From: a virus
Length of the DNA stretch: 37,803 nucleotides
Virus record (IMG/VR): IMGVR_UViG_3300009420_000033
Coordinates: 1 to 37,803 of that record
Strand: one strand, 5' to 3'
Part shown: one piece after another, positions 1-37,803 of the stretch
Layout of the letters: every line of letters begins with the position of its first letter
Position numbering within the stretch: the stretch's first letter is position 1
Position numbers and translations under genes: made by a program
Notes under the pieces: model-generated
What the model was told of the DNA's origin: nothing
What the model saw: the letters and a program-made list of their open reading frames with translations, nothing else
Databases searched by the model: none

Positions 1-1426
1 GATTATCCCTAAGAGCAAGCCTTGTGAAAGAAAGAGTGGGAGTTAGGACTACCTCATCTCCAAACTCATCAACCTCTATAAACCCCATCCTTGCACACAT
101 AGGTTTAAAAAAGTATTCCTCAACTAAGTCTTGAAGTTGTTCTCTCAATAGCATATATCTTGTATTGATAACCTCTAGGTTCAACCTGTCCCCGGAGTAA
201 GAACTTTCCCCACTCAATAAACTTTCGGTAACACCTAAACCTGCATATAACTGACGGTCTGTAAGGTCATATTCTGAGGATAAATCGAGAAGTCTTTGGT
301 CTGCTCCCATTTCTTCCCAATTAACTTGGAAGTTAGCAATAATAGAATAGTCAGGGTCTTGCAAGGCTAAATCTACTTGTTCTCTCAATGCCTCTATATC
401 CGCCATATCTAAATCTTCACCGTACACGATACGGATAGGAGTCATGTGTCTGGAAGCAATAGAAGTTTGGGCTTGGCGTAATTTATCTCTATATACGAGG
501 GATCTCATACACCTTTCAAGCACACTATGCCCCCTTGGCTCATAGTCGGACTTTCTGTTCGCAAGGTAATAAACAAAACTACCCGCATCCGGATCTGTGT
601 TTAAAGGTATATTCCCTTCATCTAAGATTGCCTGTATAACATCCGGAGGCATTGACTCTACAACACGAATAGCATTAGGGTCGCCTTGTTGGGCTTTTTC
701 TAGAACACTTTTTGTTTTAGAATCCGGGATCAACTCAATTATTCTTTCATCAGTGAAGTTAAAACTCTGCATTGAAATCTGCTCAGGAGGTAAAACCCGA
801 ATAGAAGTCCAACCTCGATAATTCTTTTTAAGCCATTCCGACGCTCTTTCATTGGCATCGGACCTATCCACATAAACTTCTTCTGCAGTACCATCTGGTA
901 AAAGGGTTCTAGAAATCTCCCCTCTTATCTCAGGGGGCATCTCAGGATTTGCATCCTCACACCAAACAAAAACCTCACCTATCAAGTTTCGGTCATGAAC
1001 AATAGCCAGTAGTCTTTGAAGCAATCCTATCTTCTTCGCCCACTTCTCGCAAAAACGAGTGGATTGTCGAGCTAACTCTTGATTCTTTGCCTGAGGAATG
1101 CCAATACGGATCTTTGATAAAGGTAGCTCAGTGTGCAAGTCTATAGCCTGCCCAACAAACGGTTCGGTCTTATAGAAGAATCTATAATAGTTCCACTGCT
1201 CATGGAGGCTTTGAGGCAGCTCAAGAAAATCCGTAGACAGTTCCGGAGAGTAAAAGTTACCACCGCTACCCTGAACGGTGTTCGCCCCTCCTAGACCTCC
1301 TCCAAGGCTTGCTACACGGGACTTCATAGAAGATGTAATAACCCTTCTAGGTTTTCCCGTCTTTGCAGATTTCTTGCCATCCCCCGAAGGAACCTTAGCA
1401 ACGGACTTACCTTCTTCGTTTTTCAC
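1..1426 (-). CDS. Portal protein, cut at the left edge
   Basis: Open reading frame of 475 codons that runs off the left end, so the C terminus is missing. The portal forms the twelve-subunit ring at the head vertex through which DNA is packaged and to which the tail joins. What I see: a basic, low-complexity N terminus of about 55 residues containing SRVAS, then a portal-like body with PFVGQAIDLHTELPLSKI (about residues 87-104), HDRNLIGEVFVW (about 141-152) and a long helical region (LREQVDLALQDPDYSIIANF). The position after TerL fits the usual head-module order. I chose the GTG at 1426 because AGAGGTGAAAG just upstream is a good ribosome binding site; the start overlaps the end of the preceding gene by 20 bases. 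The family call rests on overall pattern and context, not on one diagnostic motif. Confidence 0.78.
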   Translation of the reverse strand, partial: MKNEEGKSVAKVPSGDGKKSAKTGKPRRVITSSMKSRVASLGGGLGGANTVQGSGGNFYSPELSTDFLELPQSLHEQWNYYRFFYKTEPFVGQAIDLHTELPLSKIRIGIPQAKNQELARQSTRFCEKWAKKIGLLQRLLAIVHDRNLIGEVFVWCEDANPEMPPEIRGEISRTLLPDGTAEEVYVDRSDANERASEWLKKNYRGWTSIRVLPPEQISMQSFNFTDERIIELIPDSKTKSVLEKAQQGDPNAIRVVESMPPDVIQAILDEGNIPLNTDPDAGSFVYYLANRKSDYEPRGHSVLERCMRSLVYRDKLRQAQTSIASRHMTPIRIVYGEDLDMADIEALREQVDLALQDPDYSIIANFQVNWEEMGADQRLLDLSSEYDLTDRQLYAGLGVTESLLSGESSYSGDRLNLEVINTRYMLLREQLQDLVEEYFFKPMCARMGFIEVDEFGDEVVLTPTLSFTRLALRDN

Positions 1427-1670
1427 CTTTCACCTCTTTCTTTTTCTTTTTTGAGACTTCTTCAAATTCTTTAACTGGGATTTTAATTTTAATTTTAGAA
1501 ACAAGATCAAGAGCAGGGGCAATTTTCCTTTCAAGTTTTCTTTTCTCTGCCCTAGATATATCTAAGTCATTCAAAAACTTAACAACCATTTGAAGTTCTC
1601 GGCTGGCTCTTTGCAGATGCTTATTGAGAACTTCTTGGTCATGACTATTATTTCTGTTATAATCTCTCAT
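1407..1670 (-). CDS. Small basic helical protein of the head module
   Basis: 87 residues, mostly charged helix (QRASRELQMVVKFLND, then a lysine-rich C-terminal third ending KKKKKEVKGEKRRR). The ATG at 1670 forms a TGATG overlap with the stop of the upstream gene, which indicates translational coupling; a TTG 21 bases further up is possible but less likely. It lies between a beta-rich virion-type protein and the portal gene and overlaps the latter. I do not recognise a family. The basic tail could bind DNA or an acidic partner inside the head, which is inference only. Confidence 0.6.
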   Translation of the reverse strand: MRDYNRNNSHDQEVLNKHLQRASRELQMVVKFLNDLDISRAEKRKLERKIAPALDLVSKIKIKIPVKEFEEVSKKKKKEVKGEKRRR

Positions 1671-2242
1671 CAGTACTTTAAATCCACGCAAAGTCGGTTT
1701 CCATTTTTAATAGTAGGAACCGCAGACACTATACCTACCTGAACAGGTGTTCCAACCCCAGCTGCTATTAAGTTCGCCTCAGAATCATTACAAGCCAACC
1801 CGTTTTCAGAGATTCGCACAGGTTGGTTCAAAATATAGGTTATCGCCCCACCATTTCTGACACCTCCACCAGTTAAAGCGATAGTTTCAAAGGCTCTAAA
1901 ATATGCCCTCGTTCCACCGTTCACCATAGTAGCGACGTTGTTCCCACCTGTAGGGCTACGGAATTGTTTTCCGATAAAGTTTTCTGGGGAACCTACACCT
2001 GGACCTCCTGGTTGTAACGGAGTATAGTTTTCAGATTGAAACAATAAAAATCCTGCGACATTAGTTCCATCGCTGACTTCTACTGTAAAGGTTTGTGTCC
2101 CTGTTGCATACTGCACAAAAACTCCTCCCCTCCAACCTGCTCTTCGTAAAAGTGGTCCGACTGTAACAGGGAATCTATCTCCGGGAAACATAAGTTCCAC
2201 GTCAAGGGCATCGTCTAAAGACGAGTTTAATATATCAGGCAT
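1670..2242 (-). CDS. Beta-rich protein between terL and portal, possible virion protein
   Basis: 190 residues, rich in Gly, Val, Thr and Asn and predicted mainly beta (GWRGGVFVQYATGTQTFTVE near residue 37, FLLFQSENYTPLQPGGPG near 85). No signal peptide, membrane segment or catalytic motif is visible. The ATG overlaps the terL stop (TAATG), and a strong AAAAGGAGG lies inside the last codons of terL, so it is coupled to packaging gene expression. Composition and place would suit a head decoration, head fibre or neck protein, but I recognise no specific family. Confidence 0.6.
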   Translation of the reverse strand: MPDILNSSLDDALDVELMFPGDRFPVTVGPLLRRAGWRGGVFVQYATGTQTFTVEVSDGTNVAGFLLFQSENYTPLQPGGPGVGSPENFIGKQFRSPTGGNNVATMVNGGTRAYFRAFETIALTGGGVRNGGAITYILNQPVRISENGLACNDSEANLIAAGVGTPVQVGIVSAVPTIKNGNRLCVDLKY

Positions 2243-4152
2243 TAAAACCTCCTTTTGGTATCAATTGGCATACGAGACTCATGAGAACCTTTTCTGGCTC
2301 TCCTAGAAGTAGCACCGAACCTACCACTAGAAGAAGAGCCAGAGGAAAACCCTTTTTGAGAACCCCGTATAATTGCTTTTTTATTTGAATTTGAAGATGC
2401 AAGCCAGCACATTCTAGCCAAGGCATCCGCAAAGTCATCATGCTTTCCCTTTGTTTGTGGAGCTTCTACTTCAACCACATACTTGGAAACATAATTTGCT
2501 TGTAACTCTAAGAGCTCAGTGATGTAAGGGGAATACTCTTCCCCCTCTTCCGGATCATTATATATTCGAAGTTTATCATCGAACATAAGGTTCTTTACAT
2601 TTTGAAACATTTGAGAAGTGAGTTGTCTTGTATGATGCTTAGAAGTTAATTGGCCGAGACCTCTTTTCTTTAAAGCCTGTTCCATAGGAATCCCAACCCA
2701 CTGGTCAAATATCCCCTCAACTATATAAAAGTTCTCCGCAAAAGATTGAATCCAATCCGCCACCGCATCAAAGTCTAACCTTTCTTCTTCTTCAAAAGGA
2801 TGTACTCCAGCTTTTATTCTAGCCATTAGATCGATTACAACCTTTCCATCCGAATCATTATGACCAATTGAAACAGCGCACCAGTCACCTACAAGGGCTA
2901 TATCCACTCCCATAAAGTATGGTACTCGATAGATTCCTTTATTTCGGGGCTTTAATTTTACGTCAATGCAGTTTAGAAGATCGTCTGGGTTCTGCATCCA
3001 ACCCCTCGTTCTATCCGTAAAGATGGCTCCGAATTCCGTGTAAAATACGTTCGGGTCTTTTAAATAGGAGGCTACAAAAGTAGCTGCAGGAACTGTGGGG
3101 TTAACCTCCCAAGTAGGAGCCTGTATGCATAACATCTGGTCCGCTGCAATATTATTTCCAAAACCCAACTCAAATTGAGTGTAAAACAAGCCTTGCTTTC
3201 CAAGAGGGGATGAGATCATAACAATACGACCTTCGTTATCACCTATCGGAATAGTAGTATCTTCGGGGTCTTTAGGGGAAAAAGTTCTAGTAGAAGGTTC
3301 CACTGCTTGATATACTTCGTCTGCAGATGCTTGACCTTGTTCCCCAAAGTGGGCAACCTCGTCGAGTGCAACCATCAAGTTTGCCCCCCCACGTAGTCCT
3401 TTTGCCACACAAGACTTAAAGGTAACATTTATGGAAAACCTTGCTTTGGGGTTTTTCTGATAAGAACCATAAGTGTCTATATCATAAGGAGTTTGAAAGG
3501 TAGCATAACTTTGAGTAGCATTTGCTGCATAAGGTCTAAAGTAATCGCACTTCTGGAAATGCCCAGAAGCCTCCCGATATAACAAAGATGCTTGGGCTTG
3601 GTCCGTCGCTACGGAGATTAGCTGTATAACATTTGACTGAGAAGAACCGTAATGCTGTTGAGGATTCCCAAGTAGCAAAAGTTTATATGCCTCGTAAGCC
3701 ACAATACAGGATGTTATTAACGTCTTTCCTGAGCGACGTCCAACACTGAGGACCATTTCTCGCCTTTGACTTCCTGGAACAACCTTTTCTATGTTACAAC
3801 GCCCCTCGTCGAATAAGAACTTTAAGTAGCCAGCTTCTGACATATACTTTACGTCTTCCCGTTTGAAATCGGTAACAACTATTCGGTACTTGTAATAGCC
3901 GTATTTATCTACAAGATCAGGAGAGTATCCAGGAGCAGTTGTAGGAACCTCTTCGTGTAAAGGAAAATCAAAGGGGTTCTCATCTAAAGCCATTCCATAA
4001 TGGGCTTTTAGTATTATTCTTTGAACAGGGAACAACTTTAAACCCAAACCCCAAGGTGCTTGAATAAAATTGATTACATCTACAGGAGTTTTCTTTGCAC
4101 TAGAATCCCCTGCACCACGACCAATATTTGCAACAATAGAACTTAAATCCAT
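2242..4152 (-). CDS. terL: Terminase large subunit (DNA packaging ATPase/nuclease)
   Basis: 636 residues, a usual size for TerL. This motor protein pumps DNA through the portal into the prohead by ATP hydrolysis and cuts the concatemer. Visible motifs: Walker A GRRSGKT at residues 138-144; Walker B LMVALDE with D264-E265, preceded by the conserved stretch KGLRGG; a coupling-type motif MISSPLGKQGLF near 313; the RNase H-like nuclease domain begins with FMGVDIALVGDWCAV (first catalytic Asp) and ends with a DDFADALA acidic motif. The last 40 residues are Ser/Arg-rich and look disordered (SSGSSSSGRFGATSRRARKG). It starts 11 bases after the preceding gene and overlaps the following one by a TAATG. 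Confidence 0.96.
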   Translation of the reverse strand: MDLSSIVANIGRGAGDSSAKKTPVDVINFIQAPWGLGLKLFPVQRIILKAHYGMALDENPFDFPLHEEVPTTAPGYSPDLVDKYGYYKYRIVVTDFKREDVKYMSEAGYLKFLFDEGRCNIEKVVPGSQRREMVLSVGRRSGKTLITSCIVAYEAYKLLLLGNPQQHYGSSQSNVIQLISVATDQAQASLLYREASGHFQKCDYFRPYAANATQSYATFQTPYDIDTYGSYQKNPKARFSINVTFKSCVAKGLRGGANLMVALDEVAHFGEQGQASADEVYQAVEPSTRTFSPKDPEDTTIPIGDNEGRIVMISSPLGKQGLFYTQFELGFGNNIAADQMLCIQAPTWEVNPTVPAATFVASYLKDPNVFYTEFGAIFTDRTRGWMQNPDDLLNCIDVKLKPRNKGIYRVPYFMGVDIALVGDWCAVSIGHNDSDGKVVIDLMARIKAGVHPFEEEERLDFDAVADWIQSFAENFYIVEGIFDQWVGIPMEQALKKRGLGQLTSKHHTRQLTSQMFQNVKNLMFDDKLRIYNDPEEGEEYSPYITELLELQANYVSKYVVEVEAPQTKGKHDDFADALARMCWLASSNSNKKAIIRGSQKGFSSGSSSSGRFGATSRRARKGSHESRMPIDTKRRF

Positions 4153-4163
4153 AGCCTAGAACC

Positions 4164-4835
4164 TTATCTAGATGCCTGACGCATTCTTCTTCGAGCATCT
4201 TCTTTCCAGGCATCGTCGAAAGAAGAAATAAGTTTAGCGAAAACCGTTTCCACATGCTCAGGTGGAACCCCCGACTCAAGTAATACCCCTCTAAAGGTTT
4301 CGAGTAACAAAGAGAATACTTCCTTAAATACAGGGGAATCTAAATCTATTACCCCACCTTCGGACAAAGACTTCTTTCTAAGCCATATATCACTCATACC
4401 TTTAAGTATACGTGCCCTTTTAGTGGCGAGGTTTGCAGCAGATGCACCGTTTCGAAAGGCTTCTTCTTTTTCAAAATCTATTACCGCAGCGTCCTCGGCC
4501 AATGCAGTTAAGATGCTTTCTAAAACTTTATCGGACTCCGAAGAAATTCGAACGGTACTGATAAGAGGATCCGAGGCTACATGCTCTTCCCTTGCCTGAC
4601 ACACTTCTGCTACTTGGGTACTGATCGGAGATAGGACTGCTTTCTTTCGCCTTCCTGGAGTTCCTTTCATTACAATAGGGATTCCGCTCCCATTTAGAAC
4701 TACCTCATCGTTATCTAAGTCGACTTCATCAGGTCTTTTATAGGCTTGCTTTCCAGAGGTTCCTACGGTTAAAACTCTACGCACTCCCTCGGATAAGTTG
4801 TCTAGTAGTTTTTGCCTTTCTTCTCTTGTTTGCAT
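4164..4835 (-). CDS. Unknown helical protein before terL; possible small terminase subunit
   Basis: 223 residues. The C-terminal 140 residues are strongly helical and charged (for example VFKEVFSLLLETFRGVLLES), and the N terminus carries MQTREERQKLLDNLSEGVRRVL. Small terminase subunits are short helical DNA-binding proteins often coded just before terL, and this gene ends 11 bases before terL, which is the main reason for the suggestion. No clear helix-turn-helix was seen. Residues around 58-64 (GTPGRRKKAV) share TPGRR with the neighbouring 192-residue protein. Start ATG with AGGATAGTG upstream, 4 bases after the preceding stop. Confidence 0.45.
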   Translation of the reverse strand: MQTREERQKLLDNLSEGVRRVLTVGTSGKQAYKRPDEVDLDNDEVVLNGSGIPIVMKGTPGRRKKAVLSPISTQVAEVCQAREEHVASDPLISTVRISSESDKVLESILTALAEDAAVIDFEKEEAFRNGASAANLATKRARILKGMSDIWLRKKSLSEGGVIDLDSPVFKEVFSLLLETFRGVLLESGVPPEHVETVFAKLISSFDDAWKEDARRRMRQASR

Positions 4836-4839
4836 ATCA

Positions 4840-5418
4840 CTATCCTATAATTGCGGGACCTATACTTCGCACTGCTTTATTAGGATACCCGTCAGATGGT
4901 GTGAGAGTATAGTTTCCGGCATCCGGACCTGTAACTTGTAGTAGCATAAACTCAAACTCCAAACCTACAGGTAAGGTTACATGAACAATACTTAGGTTTG
5001 CAAGGGTAGTCCATCCAGTTGTAGCGGAAATATAAGCTGCTAGGTTGATTGAGGTTGCAGCAGTATCCCCGTTTACAACTGCAAAGTCGACGTCAGGAAC
5101 TGCCGTCCAATCCCCCATAACAATCCTTGTTTGTGCGGAAGTTACCACTGTAACAGCTGCATCAACAGTAATTGCAAAAGTTGGGGCAGTAGCCACTTCC
5201 ACCATACGACCTTGCATAGTTCGCCTGCCTGGAGTTTTACCTCCAACAGTTGCTTGCTCCATACCCCGACCACTTATTTGAGGGAACAGCTGGGTTTCAT
5301 AAGTTGAGCGAACCTTAACAGGGTTTCCAGAAGTTCCTTTGGAAGGATCTGAACCTTGTCTTAGGTTTGCAACTAGCATCTTGAAAGGTTTTTGGGCACC
5401 TATAACTCTTCTGGGCAT
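4840..5418 (-). CDS. Virion-type beta-domain protein, first gene of the head module
   Basis: 192 residues. The N terminus is basic (MPRRVIGAQKPFKMLVANLR); GGKTPGRRTMQGRM lies near residue 60; residues from about 80 on are beta-rich and contain DTAATSINLAAYISATTG followed by alternating hydrophobic strands. The pattern of D-A-A-T, N-L-A and A-x-I resembles small domains common in phage tail and head proteins, and a similar stretch occurs in the sheath protein of this window near residues 215-235. AACGGAG is a good ribosome binding site. It is the first gene behind the late-promoter-like motif at 5445-5461 and probably leads the head operon. Exact function unknown. Confidence 0.6.
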   Translation of the reverse strand: MPRRVIGAQKPFKMLVANLRQGSDPSKGTSGNPVKVRSTYETQLFPQISGRGMEQATVGGKTPGRRTMQGRMVEVATAPTFAITVDAAVTVVTSAQTRIVMGDWTAVPDVDFAVVNGDTAATSINLAAYISATTGWTTLANLSIVHVTLPVGLEFEFMLLQVTGPDAGNYTLTPSDGYPNKAVRSIGPAIIG

Positions 5419-5444
5419 ATATAACTCCGTTTCATAGTAATATG

Positions 5445-5461
5445 CTATAAGTTATTTATTG
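5445..5461 (-). promoter_or_regulatory. Late-promoter-like motif upstream of the head module
   Basis: Sense strand CAATAAATAACTTATAG, ending 26 bases before the start of the 192-residue protein gene. It is one of seven copies of CAATARAANNYTTATAS in this window, all in gaps before virion-region genes. The gap (5419-5488) has no other evident feature. Confidence 0.7.
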
Positions 5462-5488
5462 CCTAGCTCAAAACATAGACCCTTCAAG

Positions 5489-5923
5489 TTAATCCTCCTC
5501 GATAATTCCATATATAGAATCCCAGTCAGAATAGACGGCATTCTCATAGGTGCTATTACCGTCTTGAACCTCAAAAACTCCGTCATGATCTTCGTCCGTT
5601 AAGCTAATAGGCTTACGACCTCCCTCACCGTGCCCCCAATAATTAAGCCACATATACCTATTGGCATTGGAGATACCTTTTGGTCGCGCTCTTATAGGCT
5701 CTAAAAGGTCTAAGGGAACCACTTCCGCATCAGGGTGTTTTTTAAAATACTTGAATAGGTCTTCGGGCAAAGGATGCCGTTCCCAATCTTGCCAAGAAGT
5801 ATCTTTTATGCTGGAAACCTCTTCTTTATTTGGTTTCCTTCGCAGTTTCCAAAGATCAGGGTCACCCATGAACTTTGAAAATAAGTATTTACTGGCTACC
5901 CTAGAAGAAGATGCTCTTTTCAT
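5489..5923 (-). CDS. Unknown acidic protein with basic RVASKYL N terminus
   Basis: 144 residues. The first 18 residues are basic and helical (MKRASSSRVASKYLFSKF), then a Trp- and Pro-rich body (SWQDWERHPLPEDLFKYF), ending in a very acidic tail (YSDWDSIYGIIEED). The basic start resembles those of other proteins in this half (MKRRSYITSK, MKRQYSNRSARFS, and SRVAS in the portal). It starts 1 base after the stop of the GNAT-like gene, so it is the last gene of that transcription unit, and the next gene downstream has its own promoter-like motif. No family recognised; a virion role is inferred from the neighbourhood. Confidence 0.55.
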   Translation of the reverse strand: MKRASSSRVASKYLFSKFMGDPDLWKLRRKPNKEEVSSIKDTSWQDWERHPLPEDLFKYFKKHPDAEVVPLDLLEPIRARPKGISNANRYMWLNYWGHGEGGRKPISLTDEDHDGVFEVQDGNSTYENAVYSDWDSIYGIIEED

Positions 5924-5924
5924 A

Positions 5925-6425
5925 TCAATAACCCCACCTTGTGTATTTCGGGTCTAAACCCGAGGAGTCTAAAACTCCCATTCTCTTAGCTCTTCTTAGG
6001 AATCTATCGGAAGAAGAACTTGCTATAACATTTAACCAGTCAGGGTAATCTACCATTCTACAATTTACCAAGGGGTCTATAAAAATACCCTTTGGTACTT
6101 TCATTTTTCCAGGATAAGAAAACTTGTGCCAAATAAACTTAGCGGAAACTGAAACTGCTTCCCTGCTAGGGGTTAAGCCCCGATATCCCATTACGGATAT
6201 AATTTCCATAGCATAGTAATACATTAAAGGTCCGTATCCCTGCGCTGCCTTTACACTCACAACTTGATAAAGGACTCCGTCTTGTGCGCAAGAAGGTTCT
6301 ATTTCTATGAACGCCAAAACTCCGTCCGGATCTTGTATTTCTATAGATACAAAAGACTCGTCTCCTGTTAGAACCACTTTGGACCCTAACGGAGGACGAG
6401 TTTTCATTTTAGCGTACCTTATCAT
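5925..6425 (-). CDS. GNAT-fold-like protein of unknown substrate
   Basis: 166 residues. A central GNAT-like segment near residues 60-90 is suggested by strand VLYQVVSVKA, the turn AQGYGPLMYYYAMEI (similar to the acetyl-CoA-binding Q/R-x-x-G-x-G/A loop followed by a helix) and then GYRGLTPSREAVS. I recall related segments in uncultured-phage proteins, where their activity is not established. The start ATG at 6425 has AAGGG at suitable distance; an ATG six codons later (MKTRPPLGSKV) is also possible. The DNA around that second ATG is repeated upstream at 6864-6906. Transferase activity is not shown; this is a fold-level guess. Confidence 0.4.
   Translation of the reverse strand: MIRYAKMKTRPPLGSKVVLTGDESFVSIEIQDPDGVLAFIEIEPSCAQDGVLYQVVSVKAAQGYGPLMYYYAMEIISVMGYRGLTPSREAVSVSAKFIWHKFSYPGKMKVPKGIFIDPLVNCRMVDYPDWLNVIASSSSDRFLRRAKRMGVLDSSGLDPKYTRWGY
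6374..6416. repeat. Direct repeat A, copy 1 (5' end of GNAT-like gene)
   Basis: 43 bases matching 6864-6906 with two mismatches (offset 490). This copy codes for the N-terminal KMKTRPPLGSKV of the GNAT-like protein. Confidence 0.9.
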
Positions 6426-6443
6426 TTACAGCCCTTATATATT

Positions 6444-6818
6444 TTAGCAATCAGTTCCAGAAAGTGTGCCATCTAAGCCCACCAAAATTCCGAAGTTCTC
6501 AGAGTCCATGTTCCGCAAGCATAACTCAATACCAGCCTTTCTCGGCATCATTGAGCCTAATGGGATTTTAACACTATGATCAAAGTTCCATTTGAAAGAG
6601 GCAGACTTCATATCCTTTTTAATTTGTTTGTGTGCCAAGGCTATGAACTTCTTCATAGGAATCCCATTGTAACCAAACCCGTCACAAAACAGGTCTAAAA
6701 GGATAAGCGACAACTCTCCTCCTGCTGAAAAGTTTCCAGCCACCTTTTTATTAGAGGCTAGTTTTTTTAATTCTCGAACTTCTTTTAGAAGTTCGGTTGC
6801 TGTTAATTCTCTTGACAT
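6444..6818 (-). CDS. Unknown protein with RELTA-type helical N terminus
   Basis: 124 residues. The N-terminal helix MSRELTATELLKEVRELKK is followed by LASNKK and a mixed domain (FDHSVKIPLGSMMPRKAG). The ATG at 6818 is chosen because AAAAAGGAG lies six bases upstream; an ATG nine codons earlier has no comparable site. The same helix and the same ribosome binding site occur inside the C39 peptidase gene, where the DNA around 7363-7421 is nearly identical, so this gene's 5' end derives from a local duplication. A third, more distant version of the helix is in the protein at 21595-22101. Function unknown; likely a late gene product. Confidence 0.55.
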   Translation of the reverse strand: MSRELTATELLKEVRELKKLASNKKVAGNFSAGGELSLILLDLFCDGFGYNGIPMKKFIALAHKQIKKDMKSASFKWNFDHSVKIPLGSMMPRKAGIELCLRNMDSENFGILVGLDGTLSGTDC

Positions 6819-6856
6819 TTTAATCTCCTTTTTAGATGATGCCATTATTTGTTTCC
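6801..6856. repeat. Direct repeat B, copy 1
   Basis: About 56 bases nearly identical to 7363-7421, with one 3-base gap and few substitutions. It covers the ribosome binding site and first codons of the 124-residue protein gene plus upstream sequence. Confidence 0.88.
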
Positions 6857-6863
6857 GATAAGG

Positions 6864-6906
6864 CCACTTTAGATCCTAACGGAGGACGAGTTTTCATTTT
6901 AGCGTA
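6864..6906. repeat. Direct repeat A, copy 2 (gene remnant)
   Basis: 41 of 43 bases match 6374-6416. Here the sequence lies in the gap between the C39 peptidase gene and the 124-residue gene and codes only for a short open piece, MKTRPPLGSKVAL and about ten more residues, before a stop. It looks like the cut-off 5' end of a second copy of the GNAT-like gene, fused directly to repeat B. Confidence 0.8.
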
Positions 6907-6918
6907 TCTATACACGAT

Positions 6919-7926
6919 CTACCTATAATTTACAATGACATTAAACTCGACATTTGCGGTGTAAGGTCTACGGACATAGAAACCGTCTGCATCATATACA
7001 GGTCCACCGTCCCAACCAGTTATTGGACCTCCCTCCTGGTAACGGTAATCCTCCAATTGCACATCAAAAATATATTCTGGGAATTCCCTGTTCAATGTTT
7101 TCTCAAGGTTTGTATCCAAGTTCTTCTCAGAAGGAACACCATAATCTGAAGAATAACGAATAGATATGCGCCCTTTGTCTCCAAAAACACTTCCTAAGAA
7201 AACTGCTGGTTTTGAGTTCTTGGCCATAGAACTGCCAGCAAGACCCATGACTGCTTTCTGAACTTGTCTTGTCAGTTTCTTAGTTGGTGCGTTTCTCCTT
7301 TTACTTGCCAACCTACCCAAATTAGATTTGATTTCTCTTACTTCTTTAAGTAAGTCTTTTGCTGTTAATTCTCTTTTTGACACTTTATTCTCCTTTTTAG
7401 ATGATGCCATTATTTGTTTCCCATCAGGGGTTATTTCTCTTTCGATTGCACAAGCAGGGCGACGAACTAAATAGTTCGGCCACTTCTCATACCACTTTGA
7501 ATAAAACTCTGCTTTTGGTACAACCCTTACGGTTTCTTCAGGGTCCGGAAGGTTTGGGTCTGCAACATATACATTATAGTCTTCATCTACATCAAAAACT
7601 ACAGAAGCATGAGACCAATCTCTTCCCTCTGGGTTCCATGCAATCATGACCGGAATACCCTTATCAGTCCACTCTTTTAATTGCTTTACGGTGGAAGGCA
7701 TTGTAAGTGTTGCCCTACAACCATAATGTTGTGCACAGGCTAGTGCCTGCTCCCATGCAGCTCCTCTCATCGGTAGTGCGCCCATTACCTTATTGACTTC
7801 ATCTTCGGTTGCGTGTGCGTAGTCTAGAGCCTGTAAACACATACTCATAGAGGTAGACATACATGAATATTGTGTCCTTTGCCTTTTCGGAGTTACATTC
7901 GCTTTTGCGCTTTTAGCATAAGTCAT
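6919..7926 (-). CDS. C39-like cysteine peptidase joined to a second domain
   Basis: 335 residues. Residues 1-165 form a C39-like papain-fold peptidase: RQRTQYSCMSTSMSMC has the putative catalytic Cys22 with Gln16 before it, DWSHASVVFDV gives His106, and VADPN gives Asp123, with typical connecting sequence (GIPVMIAWNPEGRDWSHAS). In phages such proteins may mature virion proteins or act on host proteins; the substrate is unknown. From about residue 174 (MASSKKENK) comes a separate unit of about 150 residues that starts with the RELTA-type helix. An internal GTG at 7383 preceded by AAAAAGGAG is in frame and could start that unit on its own. I chose ATG 7926, where the peptidase domain begins and which overlaps the upstream stop; longer forms add unlike sequence. 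Confidence 0.75.
   Translation of the reverse strand: MTYAKSAKANVTPKRQRTQYSCMSTSMSMCLQALDYAHATEDEVNKVMGALPMRGAAWEQALACAQHYGCRATLTMPSTVKQLKEWTDKGIPVMIAWNPEGRDWSHASVVFDVDEDYNVYVADPNLPDPEETVRVVPKAEFYSKWYEKWPNYLVRRPACAIEREITPDGKQIMASSKKENKVSKRELTAKDLLKEVREIKSNLGRLASKRRNAPTKKLTRQVQKAVMGLAGSSMAKNSKPAVFLGSVFGDKGRISIRYSSDYGVPSEKNLDTNLEKTLNREFPEYIFDVQLEDYRYQEGGPITGWDGGPVYDADGFYVRRPYTANVEFNVIVNYR
7363..7421. repeat. Direct repeat B, copy 2 (inside the C39 gene)
   Basis: Nearly identical to 6801-6856. It includes AAAAAGGAG and the in-frame GTG at 7383, at the boundary between the peptidase domain and the second domain. Confidence 0.88.
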
Positions 7927-8167
7927 CAAAAATCCCAGGATGTGCACCCTCCCATAACATAGCGATATGCGAGATAAGGACATGAACATAAAAAGGTTCG
8001 TCGCATTCTCTTTCCCACACATTTCTAACAGGAGGTCCTGCTTCTACCATTCCTTGATCAGCGAAACTTTTATTCAAGATAGCAGTATCATGGTCATCTA
8101 AATGTAAAACGGTATGAGAACCGTCCTTCCAAAAGATGGTATTTACGGTTAGGTCTTGGTCCGACAT
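7913..8167 (-). CDS. Unknown 84-residue protein, first gene of its unit
   Basis: 84 residues, soluble, with MSDQDLTVNTIFWKDGSHTV at the start and CDEPFYVHVLISHIAMLWEG towards the end. AAGGAGTTCTT gives a strong ribosome binding site. It follows the late-promoter-like motif at 8192-8208 by 24 bases and overlaps the C39 peptidase gene by 14 bases, so the two are probably co-expressed. No family recognised. Confidence 0.55.
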   Translation of the reverse strand: MSDQDLTVNTIFWKDGSHTVLHLDDHDTAILNKSFADQGMVEAGPPVRNVWERECDEPFYVHVLISHIAMLWEGAHPGIFDDLC

Positions 8168-8191
8168 AAGAACTCCTTTATAAAGTTTCCA

Positions 8192-8208
8192 GTATAAAGT
8201 TTCTATTG
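8192..8208 (-). promoter_or_regulatory. Late-promoter-like motif before the C39 peptidase unit
   Basis: Sense strand CAATAGAAACTTTATAC, ending 24 bases before the 84-residue gene. An 11-base part, GAAACTTTATA, is repeated directly downstream at 8179-8189, so there may be a second, incomplete element. Confidence 0.72.
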
Positions 8209-8213
8209 AGTTT

Positions 8214-8702
8214 TTAAAACAGCTTTAACTGCTTACGGTCTTGTATAAGACCGTTTCTTTCCTCAACCCGTTCTTCCCTACAAGGCACACAAAGGGTCGA
8301 TATCCATCCAACCTTGTTTGTTTCTCCCCTTGAACCACAGTCTTCGCAAGTTTTATAGGATAATGCCTCTGCAAAGTTTATCGCTCCTAAGATATAATCA
8401 TCCGAACTGTCCACATAAAACTTTAAGCCTCCAAACTTTTCCTTAACCTGTGTAGCCTCCACTTGAGGAATAGGTTCTAAAAGCCACTTCGGCTTTTCTA
8501 CTTTATCCTTATGAAGATCCCAATCCACAGTAAGTTGATCTACGTGGGCTTGAAGAGTGAAACACAAACAGTCGATAATATTAAACCATCCGTCCCCGCA
8601 AGAAAACCCCCAACACATTGATGTTTCTGACATCGGTAATATTCTTTGCCTAAAAATCTTCGGGTATCTCTCGAACAATTCCTCGGTTTTCTTCTTATTC
8701 AT
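8214..8702 (-). CDS. Unknown protein with C-terminal zinc-ribbon-like cysteines
   Basis: 162 residues. The N-terminal segment ELFERYPKIFRQ and LPMSETSMCWGFSCGDGW are followed by QVKEKFGGLKFYV and a C-terminal pair TCEDCGSRG ... TLCVPC, a plausible C-x2-C/C-x2-C zinc site. I recall this arrangement (FRQR, CGDGW, VKEKFGGLRFY, two CxxC) as a widespread uncharacterised phage and bacterial protein, but know no function. The ATG at 8702 lies nine bases after AAGGAG; a GTG two codons earlier is less well spaced. It ends 5 bases before the promoter-like motif at 8192-8208. Confidence 0.6.
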   Translation of the reverse strand: MNKKKTEELFERYPKIFRQRILPMSETSMCWGFSCGDGWFNIIDCLCFTLQAHVDQLTVDWDLHKDKVEKPKWLLEPIPQVEATQVKEKFGGLKFYVDSSDDYILGAINFAEALSYKTCEDCGSRGETNKVGWISTLCVPCREERVEERNGLIQDRKQLKLF

Positions 8703-8756
8703 CTTCACTTTCTCCTTCCTTATCTGTGGTGTTAAAATATACCCTCAATAATTGCT

Positions 8757-10004
8757 TTACCTTTTTCCTAGGGAATTAGGTAAATCGGGATACCGTTCTT
8801 GGAGCTTTTTGTATGTTAAATTGGTATTTCCATAATCCCACTTTACGCAACCCCTCTGGGTGCTAATATAAGAACTGCTGAGATAAGTTGCCAAGGTTTC
8901 AATCTTAAAGGTCGGGTTAGCCTTTATAAAGGCTAAGACTAAATTGTAAAGATTTTCAAACCATATATCAAAAGGTTCTATGCCTAGATACTTTCGCATA
9001 ACCCTATTCCCATGAACTGGGTGCAATCCCAACTCTAATCCAATTTCCACAGCAGTTATTGGTTTATGCTTATATTTCTCGTAGACTGCAAACTCAACCT
9101 TATCCCGAAACTCCTCCCCTAAAAGGTGGTCTAGCCTATTACGGTTATGAACAGTAACGGAGCCATACACTTCTTTGTACAACTCCTCCTTATACATTAA
9201 AAGTTGATCTTCGTTTACATACTCAAATAACTTTTTGAATACTCCTGCCTTATCTATTTTCTCTAATAAAGGTCTTGTCTTAATCCAATCCAAGATAAGG
9301 TCCTTTAAATCTAAGCTGGAAACTTTCTCCTTAACTTCTAATCCAAACTCTTGCATAAACAAAGTTACGGACCACCTCCCGAAAACTTTTCCGCTTTTGT
9401 TTCTATACCCGTTAGCGTTTAAGTAGCTCGTAACCTCCGCAACCGTGCTGGGACCCTCCTTAAGAGCCATGTGTATACCAGCTAGTAACTTTTCCTTGAA
9501 AAGGTCCTTCGCTTTGAAGGAAGGTGGAGGTGGTAGGGCGTTAATTCGTATTACAGGTAATACCTCTTCCACATCAAAAAGACTTTGGTCATATTCGAAG
9601 AAAGCACCTAAATCTGAAGCACTCTCAAAACTCAAATCTATCACTTGAACCGAAGACTTCGGAACCGATATACCATTTTGAATTAGAAACCTTTTCATTC
9701 GATCATTTGTCCAAGAGCCTAATGTCGGACTTAGAACTCCACAACCGTTCAAAATCCGAGATAAAAAATTAAGGCTCGTTTCCTCTTCTCCTAGTTCCTC
9801 TTTTATAGATAAAACTTGAGATAACGCATTTCTAATTAGAAAGGACATAACGGCTTTTCTTTTTGGGATTATTCCGTATGTTCTTAGGTTGGACAATGAG
9901 GACTGGGTTAATTTAAAGGAAATAACGGAAAGGATCTTCTCGTCCTTGAACCCCTTTAAGGTATATCTAAGTATTTCTGTTTTCTGAGGTAGTGTTAATT
10001 TCAT
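8757..10004 (-). CDS. Unknown protein with several helix-turn-helix-like segments
   Basis: 415 residues. The N terminus LTLPQKTEILRYTLKGFKDEK is followed by several short helical blocks of DNA-binding type: EGPSTVAEVTSYLNANGY then GRWSVTLFMQEFG (about residues 178-215, like the helical segment after the catalytic domain of serine recombinases), and KPITAVEIGLELGLHPVHGN (about 310-330). There is no recombinase catalytic domain. It may be a DNA-binding regulator. I chose the ATG at 10004, seven bases after GGAAGG; a longer form from 10088 would translate straight through a GC-rich hairpin and gives an unlike N terminus. Confidence 0.5.
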   Translation of the reverse strand: MKLTLPQKTEILRYTLKGFKDEKILSVISFKLTQSSLSNLRTYGIIPKRKAVMSFLIRNALSQVLSIKEELGEEETSLNFLSRILNGCGVLSPTLGSWTNDRMKRFLIQNGISVPKSSVQVIDLSFESASDLGAFFEYDQSLFDVEEVLPVIRINALPPPPSFKAKDLFKEKLLAGIHMALKEGPSTVAEVTSYLNANGYRNKSGKVFGRWSVTLFMQEFGLEVKEKVSSLDLKDLILDWIKTRPLLEKIDKAGVFKKLFEYVNEDQLLMYKEELYKEVYGSVTVHNRNRLDHLLGEEFRDKVEFAVYEKYKHKPITAVEIGLELGLHPVHGNRVMRKYLGIEPFDIWFENLYNLVLAFIKANPTFKIETLATYLSSSYISTQRGCVKWDYGNTNLTYKKLQERYPDLPNSLGKR

Positions 10005-10031
10005 TCTAAACCTTCCCGTATAATTTGTATT

Positions 10032-10067
10032 AGGTTCTGGAAGGGGGAAAAATACCCCCGACAACCT
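10032..10067 (-). terminator. GC-rich hairpin after the 220-residue gene
   Basis: Inner stem of five G-C pairs (10043-10047 with 10055-10059) with a 7-base loop, and an outer 5-bp stem (10032-10036 with 10063-10067). No T-run follows on the minus strand, so it may be an attenuator or RNA-stabilising element rather than a full terminator. Confidence 0.45.
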
Positions 10068-10729
10068 TACTCGGCAGCCCAACCCCATACAGCATAATGG
10101 GAGACCTTACCCGTAGACTTGTATTTCTGCAATACCACAGTTAAAGACCATTGGGCTTGGCGTTTCAAAACTCTTTGAAACTTCGTATCCTGATACGTTA
10201 AGGTTGCCTTCTCACCTTTTAAAAGTAGTTCCTTATAACCCTTTACGGCAGCACCCTTCTTCTCAAACAAAGTTTCTTTACCAAAACCCCAAGAAACTCT
10301 CCAACCTTTTTGGAATACAACCTTTTCAAGAGACCACTTTGGATCCCGTACTTTCGTAGCGTTGGTTTCGGTAATAACCGTGTACTCAGGGTACATGGCT
10401 CGCACCTTTTCAAGAGCCTCCCACCCCTTCTCACATTCTACCTTTACCGTCTTAGTCTTAGACTTTCCAAAAGCCTTTTCTTCTGCAACAGGGCAAGCCA
10501 TCGCATCACCCCATTTATCTCCCTCGTGCTTTTCCTGCAAACCTCTTAGCGTAGCAGCATCTACTGGGGTTTTCGAAAGCATTTGAAAACTGACCTTCTG
10601 CCCAATCGTTCCGCTGTACGCATCATTCCCGCATTCATAACGGTCTTCCATTGCCTCAGCATGGAAAGCCTTTGAAAACTCTTTGTTGTTTTTTGCATGT
10701 ATCATTATTTGAAAAGAACTGGCACCCAT
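10067..10729 (-). CDS. Unknown 220-residue soluble protein
   Basis: 220 residues, Lys-rich, with MGASSFQIMIHAKNNKEFSK at the start, GDKWGDAMACPVAEE near residue 72 and an aromatic C terminus (KVSHYAVWGWAAE). TAGGAGGTC is one of the best ribosome binding sites in the window, suggesting high expression. It is followed by a GC-rich hairpin. The 70-base gap upstream has TTATAG in a context only partly like the late-promoter motif. No membrane segment, signal peptide or known family seen. Confidence 0.55.
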   Translation of the reverse strand: MGASSFQIMIHAKNNKEFSKAFHAEAMEDRYECGNDAYSGTIGQKVSFQMLSKTPVDAATLRGLQEKHEGDKWGDAMACPVAEEKAFGKSKTKTVKVECEKGWEALEKVRAMYPEYTVITETNATKVRDPKWSLEKVVFQKGWRVSWGFGKETLFEKKGAAVKGYKELLLKGEKATLTYQDTKFQRVLKRQAQWSLTVVLQKYKSTGKVSHYAVWGWAAE

Positions 10730-10799
10730 TTTGACCTCCTACAGTCGTTATATACGATTACAAATACATAAGGGTAGGAAGTCTATAATACATACTCGG

Positions 10800-11030
10800 T
10801 TAAGAGGCTTTTCCTAATTTTTCAGGGATTTTGTTTTCCCTGTCAATCTTATTCTTTGCTTCCAAGAAACAAACTACAAGTAGTGTGCAAATCATATAGA
10901 ATAGAGTCCCATATAATTGGGAACCCATTAAATCTCCCAGTATGTAAAACATTAGATACCAAAGTAGAAAAACGGACATATATCCTAAACCTTGTACGGC
11001 TAGGGATAAAGTTTCTTTAAGAACACGCAT
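10800..11030 (-). CDS. Small membrane protein with two transmembrane segments
   Basis: 76 residues. Two hydrophobic stretches, about residues 17-33 (YMSVFLLWYLMFYILGD) and 40-57 (YGTLFYMICTLLVVCFLE), are followed by a charged tail. GGAGACACTT precedes the ATG. Another small membrane protein is coded 500 bases upstream in the same unit. It could be a holin, spanin-associated or superinfection-exclusion protein; nothing in the sequence decides this, and the lysin gene is 8 kb away. Confidence 0.55.
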   Translation of the reverse strand: MRVLKETLSLAVQGLGYMSVFLLWYLMFYILGDLMGSQLYGTLFYMICTLLVVCFLEAKNKIDRENKIPEKLGKAS

Positions 11031-11039
11031 AAGTGTCTC

Positions 11040-11297
11040 CTATATAAAAAAAGTTCCCGGAGGAACTTCTAGTAAGTGGCTTTTTGGAATAGAACATTCC
11101 ATGCCGTTGTCAAATTGAACTTTCCAACTAGAGGTTTTACATTCTAGAACCTTACAACGAGGCTTGGTAGCTCCTCCGGCTATCCGTAGCAATTTACTAT
11201 ATAATCCCCCCTTAGCAATAGTGGGAGCTGCTAAGCTACCTACACAGGTCTTTAAATCAATATAACAAAAGCTTCCCTCATAATTCAAATATCTCAT
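11040..11297 (-). CDS. Unknown 85-residue protein
   Basis: 85 residues with four cysteines and a beta-like C-terminal part (SSWKVQFDNGMECSIPKSHLLEV) that resembles small SH3-like or KOW-like barrels. It overlaps the end of the preceding gene by 20 bases, so the two are probably co-translated. No family recognised. Confidence 0.5.
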   Translation of the reverse strand: MRYLNYEGSFCYIDLKTCVGSLAAPTIAKGGLYSKLLRIAGGATKPRCKVLECKTSSWKVQFDNGMECSIPKSHLLEVPPGTFFI

Positions 11298-11529
11298 CCC
11301 ATTCCCCTAGATAATCCTCGGTCACAATGTTTCCAAAACGAGTATCAAGTATCACATAATTATCTGGAACTACTTCTTCCCAATCTTCCTTATAAACGAC
11401 TATAACATTATCGACTTTTAAATGCTTCTCTACGGTGTACGCATTAGATACGAGGTTATAACCTAATGAACCTTCTTTCACTTTAATGTTGGGTTCGGCG
11501 TACACATACCAGATCTTTATAAATCTCAT
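11278..11529 (-). CDS. Unknown 83-residue protein
   Basis: 83 residues, acidic, with MRFIKIWYVYAEPNIKVKEG at the start and EDYLGEWDEIFEL at the end. It begins 2 bases after the upstream membrane-protein gene and overlaps the next gene by 20 bases. Part of a run of four small genes between the 305- and 220-residue proteins. No family recognised. Confidence 0.5.
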   Translation of the reverse strand: MRFIKIWYVYAEPNIKVKEGSLGYNLVSNAYTVEKHLKVDNVIVVYKEDWEEVVPDNYVILDTRFGNIVTEDYLGEWDEIFEL

Positions 11530-11531
11530 TC

Positions 11532-11735
11532 TTATAAATCCTCAACCTTATAGCAAAACCCAAAAGAAAAGGGCAGCATTAAAACCCAAACAGCCAATAA
11601 AGATAACCATGCGGATTCTAAAATGTAAATCAACACCATAATACCTATGGAGGAAACGAAAAACACTGTAGCTCCGAAAACACTCAATAGAAGTGTTCTA
11701 GATATAAGAAGTTCTTTCGGAGTTAGCTTTCTCAT
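11532..11735 (-). CDS. Small membrane protein with two transmembrane segments
   Basis: 67 residues. After a basic N terminus (MRKLTPKELLISR) there are two hydrophobic segments, about residues 14-37 (LLLSVFGATVFFVSSIGIMV) and 41-60 (ILESAWLSLLAVWVLMLPFS). The ATG at 11735 forms a TAATG with the upstream stop; an upstream in-frame start would lie inside the preceding gene. Topology and size would allow a holin-like role, but no lysis genes are next to it. Confidence 0.55.
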   Translation of the reverse strand: MRKLTPKELLISRTLLLSVFGATVFFVSSIGIMVLIYILESAWLSLLAVWVLMLPFSFGFCYKVEDL

Positions 11736-12652
11736 TAGTGGTCCGGATCGAAGTCTACTTCTAGGTCCCAAGAACCTAAATGTTCATCCCAGTCTAAAAC
11801 CATCCTAGAGTTAAAGGTGCTACTAAGATACATTTCGCTGGCAAGGTCCTCAAGAGTTTCTGGGACGTCACTTCCACCAATCCCGTACTTATTTAAAAGT
11901 TTTAGATGCTTACCTTCGGCTTTCTCAAAAGCAACACTTAATTTATCTAGTCTTTTCTGAGCAGCCTTGTACTTACCATACTGCCCTTTTTCTAAGTATT
12001 CTTCGGAACGATATTCCGCATCGTCGTACTCGGTGTCAAGTTTAACAACTCGAGTTTCAGCAAGGATTATTTGATTCCAAATAACAATTACTTTTTCAGC
12101 CAAAGCAATACTTTCCTCGAAGCCTACATTTTTCTTATTATAGAAAGGAGATTCAAAGTTCCAAGAAGAACCGTGAATAAAGTCGAGGAACCTCTCTTCC
12201 TCGTTTAGTTCTTCCTGAAAATCAAGACTAGAAGTACGACCTCTATCATCTGCCCCAAACCACTTGGATATTAGTTCCTCTTCTACTTCATTTCTACCCA
12301 TTAGATCCTTGGCTGTTACCAAAGAGGATCTCTTATAAGAATCTGAATTATAATCTGCGTAGAAGGATTCTTTTGTAACAGCGTCCATCCACTTACTTAT
12401 TTTTTTAGGGTTTGTTACAAAAACCTCGGATCCCTCGAAGCCAAATTCTCCACTATCCCATTTTCCAAGGTTGTTATCCGAGAAGTAGTCGACTAATATC
12501 TCTGCTTCTTTCTCGGTCCAAGAGCCTCCAAACTCGCTTTTGAGGTCCCAAGTTGGATCGCTGTAGGAAATTCCTACTTCGTATTTAAGAATAGTGGAAT
12601 TAACTTTAATGGTTCTATACATTAATTCTTCTGCTTTTGGGTTTCTACGCAT
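11735..12652 (-). CDS. Unknown acidic protein, first gene after the sheath terminator
   Basis: 305 residues, acidic and Trp-rich. A predicted coiled or helical segment lies at about residues 175-250 (IALAEKVIVIWNQIILAETR, KYKAAQKRLDKLSVAFEKAE). Residues near 105 read SYKRSSLVTAKDLMGR. AGGAAATATA precedes the ATG at 12652. It is the first gene behind the promoter-like motif at 12688-12704. No catalytic motif or known family. Confidence 0.55.
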   Translation of the reverse strand: MRRNPKAEELMYRTIKVNSTILKYEVGISYSDPTWDLKSEFGGSWTEKEAEILVDYFSDNNLGKWDSGEFGFEGSEVFVTNPKKISKWMDAVTKESFYADYNSDSYKRSSLVTAKDLMGRNEVEEELISKWFGADDRGRTSSLDFQEELNEEERFLDFIHGSSWNFESPFYNKKNVGFEESIALAEKVIVIWNQIILAETRVVKLDTEYDDAEYRSEEYLEKGQYGKYKAAQKRLDKLSVAFEKAEGKHLKLLNKYGIGGSDVPETLEDLASEMYLSSTFNSRMVLDWDEHLGSWDLEVDFDPDH

Positions 12653-12687
12653 TATATTTCCTGTAGTTATAGTTACAATAAAGAAAC

Positions 12688-12704
12688 CTATAAATACTTT
12701 ATTG
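12688..12704 (-). promoter_or_regulatory. Late-promoter-like motif overlapping the sheath terminator
   Basis: Sense strand CAATAAAGTATTTATAG, ending 35 bases before the 305-residue gene. Its first ten bases form the base of the 24-bp hairpin at 12695-12749. Confidence 0.7.
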
Positions 12705-12749
12705 AAAAAGGAAGAGGTTTATGAGACCTCTTCCTTTTTCAATAAAGTA
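12695..12749 (-). terminator. Perfect 24-bp hairpin after the sheath gene
   Basis: Arms 12695-12718 and 12726-12749 pair without mismatch around a 7-base loop (12719-12725). The stem contains an A/T tract next to a purine-rich block. It lies between the sheath stop and the next gene, so a terminator or mRNA 3'-end stabiliser is likely. No T-run follows the stem on the minus strand, but its own A/T-rich base may serve. Confidence 0.75.
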
Positions 12750-12751
12750 CC

Positions 12752-12792
12752 AACCTAGTTGAAACCCTGATAACATAGGTTCTAACTAGGTT
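12752..12792 (-). terminator. Second, imperfect hairpin just after the sheath stop
   Basis: Outer arms 12752-12760 and 12784-12792 pair over 9 bases (AACCTAGTT with AACTAGGTT), and four more pairs (AACC/GGTT) follow after a 2-base mismatch. It lies immediately before the 24-bp hairpin in transcription order. Confidence 0.5.
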
Positions 12793-12804
12793 TTAACGTA
12801 CCGT

Positions 12805-15800
12805 TCAAAGGCTGGCTCTTAAGTTGTACGTCACAATAATGTAAAGCAACGGGAATACAGGCTGATAATATGCCTCAACCTCTACAGCCGTTGGATCCTC
12901 AGGGCTAATGTTAGCAGAAACACCTGTAAAGGTGGAGATGATTTGACCTTGGACTAACCCTTTCAAAGTATTATTCACTTGGGCTTCAATTTGAGAAGTA
13001 ATTCCAGGGAGGAACTTGATACCTACAAACTTATCCAAAGTAGAACGAGTTCTTTTTTGTACTTCATCTGCAATAGTTGTTACCGTTGGAGTTTTGGTAA
13101 GAACATTAGTCACATCAGTTGTCAAACCTTGACGAACCGATATAACTTGACGGTCTTGACCTACTACAGTGATACCTCTAACTGCCACTTGATTTTGCTC
13201 AACCGCATCCAAAGTTCTAGCGATCTCATCAAAACCGAGAATACGAGCACGAGTCCATGGGGTAGCAACATCAATAGTTGGAGAAGCACGATTACCTGCA
13301 AACGCTGCAGCCATATAAGTACCATCTACCAAATAAGAGGTCACAGTTCCATCAGCCTTAGTTAATGAAAGTGTTACAATATCTGGATAAACCATTCTTA
13401 ATCTTGACCTTTTAACAGCTTCTGCAGTATTACCCGCATCCCTTGGTTGAGTACCAGCACTTAACCCTACAATTGCAGTTCTTTCAGCTCTATATCGAAT
13501 AGAACTTTGAATATCACAATGTTTTGCTAAGTATTGGAACAACACAAGAGAATCTCCTCTCATTGGAACCAAATAGTCAGGGTATATTCCACCAGGAAGA
13601 GTTCCAGCGACTTCATCAATAGCAGCGATATAAGAATCTACAGAAGCAGAGTCTGAAATACCATCATTATTGATATCCTCATCTTTTAATACTTGCTTGA
13701 TGGCAAGTATTACAGCACCGTTCAAGAAAGCGAGGTACGCTCCCAAAGAAACAGGGCTAGAAGGATTCTTTGCACCGAAAGCAGACTCAATTGCAGATTG
13801 CTTAGTAAAGATCTGCGCAGTAAAGTCTTGCTTCTTGTAATCATAAGACACATAATAAATGTCTCCTACGGATGGCTCTGAACCACCTCTCTCATAAGTA
13901 GATACTACGGCAGTGTCTCCAACAGTAATTCCCAAAGTATTTGAAACTAGAAGTTCCACTCCAGGAATTGTATTTACTGGCAAATTAGAATCTGTCGTAA
14001 CAACCGTGCGCACATTAAATGTAAGGGTCGCAGCAGCTGGATAAGCAGCTCCTCCCTCACGAGGTAATATACTGAAGGTTAAACCAGTTACAACGTCTCT
14101 ATACGTCTGCCCGACGTTCCCATCTTGACCTACACCAGTGTTTAATGAAGAACTATTGGCCGAACCGGAACCATTAATTGGATCAGAAGAAATAACGTAA
14201 AACCCATCAATTGAAGGATCTCCTACATTACCGTCTCCTGCATCAACACCCAAACCAGTTCCGGGTCTAGTTACAGAAGAACTAGCAGCGAGTACAATTG
14301 CAACCGAAGAAGTTGTACCAGCTCCAGAGCCACCAAGACTTTGTAAAAACAAATACTCAGCATTTGCAGCATCCCTTACAACTTTGGATAAACCAACATT
14401 TGTAAAGTATGTTCCAGTACCACCATCTTGCCAACTTAATAAGTGGGCTGCAATAGTCGCTTGGTCATGAGCCATCATTCCAGAAGAAAGAACTTCAGGA
14501 TCAACTACAGTACGGAAACTTTCATCTCCTTCAGAAAATCCAAGGATTTCATTACCAGAAGCATTACCGATTGTGATAACGGCTCCTGCTGCAGAACTTG
14601 CACCACGGAAACGAATACCTGCACCCTCTTGCATTACCAACCCAGAAGCCAAACCTTGAGCAACCATCGCTGCTTGGATTTGAGCCAAGATTGTATTTGC
14701 AGAACCAATAGGTCCTAAAGGAACATCTGCAGAAGTTGTAATCGCTACACCTGCTGCATCAGTAAGTAGTAGGGTTACAGGAACTCCTTCAAAAGTGAAC
14801 TTGAAGACGTTATTCTGTGGGTTGGTAGAATCTGGTCCGTAGAAAGTAACCAAAGGTTGTCCATCACGAGCATCAGTATAAGTTAGCGTAGGAACTTGTC
14901 CACCAGAAAGACCCACTTCTCCGAAAAGAGTTGGTTCTAATACAGTAGCACGAATACCAGCCTTGGCTATCTCATTAGCAGTCAAACCGCAATTTACATT
15001 TCCAGAACCACCGAGTATTGACAAAGATGCTTGAGATAATACATAAGCACCATCTTCAGAACCTGTTTGGCCAGGAATAATTCTATTCCTAAGAACCAAG
15101 CGATCATTATTCAACTCAGAAGTAACAGCCCCTGTAAAGGTATATCGACGAGCGACGTTACCAGCGACAAGTTTTGCTTGACCTCCAGCAGCAGAATCTG
15201 TATCGAAACCAGCAAGAACACAGAAGTCTTCCGCAGGAGTTCCGTTTGTAACAAACTCGATAAACCCACCATTTGTATCAGTAGGAGCTGGTATTAAAGA
15301 AAATACCAAGCGACCAGAAGTATCATTCGATACTGTGATAATACAAGCAAGACCAACAGCAGTTATCGCAGCATCAATAGCAGTTTGTACTACAGTTACC
15401 AAAGCACTCGCAGAAGTATAAGTTCCAGCAGCGATCGGGACTGCAGCAGTTGTTATTGTTCCCGCAGTGATATTACCCGTATATTGAATAATGATATCAT
15501 CATATTCTCCAACAGTAATAGTAACAGGACTTAAGAAACGAGTTCTACCTGTAATGCTTGGAGCATTATTTGGGTTGTACAAGTGGAATACTGAAGTTAC
15601 GTCAAAAGTTCCACCGTCAAGAGTAAGAACTCCCGCAATACTAGAAGCAGACACTGAACGAACAGTAACAGCTGAACCAGTGCCCGCAGTACATACCAAC
15701 TTCCAATCCTTATAGTAATCCAAAACATCTGAAGGATTAGACGCTGCCGGAATAGTTATTGAGGTTGCCCCTCCTGCAGAAGCAGTAGCATGAATACCAA

Positions 15801-17994
15801 GAGTTGCTTGGTTCAAAGCCAAGGCATAATCTTCAAGTGTTCTGGTTGCAGCGAGAGGAACTTTCGCTTGAATCAACTTACTATCCATAAACAACTCAAC
15901 AGAGTTATTTAAAGCAGTAATATCATAAGTAGTGTTTCCGGAGTCCGCATCATATACAACTTCAGAACCAACCAACTGAGCAGAGAAACCGCAACCAGCA
16001 CCTGTAGGGTCAGAAAGGTCAATAAACCCACCTGATACAGCTGAACTATCAATTTCAACATCGAAATGGTCCGACGCATTTTGGATAATATAATAAGGTC
16101 CTTTTCCAGGGACTGCATATTTAGCGAGGGTTGCATCTTGTTGAGCGAAAGTTACAGTTACATCTTCTTCTACCGCACCAGTAAAAGAGGTTGCATCAAA
16201 TGGACTTTCAAAACGACAGTCAGGAAGTCTTTCAGTACCACTTGGAAACTGTACAGTTACAGTAGCGAGACCTGCAGACTTAGAACCGAAAGTAGGTGTT
16301 AACAAAGGAACACTGTTTTCGTTTTTAACAGAATATGTTCCAACACCCGATGCCCCTTCAGTAGAAACTGTTAGAGTGTAGTCTTGATCTTGCAATGTAT
16401 TATAATAGAAAGTAGCATAAACATTAGCACCTACAGGAACAGCTTCCGAAAGTGTTATTTGGTTTGTTGCATGATCTACTTTTGTAACAGTTACACGACC
16501 ACGGTCTACAGCATCCTCAACAGAGTAACCCCAATAAGCGAAGATAAGGTCAGGACGATTTGTTGGAAGGTCAATACGACCGTTAGCAACACTTTGATAG
16601 GTAGTAGTACCAATTGGAGTGTTTCTTCCGTTACCTGTAGTAGCAGTTAAAGGAAGTTTAAATACAACTCTTCCTTCATTTGGAGGATTCACAGAAGAAT
16701 CTACAACCGAAGAGCATTCCGTCAAATAAGACTTAGTATCAACTAGAGAAGTAGATATCTGGGAGGAGTCAAAGAATTCAGAACCCTGAGTATGAAGACC
16801 ATATTCGGTAAGAGTTGCAGTACCCCAAAGAATTAAGTCATCTTTAAGAATAAAGTCTGCACCACTTCTGTAATCTTGCCGGTCAGGAGTTAAACCACAT
16901 TGAAAGATTTCAGTTATTCCTCGGTGTGCAAGGTAATCAAAAGTATCTTGCCAAGAATTGAAGTAGTATTGACAAGTAACAGTTGTGCCAACTTTTGGAG
17001 CGAAAGGTAAAGTAACAGCCCCTGTTTTTCCATCAACGGAAGTAGGGATAACTTGTATTCCGCCAACCTTAACAGTAACATCAGCAGGATCCGTTGTAGT
17101 AACACCACCATTTGAACCATCAACAATAGGTCTTTGGAAAGTATAGAAGACTTGGCTTCTAGAAGTCTTTTGACCGAGAGTTAATCCTAGAGTAGAGTTA
17201 GCAAGACCATTTTGGATTTGAATATCCGAGTCAGCTTGTAGTTTCAATACCGTACTACCAAAGTTATTTACATCACTAGACGCAATTAAAGTAGTTCCTG
17301 TTGCTGCAGCATTTATAAAGGAAGCAACTTGAGCAGCAGCCCAAGGGCTTAATGTAGCAGAAGGAGCGATTGTAACAACTACAACATCTTGATCATCGAC
17401 CAAAATACTCAAAGTATCATTTACCCCAGCAATAATTTCAAAGGATTCACTAACCGCACCAAGTAGGACTGGGCTTTCAGGAGTAATTTGCTCCGCCAAG
17501 TTATCAGTTATAAGGGTGTCCGTTCTATTAAAGAAATAAGTAACCTTTACAACATCACCCAATTTTGGAGAAGTAGAAAGTTTTAGGATACCTTTGGCAC
17601 CATCAATTGCAAGAACAACAACAGGCTCACTGTTTATAGTTATAGAAACAGAACCTGAATCAGTAGCAGTAGTACCCGCACCGTCTCCAGAAACAATTGG
17701 AAAGTTTTTAACTTGAATTCGGTCAAGGTCACCATCAAAAGCACCGAGAGTTACTGCTCCGGCTTGAGAGATGGAAACAACTGCACGACCTGTTTCGTCT
17801 TCTTGAACAATTCGTTGATCAACAGAAGATGAAGAACCTCTTACAATTTCTAATGCGTTTTGAGTTAATATTTCAGACCCTGTACCTATAATAAGAGGAA
17901 TGCGAGCGTTCGACGCCACACCTTGTAAGGGGTCTTCAAAATTGGTTTGCGTGTAAACTCCGGGAGGAGCGTAGACGGATCCTGGAAATGCCAT
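12805..17994 (-). CDS. Giant tail sheath protein
   Basis: 1729 residues, about two and a half times a usual sheath (T4 gp18 has 659). The N terminus has the sheath signature PGSVYAPPGVYTQTNFEDP, and the last ~100 residues match sheath C termini (TRSTLDKFVGIKFLPGITSQ, then an amphipathic segment and QPVFPLLYIIVTYNLRASL). Between them, from about residue 90 to 1340, lie beta-rich Gly/Ala/Thr/Ser domains, presumably exposed outside the sheath core. One unit recurs at about 123-157, 310-346 and 501-533 (V-D-G-x-x-G-x-V-T-L, then P-x-V-G, then Y-Y-F-N). The sheath contracts around the tail tube to drive infection. CGGAGAATTATC precedes the ATG. Two hairpins follow the TGA stop, and a late-promoter-like motif lies 71 bases upstream, so it is probably a monocistronic, strongly expressed gene. 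Confidence 0.88.
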   Translation of the reverse strand: MAFPGSVYAPPGVYTQTNFEDPLQGVASNARIPLIIGTGSEILTQNALEIVRGSSSSVDQRIVQEDETGRAVVSISQAGAVTLGAFDGDLDRIQVKNFPIVSGDGAGTTATDSGSVSITINSEPVVVLAIDGAKGILKLSTSPKLGDVVKVTYFFNRTDTLITDNLAEQITPESPVLLGAVSESFEIIAGVNDTLSILVDDQDVVVVTIAPSATLSPWAAAQVASFINAAATGTTLIASSDVNNFGSTVLKLQADSDIQIQNGLANSTLGLTLGQKTSRSQVFYTFQRPIVDGSNGGVTTTDPADVTVKVGGIQVIPTSVDGKTGAVTLPFAPKVGTTVTCQYYFNSWQDTFDYLAHRGITEIFQCGLTPDRQDYRSGADFILKDDLILWGTATLTEYGLHTQGSEFFDSSQISTSLVDTKSYLTECSSVVDSSVNPPNEGRVVFKLPLTATTGNGRNTPIGTTTYQSVANGRIDLPTNRPDLIFAYWGYSVEDAVDRGRVTVTKVDHATNQITLSEAVPVGANVYATFYYNTLQDQDYTLTVSTEGASGVGTYSVKNENSVPLLTPTFGSKSAGLATVTVQFPSGTERLPDCRFESPFDATSFTGAVEEDVTVTFAQQDATLAKYAVPGKGPYYIIQNASDHFDVEIDSSAVSGGFIDLSDPTGAGCGFSAQLVGSEVVYDADSGNTTYDITALNNSVELFMDSKLIQAKVPLAATRTLEDYALALNQATLGIHATASAGGATSITIPAASNPSDVLDYYKDWKLVCTAGTGSAVTVRSVSASSIAGVLTLDGGTFDVTSVFHLYNPNNAPSITGRTRFLSPVTITVGEYDDIIIQYTGNITAGTITTAAVPIAAGTYTSASALVTVVQTAIDAAITAVGLACIITVSNDTSGRLVFSLIPAPTDTNGGFIEFVTNGTPAEDFCVLAGFDTDSAAGGQAKLVAGNVARRYTFTGAVTSELNNDRLVLRNRIIPGQTGSEDGAYVLSQASLSILGGSGNVNCGLTANEIAKAGIRATVLEPTLFGEVGLSGGQVPTLTYTDARDGQPLVTFYGPDSTNPQNNVFKFTFEGVPVTLLLTDAAGVAITTSADVPLGPIGSANTILAQIQAAMVAQGLASGLVMQEGAGIRFRGASSAAGAVITIGNASGNEILGFSEGDESFRTVVDPEVLSSGMMAHDQATIAAHLLSWQDGGTGTYFTNVGLSKVVRDAANAEYLFLQSLGGSGAGTTSSVAIVLAASSSVTRPGTGLGVDAGDGNVGDPSIDGFYVISSDPINGSGSANSSSLNTGVGQDGNVGQTYRDVVTGLTFSILPREGGAAYPAAATLTFNVRTVVTTDSNLPVNTIPGVELLVSNTLGITVGDTAVVSTYERGGSEPSVGDIYYVSYDYKKQDFTAQIFTKQSAIESAFGAKNPSSPVSLGAYLAFLNGAVILAIKQVLKDEDINNDGISDSASVDSYIAAIDEVAGTLPGGIYPDYLVPMRGDSLVLFQYLAKHCDIQSSIRYRAERTAIVGLSAGTQPRDAGNTAEAVKRSRLRMVYPDIVTLSLTKADGTVTSYLVDGTYMAAAFAGNRASPTIDVATPWTRARILGFDEIARTLDAVEQNQVAVRGITVVGQDRQVISVRQGLTTDVTNVLTKTPTVTTIADEVQKRTRSTLDKFVGIKFLPGITSQIEAQVNNTLKGLVQGQIISTFTGVSANISPEDPTAVEVEAYYQPVFPLLYIIVTYNLRASL

Positions 17995-18065
17995 GATAAT
18001 TCTCCGAGTATATGTTCAAGCAAGTTATATATCTTTGGATAAACCCAAATATACTATTGTATTGG

Positions 18066-18082
18066 GTATAAGTATTCTAGTG
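18066..18082 (-). promoter_or_regulatory. Late-promoter-like motif before the sheath gene
   Basis: Sense strand CACTAGAATACTTATAC, ending 71 bases before the sheath ATG. It is the most divergent of the seven copies (C for A at position 3). Inside the same 146-base gap are two weak hairpins. Confidence 0.6.
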
Positions 18083-18087
18083 TAGTT

Positions 18088-18107
18088 TATTTCCCACGGA
18101 GGAAATA
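18088..18107 (-). terminator. Weak hairpin after the zinc ribbon gene
   Basis: 7-bp stem (18088-18094 with 18101-18107) and 6-base loop, 34 bases after the stop of the upstream gene. No T-run follows on the minus strand. Confidence 0.3.
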
Positions 18108-18140
18108 TAGGAACACTTTATGTTCGGAACTAATTATAAA

Positions 18141-18608
18141 CTAGGTTTCCTTTTTGGAGTCTTCTTTTCGGTGTGCTTGATATAAGCCTTTATTGAAATC
18201 TTGGGCTAAACTTCTTTTGGCATTGGTTTCTTTTATCTCGCTTCCAGTTAAAGTTCGAAAACCTCCGTCTGCATTTGGAGTTAAATGTTCCATGCCTACA
18301 TTTTTACCAGACTTTATCTCGTCTTCCAGATGTTTAATCTTTTCTGCACGACGGTCTTCTATCTTTCGCCATTTTTGTTCCGAGTCCCGACCTATTGTCT
18401 TATCAAAGTCATAGTCGATGGAAGCAACCCCTGTATTTTGCGGATGTATTCCTGTAGGATTGTGCTTAAAGGTAAAGTTTCCAGCTGAAACAAGTTTCTG
18501 TGCTAGTTCCGAACAGGATGGGCAAGGGCATTCTTCTCTTTTGTTAGCTGGTCTTATTTCTTCAAACTCTAAGCCACACTCATAGCATTGATATTTATAT
18601 ATAGGCAC
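18141..18608 (-). CDS. FmdB-like zinc ribbon protein
   Basis: 155 residues. The N-terminal 40 residues are a classic FmdB-type zinc ribbon: PIYKYQCYECG (Cys8, Cys11), then CPCPSC (Cys29, Cys32), with the typical YKYxCxxCGxxFE pattern. The rest is charged and helical (KWRKIEDRRAEKIKHLEDEI). Such small zinc ribbons occur in bacteria and phages as putative regulators or assembly factors; the role here is unknown. I chose the GTG at 18608 because ACGGAG lies seven bases upstream and the residues before it do not fit the family. A start at 18635 would lie inside a strong hairpin. Confidence 0.72.
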   Translation of the reverse strand: MPIYKYQCYECGLEFEEIRPANKREECPCPSCSELAQKLVSAGNFTFKHNPTGIHPQNTGVASIDYDFDKTIGRDSEQKWRKIEDRRAEKIKHLEDEIKSGKNVGMEHLTPNADGGFRTLTGSEIKETNAKRSLAQDFNKGLYQAHRKEDSKKET

Positions 18609-18620
18609 TATATAGCTCCG

Positions 18621-18660
18621 TAATATTAGAGGCACTCTTCAAAGAGCACCTCTAATATTA
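18621..18660 (-). terminator. Hairpin between the lysin gene and the zinc ribbon gene
   Basis: A perfect 12-bp stem (18621-18632 with 18649-18660) is continued, after a small internal loop, by a 5-bp stem at the tip. It lies 22 bases after the lysin stop and just before the ribosome binding site of the next gene. Confidence 0.65.
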
Positions 18661-18682
18661 CTACAATAATTGAAAACAGAAC

Positions 18683-19477
18683 CTATTCTCGCATCAAGGT
18701 ATAGGAAAAGGTTTTAAGACCCGTATTATCTTGTTGCATATGAGCGAGTTTCATCATCTTATTGAAATCTGCAAGTCTTTTAAATACCTGACAACCCGCA
18801 CTCCACTTATCAACTTGCGTCGAGTCACTACCAGCCTTGTGGATATTAATCCCAAAGTAACCTGTTGTAATAGTGTCCGGATTCTCATCAAGAACATTAT
18901 CCTTATTACCATCCCGATAAACTGAAACTTCCCCTGCTCTTTGACAAAGGGCTTCATATTTACCTGCATGTAAATCTATAGTCCAAGTATCTAAGTACTG
19001 TTCTTCTACTAGGATAGCAGTTCCGGCTACTCTAGAGGGATTTTCTAGCCAATAGGTTCCAGGGTCTGTAGTTCCTGGCCAAAAATAACTAACCCAACCA
19101 CCTTCAGGACTATAATAGTAGCACCCTAATGTATCATTGAAAGAATTTGCCTGCGAATCCTTAGACCTTAAACCGAAAAGCCACAACCTATAAGGCTCAT
19201 TCCAAATCTCATAGCCCTCATCTTTTGCTTTTTGTAATATAGGAGGTAAAGGCTCTTGCGGAGTAAAAGCACTTTCTACTGTGAAAAGAGCATTCCAAGT
19301 ATTTGTACCTACAATACCATCTGCCGTAAGTCCCGACTTCTTTTGGAAATCCTTAACTGCCACTTCCGTTCCGTAACCGAAATCCCCGTCAATGGAAACA
19401 TCATAGCCATCTTCCACAAGAATTTTCTGACATCTCCTAACATCGGCTCCTTTTGATCCTCTTCTTATAGTATCCAT
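18683..19477 (-). CDS. Lysin: peptidoglycan-binding domain plus L,D-transpeptidase-like domain
   Basis: 264 residues. Residues 5-65 are a PG_binding_1 repeat unit (RRGSKGADVRRCQKILVEDG, then DGDFGYGTEVAVKDFQ and GIVGTNTW). Residues about 85-264 resemble the L,D-transpeptidase (YkuD) type, with His213 in NIHKAG and the S-x-G-C motif ending in Cys229 (WSAGCQVF); an earlier DLHAG gives His170. This arrangement suggests cutting or exchange of peptidoglycan peptide bonds, as an endolysin or virion-borne lysin. There is no signal peptide. AGGAGTTAAAAA precedes the ATG. A hairpin follows the stop. No holin is adjacent. Confidence 0.75.
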   Translation of the reverse strand: MDTIRRGSKGADVRRCQKILVEDGYDVSIDGDFGYGTEVAVKDFQKKSGLTADGIVGTNTWNALFTVESAFTPQEPLPPILQKAKDEGYEIWNEPYRLWLFGLRSKDSQANSFNDTLGCYYYSPEGGWVSYFWPGTTDPGTYWLENPSRVAGTAILVEEQYLDTWTIDLHAGKYEALCQRAGEVSVYRDGNKDNVLDENPDTITTGYFGINIHKAGSDSTQVDKWSAGCQVFKRLADFNKMMKLAHMQQDNTGLKTFSYTLMRE

Positions 19478-19521
19478 TTTTTAACTCCTGTTTTTGTATT
19501 GTTATATGACAAAAGTATATT

Positions 19522-20751
19522 TTACCTTATCATCTCAAAGTCCTTGGTTCTATTTCTAAACCACGGGTCGTTTATCTCTAAAAGTTTTAAACTTTGCACT
19601 AAGGTCAAAGTTGTAGGAGAACCACTTTCTGCTATTTCTTCATCGGATAACCCTGAAACATTCTTATCTGAACCAACCGTATTTGGAAGAACTCTAGAAA
19701 GATATCTGGGTAAGGGTGTATGCATAAACCAATCCGTCATTACATCAACAGATATTGAAGCAGTATAAAAGTAATCATCTCCGTTTTCATCATACGTTTC
19801 TTCTGCCTCCCCTCCATGACTAACATTGGTTATTACAATCCCTTCCCCTGCAAGTCGGTCTCTTAGTGTAGTGTATAAAAACATAGCTGTTCTGTCTGCT
19901 ATCTCTGACGAAGCATATACATCTCTCGCCATTATGTCGAAATCTAAACTCATCTCCCAGTGACCACCGTACTCACGGGAAGAATCCTCTCTCTTAGAAG
20001 TTACCACCACAGACATTATATCTCCAGCATAACCTCTTCGACCAAAGGCTAGAACTACTCCGGGAATTGCACTATTATTAGCCCCATTTTCCTCGACTAG
20101 GAAAGGTCCTGAGGATTCAGCTGCATACCTGTAATCTACAGATAGGTAAGTGTTAGGGGGAAGTGCCCCAAAGAGCTCTATGCGTCCTGTTGAAACCTCA
20201 ACAGAGTAATTAACACCATCATAGAAAGGGATGTTTCCAGGCATTTCGTAAACACGTAAGGAACCTTTATGTATAGAACCTGCACCGACTTCGTATGAGG
20301 TAGGTGTTAAGCCTATTGGCCTTTCATCGATAGATTCTAAAAGAGGGTCTATATAGAATACTAATTTACTTCTAGGTTCTCCACGCCATACAACTTCTTC
20401 TTCTAAGAACTCCACATAATAGATTCCAGGAGAAGAAGGGAACACTCCACTGTTATTTTGAATTGCAATAGAATCTTCTTTTAACCATTCAATGGAAGTA
20501 CCGTTTTTCCCATAAACTTTTGCTAGGTGGCAATAAGAAACAACCGTGCCCATATAATGGTCAGCCGAGAAAGAATTAGGGCTTGCACTTGCGCCCTTCA
20601 TAATTATTGCTTGTTGGGGTCGCTCTTCAAAAGAGTAACGTCCTTGTATGTTTGGAACAAGGGAGTCTTTATATTGGGGTTCCGTAGACCAATACGCTCG
20701 AAGTTCCATAAGGAATCTTCTTTTAATACTCTCTGTTAAGTTTGCAAACAT
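19522..20751 (-). CDS. Structural-type protein, possibly tail or neck
   Basis: 409 residues. The N terminus reads LTESIKRRFLMELRAYW, then YSFEERPQQAIIM near residue 40, a beta-rich middle with YSVEVSTGRIELFGALPP followed by YLSVDYRY, and a C-terminal part with MSLDFDIMARDVYASSEIAD, which suits a tail terminator or sheath-associated completion protein. The STGRIELFGALPPNTYLSVDY segment has the same logic as the repeat unit of the sheath (G-x-I/V-x-L, then P-x-x, then V-x-Y-x-Y). I recall similar proteins in large uncultured phages with no assigned role. Start ATG at 20751, nine bases after AGGATAAC. Confidence 0.6.
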   Translation of the reverse strand: MFANLTESIKRRFLMELRAYWSTEPQYKDSLVPNIQGRYSFEERPQQAIIMKGASASPNSFSADHYMGTVVSYCHLAKVYGKNGTSIEWLKEDSIAIQNNSGVFPSSPGIYYVEFLEEEVVWRGEPRSKLVFYIDPLLESIDERPIGLTPTSYEVGAGSIHKGSLRVYEMPGNIPFYDGVNYSVEVSTGRIELFGALPPNTYLSVDYRYAAESSGPFLVEENGANNSAIPGVVLAFGRRGYAGDIMSVVVTSKREDSSREYGGHWEMSLDFDIMARDVYASSEIADRTAMFLYTTLRDRLAGEGIVITNVSHGGEAEETYDENGDDYFYTASISVDVMTDWFMHTPLPRYLSRVLPNTVGSDKNVSGLSDEEIAESGSPTTLTLVQSLKLLEINDPWFRNRTKDFEMIR

Positions 20752-20762
20752 ACATAGTTATC

Positions 20763-21587
20763 CTATCTTATTCTAGCCTTGAATAGAACTTTTCTAATAG
20801 CAGCTCTTTTCTCATTCATTTTTATAGCTGCATCCAAGTCAGGGTCTTCTGAATCAACCACATATCTATTCAAGGTTGAAAGTTCGGTGGCTCCTGGCAT
20901 TTCAAGGATTTCCTCAGGGGTATCGGGGCTTTCCTCAAACTCATCCCACTCAACGCTTAAGGAACTATCGTGCCCTCTATCTTCTTCCAAGGTATTTTCA
21001 AAAGTAGAAGGGTCATTTGAAACAGCGTTTGAATTCGCAAACTCTTGAACCTCTACTTTTCTGGGGTCCGCAAAAAAGAGGTCCGATGCAGAAGAGGCAT
21101 TTACTGTTCTTGGATTAATCGTTTGTTGTAAGAGGTATATAGTTGCCTCATGGGAATTTGCAGTGGCCATTAAGTAATCATCTAAGCCCAAAGTCATGAG
21201 ACCTGATTCGGTGATATCATCATACACAGCCCTAAGCAACTTTTGCAAGTCTTCTTCAGAAGTGAGACCTCTTCTAAAGTGGTCCGGAATACTAGCCCAT
21301 TTACCTAAGTATTCAGCCATAAGAGGTATTTGATTTTGTAAAGAAACTTCCTCAGAACCGACTAACCCTGCAATCTTTTCTGCAAGCACGTCAATCTCCG
21401 TAGAAACAGAGGAGTACAATCTTTCAAAAAGTAAATGCTCTTGAAAAAAGTGGGAGCCAGAAACTTGCCAATGAGAAGTTTGATATGACAAGTACTGCGC
21501 CCGTAAGCAAGCAAGAATCTCATTTAGAGATAAGGATAAAAACTCTAAATCTTCTTGCTTGCTTGTTATGTATGATCTTCTTTTCAT
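20763..21587 (-). CDS. Virion-region protein with Dps/ferritin-like domain
   Basis: 274 residues. Residues about 15-130 match a Dps-like four-helix domain. SHWQVSG and the following helix align with the AHWNMRG region of E. coli Dps, and the four ferroxidase ligands fall at His39, His51, Asp66 and Glu70, with intervals (12, 15, 4) identical to His51, His63, Asp78 and Glu82 of E. coli Dps. Dps proteins oxidise and store iron and may coat DNA. The C-terminal ~120 residues are acidic and low-complexity and end in a basic segment (EKRAAIRKVLFKARIR). I chose the ATG at 21587, which has AGGA upstream and begins MKRRSYITSK, 7 bases after the preceding stop. A role inside the virion is inference. Confidence 0.75.
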   Translation of the reverse strand: MKRRSYITSKQEDLEFLSLSLNEILACLRAQYLSYQTSHWQVSGSHFFQEHLLFERLYSSVSTEIDVLAEKIAGLVGSEEVSLQNQIPLMAEYLGKWASIPDHFRRGLTSEEDLQKLLRAVYDDITESGLMTLGLDDYLMATANSHEATIYLLQQTINPRTVNASSASDLFFADPRKVEVQEFANSNAVSNDPSTFENTLEEDRGHDSSLSVEWDEFEESPDTPEEILEMPGATELSTLNRYVVDSEDPDLDAAIKMNEKRAAIRKVLFKARIR

Positions 21588-21594
21588 TTTATTC

Positions 21595-22101
21595 CTATGG
21601 CATATCTGAGTCTGAAAGTAACTCATCTAACTCAGATATTGCATTGTGTAACCATTTCTCGCCTTTTAGGATTGATTTCTCAGGGTCCTCTTGAGGATTA
21701 TAAGCTGGACCGTGCTTATAAAAGGAAACCCTTGGCTCAAAGAACTCAAACATAACATAAGGCTTAAGATTGTTACTGAAGAAACCCCAAGCAATATCCC
21801 CACTGCTATCGGATCCACCACCCAATGCCATCTTGACATTAGTAGCGTTTCCATCGTCTAAACCATCCCGATGCATTTTTACGTTGATTCTGTGTAACTT
21901 TAAGAGTAGCGCGAAGGCATCCTCAACATCTAGGACGCTATGAGAAATAAGGTCTGCAATTTCTTCACCCTCTGGGCTGTAGCCAGCTCTTCCCTTGCCA
22001 GCATAGTCCCATAACTGCTCGACCCAATCTCCCCCAGCTGCTTGTTTCTTTAGTTCTCTAATTTCTCTCGCTATTTTAGCGATCTCTCTTTTATTGGACA
22101 T
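21595..22101 (-). CDS. Unknown protein with basic helical N terminus
   Basis: 168 residues. The N-terminal helix MSNKREIAKIAREIRELKKQ resembles the RELTA-type helices of the proteins coded at 6444-6818 and in the second domain of the C39 gene. The rest is mixed (SVLDVEDAFALLLKLHRINV, FEFFEPRVSFYKHGPAY) and ends acidic. AAGGAGTCTAAAA precedes the ATG. It is the first gene behind the late-promoter-like motif at 22155-22171 and leads the unit with the Dps-like and 409-residue proteins. No family recognised. Confidence 0.55.
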   Translation of the reverse strand: MSNKREIAKIAREIRELKKQAAGGDWVEQLWDYAGKGRAGYSPEGEEIADLISHSVLDVEDAFALLLKLHRINVKMHRDGLDDGNATNVKMALGGGSDSSGDIAWGFFSNNLKPYVMFEFFEPRVSFYKHGPAYNPQEDPEKSILKGEKWLHNAISELDELLSDSDMP

Positions 22102-22154
22102 TTTTAGACTCCTTAAGTCTTTGTGGTTAAATCTTTATAGAATAAACATAATAT

Positions 22155-22171
22155 GTATAAGGTTTTTATTC
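22155..22171 (-). promoter_or_regulatory. Late-promoter-like motif before the Dps-like unit
   Basis: Sense strand GAATAAAAACCTTATAC, ending 53 bases before the ATG at 22101. It overlaps the TAA that ends the open tail at 22166-22264. Confidence 0.65.
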
Positions 22172-22264
22172 CTCGAAGTTATCCCAGAAATCGTATTCTG
22201 AGATATCCATTAGAGTGTCGTCACCATTAGTAGGGGTTTGAGCAAACTGCTCGTCGTAGTCCCC
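22166..22264 (-). other. In-frame open tail behind the TGA of the ParB-like gene
   Basis: Directly after the TGA (22265-22267) of the 537-residue gene the same frame stays open for 32 codons up to a TAA. It would code for an acidic tail (GDYDEQFAQTPTNGDD, then DISEYDFWDNFEE). It has no start codon near its beginning. It may be a former C terminus cut off by a nonsense change, a readthrough extension, or chance. Confidence 0.4.
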
Positions 22265-23878
22265 TCAACCACGACGTCTAGTAGAAGCACGTTTATTAGA
22301 CGAGTATCTTCTATGTGGATGGTAGTCTTCAGCGTACTTTCCAGGACCCCACAAGGATTCCATATTTTTGAAAGCGCGGATTATTTGAGAGGCATCAAGA
22401 CGAAGGGCTTGCTTAATCTCATACGCATTTTCATGTAGTGCTAAGAGAAAATCTTTTTTGTATTTCCAAAGTTCCTCTAAAGAACCATCATCGTAGGCAT
22501 TCCAAAACACTTTTTGTAATTTACTAGGAATATCAATATCCCAATCACCTTCATCATACTCGAATATATCAGCGAGGTCCGCTAAGAGCTCATCTTCTTC
22601 GGAGACGTTAGCAGACATCTTCTTATAGTCGGCCAAAGAAGCATTTTTATAAGGAGCATTCCAATCAACCTTTCCTTTATTAAGTAAAGGTAAAACCTTA
22701 CCCACGTCTTCAGGGTTGATAACTGGCATATCTTTACGGTTTGGTGCCCAAGAAGGAACGTTCTTGTTTATGAACTTAGCATTGGCCGACATGATTTGAA
22801 TACCTGCCTCAACATCCCCACCACCTAATGTAGTAAGTGCCTTTTCAACCATTTCTGGTTTAGTGTTGAAACCTTTTGTAGAGGTCACACCCTTGTATAA
22901 ACCCTCTCTAAGAATTTGTTCTACAGCTGCAGGAGTGAAGTCCTTAATATTTCCAGAACCAGAATTACCCCCACGGTTGAATACACCCTTAGTGATAATG
23001 TTTAAGATGCGAAGTAACTCGTACCCTTTAACTCCAGCTTTATAGCCTTGTACGGAGGCACTCTTACCATACGCCATAATTGCAGCAGCCCATCGATGAT
23101 GACCGTCCATAATATGGTTATCCGAAGAAATAATAGCACCCAAGTCCGTATCCAAGAAGCCATTGATCATTCCAAGTGCCATTCCTACGGAGTTAATTGG
23201 AACCATTGTATTCTGAGAAGGTTTCAAAGTGGAAGCATTGAAAGAACTCTTCTTCAAAGAAACGACATCGTCTTTTGAGTTCCCATCTTGCTGCCCATCC
23301 TGAACAACATCCCTTGCACCAGAAGGGACTTTTGACAATTGCCCCGCATCTTCAAAGATTTTCTGGTTGATGGACTGGTTGGCCATTTTATCAGTCAGTA
23401 CAAAGGCCAAGTCCTCAATATCCTCAGCGAGGTATCCGATATTTATTTTATTTGTTAGCCCTTGGAGTTCTTTCCTGTGCTTAAGAAGTTCTCGAACAAC
23501 TAAGTTAAGTCCACGAGGGTTTCCCGTAATAGGGTCTAAGCTACCGTTATTTATGCATGTATCAATCAGAACCTGTGCCCTGATACCTAACGGAGTTTTG
23601 TTAAAATCCAAGGCTGTTTGAAGAATTCTTAAATCGTGTAGGACGGAATCCTCTAAGGAGTTCCATCTACCTTGACTGGCTTTCTTTTCTTCAGGGTAGT
23701 AGTCCTTAAGGGGGATTAAAGAGGATTTCTTCGTCATCTTTTTGACCAAGTCATCTTTATTTTCTTCCCATTCTTCTTGAAAATCTTGTGGCTGATCTTT
23801 GAACCACTTCTCAAACTCTTTACGACCTTTTGGTCCCTTAGAAAAACGGGCACTACGGTTCGAATATTGACGTTTCAT
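22265..23878 (-). CDS. Virion-region protein with ParB-like DGHHR domain
   Basis: 537 residues. The N terminus is basic (MKRQYSNRSARFSKGPKGRK). Residues about 205-275 form a ParB/sulfiredoxin-like segment: SLKKSSFNASTLKPSQNTM, then LGAIISSDNHIMDGHHRWAA with D258-G-H-H-R262, the nucleotide-binding type motif of ParB-like domains. In the ParB superfamily this motif supports CTP binding or phosphoryl chemistry; here the activity is unknown. The remainder is helical with no known domain, and the C terminus is basic (RRYSSNKRASTRRRG). AAGGAGAGTTTAAA gives a strong start. It is a single gene behind the motif at 23958-23974. I recall DGHHR proteins in other large phages near virion genes. Confidence 0.65.
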   Translation of the reverse strand: MKRQYSNRSARFSKGPKGRKEFEKWFKDQPQDFQEEWEENKDDLVKKMTKKSSLIPLKDYYPEEKKASQGRWNSLEDSVLHDLRILQTALDFNKTPLGIRAQVLIDTCINNGSLDPITGNPRGLNLVVRELLKHRKELQGLTNKINIGYLAEDIEDLAFVLTDKMANQSINQKIFEDAGQLSKVPSGARDVVQDGQQDGNSKDDVVSLKKSSFNASTLKPSQNTMVPINSVGMALGMINGFLDTDLGAIISSDNHIMDGHHRWAAAIMAYGKSASVQGYKAGVKGYELLRILNIITKGVFNRGGNSGSGNIKDFTPAAVEQILREGLYKGVTSTKGFNTKPEMVEKALTTLGGGDVEAGIQIMSANAKFINKNVPSWAPNRKDMPVINPEDVGKVLPLLNKGKVDWNAPYKNASLADYKKMSANVSEEDELLADLADIFEYDEGDWDIDIPSKLQKVFWNAYDDGSLEELWKYKKDFLLALHENAYEIKQALRLDASQIIRAFKNMESLWGPGKYAEDYHPHRRYSSNKRASTRRRG

Positions 23879-23957
23879 TTTAAACTCTCCTTATAATTAT
23901 TTAATTTTCAAGGTATTCTAGGACACCAAAACTCAGATTAAATCTATTTATTTTAAC

Positions 23958-23974
23958 CTATAAACTTTCTATTG
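23958..23974 (-). promoter_or_regulatory. Late-promoter-like motif before the ParB-like gene
   Basis: Sense strand CAATAGAAAGTTTATAG, ending 79 bases before the ATG at 23878. An 8-base inverted repeat (GACACCAA / TTGGTGTC) flanks this part of the gap from 23932 to 23979. Confidence 0.72.
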
Positions 23975-23978
23975 GTGT

Positions 23979-24407
23979 CTACACAAAAACGTCATACCCA
24001 ACGATACCAGAAATAGTGGCTCCGGCTTGTATAGTAAAACCCAAAGTTGTTTTGCTAGTTATCCTAAAAGGAGCGAAAACATCAGAAGTCACCTGAACCC
24101 GATAGTTAGTGCTTGAAAAAGCAACAGCAAAAGTCACGGTCTTTTCAGTTTCAGCGGAAAAGGTTAGGTTCCCGTTCACGGCACTTGTTAAACTCAAAAT
24201 ATCCTCCACTTGGCTCATAGCCGATTGTATATCGTTAGTCACACTTTGTGGGATTTGAGTGTAAGGGCTTAATACATACCCATAAGGATCCTGTATGTCC
24301 CGAACGCTTAGAAGGTCCGTTTGGTCCGATACAATTGTAAACATATATAGGTTCGGGCTAACTCCAGACCTATATACAAACTCGGATTGCGCTAATGTGG
24401 CAGCCAT
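23979..24407 (-). CDS. Small beta-rich virion-type protein
   Basis: 142 residues. SEFVYRSGVSPNLYMFTIVS lies near the start; from about residue 75 on it is beta-rich (NLTFSAETEKTVTFAVAFSS, FRITSKTTLGFTIQAG). The ATG at 24407 forms a TAATG with the stop of the upstream gene; a TTG two codons earlier is possible. Composition is typical for a virion surface or tail protein. No family recognised. Confidence 0.58.
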   Translation of the reverse strand: MAATLAQSEFVYRSGVSPNLYMFTIVSDQTDLLSVRDIQDPYGYVLSPYTQIPQSVTNDIQSAMSQVEDILSLTSAVNGNLTFSAETEKTVTFAVAFSSTNYRVQVTSDVFAPFRITSKTTLGFTIQAGATISGIVGYDVFV

Positions 24408-24715
24408 TACCAAATCCCTGTTGTTTCATACCCATAAGATTCTAACTGAGCATTTAAACTTTTAATGCCTTCGTAATCTCTAGAACGAATACAAAAACGG
24501 TCGGGTAGCTCTTCCACTCCAAAATCGAAAGGTTCCACAGAACCAAACTTAGAGCGACCTTCTCGAAAACTACGAAGCCAAGAAGGAAGGTTTGTCCTAG
24601 CGTCAAGACTTGGATAAACCCGAACCCTATATTCTTCCGAGGCATGCTTATGGAGCCACTCTTGAGCGACCCTCTTAACCATTACCACTCTTTTTGTAGA
24701 AAAGTTTCCTTTCAT
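24407..24715 (-). CDS. Unknown small basic protein, first late gene
   Basis: 102 residues. It begins MKGNFSTKRVVMVKRVAQEW and contains SWLRSFREGRSKFG near residue 45. AAAGGTGATTT precedes the ATG. It is the first gene behind the late-promoter-like motif nearest to the sigma-like gene and is coupled by TAATG to the following protein. No family recognised. Confidence 0.55.
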   Translation of the reverse strand: MKGNFSTKRVVMVKRVAQEWLHKHASEEYRVRVYPSLDARTNLPSWLRSFREGRSKFGSVEPFDFGVEELPDRFCIRSRDYEGIKSLNAQLESYGYETTGIW

Positions 24716-24742
24716 AAATCACCTTTAATAACTAATGGGTAT

Positions 24743-24759
24743 CTATAAAGATTCTATTG
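24743..24759 (-). promoter_or_regulatory. Late-promoter-like motif at the early/late boundary
   Basis: Sense strand CAATAGAATCTTTATAG, starting 4 bases after the sigma-like gene and ending 27 bases before the first late gene. Closest to the consensus together with the copies at 23958 and 8192. Confidence 0.75.
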
Positions 24760-24762
24760 AAC

Positions 24763-25368
24763 CTAGAGGGAATAGGTGATAGGATCAACCCAAGTAGTTC
24801 TATTTGTGTCCTTTAATATGTTGAAGTTATTAGCTACATGATCTAGCACCTCAACACAATTTCCCATTGTAGGGATCATCTTAAAAACCTGTAAGTATTT
24901 AAAGAACCTGTGCCGTACCAATCCTTGCCCTACTTTTAATTCCCGAGCTACCTCGCTCTGACAAGTTTTGGTAATCATGAGTAGCATTATTTGTATATCT
25001 AACTCTTCCGACAAAGCACCTCTAAGGTCTTCCTCTACTTCTTCTAAGGAATACTCTGGAAGGCTTAAAATATACTGAAGTCGTTTTGTTGCTTTTTGTA
25101 ATCTGTAGCAAACAGTTGGCTGGGAGACCCCGAAGATTTCGGATATACCTGTCTGGGTAACTTTATCAAAGAAGTACAACTCTAAGAAATCTGCTTCTCT
25201 TGGAGGTAGAAGTTCTAACACTTCTCTTATTTGGACGAGCTTATCTTTTGTTTCCGGAGATAGCTCCTCCGTGAAACTTGGATAGTTATGTAACCCGTCT
25301 TCTTCTGAAAACATAGCTTCAAAATCTGCCCTATCGAATACTATATGGTTTCCCCAATATTTAGACAT
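24763..25368 (-). CDS. Sigma-factor-like protein with region-4-type helix-turn-helix
   Basis: 201 residues. Residues 54-100 match sigma-70 region 4: LPPREADFLELYFFDKVTQT, then GISEIFGVSQPTVCYRLQKA. A second helix-turn-helix-like segment lies at about 124-160 (LDIQIMLLMITKTCQSEVAR, KVGQGLVRHRFFKYL). No convincing region 2 (the -10-binding, core-binding part) is visible, so it could be a short phage sigma factor or an accessory DNA-binding factor. It overlaps the end of the NusG-like gene by 8 bases, with GAGGAAG as ribosome binding site. Its stop is followed at once by the first of seven promoter-like motifs. A role in late transcription is inference from this place. Confidence 0.7.
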   Translation of the reverse strand: MSKYWGNHIVFDRADFEAMFSEEDGLHNYPSFTEELSPETKDKLVQIREVLELLPPREADFLELYFFDKVTQTGISEIFGVSQPTVCYRLQKATKRLQYILSLPEYSLEEVEEDLRGALSEELDIQIMLLMITKTCQSEVARELKVGQGLVRHRFFKYLQVFKMIPTMGNCVEVLDHVANNFNILKDTNRTTWVDPITYSL

Positions 25369-25897
25369 CAGCGTCTTCCTCTCTCACATCGAGAATATAT
25401 GTTGGAATAGCACGGATCGCTTTTAATGTTCTTAATTCAATATAAACGAAAGCCTTAACCCTATCTCCCGTAAAACCTACCACTTCCCCTTTTAGACCCT
25501 TATAGGTTCCAGTATTCACTAGAACTTTCATACCTAGTTCTATGTCGGAAGTGATCATCTCTTGCAAACTGTGTTTTAATTTAGCTACCTCTGTGTTCGG
25601 GATTGTTTGAAGGTTAAAACCCCTTCTAGAAGAAGTGTGTAAAACACTTTCTATATAAGGTTGTCGAGCTAGTTTGAAGTATTCGTTCTCCGGCAACCCT
25701 GACTCTACAAAGAAATAGCCCTCAATCACACTTAGTTTCGTAGTCTTTTCTTTAAAGACTATCCTAGCATAAGGAGTAAATATCTCTTTATCGGTTATAA
25801 CTCTGGAGACTTTTTTCTCTAGTTCCCCTTTTTCAGCTAAGGCTTCCCCGAACTCGTTAAGTAGGAATACTACCCATGTTTTACCATCCTTCTCCAT
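25361..25897 (-). CDS. NusG/RfaH-like transcription factor
   Basis: 178 residues. The N-terminal ~100 residues follow the NGN pattern: TWVVFLLNEFGE, the core strand VIEGYFFVES at 57-66, PYIESVLH near 80 and IPNTEVAKLK near 100. Residues 117-145 form a KOW motif (IELGMKVLVNTGTYKGLKGE). NusG-family proteins bind the clamp of RNA polymerase and increase processivity or allow antitermination. It overlaps both dnaX (17 bases) and the sigma-like gene (8 bases), so all three are probably one unit. CGGAGAACATTAA precedes the ATG. Confidence 0.75.
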   Translation of the reverse strand: MEKDGKTWVVFLLNEFGEALAEKGELEKKVSRVITDKEIFTPYARIVFKEKTTKLSVIEGYFFVESGLPENEYFKLARQPYIESVLHTSSRRGFNLQTIPNTEVAKLKHSLQEMITSDIELGMKVLVNTGTYKGLKGEVVGFTGDRVKAFVYIELRTLKAIRAIPTYILDVREEDADV

Positions 25898-27266
25898 TTA
25901 ATGTTCTCCGAAGGTGGTGTAGTAGGATTTCTTTGAACACTTGAGGTTGCAAATATTTATGGTCGTTTTTGGAAACTTGTACATTATTATGAGCTATTCC
26001 TCTTGGATCGACCCAAACACCCCCAACTGTTGTTTGGGGTTGTTGTTTAGGGGGCACTTTTAAGATACTTGTTTTTTTAGGTATCGAAGCCTTTTGCGGA
26101 AAGTTTTCTGGTTTTTGCTTGGATACTTCTTTTACGGAAGGCAATTCTAAAGGTTCTATAACGGGAGATTGAAAGTTTATAACTACGGAATTATCAGATA
26201 TACCTAAAGAATCAGAATGGTGCGCCATTGCTAAATCTAAAACCAACGTTTGTTTTGTTGGTCGATGTGGGGGAGCTGCAAACTTTTGGCTTATGTTTAG
26301 CAACTTTACCCCATACTTTGATATTTCTTCTACTTTTCCCTTTTCCCACTGACTAGGGATCTTACCAACCTTTAGATAATTGTAATATGAAGCCATGGAC
26401 GCTTCTGCAAGCCTTTCGTAAGCAGCTGTAGGGGAAATCTCTACTGCTAGTTTAGAGGCTAGTTCTACACATAAGGGGAGGCTCTTAAAGAGGTTTAAAA
26501 GAATGTCAAGAACATAATCATTTGCACCCAACTGCAAGTATTCCGAAACTGTTCCTTTATTTACACTCCCTAGCATAGAAACACCCTCTACCATCTTTAA
26601 ACAGTCTCGGATATGACATTCGGATACCTCCGCAATAGTTATTAAAGATTCCATCTCGTATTCTACATTTTCCCACTCACATATTTGGGCTAACCTTACA
26701 GCTATACCTTCGGGAGAAACTGCGCGGATTACAAAAGCAGGGGCACATCTTGAAAAGATTGTACTTACCATTTTCTCTGGCTCCGTCGTACAAAATATAC
26801 AGACTAACTTCTTGTCTTCCGTTCCTTGGACACTATCCTCCATTGGTTTTAATAATGCGTCTAATGCCTGTTTTGACAATCGGTGACTTTCATCAAAAAG
26901 GTATATCTTTCTTTTTCCAGAAAAGGTGGAATAGTTTAAGTCCTCTATAATTTTAGAAAGGTCTGCCTTTCCGGATCTTGTGGCTGCATCTAACTCTTCG
27001 AAGTTTGGATGGACTCCTCCGTTAAGGAATATCTCGCAAGAGCTACACTTATCACAAGGTTCCCCATTTACAGGAGAATTGCAAAGTAAGGCTCTCGCTA
27101 AAATCCTACCCATAGTTGTTTTCCCAGACCCATGCTGTCCACAAAAAACATAACTTTGATGAAACCCTATTTTTTCGATGACAAATTGTTTCAACACGGA
27201 GACGGATGCCTCTTGCCCTAAAACATCGTCATATTTTATTGGTCTATATTTCGTATCTAACGCCAT
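25881..27266 (-). CDS. dnaX: DNA polymerase III gamma/tau-like clamp loader
   Basis: 461 residues. It would load the sliding clamp on primed DNA by ATP hydrolysis. Order of motifs: conserved start KYRPIKYDDVLGQ; Walker A GQHGSGKT at 43-50; zinc module Cys62, Cys71, Cys74, Cys77 (CDKCSSC); Walker B with D125-E126 (FDESHRL); sensor-1 type CTTEP near 159; arginine finger SRC at 172-174. The C-terminal ~130 residues are Pro/Lys-rich and unlike bacterial tau. No separate delta or delta' subunit gene is seen in the window. A terminator precedes the gene, so it probably starts its own unit with the NusG- and sigma-like genes. Confidence 0.92.
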   Translation of the reverse strand: MALDTKYRPIKYDDVLGQEASVSVLKQFVIEKIGFHQSYVFCGQHGSGKTTMGRILARALLCNSPVNGEPCDKCSSCEIFLNGGVHPNFEELDAATRSGKADLSKIIEDLNYSTFSGKRKIYLFDESHRLSKQALDALLKPMEDSVQGTEDKKLVCIFCTTEPEKMVSTIFSRCAPAFVIRAVSPEGIAVRLAQICEWENVEYEMESLITIAEVSECHIRDCLKMVEGVSMLGSVNKGTVSEYLQLGANDYVLDILLNLFKSLPLCVELASKLAVEISPTAAYERLAEASMASYYNYLKVGKIPSQWEKGKVEEISKYGVKLLNISQKFAAPPHRPTKQTLVLDLAMAHHSDSLGISDNSVVINFQSPVIEPLELPSVKEVSKQKPENFPQKASIPKKTSILKVPPKQQPQTTVGGVWVDPRGIAHNNVQVSKNDHKYLQPQVFKEILLHHLRRTLNGEGW

Positions 27267-27283
27267 TACTCAAGCCCCCTATT

Positions 27284-27313
27284 AAAAAAGGGTGGTTTTG
27301 AACCCACCCTTTT
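27284..27313 (-). terminator. Rho-independent terminator before dnaX
   Basis: 10-bp stem (27286-27295 with 27304-27313), 8-base loop, and a run of six T on the minus strand overlapping the stem base. It lies 23 bases after the stop of the metallopeptidase-like gene. This is the most classical terminator in the window. Confidence 0.82.
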
Positions 27314-27335
27314 AAATTCTACAAAGATTATTACT

Positions 27336-27782
27336 TTATTCTTCTACGGGAGAACCCTCTACTTCCTCCTCATCTTCTTTTGGGAACCACATACCGTATT
27401 CCTCAACGTTTTTCCGAAAGGCTTGTATTTCCGGCTTAACAATACTCATGCGAATATCCCCAGAGTTTTCATCCTCGGCCACTACCATTGAACACAAGAT
27501 AGAATCTAGTAATGCCTCTTGTTGATCCGGCATTAAGTCCTGAGACCATGTGTCTGCTCCAAGTTCAATTATGAAACTGTAACTAGTTCCACCTATAACA
27601 TTCATATAGTCAGAACATTTTAAGGCTCTACCATAAACCACTTGGCCACCGGACTTACCTGCCTTTTCCTTAAATACTACACATATCTCATCGGATACAA
27701 GTGCAAGTTCCGGGTGTCTGTTGGCAATAAGTTTGTTAACTCTTGCTTTTATATCTTCTGCTGCTTTCCAAATACTAGCCAT
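27336..27782 (-). CDS. Phage metallopeptidase-like protein with lost active site
   Basis: 148 residues. The layout follows a family of putative phage metallopeptidases: an N-terminal helix, a strand with DEICVVFKEKAGKSGGQVV, then FIIELGADTWSQDLM and PDQQEALLDSILCS (86-98). In the active members I recall, this last part reads ALLDHELCH and holds the zinc-binding HExxH; here it is S-I-L-C-S, so both His and the Glu are gone. The tail is acidic. It is probably a non-catalytic relative, perhaps a binding protein of the replication complex, as it lies between primase and clamp loader. GGAG precedes the ATG; a terminator follows. Confidence 0.6.
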   Translation of the reverse strand: MASIWKAAEDIKARVNKLIANRHPELALVSDEICVVFKEKAGKSGGQVVYGRALKCSDYMNVIGGTSYSFIIELGADTWSQDLMPDQQEALLDSILCSMVVAEDENSGDIRMSIVKPEIQAFRKNVEEYGMWFPKEDEEEVEGSPVEE

Positions 27783-27800
27783 TTTTAATCTCCATAATGT

Positions 27801-28520
27801 TTAAGTATATATTTTAAGGGATCTTTTCAAAGCCCATGCTCCTCCAATCTCCCAAATCTCTCCCGGATCCTTACCACCAGTGTAAGTTACCAAGCGAGTA
27901 TTAAGATTTACCCTTTCTAACCTTTGAACAACCCCCCATACCTTTTTACCTGTATCCGGATGGGTGTATCCTTGAGCCATTTTTCTCCCTGTCTCATCCA
28001 TATCAAAACATACATGAACGGTTGCTCCTTTACGAACGAACCTCTTTAGAAAGTTTATTTGATGTGGTGTTACTTTTGCTCCTCCCATAGAGAGAACTAC
28101 ATCTTTGTCAGGTAATGCGTTTTGTAAGGCTATGTCAAATATTCCTTCTACTAACCAAACATCGCTTCCGGAAGAAATCTTTTCCAAGGTTGTTTTACAC
28201 AAACCTCCAAATATTGGAACCCAACTAGATTCTGATAAATGGTACTTCCTTACCTCTTTCTTTTCTAGGTTTCTATACTCACAACCTATCAACCTTCCTC
28301 GAGGCGAATATAGGGGTATGCAGAGCCAATCCTGTACTCGGTGACCCTTTACCCCGTTGTTATGATAAAACTTGTCAGGAGCTCTTGTAGACTGGGCTTG
28401 CCAAATGCCAACACCCAATTCCTGTACAAGTTCCCAAGGAAGACCCCTCCCTAGCACATACCCTTTCGCTTGTTCCGAAAGGGTACAGGATTTAATGGCG
28501 TTTTCCAACCATTCTCGCAT
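27801..28520 (-). CDS. Small TOPRIM primase (DnaG-like core)
   Basis: 239 residues. It would make RNA primers. The TOPRIM domain shows VWLVEGIFD with Glu125, MGGAKVTPHQINFLKR near 145-160, and VHVCFDMDETGR with Asp173 and Asp175; KDPGEIW at 217 matches the conserved KDP. The zinc-binding CHC2 domain of bacterial DnaG is absent, and the helicase-binding C-terminal domain is also missing, so it is about 40 percent of DnaG length. The N-terminal part has the DnaG-like linker (FYHNNGVKGHRVQDWLCIPL). The ATG overlaps the upstream stop by TAATG. No helicase gene is in this window. Confidence 0.82.
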   Translation of the reverse strand: MREWLENAIKSCTLSEQAKGYVLGRGLPWELVQELGVGIWQAQSTRAPDKFYHNNGVKGHRVQDWLCIPLYSPRGRLIGCEYRNLEKKEVRKYHLSESSWVPIFGGLCKTTLEKISSGSDVWLVEGIFDIALQNALPDKDVVLSMGGAKVTPHQINFLKRFVRKGATVHVCFDMDETGRKMAQGYTHPDTGKKVWGVVQRLERVNLNTRLVTYTGGKDPGEIWEIGGAWALKRSLKIYT

Positions 28521-28792
28521 TAAAATCCCAGCTCAACTAGTTTGTTATCAGCCTGTATAAGCTGAGAATGAATCAGGTTTAACGCAAGAACTTGTTTGAA
28601 TAAGTTAATTGCTTTTTCTACTTCCTCGGCAGTTAAGCCAAACTTGTACATTCTCTCTATATTTTCTAGAGATAGATGCTCTTCCGGGATAGAGGTTAAT
28701 TCAAGAACTTCCTTAGTCTTGAAATTAACCAGGATCTTCACTTCTTTAACAGCGTTTGAAACTGCATAAAACTCACCAAACATATCCGACAT
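28520..28792 (-). CDS. Unknown 90-residue protein coupled to the primase
   Basis: 90 residues: a short beta N-terminal part (VKEVKILVNFKTKEVLELTS) and a helical C-terminal part (YKFGLTAEEVEKAINLFKQV). AAGGA lies upstream, and the stop overlaps the primase ATG. It could be a primase accessory protein or supply a function the short primase lacks, but nothing in the sequence shows this. Confidence 0.5.
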   Translation of the reverse strand: MSDMFGEFYAVSNAVKEVKILVNFKTKEVLELTSIPEEHLSLENIERMYKFGLTAEEVEKAINLFKQVLALNLIHSQLIQADNKLVELGF

Positions 28793-28858
28793 ATCATTTC
28801 CTTTTTATCAGGGGGTTACATATACATAAGGCTTGGAGTTTTTAAAAACATACCGAGT

Positions 28859-29383
28859 TCACCCTTTTAATATACATATTCCTCTTGAAGGATTATGAAC
28901 GCAACAAGCGAAGTTACCTTTACCGAAAGAATATAAGGTCCCTAAATAACTTTTATCGACAGGGGCTACAACTGCCTGCCCTTTTGGAACCCAATCCTGC
29001 CAAGAATAATAAACATTTTCAATACTCTTGAGTTCCGAGAAGTCTTCTTTAGAATTAAACAACACGTCAAACTCCGTAAACCCATAATAAGAAAGATATA
29101 AAACGCTTTCTTGCAAACCTTTATACGTCAAGGGTTTAACCGAACCCCAATTATTCTCTAAGGATTTATCTAATATACTTAGAACGACTCCAGAAAAGAT
29201 GTCATTTGGGGTTGCTATTCTAGTCGCCGACCGAATAAAGTCTCCAGGAAACTTTTCAGATATCCAAACGAAACCTTTTGTAGAAGTAACCAGAAACGGT
29301 CCATCTAATTCAGGAGCAACGGGCGAGGACATCATAAGAGGTGTCTTTTTTGTATTTATCTGGATAACCTCTAAAAGAGACAT
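28859..29383 (-). CDS. Unknown 174-residue protein
   Basis: 174 residues, beta-rich (DGPFLVTSTKGFVWISEKFP near 27) with two adjacent cysteines in ACCVHNPSRG near the C terminus. It starts 3 bases after the preceding gene and belongs to the replication unit. A 66-base gap with no clear feature follows. No family recognised. Confidence 0.5.
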   Translation of the reverse strand: MSLLEVIQINTKKTPLMMSSPVAPELDGPFLVTSTKGFVWISEKFPGDFIRSATRIATPNDIFSGVVLSILDKSLENNWGSVKPLTYKGLQESVLYLSYYGFTEFDVLFNSKEDFSELKSIENVYYSWQDWVPKGQAVVAPVDKSYLGTLYSFGKGNFACCVHNPSRGICILKG

Positions 29384-29386
29384 TAC

Positions 29387-29821
29387 TTACTCCTCTTCCT
29401 CTTCTATCTCGTCTTGGGATAGAATCTCATAATCATCATCATCTAGAACCCAAAGCAAAGAGGCTAGGTCCGGGAAACGAATTGAAACTTCGGCAATCCC
29501 CTTTTCCTTGAAAAACTCTTTTAGGGAATCTTTAATATATTCTTTGTCATGCCTTAAAGAAAAGAAGGGGCATTTTTGGGATGCATCTTCATCTTCTAGC
29601 CTAGGGTCACATATTCTGGAATCTAAGTCAGGACATTTACAAATGTGAATTCCACCTCCAAGTAGGGAAAGTAGCTGGTTAGTGTTTGTTGTTCCTGGTT
29701 TTAGGAAATAATTAAAACGACAGTTCACAGACTTCTTCTCTAAAAGTTTTTCTAACTCTCGCTTTATGTGCCGAAACTTTACTTGCTTCAACTTTTGACC
29801 TACTTCTCCTGCCTTTCTCAT
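29387..29821 (-). CDS. Unknown protein with a Cys cluster, after the Rad50-like C half
   Basis: 144 residues. A basic helical N terminus (KLKQVKFRHIKRELEKLLEK) is followed by a cysteine-rich middle: ICKCPDLDSRICDP and QKCPFFSLRHD, with Cys pairs that could bind zinc or an iron-sulfur cluster. The C terminus is very acidic (DDDDYEILSQDEIEEEEE). It overlaps the Rad50-like gene by ATGA. I recall a similar CPxF-type Cys cluster in uncharacterised phage proteins next to clamp and Rad50-like genes. Confidence 0.5.
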   Translation of the reverse strand: MRKAGEVGQKLKQVKFRHIKRELEKLLEKKSVNCRFNYFLKPGTTNTNQLLSLLGGGIHICKCPDLDSRICDPRLEDEDASQKCPFFSLRHDKEYIKDSLKEFFKEKGIAEVSIRFPDLASLLWVLDDDDYEILSQDEIEEEEE

Positions 29822-30474
29822 GGGGATCTCCTGATCTTTGTGAAAGTGGCTTTACCATCTTTCTTTTGAATTCTGTATGCAGTTTTTGCCTGCTCAATTA
29901 AAGCAGGGTTATGAGTTACTGCAAGAACATCAAGACCAAGCCTTTCCGACAATAAGGATAAAAACTCACCGACCCTTGGAACATAACTTTCTGCAATAGC
30001 CGATAAACTTTCATCTAATAGCAATAAAGGTCTCATTCCCCTTCTAGTTAAAACAACTATTCTAAGGAGTACGGATTGAACCGTTGTTACAGAACCTCCA
30101 TAAGCATCTGTAGATAAACCTTCTGTTTGAGAACCATCGTCTTCGGTTTGAACCGTTAATAAATCTACCGAAACCTTGCCTCTTTGTACTTCTACCTTCG
30201 CTCTGCAACTTAAATCTAAGTCGTCGAAGATAGCCCTCAGACCCTCTGTAAGCAATCCTTCTGCTGTCTTGGCGTTATCTATTACTTCCTGATCAATAAG
30301 CCTCCTAAACAGCTCTGAGACCTTCTCTAGAACGTCTTGGCTTACTACAAGGTTAGATATCTTTTCATTTAGGGTGTTTAACTTAGCCTGTTCTGAATTA
30401 CGGATAGTCTGCACCCTGAGAAACTCAGAACGCAGACTATCAAATCCACAAAATAGGTCAACTAGTTTTTCCAT
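29818..30474 (-). CDS. Rad50/SbcC-like ATPase, C-terminal half as a separate protein
   Basis: 218 residues. Residues 1-65 are a coiled coil; then follow an ABC-signature-like stretch STDAYGGSVTTVQSVLLRIV (121-140), Walker B LLLLDE with Asp154 and Glu155, a D-loop SLSA, and the H-loop VTHNP with His188. There is no Walker A, so it cannot make a full ATP site alone. It matches the C-terminal lobe of Rad50/SbcC, while the N-terminal lobe is coded about 5 kb upstream (35426-36613). Together with the Mre11-like nuclease they may process DNA ends. The start overlaps the clamp gene by 13 bases, the end overlaps the next gene by ATGA. Confidence 0.78.
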   Translation of the reverse strand: MEKLVDLFCGFDSLRSEFLRVQTIRNSEQAKLNTLNEKISNLVVSQDVLEKVSELFRRLIDQEVIDNAKTAEGLLTEGLRAIFDDLDLSCRAKVEVQRGKVSVDLLTVQTEDDGSQTEGLSTDAYGGSVTTVQSVLLRIVVLTRRGMRPLLLLDESLSAIAESYVPRVGEFLSLLSERLGLDVLAVTHNPALIEQAKTAYRIQKKDGKATFTKIRRSP

Positions 30475-31613
30475 ACAATCACAGAGTAATATTTGTTTGC
30501 TTCTTCCGTATCCGAATCTGAATACTTAAAAGAAGTAAAACCTCCTCGACCTCGCTTATTAACCCCCAACTCTACTTTTTCTAATGAGAAAGTAGAAACG
30601 ATACCCTTCAAATAAGCGTAATCAATAGTGAACTCGGTGTCAAAGTTATCACCGTTTGAGACTTCTGCTAGACTTAAAGTATACTCATCATTACCTCCTG
30701 CTTCGGAAGGCATTGAAAGAACAACCTTTTCAGTTTCAGTGTCGTATCTAAAAGTTAAACTCTCATAACCTTTTGGAGCGGAGGATTGTAGAACCGAGAT
30801 AGCAGCATTTACTTCTTCCATATCCAAATCAATAACGGAGTCCGCTACTTGGCTAGGGTCTACGGAAAGAGTTGGAAACTTAGAAGTCGGTCTAGTAACC
30901 CCTAAATAATGTCCTGTGGTTTTCTCAAAGATAACACAAGCACCACCACCTTCTGAAGCAGAACGTTCGGCTGTTTTAACATTTATCTCTTTAACTTCTT
31001 TGTCCGAAAGGAACTTAGATACCGCAGGAATATCTTTTCCAGGAATACGAATGTTTAACTCAGGGACTGCGGGAACTTCTGCACAGCATAGTGCTCTTCT
31101 ATCCGTAGCCCAAAAAGTTCCGTTAATAGCCTCTATTTGACAAAGTTCTGGTTTTGCCGTATCGTCCGTAGATACAAAGTTTTTAGTAAGGCTCAATGCA
31201 CGTACAATAACTAGAGGATCTACCGTACCTGAATCTTTTGCATTACCTAGCAATCCATCCCAATAAGGGAACTTACTTGGATCTAAGGAACGAAGACGAG
31301 CCTTTGATCGCCCAGCCTTAGCATGAACATCACCACCACCGTTAAACTCAAAGGTGAGTACTCCGTCGCCAACTCCAGAAACCCATTTATCCAGACGCCA
31401 AGCCTCTACGGTAAAAGCATCTCCCTCTTCCCCATCGTGAGTAGCAACTAAAGGTGCTCCTGCAAATACCCGAAGGTTTTGAGAAAGTATTTCTATGTTT
31501 TCGCCCTTTACTCGAAATAAGTAATGTGACGTAATATCGGTTCCCGTGCCTACGGACACACTGACCGTGGATAGTGCGTGCTGTAAGTCGGTTTTAGCTG
31601 TTTCAATTTTCAT
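30462..31613 (-). CDS. Sliding clamp (DnaN/PCNA-like)
   Basis: 383 residues, a usual size for a bacterial-type beta clamp (about 370). It would encircle DNA and tether the polymerase. The fold is suggested by alternating beta strands and the helix pattern: SHYLFRVKGENIEILSQNLR near residue 29, WATDRRALCCAEVP near 169, VTRPTSKFPTLSVDP near 238 and ending with KYYSVIVWKN. The match is by pattern and context (DnaX-like clamp loader in the same region), as clamps are poorly conserved. The start has GGAGAT upstream, 3 bases after the preceding gene. Confidence 0.75.
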   Translation of the reverse strand: MKIETAKTDLQHALSTVSVSVGTGTDITSHYLFRVKGENIEILSQNLRVFAGAPLVATHDGEEGDAFTVEAWRLDKWVSGVGDGVLTFEFNGGGDVHAKAGRSKARLRSLDPSKFPYWDGLLGNAKDSGTVDPLVIVRALSLTKNFVSTDDTAKPELCQIEAINGTFWATDRRALCCAEVPAVPELNIRIPGKDIPAVSKFLSDKEVKEINVKTAERSASEGGGACVIFEKTTGHYLGVTRPTSKFPTLSVDPSQVADSVIDLDMEEVNAAISVLQSSAPKGYESLTFRYDTETEKVVLSMPSEAGGNDEYTLSLAEVSNGDNFDTEFTIDYAYLKGIVSTFSLEKVELGVNKRGRGGFTSFKYSDSDTEEANKYYSVIVWKN

Positions 31614-31616
31614 GTG

Positions 31617-31880
31617 TTATATCTCCATATATGGTGTTAAAGAATCTGTTGCTTTTTGAACCTTTGCTTCAAAATCTGAAATAGAATGTTGAAGTGCCGT
31701 TTCTAGTTTTATTAGAGTTTCCCCTAATGTTTCAGGGTCTAGGTTTGCATCCCGTATTTCCCTCTCTACTTCCTGTAGGGCTTGACTAGCTGCTTGCTGT
31801 TTTCCTAAAACCCTTTGAATTTCCCCTGCTAGTTTCTCTCTAGCATCAATGGCTTTTTGTAGCCTTGTATCAATACTCAT
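31617..31880 (-). CDS. Small coiled-coil protein before the clamp gene
   Basis: 87 residues, nearly all coiled coil (RLQKAIDAREKLAGEIQRVL, then LIKLETALQHSISDFEAKVQ). A break near residue 50 (DANLDPETLGE) suggests a helical hairpin. It lies between two nuclease or topoisomerase genes and the clamp and Rad50 C-half genes. I recall such short coiled-coil proteins beside clamp genes in other phages. Function unknown; a link with the Rad50-like proteins is only a guess. Confidence 0.6.
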   Translation of the reverse strand: MSIDTRLQKAIDAREKLAGEIQRVLGKQQAASQALQEVEREIRDANLDPETLGETLIKLETALQHSISDFEAKVQKATDSLTPYMEI

Positions 31881-31930
31881 ACTAACCTCCTAACATAGGA
31901 TTACTTTAGAGAATTAAACAAAGCCCCCCC

Positions 31931-32809
31931 TTAAATAGAAAAATCGGAAAAACCTCCGTCCTTCCCACTTATTTCGGATACCTCTAACTCTTCTTTTCTT
32001 TCCGTACAAGCAGACTTATACTCACAAAAGATACAAGCATTCCTGGAAGGGGTTGCTAGGAACTTCTTCTTATACATTCCGTGCTTTGCTTTCTTTGCTC
32101 TCTCTGCTACCTTTACTATATCTTCCTCGGTGAAGTCCAACCAAGTAACACCCTCCTCTCCAGTATCCTCATCATAAGGATATCGGAACCAGACCAAGCC
32201 TAACTTTTGTGGGGTCTTCCTATACGCTAGTTTGAATAGTAGGGCATAGAAAACCAACTGATCAGGATCTGCGAAATCCCGAGACTTTGAGTTCTTTCCA
32301 TCTAAAAGCATAATGCCGACATCATCTCTACGTATCACCATATCGACAATACCACCTACAGGGTTCCACTTATCGATCCAAGCAATGATTTTTTGCTCCG
32401 CCTTTGCATAAACTCCGAGAAGTTTATGCTTCTTCATGGTTTGAACATAACCCTTTGTTCCAGCCAATACTGTTTGAAGCATGCCATCTCGAGTCATCTT
32501 GGCTTGTTCTAAGTCGATGTACATTTTACGGTAAAGATTATTAAACTCTTTCTCCGCTATTTTACACATAGCCTCGGATAAGTTTGCACCTTCTCGCCAT
32601 AATTCATCGTTATACAACTTCTCTACTGCATGATGAATGGCTATACCCATTAAAGCATGATGCGCAGATTGGTTTTCAGTTTTAGTTTTAGGTCTTCCAG
32701 AACCGTTTCCTAAATCTATACCGTCCCAACCCTTTTTCCATAGAAACTTTTGGGGGCAATCTTCGTACATCTTAAGATGGGACCAAAACAATGTGGAACT
32801 ACTATTCAT
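31931..32809 (-). CDS. PD-(D/E)XK nuclease of Cas4/AddB/RecB type with 4-Cys cluster
   Basis: 292 residues. The nuclease core shows His60 (GIAIHHAVEKL), Asp156 (GGIVDMVIR), then Asp170 and Lys172 (LLDGKNSKS), and the Q-x3-Y motif at Gln184/Tyr188. Four cysteines frame it: Cys18 near the N terminus and Cys259, Cys262, Cys268 (ACIFCEYKSAC) at the end. This is the pattern of the 4Fe-4S cluster in Cas4 and AddB. Such enzymes are exonucleases that trim DNA ends; here it fits recombination together with the SbcCD-like and RecA proteins. There is no CRISPR context. Confidence 0.85.
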   Translation of the reverse strand: MNSSSTLFWSHLKMYEDCPQKFLWKKGWDGIDLGNGSGRPKTKTENQSAHHALMGIAIHHAVEKLYNDELWREGANLSEAMCKIAEKEFNNLYRKMYIDLEQAKMTRDGMLQTVLAGTKGYVQTMKKHKLLGVYAKAEQKIIAWIDKWNPVGGIVDMVIRRDDVGIMLLDGKNSKSRDFADPDQLVFYALLFKLAYRKTPQKLGLVWFRYPYDEDTGEEGVTWLDFTEEDIVKVAERAKKAKHGMYKKKFLATPSRNACIFCEYKSACTERKEELEVSEISGKDGGFSDFSI

Positions 32810-32889
32810 TTATTCCTCCTACAGTATCTTAAACAATACCCTTGGAAGAATAAATCACAGCGTTGGAGGCTATTAAAGCCCTTCTAGTG

Positions 32890-34410
32890 CTACCGAAGCC
32901 ACATATTTAAAACTCTTCTAGGATCCGGAGAACTACTAGAAGACTTCGCTTGAATACCAAACCCCTCAAGGTCCAGTTCTATATCGTCTAAAATATCTTG
33001 AAGTGAAAGGTTTGTGGAGGGTGGAGCTTCAATCTCAAACATACTGGCTTTCTTTTCTAGAGCTCTATCAAGAAACATCTGAGGATCAAAATAAAGAAGT
33101 GGTGCATTAGAGAGAATTACCTTTTCTAAAGAATCCTCTACCTTAGCTGTAGATAAGAACCTTAAAATAACTTGAGGGTTAATGTAGGCTCCCTTAGTTG
33201 TGGAAGAATTATCATGGGACAATGCTTTCTGTGCCGACTCCAATGCTTTTGAAAGAGTTGCCACTACTTCTTTAACAATACTGGCTTTGAGAGCTTCTTT
33301 CTCGAGGGAAGCAAATTGCTTGATTCTTTCGTGTAAACTTGCTTGGTCCTCTCTAAGGGCGTCCAAAACTGCCTCCGTTGCTCTTATCTTTCGAAAGTCC
33401 GTAGGGGATAGGTTCTTAAACCTATCCCGGAGATATTTTTGAACTCGACCGTAATTTAATCTTTTCCCGTCCGACGTTACAAAGATATACTTCCCCTCAG
33501 TTTTGTCCACAAAACTTTTCAAAACTTTTATAATGGTATTATCAGTTAAGGTTGCAAAATTAACAGCTCCCTTTTTACCTACAAACTCTAACTCTGCAAA
33601 ATTATTACGGATAAACTTTACATGGGAAGGTCCCAAGGTTGTAGCTCCAAAAGTCTCTATTGAGATTTTCTCTCCATTTTCAGTCTTAACATAGCCACTC
33701 CCCTCCTTTCCAGGTCTTATACCTGTTTCCATCATTATCCCTGTAACAAGGGCAGCCAGTTGTATAACCTCATCGCTACTCTTCAAATCTTTCTTAACTC
33801 TCTTAGCGATTGCATTATATCCACCTACTAGTGTTCGCATTCTCTGAACTTTTTGGTTCAAAGTTGTGTGCTCGTTACCAAACCTGTCGGTTATATTGCT
33901 AATCCTACCAACCTCGTCAACCATTACCACTATATTTTTGGGTAAAAAATCTCTTAGCTCGGAAGGTAGCGTCTCCCTTAAAGGTGCTTGGGATATGGCC
34001 AACTCCATGGCTTGAAAACCACTCTCTGCTTGAGTTCCCACTGTGTCTATAACATCCCCGACATTATCTCCTTTAATGAGTACATTCTTAGCTTGGTTAA
34101 TTACTGACTTTCTCCAAACCTTTGCTTGAGGATCTGCACTTACGGTCCCAATATAGGTATCTAGGTACTCTTGAAGTTGGGTATTAGATACCACGAGTTT
34201 ATTGAAAAGCCTAGCTCTACTTGCTATGACTTTCGGACCTCTTCCAGGAATGCTGGTTTTGGTTTCGATAGCAATTGGCTTTAAGACTCTAAGGAGCTGT
34301 TTGAAAGCAACTTGCGCTTTCTTTACATGCTTCTCCCTACCCTTTACATCTTTCTGATATCTTCTGGACTCACTGTTGGGCTTTCTTTTCGTAGCTTTAG
34401 GGTGGAACAT
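32890..34410 (-). CDS. Type IB DNA topoisomerase
   Basis: 506 residues. The C-terminal catalytic domain carries the complete set of residues shared by type IB topoisomerases and tyrosine recombinases: Arg232 (ETGIRPGKEG), Lys279/280 in the beta-hairpin (FVGKKG), Arg340 (PTDFRKIRATEAV), His399 (ALSHDN) and the nucleophile Tyr409 (KGAYINPQV). LVTGIMMETGIRPG and YIF/VTSDGKRL are typical of the poxvirus/bacterial TopIB group. It would relax supercoils ahead of forks. The first 190 residues are basic and family-specific; the last ~80 are acidic and end SPDPRRVLNMWLR. A role as a recombinase is less likely because of the GIRPG and YINP contexts. Confidence 0.85.
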   Translation of the reverse strand: MFHPKATKRKPNSESRRYQKDVKGREKHVKKAQVAFKQLLRVLKPIAIETKTSIPGRGPKVIASRARLFNKLVVSNTQLQEYLDTYIGTVSADPQAKVWRKSVINQAKNVLIKGDNVGDVIDTVGTQAESGFQAMELAISQAPLRETLPSELRDFLPKNIVVMVDEVGRISNITDRFGNEHTTLNQKVQRMRTLVGGYNAIAKRVKKDLKSSDEVIQLAALVTGIMMETGIRPGKEGSGYVKTENGEKISIETFGATTLGPSHVKFIRNNFAELEFVGKKGAVNFATLTDNTIIKVLKSFVDKTEGKYIFVTSDGKRLNYGRVQKYLRDRFKNLSPTDFRKIRATEAVLDALREDQASLHERIKQFASLEKEALKASIVKEVVATLSKALESAQKALSHDNSSTTKGAYINPQVILRFLSTAKVEDSLEKVILSNAPLLYFDPQMFLDRALEKKASMFEIEAPPSTNLSLQDILDDIELDLEGFGIQAKSSSSSPDPRRVLNMWLR

Positions 34411-34463
34411 TAAAAACCTCTCCGGGATTAAGTTTCTTTTACCCTCCCGAAAGTATAAAAGAA

Positions 34464-35426
34464 TTATTGTGCCTTTTCTAAATACTCCATCGCTTTTTCT
34501 TTTACTTCTGCTGCAACCTCTAACTCTTCCAACATTTCTGCCATGGTTTTACCACCAAGGGTAGACTCAAGATCTTCTTTAATCTTATTTACAAAAGAAT
34601 CCATTTCCATTTGTCTTTCAACTTGACGGCGACGTCCTGCAACATCAAAAACTTCTTCCGCTGGCTTTACCTTTAATCTTCTAACATCAACCGTTGCTCC
34701 AGATTTAGTGCAAGAAATAACAGCACACGCTGGTCTTCTTTGAACTTCATCTTGGGATAAAGAACCTCTTGTGAGAGAACCGATGTTTATAAAAGTCTTT
34801 CCTTCAATTACTTCGACCCCCTGATCCATATGCCAATGTCCGAAACAAAAAACGTCGGGGGCACATTTTGTAAGGTCCCCGTATCGAACTATGTCTTCTC
34901 CTTCAAACATAGTTCCTCCCCTAAGACTTGCTAATATATGGGCTACACATATAAGTACATCTTCGTCGCCCTTAACTATATCTTCAAATAAGGCTGGGGT
35001 ATAACGGTGTCCAGGATAAGGGATCCCTACCACCCTAACCTTTACCCCGTCCTTTTCAAAGACGGCTTCATAGCTATCGTAGAGCCTCTTAAATACCCCT
35101 GTAGAATACAGAACGCCGAGTGGTTGTTGATATAAAAACTTATAGTCCCCGTATACGGAGTCATGGTTTCCCGGACAACAATAAACGGGGAAAGGATATC
35201 TCTCATGATGCTCTGCTGTTAATTGTACCAGTTTATGAGAATTACGGGAAGGAGACTTTATATGAAAGAAATCCCCTCCATCTATAATAGCCGATGCTCC
35301 TACCTCTATACCAACATCCCTAACCTGACCCAGCTTTTCTAGTACTGTTTCGTGCCAAATATCTGTCCTAGAAGATGGTGCATAATCGGACATATGAACA
35401 TCCGTTCTCCAAACTAGATTTACCAT
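34464..35426 (-). CDS. Mre11/SbcD-like nuclease
   Basis: 320 residues. It is a calcineurin-like metallophosphoesterase with all motifs: D-x-H (RTDVHMSD, Asp9 and His11), GDFFH, GNHD (CPGNHDSV), a later AHIL His, and GHWH (CFGHWHMDQG). Partner of Rad50/SbcC-type ATPases; it would cut DNA ends and hairpins with manganese, as T4 gp47 does. The ATG at 35426 overlaps the stop of the N-half gene by TAATG with GGAGG inside that gene's end, so the two are translationally coupled. The C-terminal helix (DSFVNKIKEDLESTL) may contact the ATPase coiled coil. Confidence 0.92.
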   Translation of the reverse strand: MVNLVWRTDVHMSDYAPSSRTDIWHETVLEKLGQVRDVGIEVGASAIIDGGDFFHIKSPSRNSHKLVQLTAEHHERYPFPVYCCPGNHDSVYGDYKFLYQQPLGVLYSTGVFKRLYDSYEAVFEKDGVKVRVVGIPYPGHRYTPALFEDIVKGDEDVLICVAHILASLRGGTMFEGEDIVRYGDLTKCAPDVFCFGHWHMDQGVEVIEGKTFINIGSLTRGSLSQDEVQRRPACAVISCTKSGATVDVRRLKVKPAEEVFDVAGRRRQVERQMEMDSFVNKIKEDLESTLGGKTMAEMLEELEVAAEVKEKAMEYLEKAQ

Positions 35427-36613
35427 TAACAACCTCCATTGTGTGGCTTTCTACAAACGGGGCATTCCCCGAGGTCCCCTAGAAGTTCAACCACAAGAGC
35501 AACTACCAGAGCTTGCTTCTCAATAAGGTTTTTCGATTGAGAATTAAACTCCTCTTTAAGAGTTTCTGCGCTTTTCTTTCTTTTCAAGAAACCTCTTAAA
35601 ACTTCTTTTAAATTTACCTGTGCCCTGTGTTCTTCTTCTTTAGGTAATTCAGGAGGTTTGAAACTCCGGTATTTAATATAGTCTTCCTGCTTACGATTTC
35701 TCAATAAAGAAAAGTTTGACACCTGCTTTATACTTTTTAATAAAACCAAAATGTCGTTTTCTTTTGGGAGATCGAAAACTTTGAAATCTTTATACCGAGA
35801 ATAATTATTCTCTGCTTTATCCTTAGAGATATTTAATCTTTGGACCAGAGTATGCGCTCGGTGTATCTTTTGAACTCTTTCCTTTTCTGGAAGCATGTTA
35901 GGGTTAAACCCTTCAAAAGCCCTAACAGCCTTTCTACAGACTTCTAACCTTTTATATAGCCCTTCTATAAGGTTATATTCAGAAGCCTTCTTAGACAAGG
36001 TTTTCCTTTGACTATGGAGGCTTTCCATATCCTCTTCGACACTTTCAAACCCCTTGTATAGAGACATCATATTTTCTTGCTCTATAAGGTCTTTCCTTCT
36101 AACCTTTAACTCAGAATTAACAGATCTTCTATCTTTCTCCGAAAGTCTTAAAGCAGAGGTGAGTTTCCCCACCTTTTCTATATCTGAAAGTGCTTCGGCT
36201 AATACGGAACCAGGACGGTTCAATAAGAAAATAGTCCCGTCAAACTGGTTTGCTACCTGAGGCCAAACCACATTATTTGCAGCGACCATAGAATGAACCC
36301 CTAAATCTTTAAGTTCTTCTGGTGCCCCTCTCCCTACTCCGGATAGTTTATACCCATCTATGGTATATGCATTGTGCTTAGGACCTTTTTCCCAAGTTAC
36401 AGTTCTTCCGTCATCAAACTCTAAGTCCACGGTTATCTTATCTTCCCCTTTACGAAGAAGAGAACCAAAAGGGGAGTTTTCGAAGACCCCTCTTATAGCT
36501 CTCATTAAAGAAGTTTTACCAGAGTTATTTGCTCCAGTTATTACAGTCAATCCTTCCACTGTAATCTTTGAATCTTTTATTGATTGAAAGTTTCTAACTC
36601 TAACCTTAAACAT
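35426..36613 (-). CDS. Rad50/SbcC-like ATPase, N-terminal half ending at the zinc hook
   Basis: 395 residues. It begins like an SMC-type ATPase (MFKVRVRNFQSIKDSKI), has Walker A GANNSGKT at 27-34, a Q-loop-like NQFDGTIFLL near 140, and then about 220 residues of coiled coil. Its last residues are CPVCRKPHNGGC, with the C-x2-C zinc hook at Cys384/Cys387. There the gene stops, exactly where a full-length Rad50 would turn back; Walker B and signature motif are missing. The lacking half is coded separately at 29818-30474. I chose ATG 36613 (AGGGA upstream); a start at 36646 would lie in a hairpin. Confidence 0.85.
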   Translation of the reverse strand: MFKVRVRNFQSIKDSKITVEGLTVITGANNSGKTSLMRAIRGVFENSPFGSLLRKGEDKITVDLEFDDGRTVTWEKGPKHNAYTIDGYKLSGVGRGAPEELKDLGVHSMVAANNVVWPQVANQFDGTIFLLNRPGSVLAEALSDIEKVGKLTSALRLSEKDRRSVNSELKVRRKDLIEQENMMSLYKGFESVEEDMESLHSQRKTLSKKASEYNLIEGLYKRLEVCRKAVRAFEGFNPNMLPEKERVQKIHRAHTLVQRLNISKDKAENNYSRYKDFKVFDLPKENDILVLLKSIKQVSNFSLLRNRKQEDYIKYRSFKPPELPKEEEHRAQVNLKEVLRGFLKRKKSAETLKEEFNSQSKNLIEKQALVVALVVELLGDLGECPVCRKPHNGGC

Positions 36614-36633
36614 ACACTTCCCTATAAAGAGTA

Positions 36634-36671
36634 ATATCCTATACAAGAACTACGGTTTTCGTATAGGATAT
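36634..36671 (-). terminator. Hairpin between recA and the Rad50-like gene
   Basis: 11-bp stem (36634-36644 with 36661-36671) with a 16-base loop, 10 bases after the recA stop. The T-rich sequence after the stem (CTCTTTAT) is weak, so it may only reduce readthrough. Confidence 0.55.
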
Positions 36672-36681
36672 ATTACTTTAT

Positions 36682-37803
36682 CTAATCTAAGTTAATACCC
36701 TCAAAAACTCCGTCTTCATCCAACTCGTCTGCCTCATCTGTAAAGTTATCCGCAGCACCTTCTCCTAACAAGGGAATTACCACTGCCCGAAGTTGTTCGT
36801 ATTGATCAGGGTTACTTATAAGGTGGGAGCGCATCTTTTCAGTTCCTTGTAGTTTCATAGGACCGGAAGGACAATTTTCCCAGACCATCCAACCTGCGCC
36901 ACCTTTTTTAATAATGCCATGCGAGATTGCAATCTCCATTATTGTTCGAACATTATCAATACCTTCACCCCAACGAATATAAAAGATTTCCGCACGACCC
37001 TGTGATCTTGACATCTTACATTTAATTGCCGTTACTTTGATAATACCCCCTACAATTCTAGACTCGGATTTGTGGGTTAGCACATTATGCTCGCTTGCCT
37101 CTTCATTCTTAACTCTACGAAGTTCTAAGCGAACGGAAGAATAAAACTTCCAAGCATTACCTCCTTGAGGTTGTGTTTGTTTACCCATACGAGCCATCGT
37201 TGCACGGATCTGAGATATACCGATAACTGCGGTTCCGGACTGGGCGATTACTCTTTTTAGGTTGGGTAGTTCTTGAGACCAAATAGATTGGAGTTCTCCT
37301 ATCTTACCTTGCTCTGCAGTATCTAGGGCATCACGTTCCGCTAGTCTTCTAGGAATAGCAGCTCCAATAGAGTCAAACACTACAAGGTCCACTCCAGCAG
37401 CAGCATATGCCATCGCATACTTAATCCCGTCTTCCAAACTTTCTGGCTGTAATAATTCAAACTTACTAGGGTCTGTAATAGGTACTCCCAAGTTTTCAGC
37501 ATAATCCGGAACAATATCATTTTCCCAATCAATATAAAGTGCCGTTCCTCCCGCAGCACAAACTTTTGCACAGGCTTGTAAGGCTAGAGTTGTTTTACCT
37601 GCGGACTCATGTCCCCAAACCTGAGCCACTCTACCTCTAGGGAAACCAGGACAAGGTGCAACACCCCACTTATTTGGTTCTCCTCCAATAAGGTAATCCA
37701 CTACATCCGAACCAGAGGATATATGAGGTAGACTTTCTTTTAAGGAGTCTTCATCCAGAGAAACTCGAATAGAAGTAAATTCTTTCCCTTTCTTTTTCGT
37801 TAA
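36682..37803 (-). CDS. recA: RecA-like recombinase, cut at the right edge
   Basis: 373 codons are present; the frame is open to the window end, so the true start lies outside. The GTG at 37701 is not the start: the 34 codons before it are in frame and contain the family's SSGSDVVDYLIGG. RecA coats single-stranded DNA and drives strand exchange. Motifs: Walker A GHESAGKT (codons 64-71 of the visible part), Walker B VDLVVFDS, and the L2/ending region QGGNAWKFYSSVRLELRR, which matches the TGGNALKFYASVR segment of bacterial RecA. The C terminus is acidic (DELDEDGVFEGINLD), as in bacterial RecA. It is the first gene seen of a recombination unit with the Rad50- and Mre11-like genes. Confidence 0.95.
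   Translation of the reverse strand, partial: LTKKKGKEFTSIRVSLDEDSLKESLPHISSGSDVVDYLIGGEPNKWGVAPCPGFPRGRVAQVWGHESAGKTTLALQACAKVCAAGGTALYIDWENDIVPDYAENLGVPITDPSKFELLQPESLEDGIKYAMAYAAAGVDLVVFDSIGAAIPRRLAERDALDTAEQGKIGELQSIWSQELPNLKRVIAQSGTAVIGISQIRATMARMGKQTQPQGGNAWKFYSSVRLELRRVKNEEASEHNVLTHKSESRIVGGIIKVTAIKCKMSRSQGRAEIFYIRWGEGIDNVRTIMEIAISHGIIKKGGAGWMVWENCPSGPMKLQGTEKMRSHLISNPDQYEQLRAVVIPLLGEGAADNFTDEADELDEDGVFEGINLD

Follow-up and report, generated by a model that had tools for sequence, protein, structure and literature searches.

The 37.8-kb window, by which we mean the whole stretch of DNA analysed, is itself a virus record and probably a piece of a huge-phage genome, and its main genes all lie on the minus strand (Table 1). 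Between the terminase, tail-sheath and endolysin-like genes on one side and the primase, clamp, exonuclease, SbcC-like and RecA genes on the other sits a pair of small genes encoding a sigma-like and a NusG-like protein. The two genes overlap by 8 bases and the NusG-like gene overlaps dnaX by 17 bases, in agreement with the earlier note, which had described them as overlapping each other and dnaX. Homology of the sheath to the sheaths of other phages is confined to its last ~350 residues.

Table 1. Features of the window (gene pair: the sigma-like and NusG-like genes)
Feature	Position	Strand	Remarks
Terminase gene	2242-4152		one flank of the gene pair
Motif copy	5447-5461	-	upstream of ORF 4840-5418, then the terminase gene
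Motif copy	8194-8208	-	upstream of ORF 7913-8167
Motif copy	12690-12704	-	upstream of ORF 11735-12652; directly behind a terminator-like hairpin (by eye)
Tail sheath, 1729 aa	12805-17994	-	same flank as terminase
Motif variant CACTAGAATACTTAT	18068-18082	-	73 nt upstream of the tail-sheath ORF
Probable chance match CAATAAAGGCTTATA	18181-18195	-	5-nt spacing; within conserved ORF 18141-18635
Endolysin-like gene	18683-19477		same flank as terminase
Motif copy	23960-23974	-	upstream of ORF 22265-23878
Conserved 102-aa gene	24407-24715	-	in most relatives the first gene behind the motif
Motif CAATAGAATCTTTAT	24745-24759	-	3 bases past the sigma-like gene; upstream of ORF 24407-24715
Sigma-like protein, 201 aa	24763-25368	-	gene pair
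NusG-like protein, 178 aa	25361-25897	-	gene pair; NGN domain and KOW beta-barrel
DnaX-like clamp-loader AAA+ protein	25881-27266	-	
Primase-like gene	27801-28520		other flank of the gene pair
Clamp gene	30462-31613		same flank as primase
Exonuclease gene	31931-32809		same flank as primase
Type IB topoisomerase	32890-34410		eukaryotic-like (Topoisom_I, 2.8e-16)
Motif copy	34455-34469	-	replication side of the border; upstream of the topoisomerase ORF
SbcC-like gene	35426-36646		same flank as primase
RecA gene	36682-37701		same flank as primase

A single record among 50,697 annotated phage genomes, that of the 485-kb uncultured phage LR745208, matches most of the sigma-like protein, and the clade has almost no annotated member. 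Scanning viral contigs with the sigma-like protein alone returned zero relatives; with a two-sequence alignment as the query, 40 were recovered. The 55 related loci analysed come from viral contigs, with a few from MAG contigs of bacteria or archaea, and many of them lie on contigs up to 618 kb. Most genomes compared are possibly incomplete contigs, and 41 distinct loci were used for the motif and overlap counts. At all 55 loci the sigma-like and NusG-like genes occur together, each implying the other, and the order dnaX, NusG-like, sigma-like, 102-aa gene is kept. The longer order of primase, metallopeptidase, dnaX, NusG-like, sigma-like, 102-aa and 144-aa genes is found at nearly all of them, and the conserved order spans loci of 36 to 67% GC. 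The end of dnaX overlaps the NusG-like gene in 40/40 distinct loci, and the sigma-like gene overlaps its NusG-like neighbour at 20 of 41 and is never more than 79 nt away from it. The dnaX homologue of LR745208 (L001:17550-19436) is interrupted directly after Walker B, between YLFDE and CHRLS, by an insertion of ~165 aa whose ends look intein-like; the dnaX of the window does not have it. The same record contains two ORFs (L001:27100-28401 and L001:30569-31852) that are alike at their starts and, by eye, have the look of the TnpB/OrfB transposase family.

The pattern CAATA-N4-9-TTATA has seven matches in the window where 0.9 would be expected, every one of them on the minus strand, and none of 100 shuffles reaches seven; matches to sigma-70-type promoters are at shuffle level. 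The seven late-promoter-like sites of the earlier note therefore stand, with two amendments. The site within ORF 18141-18635 is probably a chance match, given its wrong spacing and its position inside a conserved ORF, and a variant ahead of the tail sheath had been missed. The gap between the sigma-like stop and the first motif, put at 4 bases, is in fact 3 bases (24760-24762).

Across the family the CAATA/TTATA motif of the window is the AT-rich form of a more general element, CRNTW-N6-YTAT. An EM search behind the sigma-like stops yields the consensus gtCGgTA.tt.cCCTATc with a log-likelihood of 260 versus 60 for shuffled sequences, and by weight matrix this element lies -11 to +29 nt from the stop in 41/41 distinct loci. 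The strict CRNTW-N6-YTAT pattern follows the sigma-like gene in 35 of the 41; the corresponding counts behind the other cassette genes are 0/37 (primase), 2/40 (metallopeptidase), 1/40 (dnaX), 0/41 (NusG-like) and 0/40 (102-aa), and it is found again in 8/39 behind the 144-aa gene, at the start of a next operon. Where an extra gene has entered between the sigma-like and 102-aa genes (L027, L034, L039 and L041), the motif stays beside the sigma-like stop. In some of these phages the inserted gene, directly behind the motif, bears a lipoprotein-like signal peptide. The half-sites differ among phages (CAATA, CGTTTT, CGCTA), with only C, T and TAT near invariant, and since LR745208 uses GC-rich forms a search of that record with the window-type motif gives only 3 matches.

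Intergenic copies with the 6-nt spacing number 7 (window), 16, 38, 23, 18, 26, 13 and 22 in eight larger sets (G007 38, G004 22, G020 26, G006 23, W01 18), compared with 0-5 for the reversed motif and 0-8 for each of six wrong spacings; the higher control counts arise in the largest or AT-rich sequences. In 40 loci the sense-orientation intergenic motif occurs 65 times versus 3-4 per control. Within 50-kb segments of T4, phiKZ and phage G the motif is not above its own controls. A search of these three phages gave no sigma-like match, a weak negative as it had no positive control, and gp69 of phage G, annotated as a sigma factor, does not match the sigma-like family profile. Tunturiibacter phage Tunturi_5 has a distantly related sheath; its record holds no sigma-like match, and the 43 kb around its structural genes no intergenic motif. 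The co-occurrence of gene pair and motif in related phages that the earlier note had proposed as a check is thus found: the pair is present at 55/55 loci, 41/41 distinct loci have the motif behind the sigma-like gene, and phages without the sigma-like gene are without enrichment in the parts examined.

These copies are arranged as expected of a promoter-like element, both in where they lie and in how they are spaced and oriented; divergent copies placed back to back and the conservation of the target genes point the same way. In G007 start codons are usually 25-47 nt downstream of the motif. A Shine-Dalgarno-like sequence mostly starts 10-17 nt past the motif; transcription must then begin shortly after YTAT, which would make this half the counterpart of a -10 element. 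No other conserved element, host-type -10 or -35 included, is seen within 60 nt upstream of the G007 sites, and the motif sites are for this reason regarded as having no -35. A weak extra preference 13-18 nt behind YTAT is partly mixed with the Shine-Dalgarno sequence. Between divergent genes in G001, G006 and W01 two sites stand back to back, one on each strand. Ahead of the motif sites, terminator-like hairpins show no enrichment (4/129 versus 19/645). One gene in G006 is preceded by three identical tandem copies, CACGGTAGAGCTACTATC, with 19-bp spacing, followed by a partial copy (L094:11759-11814, equivalent to G006:C1:51759-51814).

The genes that carry the motif are themselves conserved. 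Comparison of the eight sets gives 1247 reciprocal-best pairs, of which 54 have the motif at both members; 14.2 were expected, and 2000 permutations reached at most 32. The motif-bearing ortholog groups include the 102-aa gene (5/7), the tail sheath (3/6) and ORF 4840-5418, which precedes terminase (3/9), and in the genomes tested the motif never precedes the clamp, exonuclease, SbcC-like, primase, sigma-like or NusG-like gene. The recurring motif thus stands before a conserved set of genes, most of them virion genes. The type IB topoisomerase also belongs to this set: its ortholog in G007, a protein of 1255 aa with an added HAD-type domain encoded near the terminase-portal cluster, likewise has the motif upstream, as does a helicase gene in G007. 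“Late” is consequently a simplification, and the functional split between late and early genes was only sampled with PHROGs because most genes are without assigned function. The earlier note had placed the gene pair exactly at the border of the late regulon; its position between the two flanks holds, and the sharp border does not, with topoisomerase IB and one relative's helicase inside the regulon.

The sigma-like protein matches Sigma70_r4 (PF04545) in Pfam at 2e-11. Its AlphaFold2 model (mean pLDDT 80) predicts a region-4-like domain at about 38-101 (helices 38-53, 56-67, 72-79 and 83-101), a second region-4-like helix-turn-helix at about 108-162 (helices 108-118, 122-134, 137-144 and 148-162) and a last helix at 166-180. 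The first domain aligns with sigma region 4 structures with a Z of about 10 over residues 36-105 (VIA-align), and both domains contain residues invariant in the family, QPTxCYRL in the first and CQS, A and QGxVRxR in the second. Region 2 has no Pfam match, and the protein has no room for it, as residues 1-35 are too short and form a low-confidence N-terminal tail in the model. The prediction of the protein alone thus bears out the proposal of two helix-turn-helix domains without region 2, and of the features of the sigma-70 family the protein has the region 4 helix-turn-helix and lacks region 2. There is no sigma-54 family among its Pfam matches at E up to 1, and whole-model Foldseek and BFVD searches give nothing at E below 0.001. 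In a profile search, RpoE of an RNA-guided transcription complex (PDB 9n9q chain C) is the only solved chain to align with both helix-turn-helix domains of the family alignment, weakly (E 0.09).

A protein of this kind might act as an activator or Q/ArpU-type regulator, binding the motif and working on host holoenzyme that contains a host sigma. The missing region 2 fits such a role, and sigma-4-like phage regulators are found among the weaker family matches (the transcriptional regulator phrog_36 and the Q-like phrog_79). Against it, no host-type -10 or -35 is conserved around the sites and YTAT stands at the -10 place without the rest of TATAAT, and we regard this role as unlikely, if the strongest of the alternatives.

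A search of 28 records for an RNA polymerase beta subunit was negative; seven of the records have a region-2 match, in five cases over the cut-off. Such matches would suit a scheme in which another sigma with region 2, of phage or host, reads the motif, whose place behind the sigma-like gene would then be the mere start of the late block. Most records have no region-2 match, including W01 (485 kb) and G007 (297 kb), both of which have the regulon, although a divergent gp55-like region 2 would escape the search; on balance this scheme seems improbable.

For the NusG-like protein the single sequence gives weak matches only, while the family profile matches full-length NusG over positions 9-157, covering both domains, at E 4e-6. 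The predicted structure (pLDDT 92) finds NusG in Foldseek at 1e-9, with NusG and RfaH complexes ranking first, and profile and model together mark this as a genuine NGN and KOW protein of the NusG/Spt5 family. Bacillus phage G also encodes a NusG-like protein (L183, 429776-430066; E 1.4e-7 with the family profile), there without a sigma-like partner. The main upstream half of the motif in G007 and G006, CGGTAG, agrees in all six letters with the core of the ops element of E. coli. The motif could then be an ops-like signal in operon leaders that recruits the NusG-like protein, whose gene is always present, with the sigma-like protein as an accessory regulator; RfaH, a NusG paralog, is recruited at ops in leaders (PMC7593976). 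Elsewhere, however, the half-site is CAATA, CGTTTT or CGCTA, so that CGGTAG is not conserved across the family, and the fixed 6-nt spacing to YTAT is foreign to ops. Where divergent copies stand back to back, hardly any space remains for a promoter further upstream, and no other conserved promoter-like element is seen upstream of the motif. AlphaFold2 models the KOW domain as a beta-barrel and not in the RfaH helical form, although a single predicted state is compatible with switching. We consider recruitment of this kind very unlikely, the least probable of the alternatives.

The likely reading is that of a late switch, in which the sigma-like protein is the specificity factor guiding host RNA polymerase to the late promoters and the phage NusG serves elongation. 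The replication operon (primase, metallopeptidase, dnaX) would end in two tightly coupled genes and, as neither carries the motif, the pair would be made along with the replication genes and then turn on the virion genes. With its two tandem region-4-type domains the sigma-like protein would bind DNA and recruit host RNA polymerase to CRNTW-N6-YTAT, whose halves are about one helical turn apart with YTAT at the place of a -10 element, and the first promoter so served would start at the stop codon of the sigma-like gene itself. The NusG-like protein would join host polymerase on the resulting transcripts as an elongation or antitermination factor. Of the two-part switch suggested in the earlier note, a specificity factor for the motif and a processivity factor, the co-occurrence of pair and motif is observed; motif reading and processivity are inferred.

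Several points count against the proposed switch, the sites before topoisomerase IB and helicase genes among them. A region-4-only protein has no obvious supply of the melting function of sigma region 2, the opening of YTAT included; either the tandem domains work in a new way, or they are assisted by a host sigma or by an undetected phage protein. Motif divergence is correlated with the divergence of both proteins, with a partial r of 0.34 for the sigma-like and 0.26 for the NusG-like protein, so that covariation, tried as a pointer to the reader of the motif, fails to separate the two. The fuller proposition, that a tandem region-4-only factor, unaided by any phage region 2, guides host RNA polymerase to a short two-part promoter with halves one helical turn apart and is genetically locked to a phage NusG, making late initiation and elongation one module across the clade, is offered tentatively, as somewhat short of an even chance.

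In phage T4, gp55 gives region-2-like recognition of a single -10-type element, and no gp55-like protein is seen in the clade. In the T4 system of gp55/gp33 and sliding clamp, as in the proposed switch, host polymerase is brought to late promoters by small phage-encoded factors (PMC7892883); here the gene sits near the clamp loader. In phage 7-11, which is phiEco32-like, the late promoters of host polymerase have the two-part consensus GTAAtg-(16)-aCTA, with the start 6-9 bp from the downstream half, and the specificity factor SaPh711_gp47 is phage-encoded and contains region 4 (PMC8948821). The downstream half aCTA resembles YTAT; the spacing is 16 there and 6 here, and unlike SaPh711_gp47, a sigma factor homologue of phiEco32 gp36, the present protein contains a pair of region-4-like domains and lacks region 2. 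The minimal sigma factors of group 2 jumbo phages are also sigma-type helix-turn-helix proteins without region 2 that are proposed to recruit host polymerase, with a single such domain rather than a tandem and in another phage group; the available portion of that source describes no promoter, gene pair or regulon with them (PMC7824862). The NGN and KOW domains are shared with NusG/Spt5 and with the paralogs RfaH and LoaP, which are antiterminators of long operons (PMC7593976, PMC12691694). Unlike these paralogs the protein is phage-encoded and fixed beside a sigma-like gene, with no sign of ops pausing or a helical KOW. The only reminder of sigma-54 (-24/-12) promoters is the distance between the two DNA halves. 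Specificity factors for phage late genes are already known; a tandem region-4-only factor that combines a promoter of 6-nt spacing with a constant NusG partner is described in none of the open-access papers searched and is, judged from these, apparently new.

The late-transcription switch of huge phages without their own RNA polymerase is largely an open question. Now that there is a promoter shared across the family and a named candidate for its reader, the question can be tested directly using two small proteins and 40 bp of DNA, and so can the ability of region-4-type domains to stand in for a sigma factor. The motif also allows late operons of uncultured giant phages to be predicted purely from sequence. 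Together, the gene pair and its motif are probably the means by which these giant phages redirect host RNA polymerase to their late genes.
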